Of a DNA stretch of 64,000 nt, positions 1 to 64,000 are shown one piece after another (position 1 is the stretch's first letter; every line of letters starts with the position of its first letter). The DNA is from Gammaproteobacteria bacterium (GTDB lineage: Bacteria; Pseudomonadota; Gammaproteobacteria; Steroidobacterales; GCA-2729495), in the NCBI GenBank assembly GCA_028285245.1, contig JANQPY010000016.1:1-64000 (forward strand). Reading direction: 5' to 3'. Both the position numbers and the translations under genes were made by a program. The notes under the pieces were generated by a model. It ran no database searches. It was not told the origin of the DNA and saw only the letters and a program-made list of their open reading frames with translations.

Positions 1-104
1 CAGGTTACCCTGGGGATCCGTTTGACAATGAGCCTGAGCCGAACGGTGGGGTGATCAATATCGGCGCCTATGGCAATACCAGCCAGGCGGCGAGTGGGCT
101 CTAG
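1..104 (+). CDS. C-terminal end of a probable right-handed parallel beta-helix protein (partial)
   Basis: The window opens inside a reading frame whose codons start at position 3 and whose TAG stop is at 102-104. The 33 visible residues contain DPFDNEPEPNGG followed by INIGAYGNT. This tail is typical of secreted parallel beta-helix (pectate-lyase-like) proteins, where a closing strand reads N-x-G-A-Y-G-N-T. The catalytic part lies outside the window, so the substrate cannot be told. The call rests on a short motif only. Confidence 0.55.
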   Translation, partial: GYPGDPFDNEPEPNGGVINIGAYGNTSQAASGL

Positions 105-161
105 TTTCTGGTCCCCCAGATTAAGGCAGATAGGTTAGCTTCCAACTTGGTCTGGAGCTAC

Positions 162-704
162 ATGGGGCAATGGTTGTTGAGTGTTTTGAGAGTTGTGGGC
201 CTGACGCTAGGCACCACAGCGCTCCTGGCTGCCTGCGGCGGCAGTGAACAAACTGCCGAGGAGCGTGCGAAGCAGATCGAGGACTACGTCGCTGAGTACG
301 GTGTGGACGTGGATGTCACACCGACGGGCGATGGCGATCAGCAGGTTGTCTTCAACCAGAACTTCGGTGGCTATCAGGGGCAGGCGGGCAGTAATCTAGA
401 GCTGCCGACTGACTTTTCTGAGGATGTCCCGGTGTTTCCGGGCTCAAACATCTACGCCGCTGCGAACATGGGCATGGGGATGACCATCCAGGCAGCCAGC
501 GATGCGCCGGCAGACACAATCAAGGCGTTTTGCAGCGACAAGATGCCGGACAATGGCTGGGCCGAAGCCGAAGGGGCGTCCGCCCCCGGAACGCAGAATC
601 TCCGCTTTACCAAGGAGAAGCGGCTCACCAATGTAATTGTCATCGACGGCAGCGGCGATTCTCCCAACACCTTCCAGCTTTCCGTGGTCAATCTGTCCAA
701 TTAG
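162..704 (+). CDS. Putative lipoprotein of unknown function
   Basis: A 180-residue protein with a lipoprotein signal: hydrophobic residues 4-21 followed by the lipobox LAAC, Cys25 being the lipidated residue. The mature part begins with a charged helix (about residues 30-45) and ends in a globular region without a motif I recognise. The ATG at 162 is chosen because a GGAG lies 5 bases upstream and the signal peptide then has normal length; an in-frame TTG at 147 is the alternative. It precedes two more small envelope genes on the same strand. Function unknown. Confidence 0.7.
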   Translation: MGQWLLSVLRVVGLTLGTTALLAACGGSEQTAEERAKQIEDYVAEYGVDVDVTPTGDGDQQVVFNQNFGGYQGQAGSNLELPTDFSEDVPVFPGSNIYAAANMGMGMTIQAASDAPADTIKAFCSDKMPDNGWAEAEGASAPGTQNLRFTKEKRLTNVIVIDGSGDSPNTFQLSVVNLSN

Positions 705-828
705 GGCATTCCGTGGGCAGATTGCGCCGGGTTTCTCGGGTTGCCGCGCTGAGCTTGGCGCGACTACCAGGTCCCAAAGCACAGCGGTACAACGGTGAGT
801 TTGATTGCCCCAGTGTAGGAGGGTGACC

Positions 829-1557
829 ATGGGTAACGGCAAGCAAAGAATCCTGAGAGTTCTGGTGGTCATTAGCGCCATGCTGATCGGCCTGGTCGCT
901 GGCACCTTCATCGGCGGGCGTTGTTGCGTGGCACCCGGCAGCGGGTTGGCTGGCCCTGCAATTGCGCTGGGCTACGGCGTGCTGGGCGCATTGGCGCTTG
1001 GCGTGTTGTCACTCGTGCTTGCAGGCAAGCTAAAAGGTGTCACGCTGACGCGTATCTCTCTGCCTGTCGCCATCATTGGTAGCGTCCTGTTCGTCATTAT
1101 CCTTCTGGGCTACCTGAAATCCCGGCAGCAGACCGCGGAGCATTTGGCCGCTGCCTACGCCAACCTGAACAAGTTCTGGGTGCAGATGGAATGGCTGGAC
1201 GATGAAAGCAGCCAGGCATCTTTCGAATCAGCTGAATTCAACTGGCATATCAAGACATTCCGGGCGGAGCGGCGCGGCGAGCGCTGTTCCGGCATAGCCG
1301 ACGGCTCCCTGGCCGTGAAGATGCTAACCGCTTTGCGTGCCGCTGAAGGTGTGGTGTTTCGCGAGCCGGAGCCGTGTGCCGGCAGCGACGGTAACGTTGT
1401 CGCAACACTGAGCTATGGAATCACCGAGAAAATGCCACCGAACAACAGCGCGGATCTGGAGCTAAGCGCCACCTGCCTGCAGCGGCATCCCGGTTTGCTC
1501 GAGCCGTTCGAGGTGATGGCCAAACTCGCAAAGGACAGGGCTATGTGTAAGCCTTAG
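829..1557 (+). CDS. Membrane protein of unknown function with three N-terminal helices
   Basis: A 242-residue protein with three hydrophobic segments at roughly residues 8-30, 43-67 and 75-97, followed by a soluble C-terminal domain of about 140 residues carrying several cysteines. The start at 829 is set by the strong GGAGGG seven bases before the ATG; an in-frame TTG at 805 has no such site. No family motif was recognised. It lies between two lipoprotein genes on the same strand with short gaps, so it probably acts in the envelope. Confidence 0.7.
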   Translation: MGNGKQRILRVLVVISAMLIGLVAGTFIGGRCCVAPGSGLAGPAIALGYGVLGALALGVLSLVLAGKLKGVTLTRISLPVAIIGSVLFVIILLGYLKSRQQTAEHLAAAYANLNKFWVQMEWLDDESSQASFESAEFNWHIKTFRAERRGERCSGIADGSLAVKMLTALRAAEGVVFREPEPCAGSDGNVVATLSYGITEKMPPNNSADLELSATCLQRHPGLLEPFEVMAKLAKDRAMCKP

Positions 1558-1589
1558 CGTCCCGAAAGCGGCACTGGCGAGAGACGAAC

Positions 1590-2456
1590 ATGTTAACGAA
1601 GAGCACAAGCGGGCTGGGCCTCGTTCTGCTGATTTTTCTCTGGGGCTGTCAAACCGAGCTCGCAGCTCTAGGTATTGAGAGTCCTGGCGGCAGGCTGTCG
1701 TATGACTTCAATGACGTTGAGTTCACAATGACTGCCTGCGAAATCACGGCCGATCGGTCCGCGATCTGCAAAGTGCGTATCACCAACCGCTATCGCGATA
1801 AGAGAATCGGTATCGATCGGCGCATTACGCTGCAAGACAATCTGGGTAACGACTACCAGATTACGCAGGGTGGTTTTGGTGATCCGTCGGTCAGTCGTGC
1901 GCAGTGGTTCCAAACGGCCGTCGCTGATAGTTCGTATGAGCTGACCGTCATCGCCACAAACCTTTCTACGCGTGCGGAATCTGTACGAGCGGTGGTGTTT
2001 ACGCGTCTTGGAGTGCTTACGCCCACCGGCCAAACCATCGGTTACCGGGATGGCGTGATTTTCTCGAATCCCAAGATGGTTGGTGCTGAAGTCGTGGCCA
2101 GCGCTGCAGCCACGTCAGATAGTGGGCCGTCGGGCGATTACAGCGGCGACGAGTGGCACTGGGTGGGCTATTGGAACTACGACGGCGAAGACGGGCAGTA
2201 TCTGGCGCAAGGTGTGGTGCTGCGAAACATTCCAGGCGAGGGTCTCGGCAAACCCTGGCAGGCGCGCCTGGAGCTCAATAAGCATACTGAGCTGCGCGAG
2301 AAGCCTCGCACACTGTGGCCGGTGCAACTGAACACCGCGCAGCGGCGCGTGTGCGCCGATTATCCTGAGTACCCCAGTTACCAGGCGTTCATCGACATGC
2401 CTGGCAACGATGAGGACGGCGTCTATCAATTCGCCAGATGCAGTGGCGGAGGGTAG
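1590..2456 (+). CDS. Putative lipoprotein with an Ig-like DUF4352-type region
   Basis: A 288-residue protein starting with a hydrophobic signal and the lipobox LWGC (Cys20). Residues about 35-160 form an alternating beta pattern (YDFNDVEFTM, then CKVRITNRY, then DNLGNDYQIT) resembling the immunoglobulin-like fold of DUF4352-type extracellular proteins, in which a comment on new or changed ligand strands is usual. The last 100 residues are rich in Trp and Tyr with no motif recognised. It follows the preceding gene by 32 bases. The fold assignment is inference from the pattern. Confidence 0.65.
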   Translation: MLTKSTSGLGLVLLIFLWGCQTELAALGIESPGGRLSYDFNDVEFTMTACEITADRSAICKVRITNRYRDKRIGIDRRITLQDNLGNDYQITQGGFGDPSVSRAQWFQTAVADSSYELTVIATNLSTRAESVRAVVFTRLGVLTPTGQTIGYRDGVIFSNPKMVGAEVVASAAATSDSGPSGDYSGDEWHWVGYWNYDGEDGQYLAQGVVLRNIPGEGLGKPWQARLELNKHTELREKPRTLWPVQLNTAQRRVCADYPEYPSYQAFIDMPGNDEDGVYQFARCSGGG

Positions 2457-2495
2457 GCGGCTGCCCCTGGGCAGCAAGACTTAAAGATCCGGGCT

Positions 2496-3038
2496 GTGTC
2501 GGTCGTGGCGAACGTGCGGCGGGCGACGCTTGAGGACAGGCCCAGCATCAGCGCTCTGTACCTGAGCGCATTCCCGGAAAATGAACGCGAGCGGGTGGCA
2601 CGCTTAGCCGCGGATCTCCTGGCTGAAGACACGGCGCCGGAAACGGTGAGCCTGATCGCTGAAATAGATAGCGTCTGCGCCGGCCACATTGCGCTTAGTC
2701 CCGTGTCGATCGAAGGCGACCCAGATTGGTGTGGTTACATCCTGGCGCCGCTTGCTGTGGCCCCGGCGCAGCAAGGTAACGGAGTTGGATCTGCTCTGGT
2801 AGACACCGGACTGGCGCAGCTCGCGCAATCCGGCGCCAGCACCGTGCTGGTATATGGAGACCCAAAGTTCTATAGCCGGTTTGGCTTCTCGGCAGAGGCC
2901 GCCGAGAGTTTCTTGCCACCCCACAAGCTGGAGTATCCGTTCGGCTGGCAGGCGCTGGTGCTGGATGAGCCCGGTTCGCGCAGTGGCCCTGCCAGGATTT
3001 CCTGCGTGGCCTCGTTGACTGACAAAGCACTCTGGTAG
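2496..3038 (+). CDS. GNAT family N-acetyltransferase (YhbS-like)
   Basis: A 180-residue GNAT acetyltransferase that would move the acetyl group from acetyl-CoA to an unknown amine. Residues 86-100 give the pyrophosphate-binding loop (LAVAPAQQGNGVGSA), and residues 121-131 (GDPKFYSRFGF) are the signature of the YhbS branch. The frame opens with GTG at 2496, because no ATG fits the length of the family. It lies 40 bases after a lipoprotein gene and is followed by a spacer with a perfect palindrome, GCGAGGCCTCGC, at 3046-3057. Confidence 0.85.
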   Translation: MSVVANVRRATLEDRPSISALYLSAFPENERERVARLAADLLAEDTAPETVSLIAEIDSVCAGHIALSPVSIEGDPDWCGYILAPLAVAPAQQGNGVGSALVDTGLAQLAQSGASTVLVYGDPKFYSRFGFSAEAAESFLPPHKLEYPFGWQALVLDEPGSRSGPARISCVASLTDKALW

Positions 3039-3160
3039 TCACATTGCGAGGCCTCGCCGCTCGCTTGCATGCGATCTTCGCGGCCTTTCCGGCTTCGCCT
3101 GCCCTACAAGGTCAAATGGCTAGGTAAACTGTCTCCAGATTCGCATTGGATGAACAGACC

Positions 3161-3640
3161 ATGAAAGTACGCCGGGCGCTTTTTCTTCTGCTCTCTCACG
3201 GAATCGTCGCGGTCCTGGGTTTTGCCGCCGGCATTTACGCGCTGCCAATCCTGATTGCACCGCCGGCGCCTTCAGGCGCCGAAGTATCTGCCGTGGCCGA
3301 AGTCGCGAGCTACTCGGGGCAGTTCCGGCGCGATCTTAAGGACAGCGACGCCCTGCATTGGGGTGAGGGCGAGGTCTTCGTAGGTCCGGAGTCGGTGTCC
3401 TTTATGGGCAAGCTGTCGCCGGGGCCAGACTACCAGCTCTACCTGTCGCCGGAGTTCGTTGAAACTGAGGCTGCATTTAATCAGCTTAAGCCTGCCATGG
3501 TGAGGGTGGGCAGCGTGAAGACCTTCGAGAATTTTCTGGTCGAGCTGCCGGCCGGCATTGACCCGTCGGGGTACACGAGCGTGATCGTCTGGTGCGAGAC
3601 GTTTGGCGAGTTCATTACGGCCGCCCAGTACCGTATGTAA
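3161..3640 (+). CDS. DM13 domain membrane-anchored protein
   Basis: A 159-residue protein with one N-terminal membrane segment (residues 7-33) and a DM13 domain (about 48-157). DM13 domains are thought to take part in electron transfer through a conserved cysteine; here it is Cys145 in VIVWCETFGEF, and the domain ends with the usual TAAQYR. The ATG at 3161 is preferred over an in-frame TTG at 3146. A TAAACT box at 3125-3130 could be its -10 element. The next gene encodes a PepSY protein that begins 35 bases later, so the two are probably co-transcribed. Confidence 0.85.
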   Translation: MKVRRALFLLLSHGIVAVLGFAAGIYALPILIAPPAPSGAEVSAVAEVASYSGQFRRDLKDSDALHWGEGEVFVGPESVSFMGKLSPGPDYQLYLSPEFVETEAAFNQLKPAMVRVGSVKTFENFLVELPAGIDPSGYTSVIVWCETFGEFITAAQYRM

Positions 3641-3675
3641 TCTGCTGTGCCGGGTCATCTATCGAGTTACCAGGA

Positions 3676-4242
3676 ATGCCAGCGCTGAATCGACAAACCC
3701 TCATCAAGATCCACATGCTGCTGGCCGCGTTTACCTTTCCGGCCGCCCTGATGTTCCTGGTTACCGGCGGTTTGTATACCTGGGGTATCAAGGGCTCATA
3801 CCTGCCGGAGGCGTACACGATTGAATTGGCCAGCCCGCTCAGCAGCGATGCCAAAGCGCTAAAGGCTCTGGCCGAAAGCGAGCTGCAGCGACTTGCTATC
3901 GATCCGCCGAGCGGTGATGCATCGGTAAAAGCCGGGGGCACTTCATTCAAGCTGGAATGGACCGGCTCGCGACGTGATGTGGTGCTGGAACCCACCGCGG
4001 ATGAGTTGGTTGCGCGACTCACGGTCAAGGACACCACCTGGTATCGCAATCTCGTTCAGCTGCATAAAGCCAAGGGCGGCGAGCCATTTAAGGTCTATGC
4101 CGCCGGATTGGCGATCGCACTGTTCGCGATTCTATTGAGCGGCTTCGTGATGGCCTGGCAGGTGCCGAAGTTGCGCTCTCAGGCGCTGGTGTTTTCGCTG
4201 CTGGGTGTCGCAGCTTTTGTGCTTGTGCTGCTGGGCAGTTAG
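3676..4242 (+). CDS. PepSY-associated membrane protein
   Basis: A 188-residue protein with a helix at residues 12-36, a periplasmic domain with the PepSY-like pattern ending in NLVQLHKAKGG, and two more helices at about 141-162 and 167-187. This is the layout of small PepSY-TM proteins, which often accompany redox or iron-related membrane proteins. The ATG at 3676 follows CCAGGA directly. It lies just after the DM13 gene, suggesting a shared envelope role. The exact function is unknown. Confidence 0.75.
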   Translation: MPALNRQTLIKIHMLLAAFTFPAALMFLVTGGLYTWGIKGSYLPEAYTIELASPLSSDAKALKALAESELQRLAIDPPSGDASVKAGGTSFKLEWTGSRRDVVLEPTADELVARLTVKDTTWYRNLVQLHKAKGGEPFKVYAAGLAIALFAILLSGFVMAWQVPKLRSQALVFSLLGVAAFVLVLLGS

Positions 4243-4256
4243 ACCACGTCTGTCAG

Positions 4257-5042
4257 TCAGGCATCGGCCAATACGAAGGCCTGATTGCGTATCAGCGCCG
4301 GCGGGATGTGGTGGCGGATCTGTTCGTGCAGCTCCGGCAGCTTCGACCAGTGCAGACCCTGCTTGTAGTGATGTGCTGTGTGATAGCCGAGATTGCCGGT
4401 CAACAGGTTGAACAAACGGTTCTCGTTGTTGTACGAGGCCTCCCAGACATCGTCCGTATCCAGTCCCGCGTGGTGGTCGTAAGTGACCCAGCAGGTAAAG
4501 ACGAGACTGATCACCATTGGCAGCACGAATACATACAGCGCAGGTATGGGCCGATACCAGCACAGTAGCGCCACGGCGATGACGGTCAGTGCGGTGTACA
4601 GCAGGTACTCGCGCTGTACGCGGGGAAATTGCCGGCCAACTTTATAGCCCCGGTAGTAGGACGTGACGGCAATCGTCAGCGCGTAGCGCAGCGGACCCAT
4701 GACCTCACCCCGGGCCGTTTTCCACCCGCTTTCATCCTTGCTCTGGTCAAGGTAATTGCGGTGATGGCCAAGTACGTGATGGAGCTTCCACAGATGTGTG
4801 GTCACGCCCGTGTGCAGCGCGAAGAAAAACTCCAGCAATCGGTTGAGTGCACCGGAATGAAACGTCAGCGTGTGCTGATGGTGGTGGTTCCACGCACAGA
4901 TGCACCCTTTCGGGATGATCATCAGTACGGTGTAGGCGATCAGCCAGCTAACCTGGTCGACGGTCAGGTACACGGCAAAGTCGATGGCGCTCATCGTCAG
5001 GATGATCGCGACAGGCATCCGGTCGGCGGCAAATCGGAACAT
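4257..5042 (-). CDS. Fatty acid desaturase family protein
   Basis: A 261-residue integral membrane di-iron desaturase. All three histidine clusters are visible: NHHHQH at 52-57, HHVLGHH at 88-94 and HTAHH at 221-225. Hydrophobic stretches lie between them. It would insert a double bond (or hydroxylate) an acyl chain at the membrane using electrons from a ferredoxin-type donor. It is shorter than plant- or DesA-type enzymes, so the substrate is uncertain. It stands alone, ending 14 bases from the convergent PepSY gene, and its start faces a divergent gene over 213 bases. Confidence 0.88.
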   Translation of the reverse strand: MFRFAADRMPVAIILTMSAIDFAVYLTVDQVSWLIAYTVLMIIPKGCICAWNHHHQHTLTFHSGALNRLLEFFFALHTGVTTHLWKLHHVLGHHRNYLDQSKDESGWKTARGEVMGPLRYALTIAVTSYYRGYKVGRQFPRVQREYLLYTALTVIAVALLCWYRPIPALYVFVLPMVISLVFTCWVTYDHHAGLDTDDVWEASYNNENRLFNLLTGNLGYHTAHHYKQGLHWSKLPELHEQIRHHIPPALIRNQAFVLADA

Positions 5043-5255
5043 AACGAAGTCTTCTGGCAGGCACAGCCTGGCCGGTCAGTGTCCCTGGTGACTACTCACA
5101 GTGAAGTACGCGCAACGGGAGCGGAGGTTAGCACAGCGATCGCGCTGCGGCAGGTGGCAGATCTCACTCCGGGGCCGACCCTGTTAGGCGGAAGGGGCGC
5201 TAGGCTTTCGGCGGTCAGCAACTGACTCCGCACACCAGTTGAGTAAACTGTCCCC

Positions 5256-5774
5256 ATGCTGTCTGTAAACCGCTGCGAATTGCCTGGCGGAGCGCTGATG
5301 CGCCGCTATGCCGATGCGGGCGACTACACCGATTGTTTCCAGACTATTGCCGCCGGTGATGTGCGGCAGGCCGACTACGTGCGTGCTTTCTACACCACGC
5401 CGCTATTCAGAACAGAGCGCTGGATTCTCGCCTGGGCTATGAAGAAGCCGTCATCTGATGACGAGGCGCGCCAGCTGGCAGGCGGCGAGCGCGAAGAGTT
5501 CTCGGCCTGGCAGGTGGAGGAACGGCGTGCCAATCAACTGTTGATGATGGACTTCAAGGGCCGCACCCGGTCCTGGCTGATGACCGAGCCGGCGCCGGCG
5601 CAGTACCCGTCCGGAACCCGTCTGTACTTCGGTTCTGCTGTGATCAGGGATGTCGGTGCCGCGGAATCCCGACAGGCGCGGTTGTTCAATTCGTCGCTGA
5701 TGCTGCGCTTCCATGTGCTGTATTCCATTCTGCTGCTGGCTGCTGCGCGACACCGGCTGGAGCACTCCCGCTAG
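5256..5774 (+). CDS. Conserved hypothetical protein
   Basis: A 172-residue protein with no signal peptide; the C-terminal 25 residues are hydrophobic (RFHVLYSILLLAAARHRL). The centre contains an aromatic and arginine-rich pattern (YTTPLFRTERWILAW). I do not recognise the family. A TAAACT box at 5243-5248 lies only seven bases before the ATG, so the message may be nearly leaderless; there is no Shine-Dalgarno sequence. It precedes the acetyltransferase at 5813 by 38 bases. Confidence 0.65.
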   Translation: MLSVNRCELPGGALMRRYADAGDYTDCFQTIAAGDVRQADYVRAFYTTPLFRTERWILAWAMKKPSSDDEARQLAGGEREEFSAWQVEERRANQLLMMDFKGRTRSWLMTEPAPAQYPSGTRLYFGSAVIRDVGAAESRQARLFNSSLMLRFHVLYSILLLAAARHRLEHSR

Positions 5775-5812
5775 CAGCGGCGACCAGGATCAGGCTCCGA
5801 TCAACCACATCC

Positions 5813-6289
5813 ATGACCAACCCGATGCGCATAGAGGTCAGCAGAGTCGCTTCACCGGACAGGCTGCGCGATCTGTTGAATCTGTTTGGTGAGGTCTTTG
5901 ACGAACGCGATACCTACTGCCGGCAACAGCCAGATGATGCCTATTTGCAGTCGCTACTCTCCGGCGATGCGTTTGTCGCCCTGGGCGCCTGGATTGAAGG
6001 CGATCTGGCGGGCGCGCTCGCGGCCTATGAACTGAAGAAGTTTGAGCAGGCGCGCAGCGAGATATACATCTACGACCTGGCGGTTCGCGAAGCCTTTAGG
6101 CGACGCGGTGTAGCAACTGCATTAATTGATGGGATCAGGAAAGTAGCGCGAGAACGCGATGCCTGGGTGGTCTTCGTACAGGCAGACTACGTCGACGAGC
6201 CGGCGGTCGCACTGTATTCAAAGCTTGGCCAGCGCGAAGACGTGCTGCACTTTGACATTGCCCTTGATGGCGAGGATCGTAGTGGCTGA
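5813..6289 (+). CDS. AAC(3)-I-like aminoglycoside N-acetyltransferase family protein
   Basis: A 158-residue GNAT protein that closely matches the pattern of aminoglycoside 3-N-acetyltransferases of the AAC(3)-I type. Visible family signatures are KFEQ (76-79), RSEIYIYDLAV (81-91), the acetyl-CoA loop RRRGVATALI (97-105), VQADY (122-126), PAVALYSKLG (130-139) and HFDI (146-149). The length is the family norm. The reaction would be acetyl-CoA-dependent acetylation of the 3-amino group of the deoxystreptamine ring. No integron or mobile element flanks it, so it appears to be a chromosomal homologue; real drug activity is unproven. Confidence 0.85.
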   Translation: MTNPMRIEVSRVASPDRLRDLLNLFGEVFDERDTYCRQQPDDAYLQSLLSGDAFVALGAWIEGDLAGALAAYELKKFEQARSEIYIYDLAVREAFRRRGVATALIDGIRKVARERDAWVVFVQADYVDEPAVALYSKLGQREDVLHFDIALDGEDRSG

Positions 6290-6309
6290 GCGTGTAGGAG
6301 GAGACCGAC

Positions 6310-6633
6310 GTGCCTGAATTCATGCTGACTTATCTCGGCGGCAATCCGCCCGCTTCCGAGGAAGAGGGCAAGGCCCACATGGCCAAGTACATGCAGTGGC
6401 TGTCGGCCCTGGGTGATGCGGCGGTCAGTCCGGCAAATCCGCTGAAAGGGACTCGGGTTGTTGGCCCGGATGGCGCCGTAGCGGAGGGTGGCCAGACTGG
6501 CATGTCAGGGTTCACCGTAGTTGAGGCTGAGTCGATGGATGCCGCGCTTGCGATTGCCAGAGACTGTCCGTTCCTGGAGATTGGTGGTTCGCTCGAAGTT
6601 TCCCAGCTTATGAAGATGCCGGGATCGGGTTAA
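6310..6633 (+). CDS. YCII-related domain protein
   Basis: A 107-residue YCII-like protein (ferredoxin-like alpha/beta fold). It has the usual FMLTYLGG start, the central EEGKAHMAKYMQWL helix and the closing CPFLEIGGSLEV followed by a short tail. Proteins of this kind often act as small dimeric enzymes or partners of extracytoplasmic sigma factors, but none is encoded nearby. The GTG at 6310 is the start because AGGAG lies 8 bases upstream. Its specific role is unknown. Confidence 0.82.
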   Translation: MPEFMLTYLGGNPPASEEEGKAHMAKYMQWLSALGDAAVSPANPLKGTRVVGPDGAVAEGGQTGMSGFTVVEAESMDAALAIARDCPFLEIGGSLEVSQLMKMPGSG

Positions 6634-6973
6634 TCCGCGCTCGGTGTCATCGAATACCGCAACTTCACCTTGGCATTGCGATTTCGAGCCGTTAAGATCG
6701 CGCCCCCGCGGAATTCTCCGCCCACGCAACTGAGACCAGGAACATGACGAGACTATTTGCCGTCAATCCGTTCGCCGCAGCCAGCGGCCGGGTCTCCCGT
6801 GGCCTTGTCTCACGCACCGTCATCTCGGCGGGCAGTGGAGTGCTACTGCGGCGACTGCGCTGACGCGACCCGCCGCCTGCTCCGACTGAACCCGCCGGCC
6901 TCGCTGAGGCCATTCCCCATTGTGCTTGCGCCCCACGGCCAAAGTCCGTCCGGCGTATCGAAAAGGTGTCGAG
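6634..6973. other. Intergenic leader region upstream of the MATE gene
   Basis: These 340 bases hold no well supported gene. A good promoter lies at 6670-6698. Just after it is a small inverted repeat (GCGGAATTCTCCGC at 6710-6723). A 39-codon reading frame at 6744-6863, with AGGA two bases before its ATG, could be a leader peptide but is unproven. The rest is GC-rich without a recognised riboswitch. Confidence 0.4.
6670..6698 (+). promoter_or_regulatory. Sigma70-type promoter of the MATE transcript
   Basis: TTGGCA at 6670-6675 and TAAGAT at 6693-6698 are separated by exactly 17 bases and followed by a GC-rich discriminator. If used, transcription would start near 6705 and give a leader of about 270 bases before the MATE start. 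Confidence 0.55.
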
Positions 6974-8410
6974 ATGACTAAACCACTCGTCAGGACAACA
7001 TTCTCCGGTCGTATTGTGAGTCGCTTCGTTGACGGCTGGGCGATCGTGCGCGCGGCACTGGCTGGCAGCGAACCGGACTTTACGCGCGGACCTATCGGCC
7101 GCGCGGTGATCTTGCTCGCCATTCCAATGATGCTGGAGATGGCGATGGAGTCGATCTTTGCTGTGGTCGACATCTTCTTTGTGAGCCGGCTGGGTGCTGA
7201 TGCCGTGGCTGCAGTCGGCCTGACGGAGGCGATGTTGATGCCGCTCTACGCCATCGCGGTGGGACTCTCAACCGGCGCCACCGCCATGATCTCGCGGCGC
7301 ATCGGTGCGCACGATCCAGAGGCTGCCGCCAAAGTCGCTGGCCAGACCATCTGGATAGGGTTGCTGGTTTCGCTGGTCATCGGCAGCGGCGGTTTGCTGC
7401 TGGCCGACGATTTTCTGCGCCTGATGGGCGCCTCTGCTGCGGTGATCGAGATTGGCTCTGGATACACCCAGCTCATGCTGGGCGGTGCCTTCAACATCTT
7501 GTTTCTGTTCCTGTTAAACGGCGCGTTTCGCGGAGCCGGCGACGCCACCGTGGCCATGCGTGCACTGTGGCTGGCCAATGGCCTGAATATTGTGCTCGAT
7601 CCCTGCCTCATCTTTGGCTGGGGTCCATTCCCGGAGCTGGGCGTGACCGGGGCGGCGGTGGCCACCAATATCGGCCGGGGCGTCGGCGTGCTCTATCAGC
7701 TCTGGTATCTCACCGGCGGCCGGGCGCGCTTCACCTTGCGATGGCACCATCTGGCACTGCAGTTCGCGCTATTCCGCCGGCTGTTTGAAGTCTCAGCGGG
7801 TGGCATCCTCCAGTTCCTGATTGCTACCTCAAGCTGGATTTTCCTGGTGCGCATCATTTCGCCCTATGGCAGTGAAGCGGTTGCCGGCTACACCATCGGC
7901 TTGCGTATGCTTGAACTGACGTTCCTGCCGGCCTGGGGCATGGGTGGCGCGGCGGCGACACTGGTCGGCCAGAACTTAGGCGCCGGTCAGCCCGACCGCG
8001 CCGCCGCATCAGTGTGGTGCGCCGCGCGCTTTAACGCGGTGTTTCTCACCACTATGGCCATCATTTTCTTCGTGTTCGCGGAGCCGCTGGTACGCATCTT
8101 CACGAGTGATCCGGTGGTCCTTGAGTACGGCCGGGACTGTGTGCGGATCATCGCCTGCGGCTTCAGCCTGTTTGCTGTGGGTACCGTCATGATTCAGGCG
8201 TTAAACGGCGCGGGGGACACCTACACGCCCGGTTGGATCAACGCGATCTGTTTCTGGGTGGTACAAATTCCGCTGGCGCTTTGGCTTGCGGAAAATCTCG
8301 CGTTCGGGCCGCAAGGCGTGTTTGTGGCGATTGCTGTGGCCGAGTCGCTGGTGGCTGTGCTGGGCATCTGGGTTGTGCGCCGTGGCCGCTGGAAGTTGCG
8401 GGAGGTGTAG
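6974..8410 (+). CDS. MATE family efflux transporter
   Basis: A 478-residue polytopic protein with about twelve hydrophobic segments arranged as two homologous halves. The first half opens with RAVILLAIPMMLEMAMES and VDIFFVSRLGADAVAAVG, the classic MATE entrance; the second repeats FEVSAGGILQF and later GGAAATLVGQNLGAGQP. It would export cationic drugs or metabolites in exchange for protons or sodium. The ATG at 6974 is chosen for its AAAGGTG upstream; a longer in-frame start at 6920 lacks support. A hydrolase gene follows on the same strand after 80 bases. Confidence 0.92.
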   Translation: MTKPLVRTTFSGRIVSRFVDGWAIVRAALAGSEPDFTRGPIGRAVILLAIPMMLEMAMESIFAVVDIFFVSRLGADAVAAVGLTEAMLMPLYAIAVGLSTGATAMISRRIGAHDPEAAAKVAGQTIWIGLLVSLVIGSGGLLLADDFLRLMGASAAVIEIGSGYTQLMLGGAFNILFLFLLNGAFRGAGDATVAMRALWLANGLNIVLDPCLIFGWGPFPELGVTGAAVATNIGRGVGVLYQLWYLTGGRARFTLRWHHLALQFALFRRLFEVSAGGILQFLIATSSWIFLVRIISPYGSEAVAGYTIGLRMLELTFLPAWGMGGAAATLVGQNLGAGQPDRAAASVWCAARFNAVFLTTMAIIFFVFAEPLVRIFTSDPVVLEYGRDCVRIIACGFSLFAVGTVMIQALNGAGDTYTPGWINAICFWVVQIPLALWLAENLAFGPQGVFVAIAVAESLVAVLGIWVVRRGRWKLREV

Positions 8411-8490
8411 TCGGTGCAGAGAAGCTATTCCGCGGAATAGCAGCAGAGGGGGCTGCTATCATCCGCCGGGTTCTCGAGCCGAGGCATGTT

Positions 8491-9615
8491 GTGCGCGGAA
8501 AAATTAAATGGCTTTTCGCCCTGGTTTTGCTGCTGGTGCTGATACCCATTGCACTCGTTGCCGTAAAGACGGGCCCCGTTAGCCGCCCGTGGCAGAACAT
8601 CAGCGGTACCCCGGCAGTACGCGCGGCCGACATGCCGGGTGTGCGCTGCGAAGAACGAACGTTCGAAGTGCAACTCAGTGCGGACGGCTGGCGGACATAT
8701 GGCGTTGTGGGCAGCTTGTGCTGGATGGGCGAACTCGACGGCCAGACGCTGGCTGTTACGGTTTCCGGCAATGGCTACGGGTCGGTCTACTGGGATTTTC
8801 CCTACGAGCCGGACAGCTACTCCTTCGTGCGGGCAGCTTTGCGCCGCGGGCTGGCAGTCTTCAACTTCGATCGTTTGGGGATTGGTCGCAGTGATCGGCC
8901 CTTCGGCGTCTTCCTCAATGTCGACAACCAGGCCTATGTGCTCGCCGAGATCATTAATGGACTCACGGCGGACTACTCGGTAGGCAAGGTTGTAACGGTC
9001 GGTCATTCATTCGGTTCCACCATATCCATCGCCCACGCACTGACCTGGCCGGAAAATGTCGCGGGCATCGTGCTGACGGGCTTTGGCCACAATGTGAACC
9101 CGGAGTTTGGACCGGGTATGCGCAACAAGATTGCGTTCGCCGCCTTCGAAGGGCCGTTCGCCGAGGAGGTGGTGGATCCGACCTACATCGTGACCAAGCC
9201 CGGCGGCGGTGAGATGTTTTATGTCATTGAGAACACGGATCCGAAGGTTCTCGCCGTGGATGACCTGAACAAGCAGACGACCGCGCTCGGCGAGGTCACC
9301 TCAGCCGGCAAGTATTTTGATAACCAATCTCTGGGTCTCGACGTGCCGGTATTCACACTGCTGGGTGATGCAGACGTTGTGGTTTGCGGGGGCGACCTTG
9401 ACTGCAAGGATCACGCTGCGCTGGTAGCGCATGAAAACCAGTTCTACTCGCCGGCCGCTTGTCATGACATGCAGGTGGCGGCGAATACAGGCCATAACTC
9501 CACGCTGCACAACAACGGGCCGGCGAATATTCAGTTGATGCTGGACTGGATTGAACGGCGCGTGGGTATTCGGGCCGGCGCGACGCCCAGTCAGCCATGC
9601 CTCGCGAGAACCTGA
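8491..9615 (+). CDS. Membrane-anchored or exported alpha/beta hydrolase
   Basis: A 374-residue alpha/beta hydrolase. An N-terminal hydrophobic stretch (residues 4-25) acts as signal or anchor. The nucleophile elbow GHSFG places Ser173; the acid is probably in LLGDADVV and the base His in NTGHNS near the C-terminus. Several cysteines (CCEERTF-like and VVCGGDLDC positions) suggest disulfides in an exported enzyme. The GTG at 8491 follows GAGG; the frame is open further upstream into the MATE gene but without a usable start. The substrate is unknown. It overlaps or abuts glpD. Confidence 0.78.
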   Translation: MRGKIKWLFALVLLLVLIPIALVAVKTGPVSRPWQNISGTPAVRAADMPGVRCEERTFEVQLSADGWRTYGVVGSLCWMGELDGQTLAVTVSGNGYGSVYWDFPYEPDSYSFVRAALRRGLAVFNFDRLGIGRSDRPFGVFLNVDNQAYVLAEIINGLTADYSVGKVVTVGHSFGSTISIAHALTWPENVAGIVLTGFGHNVNPEFGPGMRNKIAFAAFEGPFAEEVVDPTYIVTKPGGGEMFYVIENTDPKVLAVDDLNKQTTALGEVTSAGKYFDNQSLGLDVPVFTLLGDADVVVCGGDLDCKDHAALVAHENQFYSPAACHDMQVAANTGHNSTLHNNGPANIQLMLDWIERRVGIRAGATPSQPCLART

Positions 9616-9626
9616 TTCCCGAGCGC

Positions 9627-11234
9627 ATGACCGATACCGACTATGACCTGGACCTCATCGTCATAGGTGGTGGCATCAATGGCGCCGGGATTGCCCGTGA
9701 AGCCGCCGAGCGCGGCGCGAAAACCTGCCTGCTCGAGCAGCACGATCTATGTCACGGCACATCGCGATGGTCGAGCCGGCTGATCCACGGGGGGCTGCGC
9801 TACCTGGAGTACGCGGAGTTCAGTCTGGTGCGCGAGTCGCTGCGCGAACGCGAGATCCTGCTGAAGACCGCGCCGCATCTGGTCCACCCTTTACCGTTGC
9901 TGGTGCCCATTTACGAGAACGCGCGCCGCGGCCCCAGGCTGGTCCGCATCGGCATGGGGCTCTACGATTTGCTGTCGCTGGACAAATCGCTCCCGTCTCA
10001 CCGCATGCTTGGTCCGCAGGAAGCGCTTGAGCTGGCGCCGGCGCTGCATGCTGATGGTCTTGCCGCTGCCGCCCACTATCACGACGCGCAGGTGACCTGG
10101 CCGGAGCGATTGGTCGTGGAGAACGCATTGGCTGCGCGTCTTGCGGGCGGCGTGATACGCAACTACTCGCGTGTCGACCGGTTGCTGCACAAACACGGCC
10201 GCGTTCGTGGCGTTGAATACACCGACTTACGCACCGGGCAGATGGCCCAACTGACGGCGCCCGTTGTCATCAACGCGGCGGGACCCTGGGTAGATGAGGT
10301 GCTCACCGGGCTTGGGCCGCCAGTCTCGCGGCTTATGGGCGGCACCAAGGGCAGTCACATCGTAGTGCAGCCTTTTGCCGGCGCGCCATCCACTGCGTGC
10401 TATATCGAAGCAAGAAGCGACGGGCGCCCGTTCTTTGTGATTCCCTGGCAGGGCCTGCTGCTGATTGGTACCACGGACATACGGTTTAAGGATTCGCCGG
10501 ATGCCGTGATGGCCGATACGGCTGAGATCGACTATCTGCTCAACGAAACCAACCAGGTGTTTCCGGCGGCCGGGCTTGCACGCAGCGACGTGCTGTACCA
10601 CTACACCGGCGTGCGGCCGCTGCCCTACAAGCCGACCGGCAAAGAAGGTGCGATCACCCGTCGGCACCTGCTTAAGCACCATCGGCGCTTCGCCAAAGGG
10701 CTGTATTCGGTTGTCGGGGGTAAGCTCACGACCTATCGCAGCCTGGCCGAGGAAGCGATCGATCGCGTCGGGCACCGGTTGCCAGTGGAGTTGGCGCGTT
10801 CCGCGAGCGCCCGTCGGCCTCTGCCAGGCGCTACCCGGCCGCGCGCTGATGCGCGTGATGAACTCAGCGCCCGCAGCACGCTGTCACCACAAGCGATCGA
10901 ACACCTGCTAGGCACCTACGGTTCTCGTTCTGTGGAAGTGCTGCGCTATCTGCACGACCAGCCAGATCTGGAGCAGGAGATTTGTACGCATAGTCACGCG
11001 ATCGCCGCAGAAATTCCCTTTGCGTTGCAGACTGAGTGGGCCACTAACCTGGCCGATGTGCTCCTGCGCCGCTCTATGGCGGGCCTCGCTCCCGATCTCG
11101 GCCAGGCGGCACTGGAAAAATCGCTGGAAGTGGGCCGGCGGTATCTTGGCTGGAAGCCGGAACGCTGCGCGGCGGAGGAGGCGGGTTATCGTCGGGAGAT
11201 CGCGCTACTGCGAACGCACGCCACAGCGAGCTGA
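9627..11234 (+). CDS. glpD: Aerobic glycerol-3-phosphate dehydrogenase
   Basis: A 535-residue FAD enzyme oxidising sn-glycerol 3-phosphate to dihydroxyacetone phosphate at the inner membrane and passing electrons to quinone. The dinucleotide fold is at residues 10-21 (IVIGGGINGAG), followed by the GlpD signature HGTSRWSSRLIHGGLRYLE and the later GGKLTTYRSLAEEA. A C-terminal helical domain (about 395-530) is present, so the length is complete. The ATG at 9627 matches the family start; an ATG at 9597 would overlap the hydrolase gene by 19 bases and is the alternative. Confidence 0.93.
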   Translation: MTDTDYDLDLIVIGGGINGAGIAREAAERGAKTCLLEQHDLCHGTSRWSSRLIHGGLRYLEYAEFSLVRESLREREILLKTAPHLVHPLPLLVPIYENARRGPRLVRIGMGLYDLLSLDKSLPSHRMLGPQEALELAPALHADGLAAAAHYHDAQVTWPERLVVENALAARLAGGVIRNYSRVDRLLHKHGRVRGVEYTDLRTGQMAQLTAPVVINAAGPWVDEVLTGLGPPVSRLMGGTKGSHIVVQPFAGAPSTACYIEARSDGRPFFVIPWQGLLLIGTTDIRFKDSPDAVMADTAEIDYLLNETNQVFPAAGLARSDVLYHYTGVRPLPYKPTGKEGAITRRHLLKHHRRFAKGLYSVVGGKLTTYRSLAEEAIDRVGHRLPVELARSASARRPLPGATRPRADARDELSARSTLSPQAIEHLLGTYGSRSVEVLRYLHDQPDLEQEICTHSHAIAAEIPFALQTEWATNLADVLLRRSMAGLAPDLGQAALEKSLEVGRRYLGWKPERCAAEEAGYRREIALLRTHATAS

Positions 11235-11248
11235 ACGAGTCGTGTTGC

Positions 11249-13318
11249 CTACAGGCGCCGGTAGCTGAGCTGTATTAGGAACTCGCGTGCCCGTCCGGGC
11301 AGATAGCGAAAGTTGTTAAAGGCGAAGTCGGCGCGATCCGCGTAGCGCTCGTCCGTCACATTGTTCAGGCGCAGTCCAAGTGCCCAGTCGCCGGATAGCC
11401 GCCACACCGCGCGCAGATTAAGCAGGTCGTGACCCGGGTACATTTCGGTGTTCGATGCATTGAGGTAGTACTCGCCGATATGCACCCATTCAATCTCCAC
11501 CAGGCCACGCGGATGATCGAAGCCGAGGCGCGCGCTTCCCAGGGTCTCCGGGGCTGTATCCACCTGGTCCCCATCGGTGATCGCCTCGCCGAAGGCAACG
11601 TCACGGCTGAAGTCATAGGCATGGTCCGCGAAAGTCGCAGCAATGCCCGCGTACACTCCATTGCCGGCGCGGTAGTCGGCCTGTAGTTCGAGGCCGACAT
11701 GCGTGGTCTTGCCGTCACTGACGTTGAAGCCGTCCGCGTCTCGAAAGATGAAATTTTCTTTGCGCATGGCAAAGCCAGCAGCGGAGAGGCGGAGACTCTC
11801 GCCTCTGTGCCGCCAGCCCAACTCGATGCTGTCGATGGTCTCGGCATCGAGATCCGCGACGGCCTGGCCGCTTTGCAGCCGGTAGAGTTCCGTGACCTGT
11901 GGCGGGCGGAAGCCACGGGCCAGATTCAGGTAGGCGGAGTCAGTATCTGTAAGTCGAAACAGCAGTCCTGCCTCGGGTGCGAGCTCGAAGAAATCGTCGC
12001 TACGGTCGGCCGGCCGGAAAAACAAACAGCCGTTGGCGCCGGCACACTGGGTGCCATCATCGCGTAAGTTGCCGTCGCTGAGCTCGTTGTCGTAGTCGTA
12101 ATAAACGTACTCCACGCGCAGCCCGGCAGTTGCTTCCCAACGGTCCGTCAACATCCAGCGCAGCTGCGCAAAAGCTGCCGCCAGAAAACTGGTGACGTCG
12201 TAGTCATACTGCTGGCCCGTTGGTCGGCTGGAGCCAGGCCCCAGGTCGATGATCTGACTCTGTTGCAGGAATCCATCCGCCACCTCGGTCTCAGCGCCGA
12301 ACTGGAGCTTATGCTGCCCAAGCGGTCGCGCGGCCGTCACGCGCAGACCTGCACTGACCTGGCCATTTTCTTCAAGCGGCTTGCCGGGCAGGAAATGCTG
12401 CAGAAAGTCCATATCGGAGCGGCGGGCGTACACACGCCAGTCGGTGCGTTGTTCGCCATCCTCTTGTGTAAGCGCAAGAAACGCACGCTGACTGTCGGCT
12501 TTGCGAAACGCTTCCGGGTTGAGATTTTCGGTGCGCAGCCGTTCATCGCGATAGCTGTCCTCGCCGAAGATGAAGCCGGCCGTGTCCTGATCGAGATTGC
12601 TCGCTGTCAGACCAAACGTGAGTTCGCCCGCAGCGATCAGGCGTGCGCCGCGCAGAAACGCCTTCTGCTGGGCGTAGCCCGAGTCATCGCGAAAGCCGTC
12701 GTAATGGTCCGCGACTACGCCCACGGCGAGTCCGGTCTTGCCAAGTGCGCCGTCCCAGGTCGCCAGGCCCCGGCGAAACTCATCGGGTCCGGTTTCCAGG
12801 CTGCCAGCTAACCCTGGCACGTCGCCGGGTTTGGGCAGCAGAAAGTTCAACGTGCCGTGCAGGCCGTTGGCGCCGTACAGCGCATTTGCCGGACCGCGAA
12901 TGGCTTCCGCGGAGGCGGCCAACTCACTCGGAATCTCGAATAGCTGGTTGACGTTGCAAAAGCCGGCCGGCCGGCTGGGGATGCCGTCCTCCAGCATCAG
13001 GAAGGCACCGCAGGCACCCGGCCCGGTCAGCACCGGAGAACGCATGGCCGTGAGATGTTCCTGGCCGCTGCCGCGGGATATCCAGGTACCGGCAAACTGG
13101 TTGGTCAGTTCGTGCACATGTTGATGCGCGGTGATGCGCACGCGTGCATGGTCGAGTCTTGACAGGTTACCGATCAGATTATCCGGTTCCGTCGGCGCAA
13201 CGCTGGCGGTGACGACGAGCTCATCGGGCTCGTCAGCGTGGCTCAGGCCCGACCACGCCAGCAACGCAGCCAGCAGCAGCGCCGGCGGAGCGGTCCGCCG
13301 AGTTGTTAAGCACAACAT
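11249..13318 (-). CDS. TonB-dependent outer membrane receptor
   Basis: A 689-residue receptor. It has a signal peptide (residues 1-28, ending LSHA), a TonB-box-like DELVVTAS, a plug domain (about 45-170, with AIRGPANALYGANGLHGTLNF) and a 22-strand barrel ending with the usual aromatic C-terminus (LIQLSYRRL). Two cysteines in the plug (GACGAFL and GFCNVN) could form a disulfide. Its ligand (siderophore, vitamin or carbohydrate) cannot be read. It starts four bases after the stop of an 83-residue protein gene on the same strand and ends 14 bases from convergent glpD. Confidence 0.92.
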   Translation of the reverse strand: MLCLTTRRTAPPALLLAALLAWSGLSHADEPDELVVTASVAPTEPDNLIGNLSRLDHARVRITAHQHVHELTNQFAGTWISRGSGQEHLTAMRSPVLTGPGACGAFLMLEDGIPSRPAGFCNVNQLFEIPSELAASAEAIRGPANALYGANGLHGTLNFLLPKPGDVPGLAGSLETGPDEFRRGLATWDGALGKTGLAVGVVADHYDGFRDDSGYAQQKAFLRGARLIAAGELTFGLTASNLDQDTAGFIFGEDSYRDERLRTENLNPEAFRKADSQRAFLALTQEDGEQRTDWRVYARRSDMDFLQHFLPGKPLEENGQVSAGLRVTAARPLGQHKLQFGAETEVADGFLQQSQIIDLGPGSSRPTGQQYDYDVTSFLAAAFAQLRWMLTDRWEATAGLRVEYVYYDYDNELSDGNLRDDGTQCAGANGCLFFRPADRSDDFFELAPEAGLLFRLTDTDSAYLNLARGFRPPQVTELYRLQSGQAVADLDAETIDSIELGWRHRGESLRLSAAGFAMRKENFIFRDADGFNVSDGKTTHVGLELQADYRAGNGVYAGIAATFADHAYDFSRDVAFGEAITDGDQVDTAPETLGSARLGFDHPRGLVEIEWVHIGEYYLNASNTEMYPGHDLLNLRAVWRLSGDWALGLRLNNVTDERYADRADFAFNNFRYLPGRAREFLIQLSYRRL

Positions 13319-13322
13319 CGAG

Positions 13323-13574
13323 TTAATCGTTGGGATCGAGTGGTTCCAGCACGATGCGTGGATCATCGCCGATGCGGGAGTACTCATGGCGCCGGGCCAT
13401 GTCTTTCATCGCGGCATCGCGGCTCGCACGATCTGCAAACCAATGGTGGGCTTCCCAGTCTTTACCCAGCACGAGTTGAAACGTATCGCCGGGGGGCAGG
13501 GTGACGCGGATCCCCCAGGGTTTGTCTGCCTCACCAGGTGGCGTAATGGAGTGACTTGGAGTTGAGCTGACCAT
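13323..13574 (-). CDS. Small hypothetical protein upstream of the TonB receptor
   Basis: An 83-residue soluble protein with many Trp, His and Asp residues; the second half (HHWFADRASRDAAMKDMARR, then EYSRIGDDPRIVLE) looks like a small alpha/beta domain. There is no signal peptide. Its stop lies four bases before the receptor start, so both are likely on one message. No clear Shine-Dalgarno sequence precedes the ATG at 13574. I do not recognise the family. Confidence 0.6.
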   Translation of the reverse strand: MVSSTPSHSITPPGEADKPWGIRVTLPPGDTFQLVLGKDWEAHHWFADRASRDAAMKDMARRHEYSRIGDDPRIVLEPLDPND

Positions 13575-13721
13575 GCGGGAGCGCGCCGTAAGTTTCTGAT
13601 TTCGCGCAATGATAGGGATATGCCGGCGTAGTTATCAACGGCGTTTTGCCAAATCGGTGAGGCAGCACCCGATGGGTTGGGAGACAATGACGCGACGCGG
13701 TGGGGTAGCGGCAAGCGGCGC

Positions 13722-16700
13722 ATGGCAGCAGACAAAGAGGACCTGCGGTACTACGTAGTGGGCGGACCGGTGCAGCCGGGACGCGCGTGCTACGTGCAGC
13801 GCGTGGCTGATGATGAGCTGTTCACACGTCTGCTGGATGGTGCCTACTCAACCGTGGTGGCGCCGGCGGATCTTGGCAAATCCAGCCTGGTCGCGAGCAC
13901 CGCGCACCGGTTGCGTAGTGTCGGCGTGTCTGTGGCAGCGGTTGACCTTGCGCAGATCAGCAATCGGGATGTCGCCGAAGACGTTGGCCGCTGGTACTAC
14001 AGCTTTGCCTATCGTGTGGTGCGTGAGCTGCGTTTGCGCCCGAATCTGCAGGCGTGGTGGCAGGAACGCAGCGGACTGACCAACCGTCAGCGCCTGCGCG
14101 AGTTTTTTCTCGATGTGGTGCTTGCTGAAGTCAGCGGCCCGGTGGTCGTGTTTGTCGATCGCATTGAAGTCGTCCTCGGCCTGGAGGTGTCGCGCGACCT
14201 GTTCGGCGCCATCCGCGCTTGCTATGACGCCCGGGCCAACGAGCCGGAGTTCGGTCGCCTCTCTTTTGCGCTTTTGGGTGCTGAGCTTGCCGGCCAGGCC
14301 GTGCCGCAGGGTAACGATTCCCCATTTCCTATCAGCGGGTCGGTGGCGCTGGGCGACTTTGACCTGCCCGGCGTGCGCAGTCTCGTCGAGGGCCTGAACC
14401 TTGAGCCGGTGGCCGCGCGCGCAGTGGCCGACCGGCTGATGCACTGGACCGCCGGCCACCCGTATCTGACGCAGAAAATCCTGCGTGGACTGAAGCGCCG
14501 GGCCGGTGTGGCGAATGTAGAAGCTGTCGATGCCCAGGTGGCAAATCTGTTCTTCTCTGGAGATGCGGCACAGCGTGAACCGCATCTGCTGATCTTACGC
14601 AATCAACTTGTGGGCGATGCCCCGGCCCGCGTTGGGCGCCTGAATTTGTACGGCAAGATTCGTAAAGGCGCCGATGTACGCATCGATGCGGCCTTGCCGC
14701 TGCATCGTAATCTGCTGCGCAGCGGTGCCGTTGTAGCCGATGCGCGTGGTCGCTTCGCGCTGCGTAATCGCGTGTATTCGGCCGTATTTTCCGCGCACTG
14801 GGTTAACCAGAATCTGCCGTTTAGTTTGCGTGGTATCAGTACCGCCGCCGCCGTTATCCTGCTGGCGATTGCTATTCCGGTCTGGTACGTCGAATACCTG
14901 CCGCGACCCTACGCGGACAAGCTGCGCTCTGCCGAGGTGTCGTTTACCGAAGCGCAGTCGGCCCATGACCGGCTGAGTATGCTGCCGGGATTTGGTGGCC
15001 GGGCTGACCGGTTGTTCGCCGAGTACCTGCAGCGCATCAGCAGCCGTGCGACCCGGCTGACTGAGGTTCAGCGCTACGGGGATTACCTGGCGGAACTCGA
15101 CGACGGCGAAGCGCTGCGCCGCGAGAGTTTGGCGACATTCTGGGACAGGCGGCGCGAACAGGCACTGAAGTCAGGCGACCGCGACAGGGCACTGCTGTTC
15201 GCTTTGCGGGCTGCGGAAACGCCCACCGCGGAGCGGAGCAATGCACTCGGCGAGTTGCTGGGACCGGATATCGACCGGTTGCTGTGGACCGTCCGGCCCA
15301 CCGGCAATGTGACGGGGCTCGGCTACGCCGCGGATACAGGCACGGTCACTATTCTAGACAGCCAGCACCGGCTATCAGCCTGGCGTGTGGACGATGGCGG
15401 CGGCCGGCTGGTGCGTTCCCTGGAACTCGCCGCAGAGGAATGGGTGCCGGTGCAGTCGCGATTAGTCTTCGACGGCAGGAACAGCGGGCGCCGATTGCGC
15501 GCCAGTTTCGTTTTTGATCACCCGCGTCCGGCCGACCTGCGTGTGGAGCTGCGCGCACCATCGGGGCGCAGCGTGCGCCTGCCACTGCCTGTGGAGGTGA
15601 ATGCTGGTGGGGCGTATCAGGTGGACTCGCGTACCGCGAGGACGCTGCGTCCGTTGCTGGAGGAAAGCCCCAGCGGGACCTGGACGGCCAACGTGGTGGA
15701 TAGCGTGCGCGGCGTTACCGGGCGCCTGTTGTCGTGGTCGCTGGACATCGATGGCCAGTCAGTTTCCGCTGACCCCCTCAACACGCTGGAGTCTGGCGAA
15801 ATTCCTGAGCCCACGCTGGCGCGCGTCGCGCGCAGCGCACTCTCCGCAGACGGAAGTCTCGCCCTGATATGGCCGGCCGATGCCGCAGCTCGCGGCAATG
15901 TGCTGGTGTGGCGTACTGACAGTGGTGAGATTGTTACGCAACTCCCCAGGTCTGGCGGCTTTGTTGATGCGCGTTTCGCGCTGGGCAGCGAACTGGTCCT
16001 GCTCACCAACTCGCGCGACGTAGCTGTATGGACGGCAGATGGCCGTCAGCTCAGGTCAATCCCGTTTGAGCCTGCTGTGCGGCCGGCCCTGTCGGCCAAT
16101 GGCCGTTATCTGGTGGTTGATTCGTTGACCGGAAACACTGCGGCCAACGCTGTTGAAGTCTGGGATCTTGAAACGCAGGTTGAACGCGGCCAGCTGGTTA
16201 CCGGCGAGCTCGCCGAGCTGGCCGCAGTTGATCCAACGGGCAGATTTCTGGCGGTAGGGGATGATGAAAGGCTGGTTCGCCTCTGGTCCGTCGTTGGCAG
16301 CAGCCTGGTCGCAGAATTTGAACATGCATCGGCGCCGACGAGTTTGATGTTCAGTCCCAACGGCGATTGGCTGGCAACGCAGGATGCCGCGCATACGCTG
16401 CGCGTCTGGAACCTGAATGAACCGGGACCACCGGTACTCATGCGCGACGCCGGTGGACCGTGGGCCGTAAGCTTTGCCGATTCAAGGCTGCTGTTCGGCG
16501 CGAATGATCGCGGTTACGAGCTGATTAGCCTGCTCGACGGCGCCAACTTAGGCCCTGTGATTCGGCATGGCTTGCCTGAGTCGCGCCGCCGCGCGATCTC
16601 CGGCCGGGCGCTGTTAACCGGCGATACGGCCGTTACGACCGACGGCGCCGAAGCCGTCAAGATCTGGCGTGTGGCCGCAACGGACCTACTGGTAGCTCGC

Positions 16701-17681
16701 GGTCCCGCGGTTGCCGGCAGCGCGGCCGCGGTCGCCATCCGTCACGACGGCCAGGCGGCTGCTATTGCTTCGACGGCCGGGGATGTTCGCCTGGTGCCCG
16801 CTGCGGCGCCGGCTCCCGTTAATGCAGGCCTTGGCGCGCTTCAGTTCAAGCATGGCGCGGCAGTCAGCGCGCTGGCTTTCGATCAGGATGGGCGATACCT
16901 GGCCAGCGGTGCGCTGGATGGCACGGTTGCCATCTGGAACACACAGCAACCAGATGCTGGCGAAGTGCGCGCGCGTCTGGGCGAAGGCGCGGTGCTGGCG
17001 CTCACCTTCAGCCCCGATGGCCGCTGGCTCGTGGCGGCTGGACGCCGTGTGGCGCAGGTCATTGACGCGCGGCTCGGCACCACCCTGGCGCGCACGGCTA
17101 TTCAGAGTCTGGATCCGGACATCGAGATCACAGCAGACGGCCGCGACATCTTCATCGCGGATGATCGCGGTGGTGTGAGTCAGTGGCGCTGGGAAAACGA
17201 AGCGGTGACGGAGGCCATCTCGGAGAGTACCCGGCTAACACGCCTGGCACTCAGTCCGGATGGGCGCATTGCAACGGTCGGCGCAGACCGGCGGTTGCGC
17301 TTATGGAGCGCCGACCTGGCGCCGCTGGCGAGCAGGATACGCTTACCTGCGCACCCGGAGTCGATCTGGTTTACCCGCGACGGCCAGCAATTGGTTGTGA
17401 AGGCGGGACTCTGGGCGTATCAGCTCAGCGTCAGTGCAGGCGATGTGCAGCTTGATCACGCGCGCTTTCTTGCTTCTGCGGCTGACGGTGTCGCCTTCGA
17501 TAACGAGGCGGGCGAGCTGCTGCTGCTCAGCGCGGCGCGGAGTCCGCGGCCAGCGATTCGGCGAATAGACCTGCAGATGCCAGGCCCAAGCCGCATCGAC
17601 GTGACGCCGCAAACGCTGCAGGCGCGGATGGAGGGCAGGCTGCAGTTGGCTATTGATCCCTGGGGGGAGCCGCAGCCTTAG
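13722..17681 (+). CDS. AAA-like / transmembrane / WD40-like protein with a P-domain-like insert
   Basis: A 1319-residue modular protein. Residues about 5-350 resemble the AAA-like domain found beside WD40 repeats (AAA_35 type): a degenerate Walker A, APADLGKSSL (46-55), and a Walker B-like VVVFVDRIEVV (about 139-149). One membrane helix lies at 370-392. A helical segment follows (400-520), then repeats with WD-like ends (VWRTDSGE, VWTADGR, VWDLETQ, LWSVVG, VWNLNE, IWNTQQP, LWSADL). Residues about 575-682 interrupt the propeller with a domain resembling the proprotein convertase P domain (LRVELRAPSG, then SGTWTANVVD and LLSWSLDI). Its 3' end overlaps the convergent matB by 32 bases. It is probably a membrane-tethered sensor or scaffold; ligand and output are unknown. 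Confidence 0.8.
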   Translation: MAADKEDLRYYVVGGPVQPGRACYVQRVADDELFTRLLDGAYSTVVAPADLGKSSLVASTAHRLRSVGVSVAAVDLAQISNRDVAEDVGRWYYSFAYRVVRELRLRPNLQAWWQERSGLTNRQRLREFFLDVVLAEVSGPVVVFVDRIEVVLGLEVSRDLFGAIRACYDARANEPEFGRLSFALLGAELAGQAVPQGNDSPFPISGSVALGDFDLPGVRSLVEGLNLEPVAARAVADRLMHWTAGHPYLTQKILRGLKRRAGVANVEAVDAQVANLFFSGDAAQREPHLLILRNQLVGDAPARVGRLNLYGKIRKGADVRIDAALPLHRNLLRSGAVVADARGRFALRNRVYSAVFSAHWVNQNLPFSLRGISTAAAVILLAIAIPVWYVEYLPRPYADKLRSAEVSFTEAQSAHDRLSMLPGFGGRADRLFAEYLQRISSRATRLTEVQRYGDYLAELDDGEALRRESLATFWDRRREQALKSGDRDRALLFALRAAETPTAERSNALGELLGPDIDRLLWTVRPTGNVTGLGYAADTGTVTILDSQHRLSAWRVDDGGGRLVRSLELAAEEWVPVQSRLVFDGRNSGRRLRASFVFDHPRPADLRVELRAPSGRSVRLPLPVEVNAGGAYQVDSRTARTLRPLLEESPSGTWTANVVDSVRGVTGRLLSWSLDIDGQSVSADPLNTLESGEIPEPTLARVARSALSADGSLALIWPADAAARGNVLVWRTDSGEIVTQLPRSGGFVDARFALGSELVLLTNSRDVAVWTADGRQLRSIPFEPAVRPALSANGRYLVVDSLTGNTAANAVEVWDLETQVERGQLVTGELAELAAVDPTGRFLAVGDDERLVRLWSVVGSSLVAEFEHASAPTSLMFSPNGDWLATQDAAHTLRVWNLNEPGPPVLMRDAGGPWAVSFADSRLLFGANDRGYELISLLDGANLGPVIRHGLPESRRRAISGRALLTGDTAVTTDGAEAVKIWRVAATDLLVARGPAVAGSAAAVAIRHDGQAAAIASTAGDVRLVPAAAPAPVNAGLGALQFKHGAAVSALAFDQDGRYLASGALDGTVAIWNTQQPDAGEVRARLGEGAVLALTFSPDGRWLVAAGRRVAQVIDARLGTTLARTAIQSLDPDIEITADGRDIFIADDRGGVSQWRWENEAVTEAISESTRLTRLALSPDGRIATVGADRRLRLWSADLAPLASRIRLPAHPESIWFTRDGQQLVVKAGLWAYQLSVSAGDVQLDHARFLASAADGVAFDNEAGELLLLSAARSPRPAIRRIDLQMPGPSRIDVTPQTLQARMEGRLQLAIDPWGEPQP

Positions 17682-19194
17682 TCGTGTTCACGGCGGCGAA
17701 CCGATCCCTTAGCGCCTGTTTTTGCACTTTGCCGAGCGCGTTGCGCGGGAGTTCGTCAATCACCACCACCTGGCGGGGCAGTTTGAAACGCGCCAGCTTG
17801 TCGGTGAGCTCACAAAGCACGCGCTCCTGAAGCTGCTCGGCCGATTCCTGACTGACCACTACCGCGAGCAGTGCCTCGCCGAAGTCGCTGTCGGGCACGC
17901 CGATTACCGCCGACTCATTGATGCCCGGCATCGCGTCGAGCTGAGATTCAATCTCTTTGGGGTAAATGTTGTAGCCCCCGGAGATGATCAGGTCTTTGCT
18001 GCGCCCGGCAATCGTGAGCCTGCCCGCGGCATCGACGCTGCCAAGGTCGCCCGAAGTGAAGAATCCGTCGTCGGTGAATTCCGCGGCCGTTTTCTCGGGT
18101 TGCCGCCAGTAGCCGGCGAACACGTTGGGGCCGCGAATCTGTATCTCGCCGATGGTGCCGCCAGGTGCCTGCCGACCCTTTTCATCAGCGATGCGCACTT
18201 CAATGTCGGTCAGCGGAAATCCCACCGAACCGGGGACGCGTTCGCCGTCATAGGGATTGGACGTGATCATCAGCGCTTCGGTCATGCCATAGCGCTCAAG
18301 AATACGCTGGCCGGTGCGTGCCTCGAATGCATTGAACGTTGCCGCGCTCAGTGGGGCGGAACCGGAGATACACAGGCGCAGGTGCGCACAGTCCGCACGG
18401 CCGAACTGCTCGTCGCCAAGCAATCGCGTGTAGAAAGTGGGCACACCCATCATCACGGTGGCGCCGGGCAACGCTGCCCGAATGCCCTCAACGGAGAACT
18501 GCGGCAGGAAACGCACGGTGTTGCCGCCGAGCAGAGCCAGGTGCAGCGCCACAAACAGGCCGTGGGCATGAAAAATCGGCAGCGCATGAACCAGCACGTC
18601 GTCTCTCTGCCAGCCCCAAAGCCGGTAGAGCGTGCGGGCATTGGATGCGAGATTGTCGATCGTGAGCACCGCGCCCTTGGCACGACCGGTGGTGCCGGAC
18701 GTGTAGAGCATCGCCGCGTGAGCATCTTCGTCAAGTTGCGCCAGGGCAGTCTGCGGCGGCATCCCCGCTGCCGCGTCCACCAGGCTGCCGGACTCTCCCT
18801 GGGTCAGCGTGTAGCAAGCAGCCGCGGGCACCTTGTCGGCGACGAGTTCCTCAACGCCATCGGTCAATTCCGCGTCACAGACGACGAGGCCAGGCTCAGC
18901 ATCCTCCAGGAAATAGGCGATCTCGCCAGCAGTGTAGGCGGTGTTCAGTGGCACATAGATGAGGCCACGACGCAGGCAGGCGAGATAAACCGCGACCGAG
19001 GCCGCGGACTTGGCAACCTGAACAACGACTCGATCGCCCTGCGTTAACTCCAGGCTGTCGAACAGCGCAGCGAAGCGGGCGCTTAAGAAATCGAGTTGTG
19101 CGAATGTCATCGAGTCGCCGCCGGGGCGCTCTAGAAATGTGTTGTCACCGCGATCGCTGAAGCCCTCGCGCAGAATTGCATAGAGATTGGCCAC
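17650..19194 (-). CDS. matB: Malonyl-CoA synthetase (MatB-like acyl-CoA ligase)
   Basis: A 514-residue ANL-family ligase that activates a carboxylic acid with ATP and CoA. The phosphate loop YTSGTTGRAKG is at 164-174, ERYGMTEA follows near residue 300, and the hinge region GRSKDLIISGGYNIYPKEIE precedes the C-terminal domain with the catalytic lysine in NALGKVQK. The pattern HALPIFHAHGLFVA, the MMGVPTFYTRLL segment and the SNPYDGERVPGSVGFPL segment match malonyl-CoA synthetases more than fatty acyl ligases. The last 15 residues are an extension lying in the overlap with the convergent WD40-like gene. Confidence 0.87.
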   Translation of the reverse strand: MANLYAILREGFSDRGDNTFLERPGGDSMTFAQLDFLSARFAALFDSLELTQGDRVVVQVAKSAASVAVYLACLRRGLIYVPLNTAYTAGEIAYFLEDAEPGLVVCDAELTDGVEELVADKVPAAACYTLTQGESGSLVDAAAGMPPQTALAQLDEDAHAAMLYTSGTTGRAKGAVLTIDNLASNARTLYRLWGWQRDDVLVHALPIFHAHGLFVALHLALLGGNTVRFLPQFSVEGIRAALPGATVMMGVPTFYTRLLGDEQFGRADCAHLRLCISGSAPLSAATFNAFEARTGQRILERYGMTEALMITSNPYDGERVPGSVGFPLTDIEVRIADEKGRQAPGGTIGEIQIRGPNVFAGYWRQPEKTAAEFTDDGFFTSGDLGSVDAAGRLTIAGRSKDLIISGGYNIYPKEIESQLDAMPGINESAVIGVPDSDFGEALLAVVVSQESAEQLQERVLCELTDKLARFKLPRQVVVIDELPRNALGKVQKQALRDRFAAVNTTKAAAPPRDQ

Positions 19195-19313
19195 GACCGA
19201 CTAAGTGAACGCGCGTGGCTGTTTGGCGAGGTGCTGGGACATTGGATCGGCAGGGGAAGCTAATTGCGTATTGTTGCAGATCGGGTTGCGTATCGCGCGC
19301 GCTTCCGGCGCAC

Positions 19314-19351
19314 AAAAAAGCGGCCCGAACCCGTCAGGGTTGCGGGCCGCA
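19314..19351 (-). terminator. Rho-independent terminator after the SYLF gene
   Basis: Read on the minus strand, GCGGCCCGCAACCC and its complement GGGTTCGGGCCGC form a long GC-rich hairpin with a four-base loop, followed at once by TTTTTT. It lies 20 bases past the SYLF stop codon. Confidence 0.9.
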
Positions 19352-19370
19352 ATGCGGAGGAAAAGGTTGG

Positions 19371-20174
19371 CTAAAAGACGACGTCGGCAGCGGGTGCTTC
19401 GTCAATGCCGTAGGTTGTCAGAGCGGGTTCTTCTGCGCGCACCGGCGAAGTCACCGCACGCGCATGCTGCGTGCCGCTCTGCCAGTTGAGCGCCGGGGCA
19501 GCAGCCGCCAGAACGTCCTGAAACTCGCGGGCCCGCGCGGGCGTCGGGATAGTCTGGTCACTGAGGATGTCGCGAGCCGTGCCCTGTGTGTACTGGTAGT
19601 AAGCGACGTTTGCCTTGTTATTCATAGCCAGTACCGAGCCGTCCAGCGCAATCCCACCGAACAAACCGCGATTGCGGGCATAGGAAAAGATTTCTGCCTT
19701 CAGGCTCAGGTCCGTCGCGGCCGACGCCTGGCGTCCCCAGGGACCCGCCGCCAGCGCGGTATCGCCGCCCAGCGTCAGTTTGCCCTTGTATATCTTGTCC
19801 ACGCTGCGCTTGGTCTTGAACACCAGCACCACATCAGACGACTGCGCACCGGCCTGGAAGCCGACGCTGCCGCCGCCGAGATTAATGAAGGCCGGATTAC
19901 TCCAGCTGCCATCGGGCCGGCGCACAACCAGCACGCCCTGGCCAAAGCGCCCACCCAGAATAAAGCCCGCTTTAATCGTGTTCGGTAGCACCGCCACGGC
20001 ATAGGCGTTGTTCAGCAGGCGCGGGGGAATGCCCTGCTCGGGAATAGCCGTGAACTGCTCCAGTACACGGGAGGCATCGTCCAGGCGACGTTCCAGTTTG
20101 GGATCGGTAGCGGTGGCGCCGTTGGCACCCAGTAGCAGGGCAGTGGCGACAGCCAGCAAGGTCAGTCTCGTCAT
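19371..20174 (-). CDS. Lipid-binding SYLF domain protein (Ysc84 family)
   Basis: A 267-residue exported protein: signal peptide 1-22, then a SYLF domain from about 28 to 215. The family hallmarks are visible, AYAVAVLPNTIKAGFILGG, GGGSVGFQAGAQSSDVVLVF and the late YARNRGLFGGIALDGSVL. Bacterial SYLF proteins bind lipids in the periplasm and are often stress-induced; a precise role is not known. A GAGGAG lies seven bases before the ATG, a promoter sits 117 bases upstream and a terminator follows, so it is a single-gene unit. Confidence 0.9.
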   Translation of the reverse strand: MTRLTLLAVATALLLGANGATATDPKLERRLDDASRVLEQFTAIPEQGIPPRLLNNAYAVAVLPNTIKAGFILGGRFGQGVLVVRRPDGSWSNPAFINLGGGSVGFQAGAQSSDVVLVFKTKRSVDKIYKGKLTLGGDTALAAGPWGRQASAATDLSLKAEIFSYARNRGLFGGIALDGSVLAMNNKANVAYYQYTQGTARDILSDQTIPTPARAREFQDVLAAAAPALNWQSGTQHARAVTSPVRAEEPALTTYGIDEAPAADVVF

Positions 20175-20290
20175 GTTCAGCTCCTCAGCAAACGTAAGTT
20201 GCCCACGGTCCTTCTTGACGAGGCCTTTCCAGGCGGTCTGTGTCCCGGCGCGACTTCCGGTTAAGGGTCTCTGCCGGGCCGATGCGCGGT

Positions 20291-20319
20291 AATTTAACTT
20301 AAATCAGCGCTTTGTGTAA
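20291..20319 (-). promoter_or_regulatory. Sigma70-type promoter for the SYLF gene
   Basis: On the minus strand TTACAC (20314-20319) and TAAATT (20291-20296) stand 17 bases apart. The gene starts about 117 bases further, leaving a leader of roughly 110 bases. A small inverted repeat, GCTTAC with GTAAGC, lies just upstream near 20343-20358. Confidence 0.55.
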
Positions 20320-20454
20320 GTCTTATTGCGCGGAAGATGAGCTTACGCGGGTAAGCCCCTGTAGCTGAGTATTCAGCGTGCTGCGATGCGCCAAAGCGGT
20401 GCCGAACCGGCGGGGACCGAGGCGCGTTGTTGGCGCTTGCGCCTCAGGACGGGG

Positions 20455-21810
20455 TTAGCCGCGCTGGCTTTCGTCATACATCGCGGTAAAGAACTGCCGA
20501 ATTACGCCTTCGGCCTCGGTGGCTTCCATCAGCCGCTGCGCTTCCATGTGTTTGGCCATGTCCCTGATTGAACGCTTGCCGTCAATCAGGCCCATAACAA
20601 AGGAATGAATGCGGGCGGAGGCCGCCTGGTACTGAAAGCTTTGTGTTGCGGGAACAGGGTCTTTGCCCGTGACGAGCCAGTCGGGCAGTGCCCGGTGGCG
20701 TCTTAGGCTCGGCGCGTTCCCGATTTTTTCTGCACTCCACGTGAGCACGCGTTCGACGCGCCGATGACGGCTTAGCGGCGAACCCATATACGGGATGTCG
20801 TCCTCCCGCGACTGAAAGTTGGCAAAGCCCTGGGTCTGCACTACGTCCGGACACTCGTCGCGCGTGTAGTTATGCGCGGGTTCAGCATGGCTGAAGCTCA
20901 ACGAACCGAAGTTCACCCATCGCCCACCGTTTGTCAGCAATCTGTTGATGCGCGCGGCAAACTCGCCGAGTTCTGCCGGCACGATATCGACAAGCCAGGG
21001 CGTGACCACCACATCGAAACTGCCGGGCGCGAACGGTGGACGCAGTGCGTCGGCCAGGACAAAGTGCAGGCCGGGGCTGGCTGCTTCCACGCTCATTTCG
21101 TTCAGACACGCTTGTTCTTCCGCACTGCGCGGCGCCAGCGGGAACTCCCAGAGCCTGACAGTTTCGCCCGCGCTGAGTTTCTGGCCTACCGTGAGCAGCA
21201 GCGGGTTGAAGTCCAGTGCCACGGTTACGGCCGGCCGGCGCAGGTGGTGGAGGTCGTAAGCCAGTCTGCCGGCCCCGGCACCCAGCACCAGCAGCCGTTC
21301 AAAGGAATCGGGTAGCTCGCCGGCAACCAGCTCAAGCGCCTGCGTATTTTCGTCAGTATCCCAGGCCCAGTCGCGATGCAGGTTTTGATAGTAAGTGTTG
21401 ACGCCCTGATCAGATGGGAGCCTGGTGCGCAGGGCCAGGTAGGTTGGCCGGGAGGCGGGCGGGCTGCCGCCAAGAAAGTCTTGTAACAGAGCGCGCAGAC
21501 GCTCTTGCTGATCTGTATGGGCTTCGAGCAGGCCGGTCAGCCGTGCGCGCGTCTGGTCGGCTAAATCGTCTTTCGTTAACGACCGCTCGAGCTGCATTGC
21601 CTGCGATTTGAGACGGCTGAGCTCGCTGTTGATGCGTCCGCGCCATTCGGCCAGCGCGGCGGCCGGTTCGGCAAACAGCACCGGCAGTCCACCGATCACC
21701 GGGTACTCCGTCTGCGAGGCCGAACAGAAAAAACTGCCCTCTTGCCGGGTTAGCTCCCCGTCACTGCGTGGGCAGGCCAGCAGCTCAACAATATCTGGGG
21801 CTGTCGTCAT
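20455..21810 (-). CDS. SAM-dependent methyltransferase with Trm112-like N-terminus
   Basis: A 451-residue protein. Residues 8-46 resemble a Trm112/zinc-ribbon-like module (ELLACPRSDGEL, then PVIGGLPVLF) although only two of four cysteines remain. A coiled segment (55-105) follows, then a Rossmann methyltransferase core with motif I LLVLGAGAGRLAYDLH near residue 173 and a PFAPGSFDVVVTPWLVD post-I segment. The late NFGSLSFSH and REDDIPYMGSPLSRH resemble carnosine N-methyltransferase-type (N2227) proteins. The substrate is not clear. It is followed by a 62-residue helical tail. Confidence 0.78.
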   Translation of the reverse strand: MTTAPDIVELLACPRSDGELTRQEGSFFCSASQTEYPVIGGLPVLFAEPAAALAEWRGRINSELSRLKSQAMQLERSLTKDDLADQTRARLTGLLEAHTDQQERLRALLQDFLGGSPPASRPTYLALRTRLPSDQGVNTYYQNLHRDWAWDTDENTQALELVAGELPDSFERLLVLGAGAGRLAYDLHHLRRPAVTVALDFNPLLLTVGQKLSAGETVRLWEFPLAPRSAEEQACLNEMSVEAASPGLHFVLADALRPPFAPGSFDVVVTPWLVDIVPAELGEFAARINRLLTNGGRWVNFGSLSFSHAEPAHNYTRDECPDVVQTQGFANFQSREDDIPYMGSPLSRHRRVERVLTWSAEKIGNAPSLRRHRALPDWLVTGKDPVPATQSFQYQAASARIHSFVMGLIDGKRSIRDMAKHMEAQRLMEATEAEGVIRQFFTAMYDESQRG

Positions 21811-21897
21811 CGGCTAACTGTACTCACAGTCTGGCAATCCTTCCTGGGGTCAGCGCGCAAAACAACGGGCCAGACCACAGCGGGCCGAGGCTGGTGA

Positions 21898-22359
21898 CTA
21901 AATGGGAATGGGGTTGCCGGGGATCGGCTGGCGCAGCACAAAGCTGGAGTGAACACCGGTAACGCCCTCGATGCGCGTGATTTTGTGGAGTAGCAGCGCC
22001 TGATAGGCGTCCATGTTGGTGACCAGCACCTTGAGCTGATAGTCGGCCTCCTGACCTGTGATCAGCAGCGACTCGATGACCTCGGGCAGGCGAGCGATTT
22101 CGCGGTCGAAGTTATCGAAGCGCTCCGGCGTGTGCCTGTCCATGGCGATATACACCAATGCCATCAGGCTTAATCCGAGCTTTTCGGCGTCAATCGAAGC
22201 ACGATAGCCGCTGATGACGCCAGATTCCTCCAGCGCCCTGACCCGCCGCAGGCACGGCGACGGCGATAGCCCGATTTTCGCCGCGAGATCCTGATTGGTG
22301 ATCCGGCCGTCCTCCTGCAGGGCTTTGAGGATGAGGCGGTCATAGCGATCGATTTCCAT
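21898..22359 (-). CDS. Lrp/AsnC family transcriptional regulator
   Basis: A 153-residue regulator with an N-terminal winged helix-turn-helix (residues 4-60, with DLAAKIGLSPSPCLRRVRAL) and a C-terminal RAM ligand-binding domain (about 68-145, with GQEADYQLKVLVTNMDAYQ). Such proteins sense amino acids as octamers. The gene is divergent from leuA over 159 bases holding a near-palindromic Lrp-type site, so it probably controls leuA and itself. Whether leucine is the effector is inference. Confidence 0.92.
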   Translation of the reverse strand: MEIDRYDRLILKALQEDGRITNQDLAAKIGLSPSPCLRRVRALEESGVISGYRASIDAEKLGLSLMALVYIAMDRHTPERFDNFDREIARLPEVIESLLITGQEADYQLKVLVTNMDAYQALLLHKITRIEGVTGVHSSFVLRQPIPGNPIPI

Positions 22360-22415
22360 ATTGCCGTCTACTCGAAAAAGTAAGCAGAAAATACCAAGAT
22401 AAGTAACATAATGAG

Positions 22416-22434
22416 CAGAATATTAAGATTCTAG
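22416..22434. promoter_or_regulatory. Lrp-type operator between lrp and leuA
   Basis: The 19 bases CAGAATATTAAGATTCTAG form a near-perfect AT-rich inverted repeat in a GC-rich genome and fit the loose Lrp consensus YAGHAWATTWTDCTR. Its position midway between the two divergent genes suits control of both. Confidence 0.6.
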
Positions 22435-22518
22435 CGCAATAATCGCTGTAATTAGCAACCATCTGCCGCCCAAACTGGCCTAGGCTCTGCGCATGAACCT
22501 ATAAGTAAGGAGTGCGTC

Positions 22519-24189
22519 ATGGGGCGCTTCGATCATCACAAGTACCGGCCTGCACCGGCCGTGCCGCTCGAAAACCGGCAGTGGCCCGCCAACTCGGTGA
22601 CGACGGCGCCGGTCTGGGCCAGTGTGGATCTCCGCGACGGCAACCAGGCGCTGCTTGAGCCGATGACTGTGGCGCAGAAACAGCAGCTTTGGGCGTTGCT
22701 GGTGAAAGTCGGTTTTAAACAGATCGAAATAGGGTTTCCGTCGGCCAGTCAGCAGGACTTCGACTTTGTCCGCTGGCTGATTGATGAGCAGCAGATTCCT
22801 GCCGACGTCACCGTGCAGGTTCTCGTGCCCGCGCGAGAAGCACTGATCGAACGAACCTTCGAAGCCCTGAGCGGCGTGAAGCAGGCCATCGTGCACTTGT
22901 ATAACTCAACCTCAACTGTGCAGCGTGAGCGCGTGTTCGCAACCGACCGGGCGGGTGTGCAAGCCATCGCCGTGCAAGGCGCACAGTGGGTTGCCCGCGA
23001 GGCCACCCGCTACCCGGCCACGCGATGGACGTTCCAGTATTCGCCGGAAAGCTTCTCTAACACTGAGCCGGACTTTGCGGTTGAGGTTTGCAATGCGGTC
23101 GCGAGCGTGTGGGCACCCACGCCTAAGCAACGCTGCATCATGAATTTACCGGCAACGGTGGAGAGCAGCTCGCCCAATGTGTTCGCGGATCAGGTGGAGT
23201 ACTTTTGCCGGCATATTGACGATCGCGAGTCGATTGTTGTGTCCGTGCACACGCACAACGACCGCGGTTGTGCAGTCGCGGCGGCTGAGCTGGCGATGCT
23301 CGCTGGCGCCGACCGGGTTGAAGGCACGCTGCTGGGCAACGGTGAGCGCACCGGCAATATGGACGTGCTGACCATGGCGATGAATCTGTATAGCCAGGGC
23401 ATCGATCCTGAACTGGATCTCTCGGCGCCCGACGAAATCATTCGTGTGTATTCTGATTGCACGGGGCTCCCGGTACACCCACGCCACCCCTGGGTAGGCG
23501 AGCTGGTTTACACCGCCTTTTCAGGTTCACATCAGGATGCAATTCGAAAATGTCTGGCGCGCCAGCAAGATGAGGAGCCGTGGCAAGTCGCCTATCTGCC
23601 GATCGATCCGGCCGACATCGGTCGCGACTACGAAGCTGTCATTCGCGTCAATAGTCAATCGGGCAAGGGCGGCGTGGGCTATCTGCTGGAGCGCGATTAC
23701 GGTCTGGCATTGCCGCGCTGGTTGCTGACACGCGTTGCCGCGGTCGTGCAGGCAGAAACCGAGCGCCGCAGTTCGGAACTCAGCAGCGCGGAGATTCACC
23801 AGTTGCTCATCGCTGACTTCGGCCGCGATACCGCACCGCTGAGTCTGAACGGCTACACGGTGCGTCGTGAAGACAACCGCGAGTTTATCGAGGCGCAGCT
23901 CAGCACGGCCCGAGGCCAGGCCACCATCGAGGGGCAGGGCGCCGGAGCAATCGAGGCATTCGTGTCCGCCTGGTCAGGCTGGTTGGGCCGGAACATCACC
24001 GTGCGTGAATACAACGAGCATGCGCTTGGTGAAGGGGCAGACGCCGAAGCCGTGGCTTACGTGCTGCTTGAGGTTGATGGCGAAAGCGTCGCCGGCGTTG
24101 CGCGTGACCGGGATACGTTAAGCGCGTCGCTCAAGGCGCTGCTGGCCGCTGTTAATCCGCTCGAGGCGCGACGCCTCGCGGCTGCGTAA
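22519..24189 (+). CDS. leuA: 2-isopropylmalate synthase
   Basis: A 556-residue enzyme joining acetyl-CoA and 2-ketoisovalerate, the first step of leucine synthesis. The DRE-TIM barrel shows DLRDGNQ (metal and catalytic region), NSTSTVQRE, the HTHNDRG metal ligands and LLGNGERTGNMD. The C-terminal third is a LeuA-type regulatory domain with GQATIEGQGAGAIEA. The length and start (RYRPAP-like opening) fit the long LeuA class of actinobacteria and some proteobacteria. A strong TAAGGAG lies 7 bases before the ATG. It is divergent from an Lrp regulator. Confidence 0.95.
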   Translation: MGRFDHHKYRPAPAVPLENRQWPANSVTTAPVWASVDLRDGNQALLEPMTVAQKQQLWALLVKVGFKQIEIGFPSASQQDFDFVRWLIDEQQIPADVTVQVLVPAREALIERTFEALSGVKQAIVHLYNSTSTVQRERVFATDRAGVQAIAVQGAQWVAREATRYPATRWTFQYSPESFSNTEPDFAVEVCNAVASVWAPTPKQRCIMNLPATVESSSPNVFADQVEYFCRHIDDRESIVVSVHTHNDRGCAVAAAELAMLAGADRVEGTLLGNGERTGNMDVLTMAMNLYSQGIDPELDLSAPDEIIRVYSDCTGLPVHPRHPWVGELVYTAFSGSHQDAIRKCLARQQDEEPWQVAYLPIDPADIGRDYEAVIRVNSQSGKGGVGYLLERDYGLALPRWLLTRVAAVVQAETERRSSELSSAEIHQLLIADFGRDTAPLSLNGYTVRREDNREFIEAQLSTARGQATIEGQGAGAIEAFVSAWSGWLGRNITVREYNEHALGEGADAEAVAYVLLEVDGESVAGVARDRDTLSASLKALLAAVNPLEARRLAAA

Positions 24190-24241
24190 CAGCGGAAAAA
24201 GCGCCAACACTCAGCCGCCTGGGGCTGCTTTCGGAAGCCTG

Positions 24242-25861
24242 CTAGATGATGTTCTGGAAAGCCGTCATCTGCTGCTGCAGCGCCAGCGACCCAAGCCCGT
24301 GATTCGGGAACTGAGCCTGGAACGGGGTAAACGGATCCGCATTCCATAGCGACAGGTAGTTCAGTACCACCGTTTGCACCAGCAGGTTGACGTTGTTCGC
24401 CGCCGGCGAGCTCGCAGTCTCAACCGATCCGTCCGCCCGGAACCAGCCGAGCTGCTGATGGCGCGCCTGTTCCGCGGCGTCGGCGCCGCGCAGAATCGGT
24501 GTCCCGCCGGGGTTGTATACGAGGAAGAACGATGCAGCCGTTGACTGGTTGTCACTCGTCCACTCGCCCTTGCCGCGGCCGTCCTGCGTGTCGTCGATCG
24601 CGCCGTTACTCGATAGCGAGCCGTCGCTGAACACGTAGAGCATCAGTGGCGAACCCACGCGCGCGGCATACTCCAGGCAGGCGCCCATACAGCGTCCGGC
24701 GATAAAGTCCTTGACCTCGCCCTCGGCACGGCGCCCGCCGTGATAGTCATAGCCACCCATGGTGACGCAGCCAGCGCCGGCGTAGCCGTTGAGCACCAGT
24801 TTCATCACTGACGCGGTCTTGCGGAATTCGCGTCCCGCTCGACCGTTATCGTCGAACTCTTGCTGCGTGAAGATGGGGCCGATGATGTTCGGGTCAGCCG
24901 TGACATCAAACACGCTTTGGTTACCGAAGCGGTCCGCAACGTCCGCCGACTTCAGGTAGCCGCACTTGATCAGGTCGCGCAGTACTTCCGCATTGGAAAT
25001 CTTCGGATCAGCGACATCGGCCTTCTGACTGCTGATGCGCTGAATCGATTCCATCACGGCGACCGCGTCATCCTGGCCCAACAGGCCCACGAGGTCACCG
25101 GTGTCGACCAGGCCCGTCACGTCAGAGGGACGATCAACTTTAGTCGGCCGCCAGATCGCGCGCTGCTCGGGTGAAATCAAACCCACCGGGTCCATTGAGT
25201 TGCCGCCGGAGTCGCTGTTGCGTGAACCGATCAGTGTCAGTAGCTCGCCGTCGCCTCCGGCCTGCGCGATACCGTACATCGGGTTGTGCGGATTGTTGCC
25301 GGTGTCGTTTTCAGAGCGAGCCGGAATGATCGCGCCGTTGATATTGGTCGCCGTGCCGGCCCCAAGACTTGCCTGGATGCCGCGCAGAAACGCGCTGTCG
25401 CTATGGAACGCCAGGCCCAGGCTGGTGTCCGTGTGGTCACCATTGCTGGTTGCCGTCGGCGTGGCTTCGGGTGTGCCGGGTGCCATGTCGCCGGGCAGAC
25501 CCATCTTGCTGTAGCCCTGCGTGGAGAGGAGATCGAACTGGCCATCCTGCCGGCCCACCAGCACATTGGAAGCGGCCATGTTCGCGCCGCCCGCCAGATC
25601 GAAGCAGATGAACGGCACCGGATTAAACGCATTCGGGTTGATCAACGGACAGGTGCCCGCGTCGATGATCGCCTGCAGATCGGGCGACAGCGCAGCTTGC
25701 GCGGCGCGAGGATTCGCGAACAGGCTCAGCACGCCGCCCGCAGACACCGTGGCGGCGCCGGCCATAAACCCTTGCTGGATCAGCTGCCGCCGGGTGACCG
25801 GACGCGGGTGGTCGGGATGCCGCTGCGGCTCAAAGTAGTTGCGGGTTTTTCGCTTTGCCAT
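24242..25861 (-). CDS. Tat-exported DUF1501-like protein
   Basis: A 539-residue protein with a twin-arginine signal: TRRQLIQQGFMAGAA has the Arg pair at 24-25, and cleavage after AQA (56) is likely. The body has the FDLAGGANMAASNVLVG opening and late DYHGGRRAEGEVKDF seen in DUF1501-like exported hydrolase-fold proteins. It contains no CxxCH motif. It is the last gene of a three-gene operon with two exported CxxCH proteins; the gap to the upstream gene is 36 bases. A folded, cofactor-bearing periplasmic protein is implied by Tat export. The reaction is unknown. Confidence 0.75.
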   Translation of the reverse strand: MAKRKTRNYFEPQRHPDHPRPVTRRQLIQQGFMAGAATVSAGGVLSLFANPRAAQAALSPDLQAIIDAGTCPLINPNAFNPVPFICFDLAGGANMAASNVLVGRQDGQFDLLSTQGYSKMGLPGDMAPGTPEATPTATSNGDHTDTSLGLAFHSDSAFLRGIQASLGAGTATNINGAIIPARSENDTGNNPHNPMYGIAQAGGDGELLTLIGSRNSDSGGNSMDPVGLISPEQRAIWRPTKVDRPSDVTGLVDTGDLVGLLGQDDAVAVMESIQRISSQKADVADPKISNAEVLRDLIKCGYLKSADVADRFGNQSVFDVTADPNIIGPIFTQQEFDDNGRAGREFRKTASVMKLVLNGYAGAGCVTMGGYDYHGGRRAEGEVKDFIAGRCMGACLEYAARVGSPLMLYVFSDGSLSSNGAIDDTQDGRGKGEWTSDNQSTAASFFLVYNPGGTPILRGADAAEQARHQQLGWFRADGSVETASSPAANNVNLLVQTVVLNYLSLWNADPFTPFQAQFPNHGLGSLALQQQMTAFQNII

Positions 25862-25897
25862 GTCGAGTATTCCTATGTCGCGGGTGCTGTGCCTGTC

Positions 25898-28420
25898 TTA
25901 CTGGATCAATGCCACGCCGCTGCCGAGCACGGCCGAGCAGACCGCCTTGGCAATGTCTTCCGTGCGCTCACCGCCGCTGTTGTCAGCGGCGATGAGCCGG
26001 TCGATGAGATTGGCCGGCCGCGCCGGGTTGCCACCGGCCGCCGCGTACCCAAGTTCGTCGGTTACATCCAGGAAGTCCGGCTGCGAACCAGCAAGGCCTA
26101 CACCCATGATGTTGTTGACGACCGGATTGATGACCAGGTCACGTTGGGCGCCTGCGAAGGCCGTGCTGGGCGCAACACTAAAGTCAAATCCGGGGAAGTA
26201 CGCATTCCGGCGCGCAACATTGTTTTCGATCAGCGCATCGCAGTAGGCAATCGCGAGCTGCGCGATACCAATCTCCTGCGCCGATGAGAACGTGCCCGGA
26301 TCGGCCACAGCGGGGAGCTGCTGACGCACCAGGTCATAGGTGGACTGCACCTCGCTGGGTGGCACCGTTGTCACCTCGGCCATTGTCGCGTTGATTTCGT
26401 CGAAGGTCCTGATGCCCACGTCCGGCTGCTCACCGGCTAACACCTCAGGCGGTGGGTTTAGCGTAGCCGGAGGCGTTACCGGGCCGAAGTTGTTGCCGAG
26501 CTGATCGAAGCTCAGGAAAAACTCGTCTCCTTCGGGGCCCTGCTGCAAGGGCACGATGGTGCCGATGTTGGCGAGCGGCTGACCGGTTGGGTCGTTCAGC
26601 GTGAGATCCAGGTTCTCGTACGCCTGTCCGACGGCAATCTCCTGGCCGTTCAGGCCGATGCGCATGCCGACCAGCGGCACACCACTGGCGGTGGCAGTTG
26701 GATCGAGGCTCAGGAACACAGGCTCGTTGAACAGATAGCTGTAGCTGTCGAACTGACTGACCTCAAACATGATGTACGAGTCTGGTACCGCGGTCAGATC
26801 AGCTACGTGGAACAGCAGGAAGAACTTCTCACCCACGCCCACGTCGAGATTCTGCAGAATCTGCGCTTCGGTGAGCGCGCGATTATGAATGGCCACCATG
26901 CGAATCTGGCCCTGCCATTGCCGGTCGCCGGAGACTTCGTTGCCCAGCACGAAAGCGAAGGTCTCGTCCCAGTCACCCAGCGTACCGCCGGCGATCGGAT
27001 CGGCGTCGTCAGTGAACACGCCGTTCACGTAAATCTGCCGTCCGTTCACGGGGTCATAGTTCGCTACCACGTGCTGCAGCGTTGCCTGCAGGTCTTCATC
27101 GGCATCAGAAGTCGACAGCGCCGGATCACCGTTGCCGTCCGTCGTCGAGGCCCGGTTCAGGAAGTCATAGCTGTAGAGCGTTTGTCCGAGCATGAAGTTG
27201 CGCACCGTCGTGCCAGCGGAGTAGCTGACAATCCGGGTTTCTTCCTGCACGACGTTGGCGGGCACAACCCAGGCTTCGATGGCGTACTCGCCGGTGGGCA
27301 CAATCAGATCGCGCAGCTTGCGGCTGGTTGTCGTCAGTGCACGCGCCTGGCCGTCGGAAATGTCGATGCCAAAGCCGCCGACCCACTCAACGCCCGGCGG
27401 GGGCGAAAGCTCCAGATCCATGGCCGGGCTCACGCCGCTGGTGTCAAACGCCGTCAGGCCAGTACCCGTCTTGAATTCCCACAGGGCAATCTGGTTTTGC
27501 TCGTAGCGGTTACCGCCTGAGGCCACCGTGCCATCTACCAGGCGCAGCGCGCCGCTGACCTGCAGAGCGGGCGGCACCTGCGTTGGGGTGATTGTGTCGG
27601 CGAAGGTTGTTATCGCCGCCTGCATGATGTCGGCAGACTCGTCGCAGTTCACGCCGCTGCCCGTGTTCCAGCAGTTGTGGAACTCATCGCGCAGCCGCAC
27701 AACCAGACGCGACAGCGGTGGATCATCCAGCTCAATCTTCGACTGCACCTGGCCATACGCCACCGCAATATCGCTATCCGCGAAGAACGGTGACTGCGGC
27801 GTGCCTGCACCGTTGCTGTGACACTCAGAGCAGTACGTCGTCAACAGGTTATGGACCGGTGTGAAGTCGGCGGGTACCGGTGGCGGCCAGTTCTTGCTGG
27901 CGCCGGGCGGGTTCACCGGAGGCGCGTTCAATTGAATGACGCGTCCGCCACCGCCGGAGCCGCCGATCCAGTTCTCGATCCATGTGGTCATGATGTCGCC
28001 ACACGCCTGCGGGTCAGACAGCCAGCAGTTGTGCCCGCCGGCCACCTTGGTCACCAGCCGCGAGTTGGCCGGTATGTTGCGGTCGGTCAACGGATTGGAT
28101 TCGGCGTAGGCGTTGTTGACGTTGTCGTCGCGCGCGAACGTGGGCGCCTGGCCGCCGTTCTGTGAGTGGCAGGTGCCGCAGCTTGCGGTGCCGCCATCAC
28201 GCAGATGCGTCCACAGCTCAACCATGTACGCCTGGGCATCACTGGTCGCCGGTGGCGGGCCGTTGTACGTTGCACCCTGCGTACCGGGCACGGCCGGCGC
28301 ATTCGACTCAGTGCTCGCGCCGCCGCCGCAGCCAGCCAGCGCAAACAGCGCGGTAGCGGCCAGAGTGGTCAGGCGGGTAGTCACTTTGAAGTTGGTTTGC
28401 ACGTGGAGTTGATCAGTCAT
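25898..28420 (-). CDS. LamG-domain lipoprotein with two heme-type CxxCH motifs
   Basis: An 840-residue lipoprotein: signal with lipobox ALAGC (Cys31). Two heme c attachment motifs are seen, CGTCH (81-85) and CSECH (197-201), each in a cytochrome-like segment. Residues about 290-545 form a LamG/concanavalin-type jelly roll (EYAIEAWVV, YVNGVFTDD, FAFVLGNEVSGDRQWQGQI). The last 300 residues are not recognised. Such proteins sit on the outer surface or in the periplasm. It starts three bases after the stop of the 414-residue gene with GGGGGGA upstream, so the two are translationally linked. Confidence 0.82.
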   Translation of the reverse strand: MTDQLHVQTNFKVTTRLTTLAATALFALAGCGGGASTESNAPAVPGTQGATYNGPPPATSDAQAYMVELWTHLRDGGTASCGTCHSQNGGQAPTFARDDNVNNAYAESNPLTDRNIPANSRLVTKVAGGHNCWLSDPQACGDIMTTWIENWIGGSGGGGRVIQLNAPPVNPPGASKNWPPPVPADFTPVHNLLTTYCSECHSNGAGTPQSPFFADSDIAVAYGQVQSKIELDDPPLSRLVVRLRDEFHNCWNTGSGVNCDESADIMQAAITTFADTITPTQVPPALQVSGALRLVDGTVASGGNRYEQNQIALWEFKTGTGLTAFDTSGVSPAMDLELSPPPGVEWVGGFGIDISDGQARALTTTSRKLRDLIVPTGEYAIEAWVVPANVVQEETRIVSYSAGTTVRNFMLGQTLYSYDFLNRASTTDGNGDPALSTSDADEDLQATLQHVVANYDPVNGRQIYVNGVFTDDADPIAGGTLGDWDETFAFVLGNEVSGDRQWQGQIRMVAIHNRALTEAQILQNLDVGVGEKFFLLFHVADLTAVPDSYIMFEVSQFDSYSYLFNEPVFLSLDPTATASGVPLVGMRIGLNGQEIAVGQAYENLDLTLNDPTGQPLANIGTIVPLQQGPEGDEFFLSFDQLGNNFGPVTPPATLNPPPEVLAGEQPDVGIRTFDEINATMAEVTTVPPSEVQSTYDLVRQQLPAVADPGTFSSAQEIGIAQLAIAYCDALIENNVARRNAYFPGFDFSVAPSTAFAGAQRDLVINPVVNNIMGVGLAGSQPDFLDVTDELGYAAAGGNPARPANLIDRLIAADNSGGERTEDIAKAVCSAVLGSGVALIQ

Positions 28421-28423
28421 GAC

Positions 28424-29668
28424 TTAGTCCCCCCGGCAGTAGTAGGCGGCATCAGCAAATACTTCCTTGAGCCGGTAGCCGCTGTCTCGAAACGCCAGGG
28501 TCATGGCATCGATCTCAGTGATATCTGCGTTGTCGGCCGGATCACGCAGGCAGACCGCGCGAAACACTTTCTTCACCTGGCAGCGGGCAAAGGCCTCGCT
28601 GTTGGCTAACTCGCGGCCGAGCGAGGCAGCTCCCGTGCCAGTGCCGCCTGGGGACGTGGGGCCAAAGTCCCAGCCGATCCAGCGGTTCTGTCCCTCCCGC
28701 CAGTAGTTGTTCCACTCGTCGTCGGGTGTGATAAAGCCGAACTGGAAAGTGTCTTCGTTGTTGAAGTATTTCGGCCGAACTACGCCCGGGGTGTAAACCA
28801 TCTGTCCGGTCACATCGTCGTAATCGTGATAAGCAAACGCCTGCGCCAGCGGATCCATGCCGCTGTGGCAGCCGATGCAGTTGTTCAGGAACACGCGGGA
28901 GTCGCCGCCCGGGCTACGCGAAACATCCTGGCGAATGCGGTCGGGCGACGGGCTGGTGTCCTGCACCTGCTCCATGTCGTTACACAGGTGGTTGAGCATG
29001 GTGAAGCGGAACATCGCCCGATTAGTGCCCGCTATAAAGAAAGCTTCCGATGCAGCACGGGTTGTTAGCAGACCGGCTACGCCGCTGGCCGGCACGCCAT
29101 TGCGAACCGTCTGCGCGTCTTTGCGCAGCAGCGTGGAGTTGCCGAGATCAACGTTGTCGCGCTCCATCTGTTCGTAGTGGTTGTTGCTGCCTGGCGAGTA
29201 CGCAGGCAGCCCTAAGCTGCCGTCACCCACATACAGCACATCGGCGGACAGAATTTCATTAAATGGGGTGTAGTCCGGCGTGTCGTCGTCGCGGACAACG
29301 CCAATAAAGGTCGCCACATAGTCGTTCAGTGGCGCAAACACGTCCTGGTCCCGGTTAGTCCAGGGCATTGCCATGTTCTTGAGTGTCACCCGGTAAAAGG
29401 AGCTGTTCTGCATGGCGGTGTACGCGGCCGCCTCGTAGGCCGCGCGGGTGCCGCCAGCATTGACGATGGCCGTCTCCATAGCAGTGAGCACAGCGTCGGT
29501 CGGCGGTACGCCGGCGATACGATCGTGTATACGCTTGGCCTGGTCACGCTCCGCAGCGTGCAGAGACAGCGGCATCGAAACTACAGCGAGCAGCAGCAAC
29601 GCAGCCCGCGATGAATTTTTCGGACGCGACACGCACTGTCGCCACGCCGTAATCAGCGACTTCGTCAT
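28424..29668 (-). CDS. Exported DUF1588/DUF1585-like protein with one CxxCH motif
   Basis: A 414-residue protein with a long signal peptide (cleavage near SLHA, residue 38). It carries one CIGCH motif (264-268) in the context NNCIGCHSGMDPLAQAFAYHDYD, and a closing SGYRLKEVFADAAYYC, both typical of the cytochrome-associated DUF1588/DUF1585 proteins that pair with DUF1501 proteins. It is the first gene of the three-gene operon 29668-24242 and lies divergent from a PD40/CxxCH lipoprotein. A role in periplasmic or surface redox chemistry is inferred from context. Confidence 0.78.
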   Translation of the reverse strand: MTKSLITAWRQCVSRPKNSSRAALLLLAVVSMPLSLHAAERDQAKRIHDRIAGVPPTDAVLTAMETAIVNAGGTRAAYEAAAYTAMQNSSFYRVTLKNMAMPWTNRDQDVFAPLNDYVATFIGVVRDDDTPDYTPFNEILSADVLYVGDGSLGLPAYSPGSNNHYEQMERDNVDLGNSTLLRKDAQTVRNGVPASGVAGLLTTRAASEAFFIAGTNRAMFRFTMLNHLCNDMEQVQDTSPSPDRIRQDVSRSPGGDSRVFLNNCIGCHSGMDPLAQAFAYHDYDDVTGQMVYTPGVVRPKYFNNEDTFQFGFITPDDEWNNYWREGQNRWIGWDFGPTSPGGTGTGAASLGRELANSEAFARCQVKKVFRAVCLRDPADNADITEIDAMTLAFRDSGYRLKEVFADAAYYCRGD

Positions 29669-29861
29669 CCAGATTTCTTCCCGTAAGTCCGGCGTCCCTC
29701 ACGCCGTGAACCAGTTATCGCTTGGTCAGAGATCAACGACTGTGACCGCGTTAACAGTCCGACCTTTTTTCAATGCATTACGTTACGTCGGATGCGATTT
29801 AGTGGGTTATTCGGGTCCAAACTCCCAATCGTTGTTGCGAAGTGATGGGCAGGTACTGCCA

Positions 29862-32492
29862 ATGAACGCGTGTGCGTCAAAGCTCTATGGCCGCATTAGG
29901 TCGCTGACTATTTGTTTGGCGTTGCCGGTGACTTTGTTGCTGTCGGGCTGCGGCAGTGGCACGGGTGGCGTGGGTATTGCCGATGCCGATGGTCAGAGTC
30001 CCGATCCGGTCCTGGTGGAGGTACCTATTGCCTATGTGAAGCGGCCATTGCCGTTGAACGATCAGGGTGGACTAGAGCCTGGCGTGGCGCGCGAACTTCA
30101 GGGTTTTGAAGTAGGCGCTGACTTATATATGCGTGATCGCGCCTCAATCACGGCGGCTGAGCGCAACATCACTGGCGGTGAGACTCTGGGCATGGGTGAT
30201 GTCCGCGATGTCGAGGTCTCCTACGACGGGGAGCGCGTGATATTTGCGATGCGTGGCCCGTTCGATCCCGGATTGGACGACGAAGATCAGCCCCCCTGGA
30301 ATATTTGGGAATACGACCGCGTCAATGATGTCTTGCGGCGCGTAATAACCTCGAACATCACCGCCAACGCGGCTCATGATGTGGCGCCACATTATCTGCC
30401 TGACGGCCGCATTATCTTCTCGTCTAATCGCCAGCGTCAGTCGGGCGCGATTCTGCTTGACGAAGGCAAGCCGCAGTTTTCCGCGCTCGATGAAGCTCGT
30501 GATGAATATGCTTTCGTGCTGCACGTAATGAATGACGACGGCACCGACATTCAGCAGGTGTCGTTCAATCAGAGCCACGACCTGGATCCCGCCGTAACCA
30601 ATGACGGCAAGGTGGTGTTCAGCCGCTGGGATCGCGCGCCGGGCAACGACAACATTCATCTGTATCGCATGAATCCAGACGGTACCGGGTTAGAGCTGCT
30701 CTATGGCTTAAACAGCCATGACACCGGTACCGGCGGCGCGGAGATTGAATTTCTGCAGGCGCGTCAGCTCCCGGACGGCAGTCTGCTGGTCTCGATTCGT
30801 CAGGCTGTTGCAGGCCAGCGCGGCGGTGACCTGATTCGGATCGACGCCGATACCTATGTCGACAATACGCAGGCAACGGCCCCCAACGCGGGCATGCCGG
30901 GCCCGGCGCAGTCCTCGACGGTTATTAACGACGTGCGTACCGACGGCAGCATCTCCCCGGGCGGCCATTTCAGCGATGCATTTCCGCTCGACGACGGCAC
31001 CAGCCGCATGTTCGTAAGCTGGAGCCAATGCCGGTTAATCGAGAATGGACAGGTTGTGCCCTGCACGCCGGCGCGGCTCGCTGACCCGGCTGCGGTACCC
31101 GCAGCGCCGGCGTACGGCATCTGGATTTACGATTTGGCCACCGATACGCAGCTTCCGGTTGTGCCGCCTGAGACCGGCATGCTGTTCACCGACATCGTGG
31201 CAGCGGGCGTGCGCACGCAGCCGCCGATTATTCTGGATATCGAAGATGCCGGCACGGCGGACACCACGTTGCTGACTGAAGGTACCGGCATCCTTAATGT
31301 CCGCAGTGTCTACGATGTCGACGGCGTGGATACTGCAGTGCCCGACATCCCCGGCGTAGCGGATCCGGTGACAACTCCGCCGGACACACGCGTGGCGCGT
31401 TTCATCCGCTTGGTGAAGGCGGTCGGCATTCCTGATGATGACCTTGTGGACCTGGACGCCACGGACTTCGGGCGCAGCGCACTAAACGGTATGCGCGAGA
31501 TCATTGGTTACGTGCCGATCGCGCCGGATGGTTCGGTGCAGGTGAAAGTGCCCGCAAATGTGCCGCTGCAGTTCAATATCCTGGATGCGCAGGGCCGCCG
31601 GATCGGCCCGCGCCACAACAACTGGCTGCAGGTGCGGCCCGGCGAGGTGCGCAACTGTACTGGTTGTCACGACGGCAACAGTGGCCTCGCTCACGGACGC
31701 GACGATGCTTTCGACAGCGCTTACCCCGGTGCTTCAACCACTAGCCAGCCCTTCCCAAACAGCAACCCGGCGTACTTCGCTGACTTCGGGGAAACCATGG
31801 CCGAAGCCCAGGGACGCATCAGCTGTGCCACAGATTGCGCGGCCATTACGCCGTCAGTAAACGTTACCTATGTTGACGACTGGACGGATCCGGTGGCGGC
31901 AACGCCAGGCACGCCGTTTAGCTATGACTACGCTGCCATGGCGACGACCGCCCCGGCATCGCTCGCTTGCCAGACCGCCTGGGCGCCAACCTGTCGCTCG
32001 GTGATCAACTACGTTGAGCATATCCAGCCGCTGTGGGATGAGCCGCGCCTTGCGCCTGATGGCATCACTGACGTGACCTGCACGGGCTGCCATCGGCGCG
32101 TTGACGATATGGGTGCACCGATGGTGCCGGAGGGCCAGCTCGATCTCACACCGATTCCCGACCCGGTGGTCACCGACCACCTGATCTCCTATCGGGAGCT
32201 GTTGTTCAACGACAATGAGGAATTCTTCGATCCGGTTGCCATGATCGTGAGGGACAGGCTGGTTGTGGTCGGTTTCGACCCGGATACCGGCGACCCGATC
32301 GAGGCACCGATCGTGCTGACGCCCAGCATCACGATTGCGGGCGCCCGCGCATCCGGGGATTTCTTCGACCGGTTCGACGCGGGCGGCACGCACGAGGGGT
32401 GGCTCACCCCGGATGAGCTGCGCCTTGTCTCAGAATGGGTCGATATCGGTGCCCAGTACTTCAATAACCCCTTCGATGTGCCGATAAACTGA
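29862..32492 (+). CDS. PD40/HzsA-like lipoprotein with two CxxCH motifs
   Basis: An 876-residue lipoprotein (lipobox LLSGC, Cys30). Residues about 90-330 hold TolB/PD40-type propeller repeats (DGRIIFSSNRQ, DGKVVFSRWD, NIHLYRMNPDGTG). The central part with GYVPIAPDGSVQVKVPANVP resembles the middle domain of the hydrazine synthase alpha subunit family. CTGCH motifs are at 599-603 and 740-744. The start is the ATG at 29862, which gives a normal signal; the frame is open further upstream without use. It is divergent from the CxxCH operon. Real hydrazine chemistry is very unlikely; the role is unknown. Confidence 0.8.
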   Translation: MNACASKLYGRIRSLTICLALPVTLLLSGCGSGTGGVGIADADGQSPDPVLVEVPIAYVKRPLPLNDQGGLEPGVARELQGFEVGADLYMRDRASITAAERNITGGETLGMGDVRDVEVSYDGERVIFAMRGPFDPGLDDEDQPPWNIWEYDRVNDVLRRVITSNITANAAHDVAPHYLPDGRIIFSSNRQRQSGAILLDEGKPQFSALDEARDEYAFVLHVMNDDGTDIQQVSFNQSHDLDPAVTNDGKVVFSRWDRAPGNDNIHLYRMNPDGTGLELLYGLNSHDTGTGGAEIEFLQARQLPDGSLLVSIRQAVAGQRGGDLIRIDADTYVDNTQATAPNAGMPGPAQSSTVINDVRTDGSISPGGHFSDAFPLDDGTSRMFVSWSQCRLIENGQVVPCTPARLADPAAVPAAPAYGIWIYDLATDTQLPVVPPETGMLFTDIVAAGVRTQPPIILDIEDAGTADTTLLTEGTGILNVRSVYDVDGVDTAVPDIPGVADPVTTPPDTRVARFIRLVKAVGIPDDDLVDLDATDFGRSALNGMREIIGYVPIAPDGSVQVKVPANVPLQFNILDAQGRRIGPRHNNWLQVRPGEVRNCTGCHDGNSGLAHGRDDAFDSAYPGASTTSQPFPNSNPAYFADFGETMAEAQGRISCATDCAAITPSVNVTYVDDWTDPVAATPGTPFSYDYAAMATTAPASLACQTAWAPTCRSVINYVEHIQPLWDEPRLAPDGITDVTCTGCHRRVDDMGAPMVPEGQLDLTPIPDPVVTDHLISYRELLFNDNEEFFDPVAMIVRDRLVVVGFDPDTGDPIEAPIVLTPSITIAGARASGDFFDRFDAGGTHEGWLTPDELRLVSEWVDIGAQYFNNPFDVPIN

Positions 32493-32495
32493 TCC

Positions 32496-33236
32496 ATGAG
32501 CAGGCTGTCGGTCATCGTGGGCCTCGCCTTACTGGTCGCGGCCCAGGCGGCGGTGGGCGCCAAACGCTATTACGAAGTGGTGGTGATGGACCCCTATATC
32601 GAGCTCCACACGGGGCCGGGCCGGGGCTATCCGATCACGCAGGTGCTTGAGCGCGGCGAGCAGATCGAGGTACTCAAGCGCCGCACCGACTGGTTCAAGG
32701 TCCGCAATGATCGCGGCATCAAGGGCTGGGCCAGCGCCCGCCAGCTATCCCGTACGCTGGAAACCAGCGGCAAGCCGGCCAAAATCCAGGACCCTGATCG
32801 CGATGACTTCGCGCTGCGCAAGCGTGAACTGGGCGTTCAGCTCGGTGAGCTGGAGGGCGCAAACGTTATCCGCGGCTACGCCTCCTGGTTGTTTACGCCC
32901 AACCTGTCGGCTGAGCTGTCGGGCTCGATCATCACCGGGCGTTTCTCTGACGGTTGGATGCTGAGCGCGGATGTCGTGCACCAGCCGTTCCCGAACTGGT
33001 GGATCTCACCGTTTTTTTCGCTCGGCACGGGTGTGCTGCAGATCAATCCCAAATCAACGCTGGTTTCCGCGAAGGATCGCACAGACCAGACGGCGTCTGC
33101 CGGTGCAGGCTTGCGCATGCACGTGGGGCGACGGGTCTTGTTACGGGCCGAATACAAGAACCACGTGTTGTTCACCAGCCGGGATGACAATGAGGAACTG
33201 GAAGAATGGAAAGCAGGCATCTCGTTTTTCTTTTGA
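32496..33236 (+). CDS. SH3-domain protein with predicted outer-membrane barrel
   Basis: A 246-residue exported protein: signal peptide 1-22, bacterial SH3 domain about 25-85 (IELHTGPGRGYPITQVLERGEQIEVL, split here as IELHTGPGRGYPI and GEQIEVLKRRTDWFKVR), then a linker and a beta-barrel-like region ending in aromatic KAGISFFF, as outer-membrane proteins do. It follows the PD40 gene by three bases and overlaps the next gene by 31 bases, so all are in one operon. It may anchor or scaffold the exported redox proteins at the outer membrane; this is inference. Confidence 0.75.
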   Translation: MSRLSVIVGLALLVAAQAAVGAKRYYEVVVMDPYIELHTGPGRGYPITQVLERGEQIEVLKRRTDWFKVRNDRGIKGWASARQLSRTLETSGKPAKIQDPDRDDFALRKRELGVQLGELEGANVIRGYASWLFTPNLSAELSGSIITGRFSDGWMLSADVVHQPFPNWWISPFFSLGTGVLQINPKSTLVSAKDRTDQTASAGAGLRMHVGRRVLLRAEYKNHVLFTSRDDNEELEEWKAGISFFF

Positions 33237-33859
33237 TGAGCGTCGCCCTGCTGTTGTCGGGATGCAGCCGCGCGGTTGTCTCAGACAACTCAGCCGACGC
33301 CGCCGAGCCCGTGATCAATCCGCAGGTGTCGCGGCGCGACATCCGGGAGGCCAGGATTGACTCCGAAAATTTCGAAGTGGGCGCCTACTTCGGCTACATG
33401 AGCGTCGAAGACTTCGGCTCCAATAGCGTGTACGGGGCCAAGCTGGCCTACCACGTGACTGAGTCGCTATTCGTTGAAGCGACTTATGGTGAAACGGACA
33501 CCAGTCAGACCTCATTTGAAATTCTGAGCGGTGGCGCACCGTTGTTGTCAGACGATGATCGTAGGTTTCGCTACTACGACGCTTCCATCGGGCTGAACAT
33601 TCTGCCCGGTGAGGTGTTCCTTGGGCGTGATTGGGCGTTTAACAGCGCGCTGTATTTGATCGGTGGAGTGGGCAACGTGGAGTTTGCCGGCGACAACTAT
33701 TTCACTGCGGTTTTCGGAGCCGGTTATCGCGTGTTGGCCACGGACTGGCTCGCGCTGAACTTCAGCGTGCGGGATCACCTGTTCGATACCGATCTGCTCG
33801 GGGAAGAAAAAACCACGCACAACATCGAGTTCAATCTCGGCCTGACAGCGTTCTTTTGA
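33206..33859 (+). CDS. Outer-membrane beta-barrel lipoprotein
   Basis: A 217-residue protein with a lipobox LLSGC (Cys20) and then an OmpA-like or OmpW-like eight-stranded barrel pattern (FEVGAYFGYMSVEDF, LFVEATYGET, YYDASIGLNIL, ALYLIGGVGNVEF) ending in NLGLTAFF. Its start lies inside the 3' end of the SH3 gene, which suggests coupled translation. The sister gene upstream is also a predicted barrel. Function is unknown. Confidence 0.75.
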   Translation: MESRHLVFLLMSVALLLSGCSRAVVSDNSADAAEPVINPQVSRRDIREARIDSENFEVGAYFGYMSVEDFGSNSVYGAKLAYHVTESLFVEATYGETDTSQTSFEILSGGAPLLSDDDRRFRYYDASIGLNILPGEVFLGRDWAFNSALYLIGGVGNVEFAGDNYFTAVFGAGYRVLATDWLALNFSVRDHLFDTDLLGEEKTTHNIEFNLGLTAFF

Positions 33860-33891
33860 CCGCTGTTTAGGACTGGAGAGGAGTGTAGCCA

Positions 33892-34422
33892 ATGACCTTG
33901 CGTAACCCATTAAGCGACAAACCAGGTAGCAAGCTGATCGTAATGATCGCGGTCGCGCTGCTGTCGGTGCCGACGGCGGCGCTCAACGTCGAGATCTCCG
34001 GGCCGGCTCCGGATTTCAGTCTGGTGAATCGTAGCGGCGAAACAGTTTCGCTGAGCGAGCTGAAAGGGCAGGTGGTGCTGATTAACTTCTGGGCCACCTG
34101 GTGCGGGCCTTGCCGCGAGGAAATGCCTTTGCTGGAGCAGCTTCATCAGCGTTACGAGTCGCTTGGCTTCACGCTGCTGGGTGTGAATGTTGAAGAAGAC
34201 GGCGGCCATGCGGAAGAGTTTCTCGCCGGCACGCCGGTCACCTTTCCGATCCTCTTTGATCCCGATAACGGGGTTAGCAAGCTGTATGACGTCACCGCGA
34301 TGCCGAGCACGGTGCTGGTGGATCGCGGCGGTAACCTGCGCTACCTCCATCATGGCTATAAGGAAGGTTACGAAAACATTTATCAGGACCAGATTCGTAC
34401 TCTGGTTCGCGAGCGGGGCTAG
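33892..34422 (+). CDS. TlpA-like periplasmic thioredoxin
   Basis: A 176-residue thiol-disulfide protein: N-terminal signal or anchor (15-30), then a TlpA/ResA-type fold with the active site WCGPC (Cys71, Cys74) in VVLINFWATWCGPC and the cis-proline loop AMPSTVLVD. It would reduce or shuttle disulfides of periplasmic partners such as apocytochrome c. It begins a tight group with DUF4266, DUF3570 and, further on, ApbE genes. A GGAGAGGAG lies 9-12 bases before the ATG. Confidence 0.9.
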   Translation: MTLRNPLSDKPGSKLIVMIAVALLSVPTAALNVEISGPAPDFSLVNRSGETVSLSELKGQVVLINFWATWCGPCREEMPLLEQLHQRYESLGFTLLGVNVEEDGGHAEEFLAGTPVTFPILFDPDNGVSKLYDVTAMPSTVLVDRGGNLRYLHHGYKEGYENIYQDQIRTLVRERG

Positions 34423-34425
34423 GCA

Positions 34426-34647
34426 ATGAAGCGCGTTAGCGGATTTCTGTTATTGGTTTCGCTCTTTGTGTCCGGGTGCTCAATCGAGCCATGGGTTAAA
34501 CCGTATGAGCGCGATCGCCTGGCCGATGAGATCATGCTGTTCGATCGCGACCCGGTGTCCAGCGCGTATATCCATCACGTCTACGAAGCTCGTGAGGGTG
34601 CGCGCGGAGCGTCAGGGAGTGGGGGCGGAGGCTGTGGCTGCAATTAG
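34426..34647 (+). CDS. DUF4266 small lipoprotein
   Basis: A 73-residue lipoprotein with lipobox VSGC (Cys18), the conserved PWVKPYERDRLADEIM and a glycine-rich end GGGGCGCN. This is the DUF4266 pattern; the paired C-terminal cysteines could bind a metal or heme-type cofactor or form disulfides with the adjacent TlpA protein. It starts three bases after the TlpA gene. DUF4266, DUF3570, TlpA and ApbE genes are known to cluster, but their joint function is not established. Confidence 0.88.
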   Translation: MKRVSGFLLLVSLFVSGCSIEPWVKPYERDRLADEIMLFDRDPVSSAYIHHVYEAREGARGASGSGGGGCGCN

Positions 34648-34664
34648 CCGGGCGCTGAGAAACC

Positions 34665-34770
34665 CTCAGACGTCGCGATACGTCGTTCTGGCCCGGCTCA
34701 AAAAACTCATGTATTGCCATATACATTCCGTTTTTTCGCCAGGCCACGCCTCGTCTCGCGCGCGCCTGAG
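34665..34770. repeat. 106-bp imperfect palindromic element, copy 1
   Basis: Two arms of about 50 bases (34665-34714 and 34721-34770) are inverted copies with few gaps; they close on ATGTAT-TGCCAT-ATACAT and contain matched AAAAAAC and GTTTTTT blocks. The element sits between the DUF4266 and DUF3570 genes. Its core is shared with the element at 51412-51530, so it is a dispersed repeat. It would fold into a long hairpin in the mRNA. Confidence 0.8.
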
Positions 34771-34825
34771 ACTCTCTCAACACCCGGCTGGCCGGCGTTT
34801 TCTTGCTGGCGCAGGGCCGCTAAGA

Positions 34826-35959
34826 ATGACAGCACAGCACCTGGTTGCAGCCCGGCTCAGCTTTGTATTGCTTGCTTTGCTGGCAGCGCCCGCATCCGCG
34901 GGGGTGCTGCCGGACGATCGTGCCGACATTCTTTATCACTACTACGATGGCGGGGGCGTGACCATTGAAGGGCCGTCGTATCTGGTGCGTAAGAGCATTG
35001 GTGAGCAGTTTTCGTTCTACGGCAACTACTACGTTGATACGGTCAGCAGCGCGTCCATCGATGTCGTGACAACTGCCAGTCCCTATGAAGAAGAACGCAC
35101 GGAGCAAAGTGTCGGTGTCGACTTCCTCAATGGCGACACCATCATGAGCCTGTCGGTGACGCAGAGTGAGGAGAATGACTACTCGGCGCAGTCGGTCAAC
35201 TTCTCGATTGCCCAGGAAATTTTTGGCGGACTCACAACGGTGACACTGGGCTACGGCAATGGCTCGGATGAGGTTGGCCGCAACGGCGACGATACTTTTT
35301 CGGATACAGTTGAGCGTCAGGCCTATCGTCTGGGTCTCTCGCAGATTCTCACGCGCAACATGCTGATGTCGATGAACCTGGAAGTGATTACTGACGAGGG
35401 GTTCCTGAATAATCCCTACCGCTCGGTACGCTACCAGGACGGCTTCGGGTTCAGCTATCAGCAGGAAGTCTATCCGCGCACTCGTACCTCGACAGCTGCC
35501 GCGCTGCGAACTCGCTACTACCTGCCGTACCGTGCCTCCGTGCATCTCGGCTATCGCTACTTCACTGACGACTGGGAGATCGAGGCACACACTGCTGAGG
35601 TGGGCTATGCGCATCCCTTCGGGCCGCTCAGCGTCGATCTGAAATACCGTTACTACACCCAGACCGCCGCTGATTTCTACAGCGACCTTTTTCCCTTTGA
35701 GAATGCCCAGAACTTTCTGGCCCGGGACAAAGAGCTGAGTACCTTCCAAAGCCAGACGATTCGTTTGGGCCTGACCTACGATTTCCTGGAGGGCGGCTGG
35801 AGTTTCCTGGAGCGCGGCACAGTCAACTTCTTTTACGATCACATCCTCTTCACCTACGATGATTTTCGCGACCTCGACATCGGTGGTCCAACCGGCGCTG
35901 AACCTCTGTATGAACTTGAGGCCGATGTGATCCAGCTATTCCTGTCTTTCTGGTTCTGA
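34826..35959 (+). CDS. DUF3570 outer-membrane protein
   Basis: A 377-residue exported protein, signal peptide 1-25 (ending PASA), then a continuous beta-barrel pattern ending in VIQLFLSFWF. Hallmarks of DUF3570 are seen: DILYHYYDGGGVTIEGPS near the start, SVTQSEENDYSA, and ALRTRYYLPYRASVHLGYRYF. The ATG at 34826 gives the signal peptide. The long hairpin repeat separates it from the DUF4266 gene, but the pair belongs together by family co-occurrence. It would be the outer-membrane component of the TlpA/DUF4266/ApbE group. Confidence 0.88.
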   Translation: MTAQHLVAARLSFVLLALLAAPASAGVLPDDRADILYHYYDGGGVTIEGPSYLVRKSIGEQFSFYGNYYVDTVSSASIDVVTTASPYEEERTEQSVGVDFLNGDTIMSLSVTQSEENDYSAQSVNFSIAQEIFGGLTTVTLGYGNGSDEVGRNGDDTFSDTVERQAYRLGLSQILTRNMLMSMNLEVITDEGFLNNPYRSVRYQDGFGFSYQQEVYPRTRTSTAAALRTRYYLPYRASVHLGYRYFTDDWEIEAHTAEVGYAHPFGPLSVDLKYRYYTQTAADFYSDLFPFENAQNFLARDKELSTFQSQTIRLGLTYDFLEGGWSFLERGTVNFFYDHILFTYDDFRDLDIGGPTGAEPLYELEADVIQLFLSFWF

Positions 35960-36011
35960 GTCTGGTTTCAAGCCCGGGCGCCACTGTTGCCCGGGACCCG
36001 CTGCTGCCCGG

Positions 36012-36020
36012 TGCTATACT
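36012..36020 (+). promoter_or_regulatory. Extended -10 promoter upstream of the small membrane genes and apbE
   Basis: TGCTATACT is a textbook extended -10 element (TGn before TATACT) with a GC-rich discriminator (CCGCGCCC) behind it. No good -35 lies at 17 bases, as is usual for this promoter type. It would start transcription near 36027. Confidence 0.55.
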
Positions 36021-36075
36021 CCGCGCCCTTCCCGGGCCGTAAATGAGGATTCTTGATGTGGGCGGGCTAACTGCG

Positions 36076-36351
36076 ATGCAACACCGCACGCTGATGGTTA
36101 TTGGTGGCGGCACCGCGGCGTTGGTGGTGATGAACATCTGGCTGTTTTTCAGCAACCGCTCGACCCAGGTCGATGTCGCTCAGCGCCAGCAGTTCATCAA
36201 CGAGTCGGTGCAGCTAAACCGGCTGAACACGCGCATGGTGCAGTTTCTCGCGGATCTTGCTGTCCGCACCGAAGATCAGCGCATTCGCGATCTGCTGATG
36301 GCCAACGGTATCACCATCAATGCCAATGAGAGCGGGGAGGCTGCGCCGTGA
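36076..36351 (+). CDS. Small single-span membrane protein
   Basis: A 91-residue protein with one membrane helix at residues 7-24 and a soluble helical C-terminal part with heptad-like spacing. The ATG at 36076 is preceded by GGCGGG; an in-frame ATG at 36043 would add 11 residues. Its stop overlaps the GTG start of the next gene (GTGA), and apbE follows, so the three form an operon. No family is recognised; a role in the ApbE-linked envelope group is inferred. Confidence 0.7.
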   Translation: MQHRTLMVIGGGTAALVVMNIWLFFSNRSTQVDVAQRQQFINESVQLNRLNTRMVQFLADLAVRTEDQRIRDLLMANGITINANESGEAAP

Positions 36352-36674
36352 GTGAAACTACGACTGACCGTCCTGGCCGCGAGGCTCCGGGCAGTGACTC
36401 GGCCTACCTGCCTTTGTTGATGTTGAGCGTAACCCTGCTCGCCAGCGTTGCGCTGCAGAGCTATTCGCTTTGGAGCGAGCGGCAAAACTATGCCCGGGCG
36501 TTAACCAATCAAGCGGAGCCGCTGGCCGAGGCGCAAAAGACGCGCCAGCAGCTTGAGTCTATCGCCGTAGGCGCGGCCGATCTCGCTGTAACCGGCAATG
36601 CAAACGCGCAGCGGCTGTTGGATGAGTTGTCGAAGCTGGGCGTTAGCGTGACACCCAGCATAGGCACGCAGTAG
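36348..36674 (+). CDS. Small single-span membrane protein with coiled-coil tail
   Basis: A 108-residue protein: membrane helix about 21-40, then a helical region (45-100) likely to be coiled-coil. Start GTG overlaps the previous stop. It resembles its upstream neighbour in size and layout, so the two may form a hetero-complex. It ends seven bases before apbE. No family recognised. Confidence 0.72.
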   Translation: MSETTTDRPGREAPGSDSAYLPLLMLSVTLLASVALQSYSLWSERQNYARALTNQAEPLAEAQKTRQQLESIAVGAADLAVTGNANAQRLLDELSKLGVSVTPSIGTQ

Positions 36675-36681
36675 ACGCGCC

Positions 36682-37680
36682 ATGCGTCGGGCAGCCACCA
36701 TGCCCAGACTCAGTTCTTGTTGGTTGTTGCTATGGTGCGCTTGCACCGCAGCACCGTCACAGGCTGAGTGGATTGCCGAACAGCAGAACAAGATGGGCAC
36801 GCGCGTTGAGGTGCAGTTCTGGGCCGGTGATCTGACCCGATCTGAGTCGGACGAACTGATGAAGCGCGCTATGGCCGAGTTCGACCGTATCGAGGCCGAT
36901 ATGAGCACGTACCGGCCGGACTCGATGCTCTCCGCCGTCAATGACCGCGCCGCCACAATGGCCGTCCCTGTCTCCAGCGAGTTATCCGCGTTGCTGATCG
37001 ATGCACTGCGCCTGTCGGTTCTCACTCAGGGTGCGTTCGACATCACCTATGCGAGTGTGGGCCAGTACTATGACTACCGGGCGCGACAGCGGCCCGGGGC
37101 CGACGTGCTCGAGGCAGCACTCCCGGGTATCAATTACCGCCAGGTTGACGTGTCGGCAGATCCACCCGCGGTGCGCTTTGAACACGCAGGTGTGCGCGTT
37201 GACCTGGGTGGCATTGCCAAAGGGCATGCCGTTGAAAAAGTGGCGGCACTTCTCCGTAAGGCGGGTATTGAGCATGCGCTGGTCACGGCCGGTGGCGATA
37301 CGCAGCTCCTGGGGGACCGGCGCGGAGCACCCTGGATTGTTGGCGTGCGCGACCCGGATCAGCCCAAGGGTTTGGTCACACGCATGGCGCTGGCAGATGA
37401 AGCAATCTCAACATCCGGTGACTACGAACGCTTCTTTATCGAAGACGATGTGCGGTATCACCATATTCTGGATCCATCGACCGGCGAGTCTGCCGGTGCG
37501 GTGCGCAGCGTCACGGTCATCGGACCCAAGGCGACGCTGACGGATGGCTACGCCACCAGCCTGTTCGTGATGGGGCCGGACGAGGGGCTGCAGCTGATCA
37601 ACTCGATTCCTGAATACGAGGCGCTGATCGTTTTGCCCGGCCGCAGCCTGCGGTTCTCAGACGGCCTGGATCCGCGCTGA
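36682..37680 (+). CDS. apbE: FAD:protein FMN transferase (ApbE)
   Basis: A 332-residue exported protein (signal to about residue 28, ending SQA) of the ApbE family. It would transfer FMN from FAD to a threonine of a periplasmic or membrane target such as NqrB/RnfG-type proteins. Motifs: GTRVEVQFW, EADMSTYRPDSMLSAVND, DLGGIAKGHAVEKV, TSGDYERFF and HHILDPSTGESA. It closes the TlpA-DUF4266-DUF3570-ApbE group. Its flavinylated partner is not obvious in the window. Confidence 0.93.
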   Translation: MRRAATMPRLSSCWLLLWCACTAAPSQAEWIAEQQNKMGTRVEVQFWAGDLTRSESDELMKRAMAEFDRIEADMSTYRPDSMLSAVNDRAATMAVPVSSELSALLIDALRLSVLTQGAFDITYASVGQYYDYRARQRPGADVLEAALPGINYRQVDVSADPPAVRFEHAGVRVDLGGIAKGHAVEKVAALLRKAGIEHALVTAGGDTQLLGDRRGAPWIVGVRDPDQPKGLVTRMALADEAISTSGDYERFFIEDDVRYHHILDPSTGESAGAVRSVTVIGPKATLTDGYATSLFVMGPDEGLQLINSIPEYEALIVLPGRSLRFSDGLDPR

Positions 37681-37779
37681 AGTATCCGCCTGGCGCTTGA
37701 ATCGGGCGCAGGCCCCGAACGGGCCCAGATCCCATAGCGACGGCGCCGCAACCCACTTCACTTAAGGCTCAGGTGTTCC

Positions 37780-37794
37780 GTGACTCCGGTCACA
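37780..37794. promoter_or_regulatory. CRP-like operator upstream of the c-di-GMP riboswitch
   Basis: GTGACTCCGGTCACA fits the CRP half-sites GTGA-N6-TCACA. The centre at 37786-37787 is about 70 bases before the riboswitch, a spacing suited to activation of its promoter. A 13 of 14 identical copy lies at 58724-58737. Confidence 0.55.
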
Positions 37795-37855
37795 GGAATC
37801 GCCTGGTGGGCCTGCGACCATTGTGCTGCGGACCGTCTGCGCTGCAGCAGGTCTG

Positions 37856-37944
37856 TCCAGCACAGGGCAAACCCGGCGAAAGCCGGGGACGCAAAGCTTC
37901 CGGTCTACGGGCCTGCCAGCAGGTCCAGGACAGCGGGGCTGCAT
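37856..37944 (+). ncRNA. Cyclic di-GMP-I (GEMM-I) riboswitch
   Basis: The conserved GEMM-I blocks are all present in order: CACAGGGCAAACC, a CCGGC-GAAA-GCCGG hairpin with the GAAA tetraloop (37878-37881), GGACGCAAAGC (37887-37897), TCCGG, a variable CCTGC/GCAGG hairpin, and AGCGGGGCTGC. This class binds c-di-GMP. It lies 118 bases before the TlpA-like gene that opens the ten-gene envelope operon. Downstream, an inverted repeat (GCCCGC/GCGGGC, 38013-38031) may belong to the expression platform; it lacks a T-run, so control may be on translation or through Rho. On or off behaviour cannot be told. Confidence 0.92.
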
Positions 37945-38061
37945 CGCCATGCTCGAACTCGAGCTCGGCGGTCTTGCGTTCCTCGTCTCCGGTTTCCTGT
38001 GATTGCACGGCAGCCCGCTTTGGCAGCGGGCAATACGGGATCAGCGGCGACGGTGGAAGGC

Positions 38062-38601
38062 ATGCGTCACAGGCGAAGAACGGCGAGAACAGGCAAGCGG
38101 GCGGCGGCACTTTTGTCTGCGCTGCTGCTGGCAGCCTTGCTGCCAGGTGCCAACGCGGGTTCGCTTGAGGGCGAGCTGGCGCCGGACTTTGCGCTCAAGT
38201 CAATGGACGGCCAAAACTTAAGGCTCAGCGAATACCGCGGCGAAGTCGTCCTGATGAACCTCTGGGGTAGCTGGTGCGGCAAGTGTCGCGATCAGCTTGC
38301 CGCCATCGAACAGCTGCGTGAGACGTACAGCGATCAGAACGTCGCGGTACTTAGCGTCAATCTTGATCGCAAGCTTAAGAAAGTTCGCGGGCTCACAGAG
38401 CAGCTCAGCCTCAACTTTCCGATTCTTCTGGACCCCCGCAAACAGGTGGCACGCGCCTACGACCCATCGCGCATGCCGATGACCGTGGTACTGGACCAGT
38501 CCGGCACGGTGCGTGCCACATGGCAGGGCTACAAAGCCGGCGACACCCAACTCTACATGGCAGAACTTGAGCAGCTCCTATCTGAGCAAACCTGGAACTG
38601 A
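38062..38601 (+). CDS. TlpA-like thioredoxin, first gene of the c-di-GMP riboswitch operon
   Basis: A 179-residue exported thiol-disulfide protein: signal peptide 1-32 with a basic start, then the TlpA/ResA fold with WCGKC (Cys72, Cys75) in VVLMNLWGSWCGKC and the cis-Pro segment RMPMTVVLD. It has Lys instead of the usual Pro in the CxxC, which should alter its redox potential. It is the first of ten genes that continue to 47467. It is distinct from the TlpA protein at 33892. A role in reducing disulfides of the following periplasmic proteins is inferred. Confidence 0.88.
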   Translation: MRHRRRTARTGKRAAALLSALLLAALLPGANAGSLEGELAPDFALKSMDGQNLRLSEYRGEVVLMNLWGSWCGKCRDQLAAIEQLRETYSDQNVAVLSVNLDRKLKKVRGLTEQLSLNFPILLDPRKQVARAYDPSRMPMTVVLDQSGTVRATWQGYKAGDTQLYMAELEQLLSEQTWN

Positions 38602-38608
38602 GCGCGTT

Positions 38609-39148
38609 ATGAACAAATCAACACCCATCATGAACTCCTGCAGGCTGCTCGTGGCAGCGGCGAGCCTGTGGTTGTCGGCTGCGGCGTTTGCGGAAACGGC
38701 ACCGGCCGCGCTCGACCAGGAGGTGCAAGACCTTAAGGCGGAAGTTCTGGACCTGAATCGCGAGCTGTTCCTGCTTGAGGAAGAGCTGCTTTTTCCAGCC
38801 AACACTCAAGTGGCCGTGTTTGTTTCCATGGACATCGGCGAGTTTTTCTCTCTGGACTCCGTGCAGCTCGAACTGAACGGCAAGTCGGTCGCCAACTACC
38901 TGTATACGGATCGCGAGATAAAGGCACTAAATCGGGGCGGCGTTCATCAGCTGTTTGTCGGCAACCTGAAGACTGGCGAACACGAGATCGTGGCCTTCTT
39001 TACCGGCCTGGGTCCTCAGGGCCGCGAGTACCGGCGCGGCGCGACACTGAATTTCGACAAGCAGATCGGGGCGAAGTACATCGAACTGCAAATCTCTGAC
39101 TTCGAGGTCAAGCAACAGCCCGAGTTCGTGGTCAGGGAGTGGGAGTAA
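38609..39148 (+). CDS. Exported coiled-coil protein of the envelope operon
   Basis: A 179-residue exported protein: signal 1-28 (ending AFA), a heptad-rich helix at about 33-62 (LDQEVQDLKAEVLDLNREL), and a beta-rich domain (65-175) with QVAVFVSMDIGEFFSLDSV and HEIVAFFTGLGPQGREY. It is unlike any enzyme I know; it looks like a structural or assembly protein. It starts seven bases after the TlpA gene and three before the TPR gene, so it is co-translated with them. I do not recognise a named family. Confidence 0.8.
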   Translation: MNKSTPIMNSCRLLVAAASLWLSAAAFAETAPAALDQEVQDLKAEVLDLNRELFLLEEELLFPANTQVAVFVSMDIGEFFSLDSVQLELNGKSVANYLYTDREIKALNRGGVHQLFVGNLKTGEHEIVAFFTGLGPQGREYRRGATLNFDKQIGAKYIELQISDFEVKQQPEFVVREWE

Positions 39149-39151
39149 CCC

Positions 39152-41029
39152 GTGATGCGGGTGACCTCAATGCGCCGGGCATGCGCGCTGTTGTGCGGCG
39201 CCGTGCTGCTTGCAGCGTCGGCTGCGGGAGCCCGCGACCTCGACGGCATTGAAGTCCGTGATCTGCACTATGGCGAAGTGCTGTTCCATTTTTACCAGCA
39301 GGAAGACTTTCGGGCCTTAACGCATTTGCTCACGGCTCGCTCCGCCGGCAAGCTGCCTCGTCACGACGCAGATTCAGAACTGTTGCTTGGTGGTCTGTAC
39401 CTGGCCTACGGCCAGCACGGGCAAGCCGAGGAAATCTTCCAGCGACTGCTGGATGAATCGGTTGAGGCGCCGGTCCGTGACCGCGCGTGGTTTTATCTGG
39501 GCAAGGTGCGGTATCACCGCAGCCTCTACGCGCAGGCCGAAGCCGCGCTCAACAAGGTTGAGGGCGAGTTGCCCGAGGGCTTAGCAGCCGAACATCGTTT
39601 GCTGCTGGCACAAAGCCTGATTCATCAGGCGCGATTCGACGAAGCGGCGGAAACATTAGAGCGCTGGCGAGGTCCGCGCGACTGGACCGCCTACGCGCGC
39701 TACAACCTGGGCGTTGCACTAGTCCGCAACGGACAGCTTGAGTTGGGAACCCGCGCGCTGCGCAAAGTCGGTGATCTGCCGGATCGCAAGGGCGAGCTGC
39801 GGGACCTTCGCGATCAGGCCAATCTCGCCCTGGGCTACGCCTACCTGCAGGCTGGTGAAGCGAGCGAGGCGCGTAACGTTCTGCGCCGTGTCAGTTTGCA
39901 CGGTCCATTCTCGAACAAGGCGCTGCTAGGCGTTGGCTGGGCTGATGCACAGCTAGAGGACTATCGCGATGCCCTCGTGCCCTGGCTGGAGTTGCGCGAT
40001 CGGGATCTGTTGGATGGCGCTGTCCAGGAAGCGCTGCTTGCCGTGCCGTACGCATTCGGCCGGTTGGAGGCCCACGGCTCATCTGTCGACCACTACCTCG
40101 ACGCATTAGCTGCGTTCGACGCCGAGGTCGTCCGGCTTCGCAATGCCACTGACCGGGCACGCAGCGGAGAGCTGATCCCCGCGTTGCTGCAGACCGATGA
40201 TCCCGGCATTGGCCGGTGGTACTGGCAGCTGGAGCAAGTGCCTGACAATGACGATGCCCGTTATCTCTACCACCTGGTCGCCGATCATGTGTTTCAGGAC
40301 GGCCTGCGTAATGTGCGCGATTTGCTGGCGCTGGGTGAGCACTTGCGAGAGTGGGAGAAAAAACTCGTCGCCTTTCGCGACATGGTGGACACCCGTGCTG
40401 AGGCGTATGCGCAACGGCTACCGGTCGTCGCTGGCAAGCTCATGAACATGGACCTCAAGGCGATCCGTGCCGAACGTGATGCGCAGATGAGTGCCTGGTT
40501 AGCGGCCGGCGAGCCGGAACCCGACGTCACCAGCCTGGCGACGGCCACCGAACTTGATCAGTGGGAGCGTCTGGTCTCGATGGAGGAGAGTCCCGCCTGG
40601 CAGACCGCCGAGGCGGCGGAGGCGCGCAGCAAGCAGCGCGTCCTCAAGGGCCTGTTGCTGTGGCAGCTCGATAGAGAACACAAGTTACGCCACTGGCAGC
40701 AGCGCCAGGCGATTGCCTCGCTTGATGAAGCGCTGAGCGCTGCGGAGGCAGGCACCGCCAGTGCGGTCCAGGTCAGAGATGGGATTCCACGCGAGCTCAA
40801 AGCGTTTCGCCTGCGTCTCGACCGGCTCGAGGAGCGGCTTGGGCAGATGCAGTTATCAGTCCGGCAGGCACTGGGTGGGCAGGAGGAGCGGCTGCAGCTG
40901 ATGGCGATTCGTTCGCTGGATGAGCAGCGTGAGCGACTGGCGACTTATCGCATCCAGGCACGCTTCGCACTCGCCAATATCTACGATCGGGCCAATGCGA
41001 CCGCCGCGCGCCAGGAAACGGACCGGTGA
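39152..41029 (+). CDS. Periplasmic TPR protein
   Basis: A 625-residue exported protein (signal ending about residue 28, AAGA). Residues about 40-330 are tetratricopeptide-like helix pairs (LLGGLYLAYGQHGQAEEIFQ, ARYNLGVALVRNGQLELG, LALGYAYLQAGEASEARNVL). The second half is all-helical with a coiled-coil near 525-600. Starts GTG at 39152 (ATG at 39155 equally possible) behind GGAG; its stop overlaps the next start. In the Agl/Glt-like systems large periplasmic TPR proteins link the motor to the outer envelope. Confidence 0.85.
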   Translation: MMRVTSMRRACALLCGAVLLAASAAGARDLDGIEVRDLHYGEVLFHFYQQEDFRALTHLLTARSAGKLPRHDADSELLLGGLYLAYGQHGQAEEIFQRLLDESVEAPVRDRAWFYLGKVRYHRSLYAQAEAALNKVEGELPEGLAAEHRLLLAQSLIHQARFDEAAETLERWRGPRDWTAYARYNLGVALVRNGQLELGTRALRKVGDLPDRKGELRDLRDQANLALGYAYLQAGEASEARNVLRRVSLHGPFSNKALLGVGWADAQLEDYRDALVPWLELRDRDLLDGAVQEALLAVPYAFGRLEAHGSSVDHYLDALAAFDAEVVRLRNATDRARSGELIPALLQTDDPGIGRWYWQLEQVPDNDDARYLYHLVADHVFQDGLRNVRDLLALGEHLREWEKKLVAFRDMVDTRAEAYAQRLPVVAGKLMNMDLKAIRAERDAQMSAWLAAGEPEPDVTSLATATELDQWERLVSMEESPAWQTAEAAEARSKQRVLKGLLLWQLDREHKLRHWQQRQAIASLDEALSAAEAGTASAVQVRDGIPRELKAFRLRLDRLEERLGQMQLSVRQALGGQEERLQLMAIRSLDEQRERLATYRIQARFALANIYDRANATAARQETDR

Positions 41030-43827
41030 AATTCGTGATGACCGTAAGTGCCGTCGTGCTCAGCGCCGGGCTGTGGCCCTTCGGCGGCAAGCAGGTACCT
41101 GACGAGAGCGACACCATTGGCGATCTGCGCCGGCAGAAGCTTGAGCTCAAGCGGGAGACCGACTTCGACGACGGCGCCGCCAAAGCGCGCGAGCAGTATC
41201 GCGATTTCCTGACCATCGACGATGCGGATCCGGCGCTGCAGCTCGAGGCGATGCGGCGGCTGGCCGATCTCAATCTGGAGGCGGGTGAGGACGCAGGTGC
41301 AACGGGCGGTCCGGACGAAGCTGAGTACTACGCAGAATCAGTCGCACTGTATCGAAAGTTGTTGGCACAGAATCCTGACTACGCTGAGCGCGATCTGATT
41401 CTGTATCAGCTGGCACGCGGCCAGGAGATCATGGCGGATAGCACGGCGGCCATGGGTGCGCTTGACCTGTTGGTCAGCGAGTACCCGGACAGTAAGTTCT
41501 ATGACGAGGCGCAGTTCAGGCGCGGCGAGATGCTGTTCGTGGCCGGCCGGCATCGTGAAGCCGAGGCAGCTTATGCGGCCGTGATCAACCGCGGCGAGAC
41601 TTCGGCTTTCTTCGAGCAGTCGCTCTATAAGCACGGCTGGTCGCTGTTCAAGCAGTCGCGGCACATCGATAGCCTCGATTCGTTCGTAATGTTGCTCGAC
41701 CGAAGGCTTGCGCATCCGGAAGGCCCGCTGGCTGCTCTGGATGAAATGTCGCGGCCGCAGCGCGAGATGGTCGATGACTGTTTTCGCGTGATGTCGATTA
41801 GCTTTGAGTACACCGATGGCGCGCAAACCATCGACGCCCTGCTCGCAGAGCGCCCGAGCCTGGCGTATGCCCACCTGCTGTACGCGAGCCTTGGTGATCT
41901 CTATCTGGATCAGGAGCGCTTCGTCGACGCTGCAGATACCTATGGCGCCTTCGTTGTGCGCAATCCCACGCACGCCGCTGCGCCCGGGCTGCAGGTGCGC
42001 GTGATTGACGCCTACACAACCGGCCGCTTCCCCAGCCTCGTGCTGGAGGCGAAAGAAGACTACGTGCGCGCTTACGGACTGGACAGTGATTTCTGGCTGC
42101 AACGATCACCCGGCGAGTTTCCGCAGGTGGTGGCTGATCTGAAGACGAGCCTGAGTGACCTGGCTGGTTACGACCATGCCCGCGCGCAGGCAGGCGATGG
42201 CGAGGAAGCGTACGAGCGCGCGGCCGGCTGGTATCGGCGTTATCTGGCCTACTTTCCAAACGATCCGGACTCGGCACAGCGGAGCTTTCTCCTGGCCGAC
42301 ATTCTCAATGAGCTTAAGCGCTACGGTGAGGCAACGGATCAGTACCTCGACGCCGCCTACGCGTATGGCCCGCATCCACAGGCGGGCGAAGCCGCGTACG
42401 CTGCAGTCCTGACAGCGCGTGCGCATGAGGCACAGCTCAGCGACTCGTTGCTGACCGCCTGGCGTGCGCGCAGTCTGGAAGACGCCCTGCGCTTTGCGGA
42501 GAGTTTTCCAGCGCATCCGCAGGCCGCACCGGTGCGTACCAAGGTGGCCGAGGATCTGTTTGCAGACGGTCAGCTTGAGCGCGCGGTGACGGTGGCCGGT
42601 CTGGTCGTCACTCAACAGCCTCCCGTCACGGTGAAACTTGAGCGGACCGCGTGGCGCGTGCTGGCTCACGCGCAGTTCGACCTGGCCCGCTACGCTGATG
42701 CAGAGCAGGCCTATGCACGGTTGCAGCTCCTGCCGCTGGAATCGCCCGAGCAGGCGGAGGAGCTTGAGGCTCGCGTGGCGGCCTCGGTGTACAAGCAAGC
42801 TGAGCAGGCCAGGGATGCAGGCGATATCGACGCCGCCGTGCGACAGTTTCTGCGTGTGGGCACGGCCGCACCTGGTGCAACCACTGTTGCCACCGCGGTG
42901 TATGACGCCGCCGCGCTGCTGATCGGGGCCGAGCGCTGGGATGAGGCGATCCCGGTGCTGGATGATTTCAGGGCCCGTTTCCCGGGGCACGAATTCAACG
43001 ACGACGTCACCATGAAGCTCGCCGTTGCGCAGCGTTCGGCAGGTCAGTCCGTGGCGGCCGCCCGCGAGTTTGAGCAGGTGGCGGTGCTGACGAGTGCCAC
43101 CCCGGAGGTGCAGCGCGAGGCGCTGTGGGAAGCTGCCGAACTCTACGCCAGCGCCGACCGCCCGGTTGACGAAAGACGAGTATTCACCAGCATCGTTGCC
43201 CGCTTCCCGGTACCTCTGAGCGAGTCCATGGAAGCGCGTTTACGTCTGGCGGATCTGGCGCGCGATCTCAACGACGCGGCAGATCGACGGCGCTGGCTGG
43301 AGGACATCGTGCGCGCTGATGCGACTGCCGGCGCGGGCCGTACGGACCGCACCCGCACGCTTGCCGCGACCGCGACGCTTGAATTGGCCGCGCCACTGCG
43401 CGATGCATTCCGCGCTGTTGCCCTCACGATCCCCCTGAAGGACAGCCTCAGCGTGAAGAAGAATCGCATGGAGCTGGCGTTGGACGCTTACGGGAAAGCC
43501 GCGGAGTACGGCGTAGCGGACGTGGCGACTGCGGCCAACTTCGAGATTGCAGAGCTCTACTACCGGCTCAGCATCGACCTGATGGATTCCCAGCGGCCTT
43601 CCGGCTTGTCGGCTGAGGAGCTTGAGCAGTACGAAATCTTGCTCGAGGAACAGGCGTTTCCGTTTGAAGAACAGGCGATTGATCTATTCGTTACGAACGC
43701 GGACCGGGCAGCCGACGGGCTGTATGACGAATGGGTCAGGAAGAGTTTTGCGCGCCTGGCGGCCCTGATGCCCGCGCGCTACGCGAAAGTCGAGAGGAGT
43801 GAGGCCCTTGTTACACAAATCAACTAA
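41026..43827 (+). CDS. Large periplasmic TPR protein
   Basis: A 933-residue protein with a short signal-like start (MTVSAVVLSAGLWPFGG) and TPR helix pairs over most of its length, for example LYRKLLAQNPDYAERDLILYQLARGQE, here cut as LYRKLLAQNPDYAERDLILY, then FYDEAQFRRGEMLFVAGRHREAE-like units and WYRRYLAYFPNDPDSAQRSF. GTG start overlaps the previous stop (GTGA), and its end overlaps the next gene by 29 bases. Signal cleavage is uncertain; it may be anchored. The length and position match the large TPR partner (PglI/GltI type) of Agl/Glt-like clusters, by analogy only. Confidence 0.82.
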   Translation: MKFVMTVSAVVLSAGLWPFGGKQVPDESDTIGDLRRQKLELKRETDFDDGAAKAREQYRDFLTIDDADPALQLEAMRRLADLNLEAGEDAGATGGPDEAEYYAESVALYRKLLAQNPDYAERDLILYQLARGQEIMADSTAAMGALDLLVSEYPDSKFYDEAQFRRGEMLFVAGRHREAEAAYAAVINRGETSAFFEQSLYKHGWSLFKQSRHIDSLDSFVMLLDRRLAHPEGPLAALDEMSRPQREMVDDCFRVMSISFEYTDGAQTIDALLAERPSLAYAHLLYASLGDLYLDQERFVDAADTYGAFVVRNPTHAAAPGLQVRVIDAYTTGRFPSLVLEAKEDYVRAYGLDSDFWLQRSPGEFPQVVADLKTSLSDLAGYDHARAQAGDGEEAYERAAGWYRRYLAYFPNDPDSAQRSFLLADILNELKRYGEATDQYLDAAYAYGPHPQAGEAAYAAVLTARAHEAQLSDSLLTAWRARSLEDALRFAESFPAHPQAAPVRTKVAEDLFADGQLERAVTVAGLVVTQQPPVTVKLERTAWRVLAHAQFDLARYADAEQAYARLQLLPLESPEQAEELEARVAASVYKQAEQARDAGDIDAAVRQFLRVGTAAPGATTVATAVYDAAALLIGAERWDEAIPVLDDFRARFPGHEFNDDVTMKLAVAQRSAGQSVAAAREFEQVAVLTSATPEVQREALWEAAELYASADRPVDERRVFTSIVARFPVPLSESMEARLRLADLARDLNDAADRRRWLEDIVRADATAGAGRTDRTRTLAATATLELAAPLRDAFRAVALTIPLKDSLSVKKNRMELALDAYGKAAEYGVADVATAANFEIAELYYRLSIDLMDSQRPSGLSAEELEQYEILLEEQAFPFEEQAIDLFVTNADRAADGLYDEWVRKSFARLAALMPARYAKVERSEALVTQIN

Positions 43828-44467
43828 CGAGCAGCTGAAACGCACTCGCAAGGAAGCCATTCGGGCTTTCCTGCTGGCGGCATCACTGGCGCTGGGTGCC
43901 TGCGCCGGCGGTCCCGCCAAGCGGGCCGAGCAGGGCGCTGAGACGGAAGCTGCCTATCCTCCGGCAGCCACAGACCGCTATGCGCGGGCCCTCGGCCTGA
44001 TGGACGCCGGCGACTACTCGCGCGCGCAGCGGGAGCTGGTCTTGCTGACCGAGAAGTTCCCCGACCTGGCCGGCCCATATCACAACCTGGCACTCATTGA
44101 AGCGGACAAGGGCAGCCCGGATAACGCGGCCGCTCTGCTCAAAGCGGCTCTGGAGCGCTGCCTGCGTTGCGCGGCGAGCTGGAACCAGTTGGGCATCCTG
44201 CACCGGCAAGCCGGACGTTTCGCTGAGGCGGAAGGCGCCTATCTGTCCGCAGTCGAGAATGAACCCGGCTACGCGCTGGCGCACTACAACCTGGGCGTGC
44301 TCTACGACCTTTATCAGCAGCGCCACGAACTCGCAGTTCAGCACTACGAGCGTTATGTCAGCTTGTCGGGCGACGCCGACGCCATCAAACAGGTCGACAA
44401 ATGGATCGCTGATCTCCGCCGGCGCCTGGCGGCGCCCCAGCGCGCGGCGCAGGCTGGAGAGCTGTGA
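43799..44467 (+). CDS. TPR lipoprotein
   Basis: A 222-residue lipoprotein (lipobox ALGAC, Cys35) with three to four TPR units from about residue 60 to 190 (ARALGLMDAGDYSRAQREL, NLALIEADKGSPDNAAALL, NQLGILHRQAGRFAEAEGAY, AHYNLGVLYDLYQQRHELAV). The frame starts with GTG at 43799, but the TTG at 43808 is better spaced from GAGAGGAG and may be the true start. It resembles the AglT/GltE-type TPR lipoprotein that accompanies TolQR-like motors. Confidence 0.85.
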   Translation: MRPLLHKSTNEQLKRTRKEAIRAFLLAASLALGACAGGPAKRAEQGAETEAAYPPAATDRYARALGLMDAGDYSRAQRELVLLTEKFPDLAGPYHNLALIEADKGSPDNAAALLKAALERCLRCAASWNQLGILHRQAGRFAEAEGAYLSAVENEPGYALAHYNLGVLYDLYQQRHELAVQHYERYVSLSGDADAIKQVDKWIADLRRRLAAPQRAAQAGEL

Positions 44468-44763
44468 TGCGCATGGCACTTACCGTGATCTTGCTCCTGC
44501 AGTCAGTGCTGGCCCTGGCGGAGGACGCTCCGGCTACGGCGGCAGATCCAGCCGCTCAGGACTTCCTGGAGCTAGACAGCTCGGCAGTGCGGGGCAATCA
44601 GGAACTGCCTCGGGTCCTGTCGATTGTGCCGTGGAAGGATCCGGCCATTGGGGACCTGGTGGGCAAGCCCGTGAACAGCCTGGTCGATGAGGTGCTGGCT
44701 CCCGTGGACCGTGAAGTGTTCCGCAGACAAACCGCTTATTTCGATCAATTGTATAGGGACTAG
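44464..44763 (+). CDS. Small exported protein of the envelope operon
   Basis: A 99-residue protein with a signal peptide (1-19, ending ALA) and an 80-residue mature part containing LPRVLSIVPWKDPAIGDL and EVLAPVDREVFRRQT. It starts in the stop of the TPR lipoprotein gene (GTGATG) and lies 65 bases before the TolQ-like gene. No family recognised. Its constant place between the TPR lipoprotein and the motor genes suggests a link between the two. Confidence 0.78.
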   Translation: MMRMALTVILLLQSVLALAEDAPATAADPAAQDFLELDSSAVRGNQELPRVLSIVPWKDPAIGDLVGKPVNSLVDEVLAPVDREVFRRQTAYFDQLYRD

Positions 44764-44828
44764 GGATCGATCCCGGGCGGCGCGGCCCGGCCAGGTCCTC
44801 CTCAAGTGCCGCCAGAAGGAGAGCAGGC

Positions 44829-45479
44829 ATGGAATTCTACTCAAGCATCGTGAGTTTCTTTCAGGACGGTGGGGTCTTCATGTACCCAATCGTCGTTGTG
44901 TTCGCACTGGGTTTTGCGATTTCCGTGGAGCGCTGGATCTTCCTGAGCAAGACCAGCCTCGGTAACCGCATGCTGTGGAAGAAGATCACGCCGTTCATCC
45001 AGGCCGGAAAGTTTCAGGAAGCAGTTGGCGTAACGTCCAAGTCGAAAGCTGCCATTGCCACGATACTGACCTACGGGCTGCATCGCATTAAGACGGCAGC
45101 GCGTCGCGATGACATCGAAAAGGCAATGGAAGAGAGCCTGATGGAAGTCATGCCGCGACTCGAGAAGCGCACGCATTACCTGGCCACGTTTGCCAATGTC
45201 GCGACGCTGCTGGGGCTGCTCGGCACGATTATTGGTCTGATCAATGCCTTCACCGCGGTCGCGGCTGCGAATCCAGCGGAGAAGGCCGATATGCTCTCGG
45301 CCAGTATTTCCGTGGCGATGAACACGACAGCCTTCGGCCTGATGGCCGCAATTCCGCTATTGCTGCTGCACACGGTGCTCCAGAGCAAGACCACGGAGAT
45401 TGTGGATAGCCTGGAAATGGCTTCAGTGAAGTTTCTGAATGCGATTGACGAGCGTCGCACCGAGGCCGCTGCCGCATGA
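44829..45479 (+). CDS. MotA/TolQ/ExbB proton channel protein
   Basis: A 216-residue inner-membrane protein with three helices (about 18-38, 120-143, 163-185), a cytoplasmic loop between the first two, and the family core TLLGLLGTIIGLINAF followed by SVAMNTTAFGLMAAIPLLLLH. It forms the stator pentamer that uses the proton motive force. AGAAGGAG lies 8 bases before the ATG. Its stop overlaps the next start (ATGA). It serves two following TolR/ExbD proteins and a TonB-like protein. Confidence 0.95.
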   Translation: MEFYSSIVSFFQDGGVFMYPIVVVFALGFAISVERWIFLSKTSLGNRMLWKKITPFIQAGKFQEAVGVTSKSKAAIATILTYGLHRIKTAARRDDIEKAMEESLMEVMPRLEKRTHYLATFANVATLLGLLGTIIGLINAFTAVAAANPAEKADMLSASISVAMNTTAFGLMAAIPLLLLHTVLQSKTTEIVDSLEMASVKFLNAIDERRTEAAAA

Positions 45480-45976
45480 GGAGTTCCTGGCGACGCCACC
45501 GGTCGAATGACCCGGCGGAGTTGAACATTACGGCCTTCATGAACCTGATGGTCATCCTGGTGCCGTTTCTGCTCATCACCGCCGTGTTCTCGCGCGTGGC
45601 GATTCTGGAGCTGAACCTGCCTTCGTCCGGGGAGCAGCAGGCTGAACTGCCGGAATCCATGCAGCTGGAAGTCATCGTGCGCGCGGACCGGATCGAGGTT
45701 GGCGAGCGCAACAGCGGCTTGCTGACGCGTCTGCCGAAGCAGTCGAAAGCTCACGACTACGCGGGACTCACCGAGTATCTGCAGCGCGTCAAGGCAGACT
45801 TCCCCGACAAGCTCGATGCGTCAATCCTGCTTGAGCCGGATGTGCCGTACGACGTGCTGGTGCAGGTGATGGATGCGGTGCGAGTGTTCGACGCGGAGCG
45901 CGACGGCGACACTTTCAAGGCCGAGCTGTTTCCGGAAATTTCCATCGGCGACGCACCTGTCATCAAGCGGAGCTAA
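45476..45976 (+). CDS. TolR/ExbD-like protein lacking the usual aspartate
   Basis: A 166-residue protein with one membrane helix (18-39) and a periplasmic ExbD-like domain (about 60-160). In ExbD and TolR the helix carries an essential proton-binding Asp; here the equivalent position in NITAFMNLMVILVPF is Asn23. The next gene keeps the Asp. It therefore may be a non-conducting partner in a mixed dimer. ATGA overlap with the TolQ-like gene shows tight coupling. Confidence 0.9.
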   Translation: MRSSWRRHRSNDPAELNITAFMNLMVILVPFLLITAVFSRVAILELNLPSSGEQQAELPESMQLEVIVRADRIEVGERNSGLLTRLPKQSKAHDYAGLTEYLQRVKADFPDKLDASILLEPDVPYDVLVQVMDAVRVFDAERDGDTFKAELFPEISIGDAPVIKRS

Positions 45977-45979
45977 GTC

Positions 45980-46516
45980 ATGCAGATGTCCAAGCGTGCC
46001 AAGCGAATGGAGCGGCGTAACGCACGCGGCAAGCGCGGCGTGGCGCTGAATCTCGTCTCGCTCATGGACATTTTTACCATCCTGGTGTTCTTCCTGTTGG
46101 TCAACTCATCCGACGTTGAGGTGTTGCCCAACTCCAAAGATATTCAGCTGCCCGAATCCATTGCTGACCAGAAGGCACGGGAAAACGTCATCGTGCTGGT
46201 CACGGATGAAAAAGTGCTGGTGCAAGGGCGCGAAGTGGCGAGCGTTAGTGAGATTGAAGCCGCTGGCGACCTGATCATTCCTGATCTGGAGGCAGCCCTG
46301 CGCGCGCAGAACGACCGGGTGCTGCGACGAGCCGATCAGGCTGAGATCCTGAGTCGCGAGGTCACCATCATGGGTGACCGGGAATTGCCCTACAGCCTGC
46401 TCAAGCGGGTGATGGCGACCTGCACCGCGGCCGACTACGGCAAGATTTCATTAGCCGTGCTGCGCCGGACACCACCGGCTGACGAAGGCCTGGTGGTCGC
46501 GAGTACGGCGGGCTAG
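45980..46516 (+). CDS. TolR/ExbD-like protein with intact aspartate
   Basis: A 178-residue protein: basic N-terminus, a membrane helix (24-43) with Asp30 in VSLMDIFTILVFFLLV, the canonical proton-binding position, and a periplasmic domain containing NVIVLVTDEKVLVQGREV. It lies three bases after the first ExbD-like gene. Together with the TolQ-like protein it should form the energised channel, with this subunit carrying the proton-relay residue. Confidence 0.93.
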   Translation: MQMSKRAKRMERRNARGKRGVALNLVSLMDIFTILVFFLLVNSSDVEVLPNSKDIQLPESIADQKARENVIVLVTDEKVLVQGREVASVSEIEAAGDLIIPDLEAALRAQNDRVLRRADQAEILSREVTIMGDRELPYSLLKRVMATCTAADYGKISLAVLRRTPPADEGLVVASTAG

Positions 46517-46522
46517 ACCGGC

Positions 46523-47467
46523 ATGATTCCCTACTACCGCACTTACGCACTGGCATGGGATACGTCGTTCGACCAGGACGACCAGTTTCGCGACATCCTC
46601 AAGCGCGTTTGTCTGACGGTACTGGCGCTCGCCATAGTACTCACTCTGTTGCCGGTGCCGGAGCTCGCTCGAGACCGCGTTGAGGAAGTGCCGGAACGCT
46701 TTGCGAAGCTGTTACTTGATCGCCCCAAACCGCCCCCGCCGCCGCCGGTGGTCCGGCAGCCGGAACCGGAGAAGCCCGAGCCGATCGAGAAAAAGCCGGT
46801 GGAGAAAAAGGCTGAGGTGAAGAAGCCGGAGCCAAAACCGGTCGTGGACAAAGCAGCAGAGGCACGCAAGAAAGCATCAGTCGCTGGCCTGCTGCCGTTC
46901 GTAGATCAGCTGAAGGATCTGCGCGACAACGAAGCGGTGGCAAGCGTGCGCAATCAGCGGAATCTTGCCGGTGCGGCAGGCTCAGCCGCGCGCGCTGAAC
47001 GCGCACTGATTACTTCACGGGCCGGAACCGCGAGCGGCGGGATTAACACCGCGGCCATGAGCCGGGATACCGGCGGTGCAGGTCTGGCTGGGCGCGAAAC
47101 AACAGAAGTTTCCAGCACGGTAGCCGGCCTAGATGCTCAGCGTCCTGAGGCCGACCGCGTGGGCGACACCAATCGTCCGGCGCGCAGCCGCGAAGAAATC
47201 GAGATGATCTTCGATCAGAACAAGGGCGCCATCTACGCGCTGTATAACCGAGCGTTGCGGCGTGATCCGGGCCTGCAGGGCAAGCTCGTGCTTCGCTTGA
47301 CCATTGAGCCCTCCGGCGCCGTCTCGCTGGTCGAGATTGTCTCCAGCGAGTTCGATGATGACGAACTGGAGCGCAAGCTTGTGCAGCGGATTAAGCTGTT
47401 CCGCTTTCTTGAGAAAGACGTCGCGCCCGTTACGACCACCAAGCCAATCGATTTCTTCCCCGCCTAG
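46523..47467 (+). CDS. TonB-like protein with AgmX/PglI-type C-terminal domain
   Basis: A 314-residue energy-transducing protein: cytoplasmic start, one membrane helix (about 29-46), a Pro/Lys/Glu-rich periplasmic stretch (68-110, with RPKPPPPPPVVRQP), a flexible Gly/Ala/Ser part, and a C-terminal TonB-like domain (222-312) with IEMIFDQNKGAIYALYNRAL and GKLVLRLTIEPSGAVSLVEI. The last resembles the AgmX/PglI C-terminal domain of the Myxococcus gliding machinery. It would carry energy from the channel to a partner across the periplasm. It ends the operon. Confidence 0.9.
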   Translation: MIPYYRTYALAWDTSFDQDDQFRDILKRVCLTVLALAIVLTLLPVPELARDRVEEVPERFAKLLLDRPKPPPPPPVVRQPEPEKPEPIEKKPVEKKAEVKKPEPKPVVDKAAEARKKASVAGLLPFVDQLKDLRDNEAVASVRNQRNLAGAAGSAARAERALITSRAGTASGGINTAAMSRDTGGAGLAGRETTEVSSTVAGLDAQRPEADRVGDTNRPARSREEIEMIFDQNKGAIYALYNRALRRDPGLQGKLVLRLTIEPSGAVSLVEIVSSEFDDDELERKLVQRIKLFRFLEKDVAPVTTTKPIDFFPA

Positions 47468-47546
47468 AGCGCCGACCGAAGGTTTTCCCGGACAGCGCTT
47501 TCAGCGCGCTGGTATCACGTGCTCGCAAGGCGTGCCTGGGCCGAGG

Positions 47547-48446
47547 CTAACGTTCGCTGCAGGACGACCCGTAGCGAAAACACGCATAGCAGCGATGATG
47601 GTTCAGCTGTATGCGCCGGCTCATGGCCTCAGTCAGGCTATTGCCCAGGTCATAGCTGGGGTCGTCATCCACCAGCGTGCAGGCGTACACGCGCATTTGC
47701 CCATCGATTTTGACCAGCATTTTGCTAAACGCGCACATGAATTCCCGGCGCGAATCTTCCGTCTGATAGCGCGTCATACAGTCTTCGGTGACCATTGGCG
47801 TTGAAGGCGCTGAGCCCGGGGTCGAGAAGTCGGGAAATGAGACGATTCGGTCCGCATCGCGCAGGCCCCGGCCCTTAAGCAGCGCCTGAAACTCGGCGTC
47901 AGCCGCTGCGCTGTTCTCATCTGGGCTCATCTGACGGGCGAGCGAGACGTGGAAGCCCAGGCCTTGCAACGCCGCCACACCCTGTAGTGCTTTCTCAAAC
48001 TGGCCGTCGCCGCGGCCCTCGTCATGCCGGGCTGCATCGACATAGTCGATGCTGATCCGGAAGCTCACGGGATGCTGTGTATCGCGTAGCCGTTCTATCT
48101 GGCGCAGCCGCTTCAGCACCGGATCTGTGCCGTTGGTCAGCACCAGGCAGGGGCGGCGCGCTGCAGCGTAGGCGAGGATATTGACAAAATCCTTAACGAC
48201 GAAGGGCTCGCCGCCGGTAAACGAAAACTGCTGCACGCCTAGTTCACAGGCCTCGTCAATGAACGGTTGTGCGTCGGCCAGCGTGATGCGCTGCAGGCGG
48301 TTGTCGCCTGGCTTGGATCCCTCCAGGCAAAACGGGCAGGCCAGGTTGCAGGCGGTGCCCGTGTGCAGCCACAGCTCATCGAGCGCATGCGGTTCAATGT
48401 AGCCGACGCGCTCGGTTGCAGGGGGAGTGATCAGGGATGTGGGCAT
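47547..48446 (-). CDS. Radical SAM protein of an arsenosugar-type cluster
   Basis: A 299-residue radical SAM enzyme with the cluster motif CNLACPFC (Cys33, Cys37, Cys40), the FTGGEPF segment and a barrel continuing to about 215. The C-terminal part has further cysteines (DCMTRY, FMCAF, VYACTL, CYACFRYGSSC), which may ligate one or two auxiliary Fe-S clusters, like a short SPASM domain. It is the last gene of a minus-strand operon with two glycosyltransferases. It does not look like the usual ArsS enzyme with its CNQxCxHC-type motif; substrate unknown. Confidence 0.85.
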   Translation of the reverse strand: MPTSLITPPATERVGYIEPHALDELWLHTGTACNLACPFCLEGSKPGDNRLQRITLADAQPFIDEACELGVQQFSFTGGEPFVVKDFVNILAYAAARRPCLVLTNGTDPVLKRLRQIERLRDTQHPVSFRISIDYVDAARHDEGRGDGQFEKALQGVAALQGLGFHVSLARQMSPDENSAAADAEFQALLKGRGLRDADRIVSFPDFSTPGSAPSTPMVTEDCMTRYQTEDSRREFMCAFSKMLVKIDGQMRVYACTLVDDDPSYDLGNSLTEAMSRRIQLNHHRCYACFRYGSSCSER

Positions 48447-49156
48447 GTGGCAGCCTTTCGGGCACTCAGTTTACGACGGTAAAACTTAGCAAGGGTTCCC
48501 GCCGGTACACCGGCCATGTAGGCGAGGGCCAGGATTCGGTTCATCAGAGATCGGCGCCACCAGCCCTCGCGCTCCCAGCGGCGCGGATCCACACCGATGG
48601 GCACGCTCAAACCGCGGAACCTGCCCTGCTGGCGCAGCCCTCGCACCAGTGCAACCTCCTCAAACAGCGGCTGACGGCTGAACCCTCCGGCTGCGACGTA
48701 AGCCGCGCGGGTAGCGAATATTCCCTGGTCTCCATAGGGCGTGCCGAACCGGCATCGCCAGTTGATCAGGTGCTCCAGCAGCGGCTTCGGCCAGCGCCGG
48801 CTACCTGTGAACCGAAAACAAAAATGCCCGCCGTCCGCGCCCTCCGCGAGTGCTGTGCGCACGGCGGTTGCCGCATGGTCGTCGGGTACAGCATCGGCAT
48901 GCAGAAACCACAGCCATTCCGCTTGCGTGGCATCCGCTCCGGCGGCCAGTTGATGGCCGCGGCAAAGCTTGCTCGTTATATAGGTGACGCCCGCGGCGTT
49001 AGCGACGTCTCTGCAGCGATCATCGTCCAGGCCATCGACGACAATGATCTCTTCGGGCGCGCCGCTTTGCTTGCGCAGAGTCCGCAACAACACCTCCAGC
49101 GGAGCGGCGTCGCCGGCAACGGGAATAACGGCGGCAAGCTCAGGCGCGTTGCTCAC
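48431..49156 (-). CDS. Glycosyltransferase family 2, arsenosugar-cluster type (TIGR04283-like)
   Basis: A 241-residue GT-A glycosyltransferase: ELAAVIPVAGDAAPLEVLLRTL opening, cut here as AAVIPVAGDAAPLEVLLRT, then EEIIVVDGLDDD, WLWFLHADAVPDD and the late FGTPYGDQGIFATRAAYVAAGG. This pattern is that of the family that travels with arsenosugar genes. Start overlaps the upstream glycosyltransferase stop (ATGA), and its end overlaps the radical SAM start by 16 bases. The C-terminal basic helix may contact the membrane. The sugar and acceptor are not known. Confidence 0.85.
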   Translation of the reverse strand: MSNAPELAAVIPVAGDAAPLEVLLRTLRKQSGAPEEIIVVDGLDDDRCRDVANAAGVTYITSKLCRGHQLAAGADATQAEWLWFLHADAVPDDHAATAVRTALAEGADGGHFCFRFTGSRRWPKPLLEHLINWRCRFGTPYGDQGIFATRAAYVAAGGFSRQPLFEEVALVRGLRQQGRFRGLSVPIGVDPRRWEREGWWRRSLMNRILALAYMAGVPAGTLAKFYRRKLSARKAATCPHP

Positions 49157-49845
49157 GCGGGGGAGCGATCTTCAAGGTTGAGCTGTTCGATCCAGCCCAT
49201 GAGTGCCCGCCGGCTCGGTCTGGGGTCATCGCGCAGCTCCAATTGCAGACGCAGCAGATCCGCCGGCAGGTCCACATCAAAACGCTGCTCGAGCAGCGTC
49301 ACGGACAATCCGGCGAGCCGGCATGCCCGTTCAAGCTGTTCCCCGAGCTTGTCTGTGCCCCAGTCAAGCGGGGCCAGATCCGGCCAGAGTTGGCGGGTCC
49401 CCATCAGTGTCACGCCGCCATCCTCAGCCGGTCCAAGCACAACGTCGGTTTGGCGCAACGCGAGCGCGGCGCTCTCCAGGTATTCAACATCCAGCGCGGG
49501 GGCATCGCTGCCAATGTAGAGACATTCGGTCTGTCCGCGCTGGTGCAGGGTGCTGTGCAAGGCTGCGATTCGCTCACCGAGATTCCCGCTTTGCTGCGGC
49601 ACGACGTCGCTCTCTCGAGCGAGCAGTCCACCCGCCCATTCGGCATCCAGCCTGTTCGCCGGGGCCACCACTACCGGGCCAGGCCACCCTTCGGCATCGG
49701 CGACAGCGCAATTCAGCAGCAGCTGTCCGCCCTTTGTCGTTGCAGCATCACCCAGCGCTTCGGCCAGCCGGCGTTTGCCAACGCCCGGGGCCGGTCGGCG
49801 GCACACTAGTACGAGCGCAGTCTGTTTAGTCCCGGTCGTTTCCAT
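49153..49845 (-). CDS. DUF2064/TIGR04282-like glycosyltransferase
   Basis: A 230-residue protein with a nucleotidyl/glycosyltransferase (GT-A-like) fold: ALVLVCRRPAPGVGKRRLAE, LYIGSDAPALDVEYLESA, and VVLGPAEDGGVTLMG are the hallmarks of the family named after arsenosugar clusters (TIGR04282). The ATG at 49845 is preferred; longer in-frame starts at 49908 and 49959 would run into the divergent methyltransferase promoter region. It is the first gene of the minus-strand operon. Confidence 0.85.
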   Translation of the reverse strand: METTGTKQTALVLVCRRPAPGVGKRRLAEALGDAATTKGGQLLLNCAVADAEGWPGPVVVAPANRLDAEWAGGLLARESDVVPQQSGNLGERIAALHSTLHQRGQTECLYIGSDAPALDVEYLESAALALRQTDVVLGPAEDGGVTLMGTRQLWPDLAPLDWGTDKLGEQLERACRLAGLSVTLLEQRFDVDLPADLLRLQLELRDDPRPSRRALMGWIEQLNLEDRSPA

Positions 49846-49974
49846 CGCCACATCAGCATAGCGCTGAGCGGAACCTTTCGCAGGCTCGGTGGCCTTAGGA
49901 AAAGTCATTGCCAGGCAGTGATACCCGGGCCATCGGGTATGCTGCCAGGCCACAGCCACGGGAGAGCTTGCAGC

Positions 49975-51018
49975 ATGCGCGCAGAAGTTCAGCGGTACTA
50001 CGGTGAAACATTGCAGTCCACGGCGGACTTAAAGACTACGGCGTGCTGCACGACCGATCCGATCTCGGCCGAAGTCAAAGCGATTCTCGCTGACATCCAC
50101 GACGAAGTGGTCACACGCTACTACGGTTGCGGGCTGGTTTTGCCGGAACTGTTGGCTGGCTCCCGCGTTCTCGACCTTGGTTGTGGCGCCGGGCGTGATG
50201 TCTATGTGCTGTCGCGCATGGTGGGCGAGCAGGGCCGTGTGGTTGGCGTAGACATGACGCCGGAACAGCTCGCCGTGGCGCGCCGCCACCAGCAGTATCA
50301 CGCCGACCGGTTTGGGTATTCAGCGTCAAATGTCGAGTTTCTCGACGGCGATATTGAGCAGCTTGAGCGCACGGGACTGGCTGACAATACCTTCGACCTG
50401 ATCGTCTCGAATTGCGTTATCAACCTCGCCACCGATAAGCGGGCCGTGCTCGACCAGGCCTGGCGACTGCTGGTCGCCGGCGGCGAACTCTATTTCGCGG
50501 ATATCTATGCTGACCGCCGCATTCCCGAAGATTTGCGGGCTGATCCTGTGCTTTACGGCGAGTGTCTGTCCGGTGCGATGTACTGGCGCGATTTTCTTGA
50601 GACCGCCCGGGCGGCCGGCTTTACGGATCCGCGTTTGGTTGAGTCGCGACCGGTGGATGTCTCTGAGCCGAAGCTGGCGAAAAAACTCGGCGATATTCGG
50701 TTTGTTTCCGCCACGTATAGGCTGTTTAAGGTCGGCGGCCTCGAGGCGGGCAGCGAGGACTACGGACTGTCAGTGATTTACCGGGGGACGGTACCGGGGC
50801 ACGCTGAACAACTGTCACTCGACGAACAGCATTGCTTCAAGGCCGGCGAAGAAGTAGCCGTTAGCGGCAATAGTTTTCGGCTCCTGGCCGCGAGCCGCTT
50901 CGCACCACACTTCGAATTCGACGGTGATTTCGAGACCCACCACGGCGGCTTTTCCGAGCGCGCCCAGGCTTCGCCCAGCTTTGCATCGGGGCCCTCCAGC
51001 GCGGCCAGCTGCTGTTGA
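49975..51018 (+). CDS. arsM: ArsM-like arsenite methyltransferase
   Basis: A 347-residue SAM-dependent methyltransferase, motif I VLDLGCGAGRDVYVLS near residue 66. Cysteines lie at 24, 52, 147 and 197; the gaps 24-52 (28) and 147-197 (50) equal those of the four conserved cysteines of characterised ArsM (44, 72, 174, 224), and the context NCVINL and GECLSGAMY also fits. It would methylate As(III). The C-terminal end (about 285-347) is an extension finishing in Cys-Cys. GGGAGAG lies 8 bases before the ATG. It is divergent from the glycosyltransferase operon. Confidence 0.87.
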   Translation: MRAEVQRYYGETLQSTADLKTTACCTTDPISAEVKAILADIHDEVVTRYYGCGLVLPELLAGSRVLDLGCGAGRDVYVLSRMVGEQGRVVGVDMTPEQLAVARRHQQYHADRFGYSASNVEFLDGDIEQLERTGLADNTFDLIVSNCVINLATDKRAVLDQAWRLLVAGGELYFADIYADRRIPEDLRADPVLYGECLSGAMYWRDFLETARAAGFTDPRLVESRPVDVSEPKLAKKLGDIRFVSATYRLFKVGGLEAGSEDYGLSVIYRGTVPGHAEQLSLDEQHCFKAGEEVAVSGNSFRLLAASRFAPHFEFDGDFETHHGGFSERAQASPSFASGPSSAASCC

Positions 51019-51158
51019 GCTGTCAGCCGTCCTTAGGATGGTCAGAGGCTTCCCGCGTGAAATTCATCTGAATTCTAAAAAATTTTTAACCTTTTGTTTT
51101 AAAAGGTAAAAATGGAGTCGACAACCGCCCGGTGGTCGCTCTGGACGGAGCCCGCGTC

Positions 51159-51187
51159 TTACCTAGAGAGAGGCGGTCGGGTATACT
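51159..51187 (+). promoter_or_regulatory. Promoter with no obvious gene downstream
   Basis: TTACCT (51159-51164) and TATACT (51182-51187) are 17 bases apart, followed by a GC-rich discriminator TCGCGG like those of other promoters in the window. No protein gene on this strand begins before 52480. Confidence 0.5.
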
Positions 51188-51411
51188 TCGCGGCGCTCCA
51201 AGCAGGTGGTTCTCTTCCGGCCATCAGAGCACAAATTAAGTGCCGGAACAGGGCTCGCCAGGGGCAATTTCTCAGCCCCCGCTGATCGTGCGCACGGTCA
51301 CCGGACTACAGATTGGTTTGTGCCAGGCGCCCTGTCGGCAGTGCCGCTGATATCCCGTGTCGGGGATAACCCTCAGCCAACTTTCGACCGGGCGCCCGGC
51401 CTTCCCTGCGG

Positions 51412-51530
51412 GAAGCCCCTCAGCCAGTCCGGCACTTCGTTATCGCTCCGCTCGCAATGCTCTTGTATTGCCGCATACATTCCGCTTTCTCGCGTCACGA
51501 TGCCTCGTTCCGAACTGGCTGAGGGGCTTC
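51412..51530. repeat. 119-bp palindromic element, copy 2
   Basis: The outer 17 bases GAAGCCCCTCAGCCAGT (51412-51428) recur perfectly inverted at 51514-51530. The inner arms match with some changes and close on TGTATTGCCGCATACA. The core TGTATTGCC with ATACATTCCG and the downstream GCCTCGT are shared with the element at 34665-34770. It lies in a non-coding stretch. Confidence 0.85.
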
Positions 51531-51626
51531 TTGGGCTGCCGGCGAGAACGGAAACATGTGAATAGCATGAGCCCAAGAAAAATGGGCGCGCTGAGCCGCG
51601 CAAAACGAAGTATCGGGTCGGCTGAA

Positions 51627-51646
51627 GGGCTTCAGGCCTGAAGCCC
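51627..51646. terminator. Perfect 20-bp palindrome, possible hairpin terminator
   Basis: GGGCTTCAGGCCTGAAGCCC is its own reverse complement. It begins five bases past the stop of the minus-strand gene at 51652, so it may end that transcript as a hairpin, although no T-run follows. It shares GAAGCCC with the ends of the neighbouring repeat. Confidence 0.45.
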
Positions 51647-51651
51647 CAGCG

Positions 51652-51909
51652 CTATCGGCAGCGGCGAAAGCGCTTGAGCTCTAACTCCCGCATTTTCGTT
51701 CGCCAGCGTCTGCCCTGTTTGGCGGTATAGCCAGCGCGCAGCTGTGACTGCAGCCGCTCGATGTCCGCTTTGATGGCACGACATGCCTGCTCTCGCTTGG
51801 CGCGCGAATCAGCTGCGGAGGCCAGCGGCGCGGTGCTCATGATCAGGCATAGCAGGCTGTACGCGAGAAGACGTGAGGTGGCTGAGCCTGAGTCGAATGG
51901 ATGCGACAT
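51652..51909 (-). CDS. Small exported basic protein
   Basis: An 85-residue protein with a signal peptide (about residues 12-32, ending ASA) and a mature helical part rich in Arg and Lys with two cysteines (EQACRAIKADIERLQSQLR and LKRFRRCR) that may pair. A longer start at 51936 is possible. The pattern is shared by small periplasmic proteins of gammaproteobacteria of unknown role. It stands alone between the repeat region and the ferredoxin gene. Confidence 0.65.
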   Translation of the reverse strand: MSHPFDSGSATSRLLAYSLLCLIMSTAPLASAADSRAKREQACRAIKADIERLQSQLRAGYTAKQGRRWRTKMRELELKRFRRCR

Positions 51910-51986
51910 AGCGCTGCAGACTGCATGCCGACGCATGCGGTATCCACTGCCGAAAGTCGGCTTCGCGCATGGAAACGTCAGGCCGG

Positions 51987-52352
51987 CTAAGCCCCGGGCA
52001 GCAAGAACTCCTCAACGGGTACTCCGCCAATCAAGTGTTCCTGAATAATCCGCTCTAGCACGGCTGGTGAGCATTGCCGGTACCAGACCCCCTCCGGGTA
52101 GACCACAGCAACGGGCCCCTGCGTGCATACCTGCAGGCAGTTGGCTTTGGTGCGAAAAATACCGCCGTTGCCATCCAGCTTTAGCTCCCGCAGCCGACGT
52201 TTCAGGAAATTCCAGGCTTCCAGGCCGGTTTCGGTATCGCAACAGTTCGGTTTCGTTTGGTCACAGCACAAAAAGATATGCCTGCGAATCTGCGGAATGC
52301 CGAGCCTGTCAACCTGCTGTGACAAGGTCAGCTTCGGGTCATAACTACCCAT
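51987..52352 (-). CDS. Thioredoxin-fold [2Fe-2S] ferredoxin
   Basis: A 121-residue soluble ferredoxin of the thioredoxin-like type: [14 protein letters not shown] supplies the first cysteines and [20 protein letters not shown] the second pair (C-x3-C), the arrangement of this family. It would carry single electrons. It is divergent from the red chlorophyll catabolite reductase-like gene, whose plant relatives depend on ferredoxin, so it is a candidate donor. The gap between the two starts is 127 bases. Confidence 0.88.
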
Positions 52353-52479
52353 CTTTGTGGTCTCGCTCTCGCTGTGTCGCCAGCCAGTAGGGTAACCGCC
52401 CCGACAAGCTTTCGCCGCTTTGCCGGCGCCGGTAAAATGTCCGGTCTTTTACGCGCAGAAAAATAGAAAGGCCCGTCAA

Positions 52480-53292
52480 ATGACCGCAGGTACAGAAACA
52501 AAAACCATCATGGAATTTCTGGCAGAGAATCCGAATGTTGATGTCTCCGCTGCCTGGGAGCGCTGCTGGAAGATCCACTCCGGCATCATTGACCGCGTAC
52601 GTGATCGATTCCCTGTAACCCTGCATCCGTCCAGCCAGGGCGAGGATTATTTCCAGTCGCCAGATGGTCAAATGGAAGGATCGTTTGCCGCATACAGTGG
52701 CACACAGGTGGATTGGCTGGTGCATTCGTGGATTGGCAACCGCCAGGCCAGCCTGCTTGATATGAACGCGACGTGTTTTCTGTCACAGGAAACACGTGTG
52801 CCGCATATGTCGATTATCTTCGGCACGATTCCCAGGCTGTATTTCTACGCTGAGTACACGCCCCGGGTCGACCTGCGCACGAACTACGAATATCTGCAGC
52901 GCTATTACGAGCCGGCCAACGAAGACTTCCTCGAGTTCCGCCGCAATCCGAACTGGACCCGGTTTGTCAGCCACGGCACTTATCTGCGCGCGTTGATGTC
53001 ACCCACAGCCGTCAGCTCGACGGCAGAACTCAACAGCGAGAACATCGACACTTGCGAGAAGTTTCTTGGCGGTTTCGTCGACCGCTGGTTCCGCTGGCTG
53101 GATCAGGCAGAAACGGTGCCGGTCGAGGAACGCGCCGCACAGCAGGCCTATGATTTTGCCGTACGCGAATTGGGTTACCGCACGGACCCCATGAACGTTC
53201 TGCCGCAGAAGGTCTTTGGACAAGAGGAGTTTGAGCGTCGCCTCAACTTGCGTATTGGCGTCGACCAGATGGCGGAGGCAAGAGCCGCCTGA
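52480..53292 (+). CDS. Red chlorophyll catabolite reductase-like (bilin reductase family) protein
   Basis: A 270-residue soluble protein whose pattern matches plant red chlorophyll catabolite reductase, a member of the ferredoxin-dependent bilin reductase superfamily: GSFAAYSGTQVDWLVHSWI, TNYEYLQRYYE, LRALMSPTAVSSTAEL, and NVLPQKVFGQEEFERRL align with the plant SGD..IDFVIGSWI, LNPDYLKEYYQ, AFSPTAS and PRMFGEEVSSRVV segments. It would reduce an open-chain tetrapyrrole with ferredoxin electrons; the bacterial substrate is unknown. Start at 52480 follows GAAAGG; TAAAAT at 52431-52436 is a likely -10. Confidence 0.72.
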   Translation: MTAGTETKTIMEFLAENPNVDVSAAWERCWKIHSGIIDRVRDRFPVTLHPSSQGEDYFQSPDGQMEGSFAAYSGTQVDWLVHSWIGNRQASLLDMNATCFLSQETRVPHMSIIFGTIPRLYFYAEYTPRVDLRTNYEYLQRYYEPANEDFLEFRRNPNWTRFVSHGTYLRALMSPTAVSSTAELNSENIDTCEKFLGGFVDRWFRWLDQAETVPVEERAAQQAYDFAVRELGYRTDPMNVLPQKVFGQEEFERRLNLRIGVDQMAEARAA

Positions 53293-53350
53293 CCTCTCAG
53301 GGACAGTCCGGTCTCTGTCGCACCGCCGATTGACCGGGCAAAACGAGATG

Positions 53351-53372
53351 GGGCCGGACTAATCCGGCCCCT
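53351..53372. terminator. GC-rich hairpin between convergent genes
   Basis: GGGGCCGGA-CTAA-TCCGGCCCC is a perfect nine-base-pair stem with a four-base loop, between the end of the bilin reductase-like gene and the end of the minus-strand peptide gene. It could stop transcription from both sides, although neither side has a long T-run. Confidence 0.6.
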
Positions 53373-53466
53373 CTGGTCTGCATAGACTTTGGAGGAAAAG
53401 GTCGACGAGCCGGGTGATAGGGGGATCGGTGTGTCCCGGCCCGCCGACTGATCAAACTTGCGTGCT

Positions 53467-53577
53467 TCAGAAGCCGAGCAGGGCGGGCAGCGTCAGCAGA
53501 GGGACCAACACCGCTACCACGGTCAGCACGACCTCGTCGCGGCGATCAAATTCCGTGTTGTGTTTGCGGTTGTACAT
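53467..53577 (-). CDS. 36-residue single-span membrane peptide
   Basis: A short gene: a 36-residue product with a charged N-terminus (MYNRKHNTEFDRRDE) and a hydrophobic helix (about 16-36, VVLTVVAVLVPLLTLPALLG). A strong AAGGAG lies 7 bases before the ATG at 53577. A TATATT at 53619-53624 on the minus strand is a likely -10, and the three GTAAC boxes lie upstream. It is divergent from the CpxRA-like pair, so it may be a regulated membrane peptide or modulator of the kinase. Confidence 0.7.
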   Translation of the reverse strand: MYNRKHNTEFDRRDEVVLTVVAVLVPLLTLPALLGF

Positions 53578-53656
53578 TCTCTAACTCCTTCAACAATAGC
53601 CCCGTCGGGGATGGTGCAAATATAGGCCTCAGCTACCCCGCTATCCTTTCGAGGCA

Positions 53657-53681
53657 GTAACAGGCTGTAACAGTTTGTAAC
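53657..53681. promoter_or_regulatory. Three tandem GTAAC boxes, CpxR/OmpR-type operator
   Basis: GTAAC occurs at 53657-53661, 53667-53671 and 53677-53681, each separated by five bases. This 10-bp direct repeat equals the GTAAA-N5-GTAAA logic of CpxR and related regulators. An inverted GTTAC follows at 53708. The boxes lie just upstream of TTGAAT (53685-53690) and TACAAT (53710-53715), likely the promoter of the regulator gene, and also upstream of the peptide promoter on the other strand. Confidence 0.75.
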
Positions 53682-53795
53682 GGCTTGAATGGCTTGCTGA
53701 TCAGGCAGTTACAATGCCTGCTCAAGCCTTTGGCCAGGTGCCCGCGCCACGAGCGCGCGTATTAGGCCCGAGCGCCGCCCGCAAAACTGTGATCC

Positions 53796-54491
53796 ATGAC
53801 AAGAATCCTGCTAATCGACGACGACGAAAAACTGGGCGGGCTGCTGGGTGCCTACTTCAAGCGTTTCGATCTCGAACTCACGGCTGCCACGCACCCCGAC
53901 GCAGGCCTTGAGGAGTTGGTAAAAGAGCCTCCGGATCTCGTGATTCTCGATGTCATGCTCCCTGACCAGGATGGCTTTGAGGTGTGTCGAGCGATCCGCA
54001 AGACCAGCCAGGTGCCGATCATCATGCTGACCGCAAGAGGCGAGGTGACGGATCGCATCGTCGGGCTGGAGCTGGGGGCAGACGATTACCTGCCGAAGCC
54101 ATTTGAACCTCGTGAACTGGTGGCCCGGATCCAGAACGTATTGCGGCGGGCCGGGCCGCCGGACGCTGATGACGGCGTCTTGCGCTATGCCGGCCTCACC
54201 ATCACGCCGGAAAAACGCAGCGCCGAGCTTGACGGCGAATCCCTGGAGTTAACGACTATGGAGTTCCAGCTGCTGACGTTGCTGGCCTCAAACCCTGGCA
54301 AGGTCTATTCCCGTGACGACATACTCAATGGGCTGCGTGGAGTGGACGCTCAGCTGTTCTCGCGGTCAGTAGATATTCTGGTTAGCCGGTTGCGGAACAA
54401 GCTCAAGGACACCGCGAAGCAGCCGCGTTTTGTCAAAACCGTTTGGGGTAGTGGCTATACGTTTGTCGGCGAGGAGGTAGCCGCCTCATGA
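53796..54491 (+). CDS. CpxR/OmpR family response regulator
   Basis: A 231-residue regulator: receiver domain 1-117 with acidic pocket Asp8-Asp10, phospho-acceptor Asp52 in LVILDVMLPDQDG, switch Thr79 and Lys101 in YLPKPF; winged-helix DNA-binding domain about 130-228 with LELTTMEFQLLTLLAS and FVKTVWGSGYTF. It is probably activated by the kinase encoded next (ATGA overlap) and is likely to bind the GTAAC boxes upstream. The layout resembles CpxR, but no CpxP gene is seen; a 36-residue peptide takes that place. Confidence 0.93.
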   Translation: MTRILLIDDDEKLGGLLGAYFKRFDLELTAATHPDAGLEELVKEPPDLVILDVMLPDQDGFEVCRAIRKTSQVPIIMLTARGEVTDRIVGLELGADDYLPKPFEPRELVARIQNVLRRAGPPDADDGVLRYAGLTITPEKRSAELDGESLELTTMEFQLLTLLASNPGKVYSRDDILNGLRGVDAQLFSRSVDILVSRLRNKLKDTAKQPRFVKTVWGSGYTFVGEEVAAS

Positions 54492-55855
54492 ACGCGCTCA
54501 TGCGCTCATTGTCTGCGCGGCTGCTCGGCATTTTTTTGCTGACCGCGCTGGTCTACGCGGTCGCGTCGCGCTATGCGGTGGATCTGGTTCTGGATCGTGA
54601 CTATTTGCGCGAAGTAATCGGCGCACACATGACCCGCTACACCAGCTACATTCTCGATGATCTGGAGTATCCGCCCCGTATCGATCGGGCGGAGACGCTG
54701 GTTGCTGGCAACCCGTTCGACATCCGCATTGATGGCCCGTCGGTTTCCTGGTCCTCGAATCCTCAGTTCCCGGATCCGGACATTATCGACTTCCAGAGCA
54801 GCGAGTTCCTGGATGACCTGCGCACCAGCGGCGGGGACGCGCCCTGGGTAAGTCAGCTCCGTCTGGTCGGTTTCGCCAGGCATGAGGGCCGTTCTTACGG
54901 GCTAATGCAGGAGGGCGACTACCGCATCGTGATGGTGACGCCGCGCATCTCCGACGCGGCCCCTTCCGATCTGACTTGGCCGCTGATTGGGCTGGTTTCA
55001 GTGCTGGTACTGGCAGGTTGCTACGTTGCCGTCCGGTGGGCCGTCGCGCCCGTAAAACTCATCAAGGCAGGCGCCGATCGCATTGGCCAGGGCGACCTTG
55101 GCTATCGGATCCCGGTAGTGCGTAACGATGAGTTGGGTGAATTGACAACCGAGATCAACAGCATGGCAGGCGATGTCCAGGAAATGCTCGAAGCCAAACG
55201 CCAGCTGCTGCTCGCCATCAGCCATGAGCTGCGTTCGCCGCTGACGCGCACCAAAGTCGCACTGGAGTTTCTTGAGGATGAGGATTCGCGCCGAAATATC
55301 CTCGAGGACGTGGAGGAAATGGAGCGCCTGATTCATGAGTTGCTTGAAGGTGAGCAGCTAAACACACGCCACAGCGCGCTCCAGCGGGCGTTTGTTGATG
55401 TGGGTGAATTACTGAGCGAGCTCTTGGAAGTCGAGTTTGCCGATGCGCGGGAGCGGATCGTGTTCAACCTGCCAGAGAAGTCGGTGTTGGCCTACGTTGA
55501 CCCCGCGCGCATCCGGTTGCTCGTGCGTAACCTGACCAACAATGCGCTGTGCCACACTCCGGAAGGCGGCCCGCCCATTGAGCTGACCGTCTCGGTGAGT
55601 GGCGATGACCTGGAAATCCGCGTTGCCGATCAGGGTGCCGGCATGTCGCCCACGGAAGTTGCCCATGCCACCGAGCCGTTCTACCGGGCCGATCCGGCGC
55701 GGGCTCGCCACACCGGCGGCTTTGGTCTGGGGCTCTATCTGTGTCAGCGAATTGCCGAGGCGCACGGTGGCAGTCTGCGTATCGACAGCCAGCCGGGGGC
55801 TGGTACGCGCGTGACGGTTCGTTTGCCCGCAGCCGAGCCGGAGGCAGTTAGCTGA
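54488..55855 (+). CDS. Membrane sensor histidine kinase (CpxA-like)
   Basis: A 455-residue kinase: helix about 10-27, periplasmic sensor region 28-160 (few recognisable motifs), helix 162-184, HAMP 185-237, dimerisation domain with phospho-acceptor His246 in AISHELRSPLTRTK, and ATPase domain with N box NLTNNALCHT, DQGAGMS and GFGLGLYLCQ. It phosphorylates the regulator encoded upstream. Signal unknown; the adjacent membrane peptide could be part of sensing. Confidence 0.93.
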   Translation: MNALMRSLSARLLGIFLLTALVYAVASRYAVDLVLDRDYLREVIGAHMTRYTSYILDDLEYPPRIDRAETLVAGNPFDIRIDGPSVSWSSNPQFPDPDIIDFQSSEFLDDLRTSGGDAPWVSQLRLVGFARHEGRSYGLMQEGDYRIVMVTPRISDAAPSDLTWPLIGLVSVLVLAGCYVAVRWAVAPVKLIKAGADRIGQGDLGYRIPVVRNDELGELTTEINSMAGDVQEMLEAKRQLLLAISHELRSPLTRTKVALEFLEDEDSRRNILEDVEEMERLIHELLEGEQLNTRHSALQRAFVDVGELLSELLEVEFADARERIVFNLPEKSVLAYVDPARIRLLVRNLTNNALCHTPEGGPPIELTVSVSGDDLEIRVADQGAGMSPTEVAHATEPFYRADPARARHTGGFGLGLYLCQRIAEAHGGSLRIDSQPGAGTRVTVRLPAAEPEAVS

Positions 55856-55878
55856 ATCTCCGGAAGAGCACAACGGCG

Positions 55879-56889
55879 TTGCGCCTGCGCCGGTCGCGTT
55901 TCGCGTGGCTGGCGGTTTCGCTCTTGTGTACCGGATGCAGTGTCACGCCGGCACTGGTCGACCCCGCCGACCCGCTGCCATCCTGGCGCGAAGGCGCAGC
56001 CAAACAATCCATCGTCGCTTTTATCGACGCTTCAACGTCACCGCGAATGGCTGGCTGGATTCCGCCGGCAGAGCGGATCGCTGTGTTTGATCATGACGGC
56101 ACCCTGATCGTTGAGGAGCCGCTGCTGGTCCAGGAGGCGTTCATCTATTGGCGCATTCGACAGCTCGCCGCCGCAAACCCACAGTGGGTAGGCGAGCCGC
56201 CGTTTTCAGCCGTACTTGAGGGCGACTATGCAGGGCTCAAAAAAGCTGGCTTGCGTGCCTTGTCTCCGCTTATGGACGCAGCGCAGTCAGGCATGCATCA
56301 GGAGGCCTTTCAGCTACTGGTCAGACAGTTTCTGGCCGAGGTCGAGCTGCCAGTCTATGGCCGCCGCGCCGCGCGACTGGTGTACCAGCCCATGATTGAG
56401 CTCATCGAACTGCTGCACGCTCGAGACTTCCGGGTCTTTATCGTCTCCGGCGGCGGCACAGAGTTTATTCGCGGTTTGGCCGAGTCGGTCTACGGCATTC
56501 CACGTGAACGCGTTATTGGGTCAAGTATGAAGGCTCGCGTGCAGGAGCAGGACGGCGTTGTGCATGTGATGCGTCGTGCGGGTATAGCGAGACTCAACGT
56601 AGGCAAGAACAAGGTTCAGTCAATACAGGAGCGCATCGGGCGGCGGCCGGCGCTGGCTGTAGGCAATGCCGACGGCGACCGGGAGATGCTTCACTATGCC
56701 GGTCGATCAATAGTGCTGAAGCACGATGACGCGACTCGCGAAGCCGCCTATGCACGGTCCTCTGAACGTTTACTGGCAGAAGCAAACTCGTCGGGCTGGA
56801 TCACCGTCAGCATGGCGAATGACTTTCTGCGCGTATTTCCTCGAGGGGTCGCTCAGGCTGGCGACGCTTCGGGCGACGGTGTCAGGTAG
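55879..56889 (+). CDS. HAD-family phosphatase lipoprotein
   Basis: A 336-residue lipoprotein (lipobox LCTGC, Cys20) with a haloacid-dehalogenase fold: motif I VFDHDGTL (Asp71, Asp73), motif II FIVSGGGTEF, and motif IV LAVGNADGDREML. It resembles phosphoserine-phosphatase-like HAD proteins exported to the periplasm. The likely start is TTG at 55879 behind GGAAG. It lies 23 bases after the kinase gene, so it could be co-transcribed with the two-component pair. Substrate unknown. Its end overlaps the next gene by eight bases on the other strand. Confidence 0.83.
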   Translation: MRLRRSRFAWLAVSLLCTGCSVTPALVDPADPLPSWREGAAKQSIVAFIDASTSPRMAGWIPPAERIAVFDHDGTLIVEEPLLVQEAFIYWRIRQLAAANPQWVGEPPFSAVLEGDYAGLKKAGLRALSPLMDAAQSGMHQEAFQLLVRQFLAEVELPVYGRRAARLVYQPMIELIELLHARDFRVFIVSGGGTEFIRGLAESVYGIPRERVIGSSMKARVQEQDGVVHVMRRAGIARLNVGKNKVQSIQERIGRRPALAVGNADGDREMLHYAGRSIVLKHDDATREAAYARSSERLLAEANSSGWITVSMANDFLRVFPRGVAQAGDASGDGVR

Positions 56890-57178
56890 CGCCAGATGCG
56901 GCGCGATCGGTAAAGAACTTGTGGGACAGTGCGAGCGCGGAGCGTGTGCGGTGCAATTCCCCATCGAGCAGCTGGCAAACACCGGCAGCATCCGTCAGGC
57001 GTGCTATCAGTGCCTGGGCGCGGCTGCGGCGCTCCGTAAACGCCGCGAGCTGCAGTAGCGCCTCCCGGTCATCACCCGCGGCCGGCAGCGCTGTTTCTAC
57101 CGCGCTGATCAACGCCGATAGCCGGTTTATCTCGTTATCGAGAGTTGAGTTGGCGTCCCTGCCAGTCGCTACGTCCAT
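56882..57178 (-). CDS. Small helical hypothetical protein
   Basis: A 98-residue, mostly helical protein (LDNEINRLSALISAVETAL, LLQLAAFTERRSRAQALIAR) without a signal peptide. It overlaps the HAD gene by eight bases tail to tail. No family recognised. Support is limited to frame length, position in a gap and absence of another gene there. Confidence 0.5.
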   Translation of the reverse strand: MDVATGRDANSTLDNEINRLSALISAVETALPAAGDDREALLQLAAFTERRSRAQALIARLTDAAGVCQLLDGELHRTRSALALSHKFFTDRAASGAT

Positions 57179-57265
57179 GTCGAGAGTCAGGGTACTGGCA
57201 GGCTGCCTGAGAGTCCGTTAGCTCTCTCACAATAATGCCCAGCGGCGGGAGCCAGTCCGCGCCTG

Positions 57266-57274
57266 TGCTATAGT
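57266..57274 (+). promoter_or_regulatory. Extended -10 promoter of the ferredoxin gene
   Basis: TGCTATAGT is an extended -10 element with a GC-rich discriminator (CCGCGG). The next gene starts 35 bases later. It is nearly identical to the element at 36012-36020. Confidence 0.55.
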
Positions 57275-57308
57275 CCGCGGCCTTTTGGGACGACCTCAAC
57301 CGGAACTC

Positions 57309-57629
57309 ATGGGCAAAATACACGTAACAGATCGCGACGGCGGCGAGCATGAACTTGACGTAAGCAATGGCCTCAGCCTGATGGAGCCTATTCGCGACCT
57401 GGATAGTGGCGGCGTCGAGGCTCTGTGCGGCGGCATGTGCTCTTGTGCTACCTGTCACGTTTTTGTTGAGCCGGAATGGTTCAAGAAGCTCGGGGCGCCG
57501 GAGGATGATGAGCTCGAGCTGCTTGAGGGCACCGAGTGCTTCGATGAAGCAAGGTCACGGCTGTCTTGCCAGGTCTTCATGCGGGATGAGCTCGACGGCA
57601 TTCAGGTCACTGTCGCTCCCGAAGAATAG
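57309..57629 (+). CDS. [2Fe-2S] ferredoxin (adrenodoxin/ISC type)
   Basis: A 106-residue plant-type fold ferredoxin with the ligand set Cys40-x5-Cys46-x2-Cys49 and Cys87 (ALCGGMCSCATCHVF and LSCQVF). This C-x5-C-x2-C pattern is that of adrenodoxin- and hydroxylase-type ferredoxins that feed P450s, oxygenases or Fe-S assembly. The ATG at 57309 is chosen; GTG or upstream ATG at 57285 would add eight residues. A MaoC-like gene follows after 29 bases. Confidence 0.9.
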   Translation: MGKIHVTDRDGGEHELDVSNGLSLMEPIRDLDSGGVEALCGGMCSCATCHVFVEPEWFKKLGAPEDDELELLEGTECFDEARSRLSCQVFMRDELDGIQVTVAPEE

Positions 57630-57658
57630 CGTTCGCGGCCAAACCCGGCCGCTCTGTC

Positions 57659-58528
57659 ATGCCCCTCGATCAGGCTGATTTGCTGGCGCGGCGTCGGCGT
57701 GACGTCGCTGTTACCTGGTCCGATGCCGACGTTTTGCTGTACGCGTTGGCCGTGGGGCTGGGGCGCGATCCTTTAGCAACTCGACAGCTACCTTTTGTCT
57801 ACGAGGGCGCGGGCCTGCAGGTCGTGCCAAGCTTTGCGAGCGTGCTGGCGCACACGGATCTTCTCGACGACTGCGGCTGGAACTACGCTCAGGTTCTGCA
57901 TGTCGGCGAGCGTTTGCTCGTTTATCGGCCTCTAAGCGACACAGGGCGCGTCACTCTGGATAGCCGTGTCAGCGGCGTCCGCGATCTGGGCGCCGGGCGT
58001 GGCGCGATCGTTGAAGTGGAGACCCGCGGCTACGAACAGTGGGGTGAAACCGCCGCAAGCCGCGAACCGGTGTTCAGCGTGCAGCGGACATTTCTGGCGC
58101 GCGCTGACGGCGGCTTTGAGGGCCCCAGCTCAAGCGGCATATCCCCGCATGCCCTGCCGCCCCGGCCGGCAGATATGGAGCATTCCGCCCCGACCCGCCC
58201 CGAGCAGGCGCTGCTCTACCGCCTCTGTGGGGATCGCAATCCACTGCATGCTGATCCGGTGTTTGCGCGCCAGCACGGTTTGCCTGAGCCGATACTGCAC
58301 GGACTGTGCACGTGGGGATACAGCTGTTGCTCCATCCTGCATACGATTTGCGATTACGATCCGACGCTGATTCGCAGTATGCAGGCGCGGTTCACTCAGC
58401 CTGTCCTGCCCGGCGACACTCTGCGGACCGAGATGTGGCAGGACGCCAATATCGTGTCGTTCCGAGTGCTTGCCCAGGAGCGCGAGATCACGGTGCTTGA
58501 TAATGGACTGTGCGAACTGGTGACCTGA
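57659..58528 (+). CDS. MaoC-like dehydratase / 2-enoyl-CoA hydratase 2
   Basis: A 289-residue double-hotdog protein like the hydratase 2 part of peroxisomal multifunctional enzymes. N-terminal domain about 10-155 (AVTWSDADVLLYALAVGLG) and C-terminal domain with the catalytic signature LLYRLCGDRNPLHADPVFA and ILHGLCTWGYS. It would hydrate trans-2-enoyl-CoA to the (R)-3-hydroxyacyl-CoA. It stands after the ferredoxin gene and before a tRNA. Confidence 0.88.
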   Translation: MPLDQADLLARRRRDVAVTWSDADVLLYALAVGLGRDPLATRQLPFVYEGAGLQVVPSFASVLAHTDLLDDCGWNYAQVLHVGERLLVYRPLSDTGRVTLDSRVSGVRDLGAGRGAIVEVETRGYEQWGETAASREPVFSVQRTFLARADGGFEGPSSSGISPHALPPRPADMEHSAPTRPEQALLYRLCGDRNPLHADPVFARQHGLPEPILHGLCTWGYSCCSILHTICDYDPTLIRSMQARFTQPVLPGDTLRTEMWQDANIVSFRVLAQEREITVLDNGLCELVT

Positions 58529-58540
58529 TCCGGGACTGCG

Positions 58541-58546
58541 TACAAT
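58541..58546 (+). promoter_or_regulatory. -10 box of the tRNA-Ala promoter
   Basis: TACAAT followed by CGCGCGC, a GC-rich discriminator typical of stable RNA promoters, 14 bases before the mature tRNA. A convincing -35 is not seen. Confidence 0.45.
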
Positions 58547-58560
58547 CGCGCGCATCGCAT

Positions 58561-58636
58561 GGGGCGGTAGCTCAGCTGGGAGAGCGCCACGTTCGCAACG
58601 TGGAGGTCGGGAGTTCGATCCTCCTCCGCTCCACCA
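58561..58636 (+). tRNA. tRNA-Ala (anticodon CGC)
   Basis: A 76-base cloverleaf. Acceptor arm GGGGCGG pairs with CCGCTCC (one G-U), D arm AGCTCAGCTGGGAGAGC, anticodon arm CCACG-TTCGCAA-CGTGG with anticodon CGC reading GCG, T arm with GTTCGATC, and an encoded CCA end. Confidence 0.96.
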
Positions 58637-58722
58637 TCTCTACTCACGCCCTGGCATTCACCGCCCTGCAGCCGCATTTTTGCGACGCATCAGCCAGCAC
58701 GAGCTGCCCCGCGCAGCCGTTT

Positions 58723-58738
58723 TGTGACTCAGGTCACG
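58723..58738. promoter_or_regulatory. CRP-like operator
   Basis: TGTGACTCAGGTCACG fits TGTGA-N6-TCAC with one deviating end. It lies about 66 bases before the gene at 58797 and is almost identical to the site at 37780-37794. Confidence 0.55.
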
Positions 58739-58796
58739 TTCCGGTTGAGGCTGCACACCTTATGTTGGTTGCCTCAGTTCTGTTTGGAATCTGCAC

Positions 58797-59117
58797 ATGC
58801 GGTGGCTGCGTTTCTTCTCCCGGCAGAAGCCGAAATCTGACAGCCGAATTTACGCGGTTAGCAAGCCCGCGCGGAAAATGATTCCGCGCGTGCCGCGCAA
58901 TGTGCCCGAGCCAGATCCCGTCTTTGACGACACCGGCGCGCTCTCCATCAAGGAGGACTCTGACGAAGCTGCGAACCCGTATGACACGGCATCGTGGAGT
59001 CTTGATCCGGATAAAGGCCTGCGCCGGGTTGACGACGACAAAACAGTCAGCCGCGACCGCGGCAAGTCAGACTCGAATAATCCATATGACACCGGCGCTT
59101 TCCGGCGTGGTTGGTAA
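58797..59117 (+). CDS. Small protein with repeated NPYDT motif
   Basis: A 106-residue, highly charged and probably disordered protein. It contains the short repeat NPYDT twice (near residues 61 and 96), each followed by a short aromatic or Gly segment, and a basic N-terminus. No signal peptide or family motif recognised. It is preceded by a CRP-like site. The stem TCAGGCCC and GGGCCTGA (59127-59134 and 59171-59178) behind it may end its message. Confidence 0.6.
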   Translation: MRWLRFFSRQKPKSDSRIYAVSKPARKMIPRVPRNVPEPDPVFDDTGALSIKEDSDEAANPYDTASWSLDPDKGLRRVDDDKTVSRDRGKSDSNNPYDTGAFRRGW

Positions 59118-59203
59118 GGTTCCGAATCAGGCCCTGAACCACGTCGAGCGTTCGGGCTCCTTATGGGATTGGGCCTGACCCCTGGTTCCCGCCAAGCTTA
59201 AGC

Positions 59204-59965
59204 CTAAAGTCGCAGTCCGCCGTCGATCTCGAAGCAACGGCCTGAGACGTAGTCATTCGCAAGGATGAACTCGATCGTTTGGGCGATCTCATCGGGCTCG
59301 CCTGTGCGCCGCAGTGGAATGCCGGAAGTCAGTTTGTCACGCGCTTCGGGTTTCATTGCCTGCACCATCTCGGTGTTGATGAAGCCCGGCGCGACTGAGG
59401 CGGCCCGGATGCCATAGCGGGACAACTCCTTCGACCAGGCCACCGCCATGGCCGCGACACCGGCCTTGGTTGCTGAGTAGTTGGTCTGGCCCATATTGCC
59501 GGCGCGGGAGATGCTGGAAATATTGATGATGACGCCGCCGTTACCCAGCTTTGCCATGTGGCCCGCGGCCTCGCGTCCGCACAGAAAGACGCCGGTGAGG
59601 TTCACGTCGACAACCGCCTGCCATTGCTCAAGGCTCATCCGCCCGGTGAGCTCCCCATCCTTGTACTTAATCAGCAAGGCGTCTTGCGTGATGCCCGCGT
59701 TGTTAACGAGCACGTCCAGGCGCGAAGTATCGTTGACCACTTCGGTAAAGAGTTTCTCAACGGCGGACTCATCGGCCACGTTCGCACCGTAGGTTGTCAC
59801 GCTTGCACCAGCCTGCTCGCACTCGGCGGCGATGGCTTTGCAGTCGTCTGCTTTCAGATCGACCAATGCAAGCTTAGGTGACTGGCTTGCAAGCCGCCGC
59901 GCCATTGCGGCGCCGAGTCCCCTTGCCGCACCAGTGATGACGATAGTTTTGTTCTTGAGGTCCAT
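59204..59965 (-). CDS. Short-chain dehydrogenase/reductase (FabG-like)
   Basis: A 253-residue Rossmann enzyme with TGAARGLGAA (NAD(P) loop), NNAG, the catalytic Ser in NISSISR, YSATKAG (Tyr and Lys of the active site) and the closing GRCFEIDGGLRL. FabG-like enzymes reduce 3-oxoacyl-ACP or -CoA, but many related SDRs act on other substrates. No other fatty-acid genes are adjacent. Single gene. Confidence 0.9.
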   Translation of the reverse strand: MDLKNKTIVITGAARGLGAAMARRLASQSPKLALVDLKADDCKAIAAECEQAGASVTTYGANVADESAVEKLFTEVVNDTSRLDVLVNNAGITQDALLIKYKDGELTGRMSLEQWQAVVDVNLTGVFLCGREAAGHMAKLGNGGVIINISSISRAGNMGQTNYSATKAGVAAMAVAWSKELSRYGIRAASVAPGFINTEMVQAMKPEARDKLTSGIPLRRTGEPDEIAQTIEFILANDYVSGRCFEIDGGLRL

Positions 59966-60125
59966 GAATTGTTTCCGGCTCCAGCAAAAGGCCGCAGATG
60001 CTACCTGCTTTGCGGCAGTGGGTGTAGTCGTACTGAAAAGATCGCGCCTATGAGCCGCGGTAGCGGCATGTGCGCTAAATCAGTCGTCGGGGTTCTTTAG
60101 ATCGCCCGCGAACAACGACTTCGGC

Positions 60126-60163
60126 TAAAAAAAGCCGGGCCACAACAAATGCTGCGGCCCGGC
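60126..60163 (-). terminator. Rho-independent terminator after the exported protein gene
   Basis: On the minus strand GCCGGGCC and GGCCCGGC form a stem with a 14-base loop, followed by TTTTTTT. It lies 22 bases past the stop at 60185. Confidence 0.88.
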
Positions 60164-60184
60164 TGGGAGTTCGTCAACTGATTG

Positions 60185-60973
60185 CTAGAGCCTGAAGCAG
60201 AAATCGCCCGGTATGTTGTCGCAGGGAAACACCTGGCCGCGTAGCACCGCCAGAATATGCTCGGGCGTGGGCAGGTGACAGTAATAGCTACCCTTCTTGT
60301 CAGGTCCGGCCAGGTTTGTCGGATTGGTTCGCGCCACGATGCTGGCGATGGACTGCACGTGCACCAGGCCGTCACCACCGAAATAGATGGTCTTCGGTGC
60401 AAACGGCGAGGCCAGCGGATTGGCCCACTGCGGGCCTGACGGCTTGGGCACATCGTCATCGAAGACGATGTCATTTTCGTCGTAGACCAGAGTGCGGCGC
60501 TGCCAGCTTGTCAAGCTCGCAAACACATCGGCAAACGTCTGCTCGTTGATAGCGCGGCACGTCGACTGGGCGCCCGCTGCAGTGGGCCCGAAATGAAACT
60601 GAATCGCTTCAGCATCCTTCATCTTGCAGGACACCGTTTCCGGATAAACCCAACCGGTACGTGGGTTCATGTTGAAGTAATTGAATTGCTGCACCGTTAG
60701 CGGCAGCGTATCGCCCGGCGTTTCCTTGCCGTTGTAGGCCGACAGATTGGGGCCTTCGTAGGGAGCCGATGAGCTGAACAGGAAGGAGTCCAGGTTGTTG
60801 TGCCGGATGGCGTAGGCCTCCAGCGAGGTGTTGGAGATGATCTTCTGAGCCTCGGTGCACATGTTATCTATGGCCTGCACCGAGTAAAGCTGCGGATTGG
60901 TTTGCGCGCCAACCGTGACCGGTAGCCAAACCGCGGCGCACACTAGCGCCAGTTTCTGCGTAAATCCCCTCAT
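60185..60973 (-). CDS. Exported protein of unknown function
   Basis: A 262-residue protein with a signal peptide (1-23, ending VGA). The mature part is rich in Tyr, Asn and Pro with six cysteines (NMCTEAQ, VSCKMK, STCRAI, YYCHLP, FPCDNI, FCFRL), which could form three disulfides. No family recognised. The upstream 257 bases hold no gene and no clear promoter. It ends at a good terminator, so it is a single-gene unit. Confidence 0.75.
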   Translation of the reverse strand: MRGFTQKLALVCAAVWLPVTVGAQTNPQLYSVQAIDNMCTEAQKIISNTSLEAYAIRHNNLDSFLFSSSAPYEGPNLSAYNGKETPGDTLPLTVQQFNYFNMNPRTGWVYPETVSCKMKDAEAIQFHFGPTAAGAQSTCRAINEQTFADVFASLTSWQRRTLVYDENDIVFDDDVPKPSGPQWANPLASPFAPKTIYFGGDGLVHVQSIASIVARTNPTNLAGPDKKGSYYCHLPTPEHILAVLRGQVFPCDNIPGDFCFRL

Positions 60974-61230
60974 CAGATTCCCCTAAACCGTTGAACTAAC
61001 GTTGAACTCAGAATTGCATTGCTCTTGTTGATCGCTAGCGATGAATGCGACCGCTAACCCGGATAGTCAAACACCCCCTGATGCCTGTCAACCAGAGCTC
61101 GCGGCGCTGCAACAGAGCATGGCCAACCCGCGGCAGCGATTATGTAACGACGGCGCACATTCTTGGTTTACGTGAGACGAGACTGCCGCTAATCTGTCAG
61201 CTCTGATGACGCAACCAAAAAGTACAAACA

Positions 61231-61782
61231 ATGACAACGTTAAGGGGCCTGCTGCTGACATGTTCAGTAGCAGTTGGGTTGTCGTTTGCATCCACAGCAG
61301 GGGCTGTCCCGGTACTGTGGACGTTAACCGACGTAGAGTTTGACGATACCGGAACTGCCAGCGGTTCATTTGTTTACGACGCTGATCTGGATGCCTTCTC
61401 GGCCATCAGCGTCACAACCAGTGGCGGCAGTTTGCCAGGAGCCACCTACACGGACCTGTTTGACGGCGGCGCCAACGACGCGCTGATTGTGGAAGACGCG
61501 TTGGCGGATCAAACCGGCGCTCCGGGGCTGCAGCTCATTTTCACGTCGCCTTTAGCTAACGCTGGAGGCGTTGTGGATCTGCTGCTGTTCGGTTTTCCGA
61601 GCTTCGCAACCTTCGAGCAAACCTGCGTTAACCCGACGTGTTCTTCGGCAACGATTGATCGCGTTGTGGTATCCGGTGGTTTGATCGGCAGCGCTGTGGT
61701 CCCGATACCCGCCGCCGGTTGGCTGCTGCTTAGTGCTATCGCGGCGCTGGGCAGCTGGCGCCGTCGCGGCTTGACCGCCTGA
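61231..61782 (+). CDS. VPxPA-CTERM (PEP-CTERM-like) exported protein
   Basis: A 183-residue exported protein: signal 1-25 (ending AGA), a beta-rich body with VLWTLTDVEFDDTGTASGSF, and a C-terminal sorting tail VVPIPAAGWLLLSAIAAL followed by basic WRRR. This tripartite end is the VPxPA variant of PEP-CTERM signals processed by exosortases. No exosortase is encoded here. The two cysteines near residue 130 (TCVNPTC) may pair. Likely a surface or matrix protein. Confidence 0.85.
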   Translation: MTTLRGLLLTCSVAVGLSFASTAGAVPVLWTLTDVEFDDTGTASGSFVYDADLDAFSAISVTTSGGSLPGATYTDLFDGGANDALIVEDALADQTGAPGLQLIFTSPLANAGGVVDLLLFGFPSFATFEQTCVNPTCSSATIDRVVVSGGLIGSAVVPIPAAGWLLLSAIAALGSWRRRGLTA

Positions 61783-61916
61783 GTTAAGCCGCTCCCCTCT
61801 CGCCGCATCAGCGAAGCGCCCAGCGTTCGGTTGCGCTCGGGCCACGCTGCGCATTGGACCCGCATGCCGGCTATGCCACACTGCCGCTCCATGCCCGCTC
61901 CCCAGGATCATCTCCA

Positions 61917-62717
61917 ATGCGTCTGAACTATCGACGGCACTATGCCGATGGCCCGTTCGGGCAGCTGCATTTCATGGAGGCGGGCGACGGCCCACCCGTT
62001 ATCCTGCTGCATCAGTCGCCAGATTCCATCGTCCAGTTCGATCCGGTCATGGGGTTATTGGCGGACGCCGGGTTGCGGCCCATCGCGCTCGACTTGCCAG
62101 GGTTCGGCATGTCGGATACGCCCGCTGCACCGCCAGATATTGATGCCTACGCGACCATCGTCCCGGCATTGCTCGACAGCCTCGGCATAGAACAAGCTCA
62201 CCTGGTGGGGCACCACACTGGCGCAATTATTGGGACCGCCGCGGCGCTAAATCACGGCGATCGCCTCGGCCGGCTGGTGCTGAACGGTCCGTTGCCGCTA
62301 ACCGATGAGGAACGCGCTTTCTTTATGGGTATGGTCGAGCGCGAAAAGGCATGGGCGCCGCGATGGGACGGCAGCCATCTGGCCGAGCAGTGGGCGACAC
62401 GCTTCGGCGCTCAGCCGGAGTGGGAGAGTCTGGACGGATTTAATGCGCACTTCGTCCATGGCCTGCTGGCCGGCAAGGAGGTCTGGTACGCGCACGCGGC
62501 GGTAATGGCCTATCACCACGAAGACGCATTGCCGCGTTTGCAGCACGAGTGCCTGATCCTCGCCAACACCGGAGATGCGATCTACGCGCAGTCGCAGCGT
62601 GCACGCGAGATCCGGCCGGATTTTGCCTATGCCGAACTTAAGGGCGGCACAATCGATATTATCGATGAGCAGCCCGATGCCTGGGCTGCTGAGGTGGCCG
62701 CCTTTCTGCTGCGCTGA
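61917..62717 (+). CDS. Alpha/beta hydrolase with His at the nucleophile position
   Basis: A 266-residue alpha/beta-hydrolase fold protein: oxyanion region VILLHQSPDS, DLPGFGMSD, and the nucleophile elbow LVGHHTGAIIG. The G-x-Nuc-x-G motif reads GHHTG, so His stands where Ser, Asp or Cys would be. It has no signal peptide. The ATG at 61917 is used; a longer frame to 61854 lacks a start site. Either a non-catalytic or an unusual hydrolase. Confidence 0.82.
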   Translation: MRLNYRRHYADGPFGQLHFMEAGDGPPVILLHQSPDSIVQFDPVMGLLADAGLRPIALDLPGFGMSDTPAAPPDIDAYATIVPALLDSLGIEQAHLVGHHTGAIIGTAAALNHGDRLGRLVLNGPLPLTDEERAFFMGMVEREKAWAPRWDGSHLAEQWATRFGAQPEWESLDGFNAHFVHGLLAGKEVWYAHAAVMAYHHEDALPRLQHECLILANTGDAIYAQSQRAREIRPDFAYAELKGGTIDIIDEQPDAWAAEVAAFLLR

Positions 62718-62892
62718 ACGGGCCCTGACCGACCAGTGAACGGCCCGGCGTTCCAGGTGTTGCGTTGCGTTAGACCCATGTCGGTCTAGCTCAGCAGCGA
62801 CTCTAGCTACCAGCGCTTACGGCTTGATTTCTAGGTGTTCGTGGGCGCCTGGCAGGTCATTGACTTTCCGCGCGCTTATGTAAAGGAATCAC

Positions 62893-62920
62893 TTGTGGTG
62901 GCGCGGGGTTCGCGTATAGT
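62893..62920 (+). promoter_or_regulatory. Promoter of the second riboswitch transcript
   Basis: TTGTGG (62893-62898) and TATAGT (62915-62920) are 16 bases apart; the discriminator is CCGTCG. Transcription would start near 62927, a few bases before the riboswitch. Confidence 0.6.
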
Positions 62921-62935
62921 CCGTCGAGTCCGTAT

Positions 62936-63056
62936 AAGAAGGAAAGGGCAAACCAGGCGCGAGTCTGGGACGCAAAGCCACGGGTCTTGCTCATCGGTGC
63001 GTGACGACAAGCATCGAGAGTGAAAAAGGGGAAGACCGCCGGGCCGCAACCTTCTC
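62936..63056 (+). ncRNA. Cyclic di-GMP-I (GEMM-I) riboswitch with long P3 arm
   Basis: Conserved blocks AAAGGGCAAACC, a short hairpin, GGGACGCAAAGCCACGGG and a closing CCGCCGGG are present. AGAAGG at the 5' side pairs with CCTTCT at the 3' side, forming P1. The P3 arm (about 62982-63036) is longer than usual: GGTCTT pairs with AAGACC around a 45-base insert that can fold further. A perfect palindrome AAAGACGTCTTT follows (63058-63069) and a GGAGG lies 9 bases before the ATG, so control could be exerted on either transcription or translation. It precedes the gene at 63096. Confidence 0.9.
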
Positions 63057-63095
63057 TAAAGACGTCTTTGTTTAGATCTTTGGAGGATAGTTGTA

Positions 63096-64000
63096 ATGAA
63101 GAAAACAGCAGCGATCGCAGGTGCGGCCGCGCTTGGTCTTGCTGGCCAGGCGGGTGCGTACGACGCGACTGCCACCGTAACGTTCGAATGGGCAACCAGC
63201 GGCGAAGCATCGGGCTGGAATGCCTCTGCGCCGAATGGCCTTAGCACCGTCTCCGATTCGACGTACTTCACGTCGCTGACCGGTGCAGGCAATACGCGTA
63301 ACAGCAGCCAGTACTACAACCCTGACTTCGCTACGTCGACGTTCCACTTGACGAATGGTTGCGCCGTGTCGGACGGTGGACCTACAGACTTCCGTGCGCA
63401 GTACGCTTGTAAGATTGCCGCACCGGGCGTGTTCCCCGTTTCTGATGCAGGCCCCGGCGGTTCCGCCAGCGGCACGCTGACGGCGACGGACAGCACCCTG
63501 ACTGGTACGCTGACGCTTAACAACACCAACGACGAAGGCGCGGGCCCGCAGCCCGGTACTTCGGCTGCAGCTCTTAATCTGCGTTCTGCTGACGGCTCGC
63601 CGTTCAAGAACGTCTGGTACGGCCTGAGCAGCAGTGCCACGTTGATTGTTGACCTGACCGGTACCTTCACCTCGACCGACTGGGACATCACCGGCGGTAC
63701 GGTGCGGGTGTCTGATGCCGGCATTCAGTGTGCGGTAGCCGACTTCTCGGGCGTACTTTGCTCAAGCGGTCAGCTCGGCGACGGCATGGGCAGCTTCCTG
63801 AGCTGGGGTGATGATCCACGTCCTGGTGGCGGCGGAACACCGGGTGATATCACCGAAATTCAGGTCTACAACGATCTGGGTACGGTTCTTATCGACACCC
63901 TCTCGGGCGTGTTGGCTGATCTGTCGATCGACGGCTTCGGCAACATCACCACTAACGCTGGTGAGATTCGCCAGGGTAACGACCAAGCCGCTTGTGTTGA
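63096..64000 (+). CDS. Exported protein controlled by c-di-GMP riboswitch (partial, 3' end beyond window)
   Basis: The frame opens with ATG at 63096 behind GGAGG and stays open to the window end, giving at least 301 residues. Signal peptide 1-22 (AAALGLAGQAGA). The mature part is rich in Gly, Ser, Thr and Asp with beta-strand alternation (ATVTFEWATSGEASGW, SGTLTATDSTLTGTLTLNN, LIVDLTGTFTSTDWDITGG) and four to six cysteines. It looks like a secreted or surface-matrix protein, similar in tone to PEP-CTERM proteins, though the C-terminus is not seen. Confidence 0.85.
   Translation, partial: MKKTAAIAGAAALGLAGQAGAYDATATVTFEWATSGEASGWNASAPNGLSTVSDSTYFTSLTGAGNTRNSSQYYNPDFATSTFHLTNGCAVSDGGPTDFRAQYACKIAAPGVFPVSDAGPGGSASGTLTATDSTLTGTLTLNNTNDEGAGPQPGTSAAALNLRSADGSPFKNVWYGLSSSATLIVDLTGTFTSTDWDITGGTVRVSDAGIQCAVADFSGVLCSSGQLGDGMGSFLSWGDDPRPGGGGTPGDITEIQVYNDLGTVLIDTLSGVLADLSIDGFGNITTNAGEIRQGNDQAACV

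Follow-up and report, generated by a model that had tools for sequence, protein, structure and literature searches.

Two questions are raised by the ten-gene operon at positions 38062-47467 on the forward strand of the analyzed DNA (the window, a contig stretch of 64,000 nt from an uncultured marine gammaproteobacterium): what kind of machine it encodes, and which signals control it. According to the analysis, the machine is of a known type, while its predicted control is new.

Composition of the operon and its relation to known envelope machines

The reading frames and gaps are as the original prediction described them, ten genes with gaps of a few bases, overlaps included, and the single gap of 65 bases is found between the gene of a small exported protein and tolQ. 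The domains named there were recovered as well, namely TlpA/AhpC-TSA, three TPR proteins, MotA_ExbB, two ExbD and a C-terminal AgmX/PglI domain. The first gene (38062-38601) encodes an exported TlpA/ResA-type thioredoxin with a WCGKC active site (Pfam AhpC-TSA, 90.8 bits), and the second (38606-39148) an exported protein composed of a coiled coil and a beta-sandwich, which has no match in Pfam or NCBIfam. The latter shows 55-70% identity in an alignment of 31 sequences from the order and is modeled by AlphaFold2 with pLDDT 83; a fold search with it yielded no match at E 0.001. Both proteins had been proposed to be extra parts of the machine. This is largely true for the thioredoxin, nearly confined to this order (its gene stands at the operon front in 57 of 87 loci of the order, compared to 2 of 39 loci of the class), but the coiled-coil protein accompanies the complex throughout the class, in 31 of 39 loci, and is a core component, so that its interpretation as a local extra was rejected.

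Three genes of TPR proteins follow: TPR protein A (39152-41029), GltC-like by position and type; TPR protein B (41026-43827; 933 aa, tol_pal_ybgF 78 bits), GltD-like by type; and a TPR lipoprotein (43799-44467), GltE-like by type. These labels are tentative, being derived from composition by analogy with the parts of Luciano et al. 2011 considered here. The small exported protein (44464-44763, 99 aa) has no Pfam or NCBIfam match, while tblastn gives matches with 29-81% identity in nearly all loci of the order, located before tolQ. The stator ring protein of the TolQ/ExbB/AglR type (44829-45479, PF01618, 104 bits) has strong orthologues in 84 of 369 genomes of the class. It is followed by two proteins of the AglQ/S type, TolR1 (45476-45976, PF02472, 57 bits) and TolR2 (45980-46516, PF02472, 59 bits), and by a GltG-like, membrane-anchored proline-rich arm with a C-terminal AgmX/PglI domain (46523-47467; NF033768, 63 bits with the cut-off of 40).

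By composition the operon fits the Agl/Glt core complex that Luciano et al. 2011 (PMC3169522) described in Gammaproteobacteria. According to the parts of that paper considered here, the complex occurs in several members of this class, its function being unknown, and one cluster holds the genes of a TolQ, two TolR and three partners of the TPR type, together with that of a protein bearing the AgmX/PglI domain and an additional gene that Myxococcales lack. All these components, including the additional conserved gene, have counterparts here by type, consistent with the suggestion of an Agl/Glt-like envelope motor. Compared to the same parts of the paper, where no riboswitch or CRP promoter is reported, operons of this order differ in their control and in the thioredoxin gene added at the front.

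The Myxococcus xanthus AglRQS/Glt gliding and Nfs sporulation machines share the motor type (one TolQ, two TolR) and an arm of the AgmX/PglI type. Still, the Group A genes of M. xanthus (gltA, B, F, H, I, J, K) have no equivalent by domain among the ten genes of the operon, and NCBIfam equivalogs of the M. xanthus machine score far below their cut-offs: 24.5 bits against 225 for GltE with the TPR lipoprotein, whose repeats are too general for an orthology assignment, 39.7 against 650 for GltG with the arm protein, and 30.6 against 450 for GltJ. Hence, while the resemblance to AglRQS/Glt and the influence of cyclic dinucleotides on gliding in Bdellovibrio (PMC9140294) might suggest that this uncultured organism uses the complex for gliding or a different kind of surface movement, we consider this rather doubtful, as the Group A genes are missing from the operon and Luciano et al., in the parts considered, argue that the core alone is insufficient for motility and that most of its carriers are not known gliders.

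An ordinary TonB/ExbBD energiser of nutrient uptake, tuned by a riboswitch, would share the MotA_ExbB and ExbD superfamilies and a weak TonB_C similarity with the observed proteins. However, TonB_C scores 21 bits in the arm protein, below the cut-off of 24.6, while AgmX/PglI is above its own, and on this C-terminal domain the uptake reading was rejected. Moreover, the operon has two TolR per TolQ with a conserved Asn/Asp asymmetry, no TonB-dependent receptor was seen among the genes examined around it, and the nine-gene arrangement is conserved across the class, all of which makes nutrient uptake a highly improbable role.

The asymmetry concerns the proton-carrying Asp of the channel, which is present in TolR2 (LMDIF) and replaced by Asn in TolR1 (FMNLM), the position in TolR1 being assigned by alignment to the ExbD motif NVTPFID. 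Asn occupies it in TolR1 of 86 out of 105 operons of the order and of all 40 operons sampled in the class, while TolR2 retains Asp in every operon examined in both sets. This split, not anticipated by the original prediction, distinguishes the present pair from AglQ and AglS, which are said to share the channel aspartate (PMC9389320), and with it one can ask directly if one proton site suffices for a 5:2 motor.

Promoter and riboswitch in the operon leader

The region upstream of the first gene contains, on the strand of the operon, two control elements, both of which are real and conserved. The CRP-like site CGTGACTCCGGTCACA (37779-37794), postulated previously, has 9 of 10 consensus bases, and no other site in the genome (2.79 Mb) matches the extended motif with zero mismatches. 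It is centered at -41.5 of a transcription start predicted near position 37828, and a predicted extended -10 element, TG-C-GACCAT, lies at 37813-37821, so that the geometry is that of a putative class II CRP promoter. Relatives retain it: in the window's family all 23 operons have a site with at least 8 of 10 consensus bases at fixed spacing, where 2.4 would be expected, and in the Woeseiaceae-type family so do all 20 first-copy operons, where the expectation is 2.1. The -10 hexamer combines A in position 2 with T in position 6 in 51 of 74 operons, compared to about 4.6 expected.

Several members of the CRP/FNR superfamily read the same GTGAN6TCAC site, and c-di-GMP-responsive Clp proteins exist, so that the site could serve another regulator, possibly one sensing c-di-GMP. 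We give this little weight, since only two CRP/FNR-type proteins were found in the genome, one of which has an FNR-type recognition helix, while the other is a true CRP. The latter scores 314 bits with the cut-off of 266, retains the recognition-helix residues of E. coli CRP, and matches the CRP and Vfr structures with about 258 bits, compared to 200 bits for the Clp structure 3iwz. The genome also encodes one class III nucleotide cyclase and 13 GGDEF domains.

The second element is a c-di-GMP-I (GEMM-I) riboswitch aptamer at 37856-37946. The covariance-model search of the leader, suggested along with the claim of a riboswitch in front of the operon, gave a strong match to the Rfam model RF01051 (73.2 bits with the gathering score of 35, E 1.9e-12), aligned over the full length with zero mispaired positions. 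Among the aptamers of 17 operons and one other GEMM-I element from the window's genome, paired cells make up 95%, two-sided changes are observed in 12 of 22 base pairs, and the covariation score is 0.298 compared to 0.164 in shuffled alignments, none of 500 shuffles scoring as high. The ligand-discriminating position, which we take from our own mapping to be position 20 in the numbering of V. cholerae Vc2, separates c-di-GMP from cGAMP sensors. It is G in the window, where the aptamer is predicted to sense c-di-GMP, and in 13 of the 17 operon aptamers; since it is A in three and C in one, cGAMP, alone or besides c-di-GMP, may be the ligand in some relatives.

The aptamer is separated from the first gene by a stretch (37947-38061) with neither a U-tract terminator nor a conserved structure. 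Folding of 28 leaders identified no expression platform (mean z -0.33), and neither U-tract terminators nor a shared structure were found in this set, which counts against the regulatory step proposed for the riboswitch.

Recurrence of the control elements among relatives

The search of gene neighborhoods shows that the operon with an upstream GEMM-I element recurs within the order. Of the 93 operons that could be tested, 26 have the element; they are spread over six families and include 16 of 22 in the window's own. In these relatives the element is located about 7 kb upstream of tolQ, directly before the first operon gene. By our own estimate, assuming a 2.8 Mb genome with about five elements and a strand-specific target of 600 bases, the chance is about 5e-4 per operon. 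On the tree, the presence of the riboswitch changes state 9 times compared to 23.7 in shuffles, and within the 25-operon clade comprising the window 19 operons have a riboswitch, a further one (L036) retaining a degenerate remnant of 31.6 bits.

None of 40 operons sampled outside the order has the element, and in the class sample beyond the order no GEMM-I was detected on the tolQ contig upstream of this gene. Thus it is not a general feature of the complex. As it also precedes only 1 of 29 operons of the Woeseiaceae-type family, this patchy distribution indicates that the machine does not need the riboswitch. Judging from these comparisons, the CRP promoter is the more widespread of the two controls, and the riboswitch is a lineage-specific addition to it.

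The thioredoxin gene is the first one and has the only start adjoining the aptamer, and accordingly the riboswitch might be a passenger or control this gene only, the remaining operon being driven from elsewhere. Yet GEMM-I also precedes two operons lacking the thioredoxin gene (L136 and L137), which argues for the operon as the common target. In addition, the genes are separated by a few bases or overlap, and no sigma-70-type consensus promoter was found inside the operon, in a scan that misses the predicted leader promoter as well. A passenger role, or control restricted to the thioredoxin gene, is therefore quite improbable.

Proposed control and the neighboring cluster

The reading that we regard as probable is that a CRP-activated class II promoter, followed by a GEMM-I leader, places a ten-gene operon of the Agl/Glt-type core complex under the control of cAMP-CRP and c-di-GMP. 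Its basis computed here comprises the RNA element, the conserved promoter geometry, CRP, the cyclase, the GGDEF domains, and the conservation of operon and leader. cAMP-CRP would switch transcription of the operon on or off, and c-di-GMP, via the riboswitch, would set the share of the transcript that is used. The riboswitch would act on the whole operon, presumably through the translation start or Rho rather than an intrinsic terminator. An increase of output by c-di-GMP is slightly favored, because other GEMM-I elements of the genome precede the type IV pilus genes pilMNOPQ and the gene of a PEP-CTERM surface protein; one more precedes a kelch protein gene. At the protein level, a TolQ ring in the inner membrane would surround TolR1 and TolR2, proton flow would move both and the ring, and the AgmX-type arm, with the TPR and coiled-coil proteins, could carry the motion across the periplasm to an outer-membrane partner, the machine probably working on the surface of attached cells.

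Two systems are comparable in their control. Transcription of V. cholerae gbpA is likewise driven by CRP-cAMP, with a putative GEMM-I riboswitch (Vc1) in the leader, but gbpA encodes a single secreted adhesin, not a machine, and the effect of c-di-GMP on its transcription is independent of Vc1 (PMC4545359). That a leader of similar layout is no riboswitch at the transcriptional level was counted against our explanation. In Bdellovibrio, Bd0367 represents another case of a cyclic dinucleotide governing a Glt-type machine; the ligand is cGAMP there, and no riboswitch before the machine genes is described (PMC9140294). No riboswitch control of such a machine was described in the literature searched, which mostly excluded subscription papers; this is no proof of priority.

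The core complex has been on record since 2011 with no function assigned, and the two recurrent controls offer a way to find one. The conserved promoter and the riboswitch put it in a defined regulon with the type IV pilus genes and the PEP-CTERM surface protein, which therefore indicates the signals under which a phenotype should be sought.

An adjacent cluster on the same strand (33206-37680) precedes the operon. It encodes an outer-membrane beta-barrel-like protein (33206-33859), a thioredoxin (33892-34422), a variant of DUF3570 (34826-35959), two small proteins, and an ApbE flavin transferase (36682-37680). ApbE or DUF3570 adjoins the operon in 59 of 87 loci of the order and 14 of 39 loci of the class, and genomes bearing the complex usually have the beta-barrel DUF3570 variant, often next to ApbE, so that a functional tie between cluster and operon may be supposed. 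ApbE, DUF3570 and thioredoxin are also neighbors in the flavinylation clusters of Meheust et al. 2021 (PMC8238504). Unlike in those clusters, DUF3570 is shorter here, has S(S/G)AS in place of two [S/T]GA[S/T] motifs, and tracks the core complex. More tentatively, and with less confidence than in the proposed control, the core complex could represent a distinct class of rotary envelope motors, with an obligate TolR1(Asn)/TolR2(Asp) axle and a single proton site, which acts at the cell surface on the possibly flavin-bearing beta-barrel of the DUF3570/ApbE cluster and, in this order, is jointly controlled by cAMP and c-di-GMP. This beta-barrel neighbor might be what the arm moves.

Composition of the operon

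Ten reading frames lie between 38062 and 47467, as originally described. In domain searches, three of the proteins show TPR repeats, one is an AhpC/TSA-type thioredoxin, one a MotA_ExbB protein and two are ExbD proteins; neither the coiled-coil protein nor the exported one of 99 residues has a match there. The C-terminus of the arm protein scores 63 bits with AgmX/PglI (cut-off 40), compared to 21 bits with TonB_C (cut-off 24.6). In several Gammaproteobacteria, Luciano et al. (PMC3169522) found a cluster of unknown function in which homologues of gltC, D, E, G and aglR, Q, S stand together with one additional gene, and argued that this cluster alone would not power motility. The operon fits it in composition, with the coiled-coil protein as the probable product of the additional gene, and shows the same arrangement throughout the class. 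The operon proteins score below the equivalog cut-offs of the M. xanthus gliding machine, in which membership is not claimed.

The coiled-coil protein, encoded in 31 of the 39 class loci, is predicted to form a helix and a beta-sandwich (pLDDT 83), and the fold search gave no confident structural match for this model. The thioredoxin gene is present at 57/87 operon loci of the host's order versus 2/39 class loci and is, as judged from the loci compared, an addition of this order. Orthologues of tolQ are found in 84 of 369 class genomes and 93 of 157 order genomes, with strong matches in 28 of the 40 genomes of the family; Woeseia and Woeseiaceae are among the named relatives, and their contig coordinates recur among the loci of family f3, so that the order is probably Woeseiales.

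Predicted CRP-like promoter and c-di-GMP riboswitch

The CRP-like site CGTGACTCCGGTCACA (37779-37794) is followed at a fixed distance by the predicted extended -10 element TGCGACCAT (37813-37821). Class II CRP promoters have the site centred at -41.5, and so has this predicted promoter. In the family holding the window (f1), a CRP-like site with at least 8/10 consensus bases precedes 23/23 operons (2.4 expected from shuffles), and in the Woeseiaceae-type family (f3) 20/20 first-copy operons (2.1 expected). The full pattern of site and extended -10, derived from f1, so that f3 is a largely independent test, occurs in 18/23 (0 expected) and 17/20 (0.1 expected) operons, respectively. In 51 of the 74 operons with the site, the -10 hexamer lies at exact spacing and has A and T in its two key positions (about 4.6 expected), and six of the f3 exceptions show a one-base shift. 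The genome encodes two CRP/FNR-type proteins, an FNR-like one and a CRP (314 bits, cut-off 266) with the recognition helix as in E. coli CRP, as well as a class III nucleotide cyclase. A second near-perfect extended CRP motif (1 mismatch) lies in the same genome (locus L222, contig C46:336-356), before a 109-residue reading frame near the contig end.

The GEMM-I element proposed before the operon was borne out by the Rfam scan of the window, where the c-di-GMP-I aptamer at 37856-37946 scores 73.2 bits, with a gathering score of 35 (E 1.9e-12); a second such aptamer lies at 62937-63051. In an alignment of 18 aptamers (17 from operon leaders and one other of the same genome), 95.1% of cells are paired in the consensus structure, dropping to 32-46% in slid controls, and 12/22 pairs show two-sided changes versus 4.7 in shuffles. 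In the position that we take, in Vc2 numbering, to discriminate between c-di-GMP and cGAMP, the window aptamer has G, the most frequent base among the 17 operon aptamers (13/17; three have A and one has C). The genome also encodes 13 GGDEF domains. The original observation holds, with more support than was claimed: this is a known machine, whose predicted joint control is new within the reach of the literature search.

With a model built from operon aptamers, and among operons with enough upstream sequence, the riboswitch was found directly before the first gene in 26 of 93 testable order operons (f1, 16/22; f183, 3/3; f185, 2/2; f2, 2/11; f191, 2/8; f3, 1/29), but in none of those from six other families of the order and in none of 40 operons from the class outside the order. 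A tree built from three operon proteins has 9 changes of riboswitch state, compared to 23.7 when shuffled, and a well-supported clade of 25 operons, including that of the window, has 19 riboswitches. One locus of this clade (L036) has a degenerate remnant of 31.6 bits, its middle part missing. Two others (L060, L062), assigned by genome to other families, also fall inside the clade, with promoter and riboswitch, which may reflect either transfer of the operon together with its leader or misbinned contigs. Since riboswitches also precede operons lacking the thioredoxin gene (L136, L137), the likely common target is the operon.

As the f3 operons keep the CRP pattern, and only one of those used as the promoter test has a riboswitch, the CRP promoter is, on sequence evidence, wider in distribution than the riboswitch. 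The latter seems to have come and gone as a layer on top of this promoter, with the tree counting changes but not by itself separating gain from loss.

No U-tract terminator was found between the aptamer and the thioredoxin gene, and a folding analysis of 28 leaders yielded no shared structure (mean z -0.33); the translation start and Rho are left as candidate routes of riboswitch action. The remaining GEMM-I elements of the genome lie before pilMNOPQ and before genes of a kelch-repeat protein and two more proteins (one PEP-CTERM-like), which suggests a surface programme, our only ground for leaning towards activation as the predicted effect of c-di-GMP on the operon. The element before pilMNOPQ (L054 8353-8480, contig C35 of the same genome) is 128 nt long, with a long variable stem, and may place type IV pilus assembly under c-di-GMP control; many of the family's genomes have aptamers of about this length. 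The one at 62937-63051 precedes genes of two proteins, one PEP-CTERM-like and the other a large TPR protein, with CoA-transferase, sulfotransferase and sugar-epimerase genes downstream (see also L056 3097-6836).

Motor subunits TolR1 and TolR2

TolR1 (45476-45976) has Asn (FMNLM, aligned with ExbD NVTPFID) in the position of the transmembrane Asp of TolR, ExbD and MotB, while TolR2 (45980-46516) keeps the channel Asp, as in every operon examined. The Asn/Asp pair occurs in 86/105 order operons, the remainder being Asp/Asp, and in 40/40 class operons (loci L026-L138 and L242-L281). Such changes of Asp in MotB, ExbD and TolR are known to cause loss of function, suggesting by analogy that TolR1 does not carry protons. 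If so, TolR1 and TolR2 should pair, and the axle may then be a heterodimer with a single proton site. Unlike this pair, AglQ and AglS both carry aspartate, and their own pairing is not known (review, PMC9389320).

One f1 branch (L045, L046, L049-L052) has an Asp/Asp motor with TolQ identity of only 57-61%, whereas in the remaining operon proteins it stands at the same distance from the window as its kin. The tolQ and both tolR genes of this branch are far more divergent than the remaining operon genes, an apparent swap of the motor genes inside a conserved operon.

Neighbouring DUF3570/ApbE cluster

Upstream of the operon there are genes for an outer-membrane beta-barrel-like protein, a thioredoxin, a DUF3570 variant (34826-35959) and ApbE (36682-37680). 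DUF3570 and tolQ occur together in 69 genomes, tolQ alone in 15, DUF3570 alone in 26, and neither in 259 (Fisher p 6e-38, in a test that ignores shared ancestry). The short DUF3570 variant, delimited by eye from the table of matches, is present in 57 genomes of the class sample, 54 of them with tolQ. ApbE or DUF3570 adjoins the operon at 59/87 order and 14/39 class loci. The variant is predicted to be a beta-barrel (pLDDT 81.8), matching porins and exporters (best E 2e-8), and is possibly a partner of the machine, to which the cluster may be physically linked. ApbE is the enzyme that attaches flavin to DUF3570 proteins (PMC8238504), but flavinylation of this variant is uncertain, as its motif reads S(S/G)AS. 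Further upstream, at 29448-32492, a 1014-residue protein combines a match to the HZS_alpha middle domain (62 bits) with PD40 repeats.
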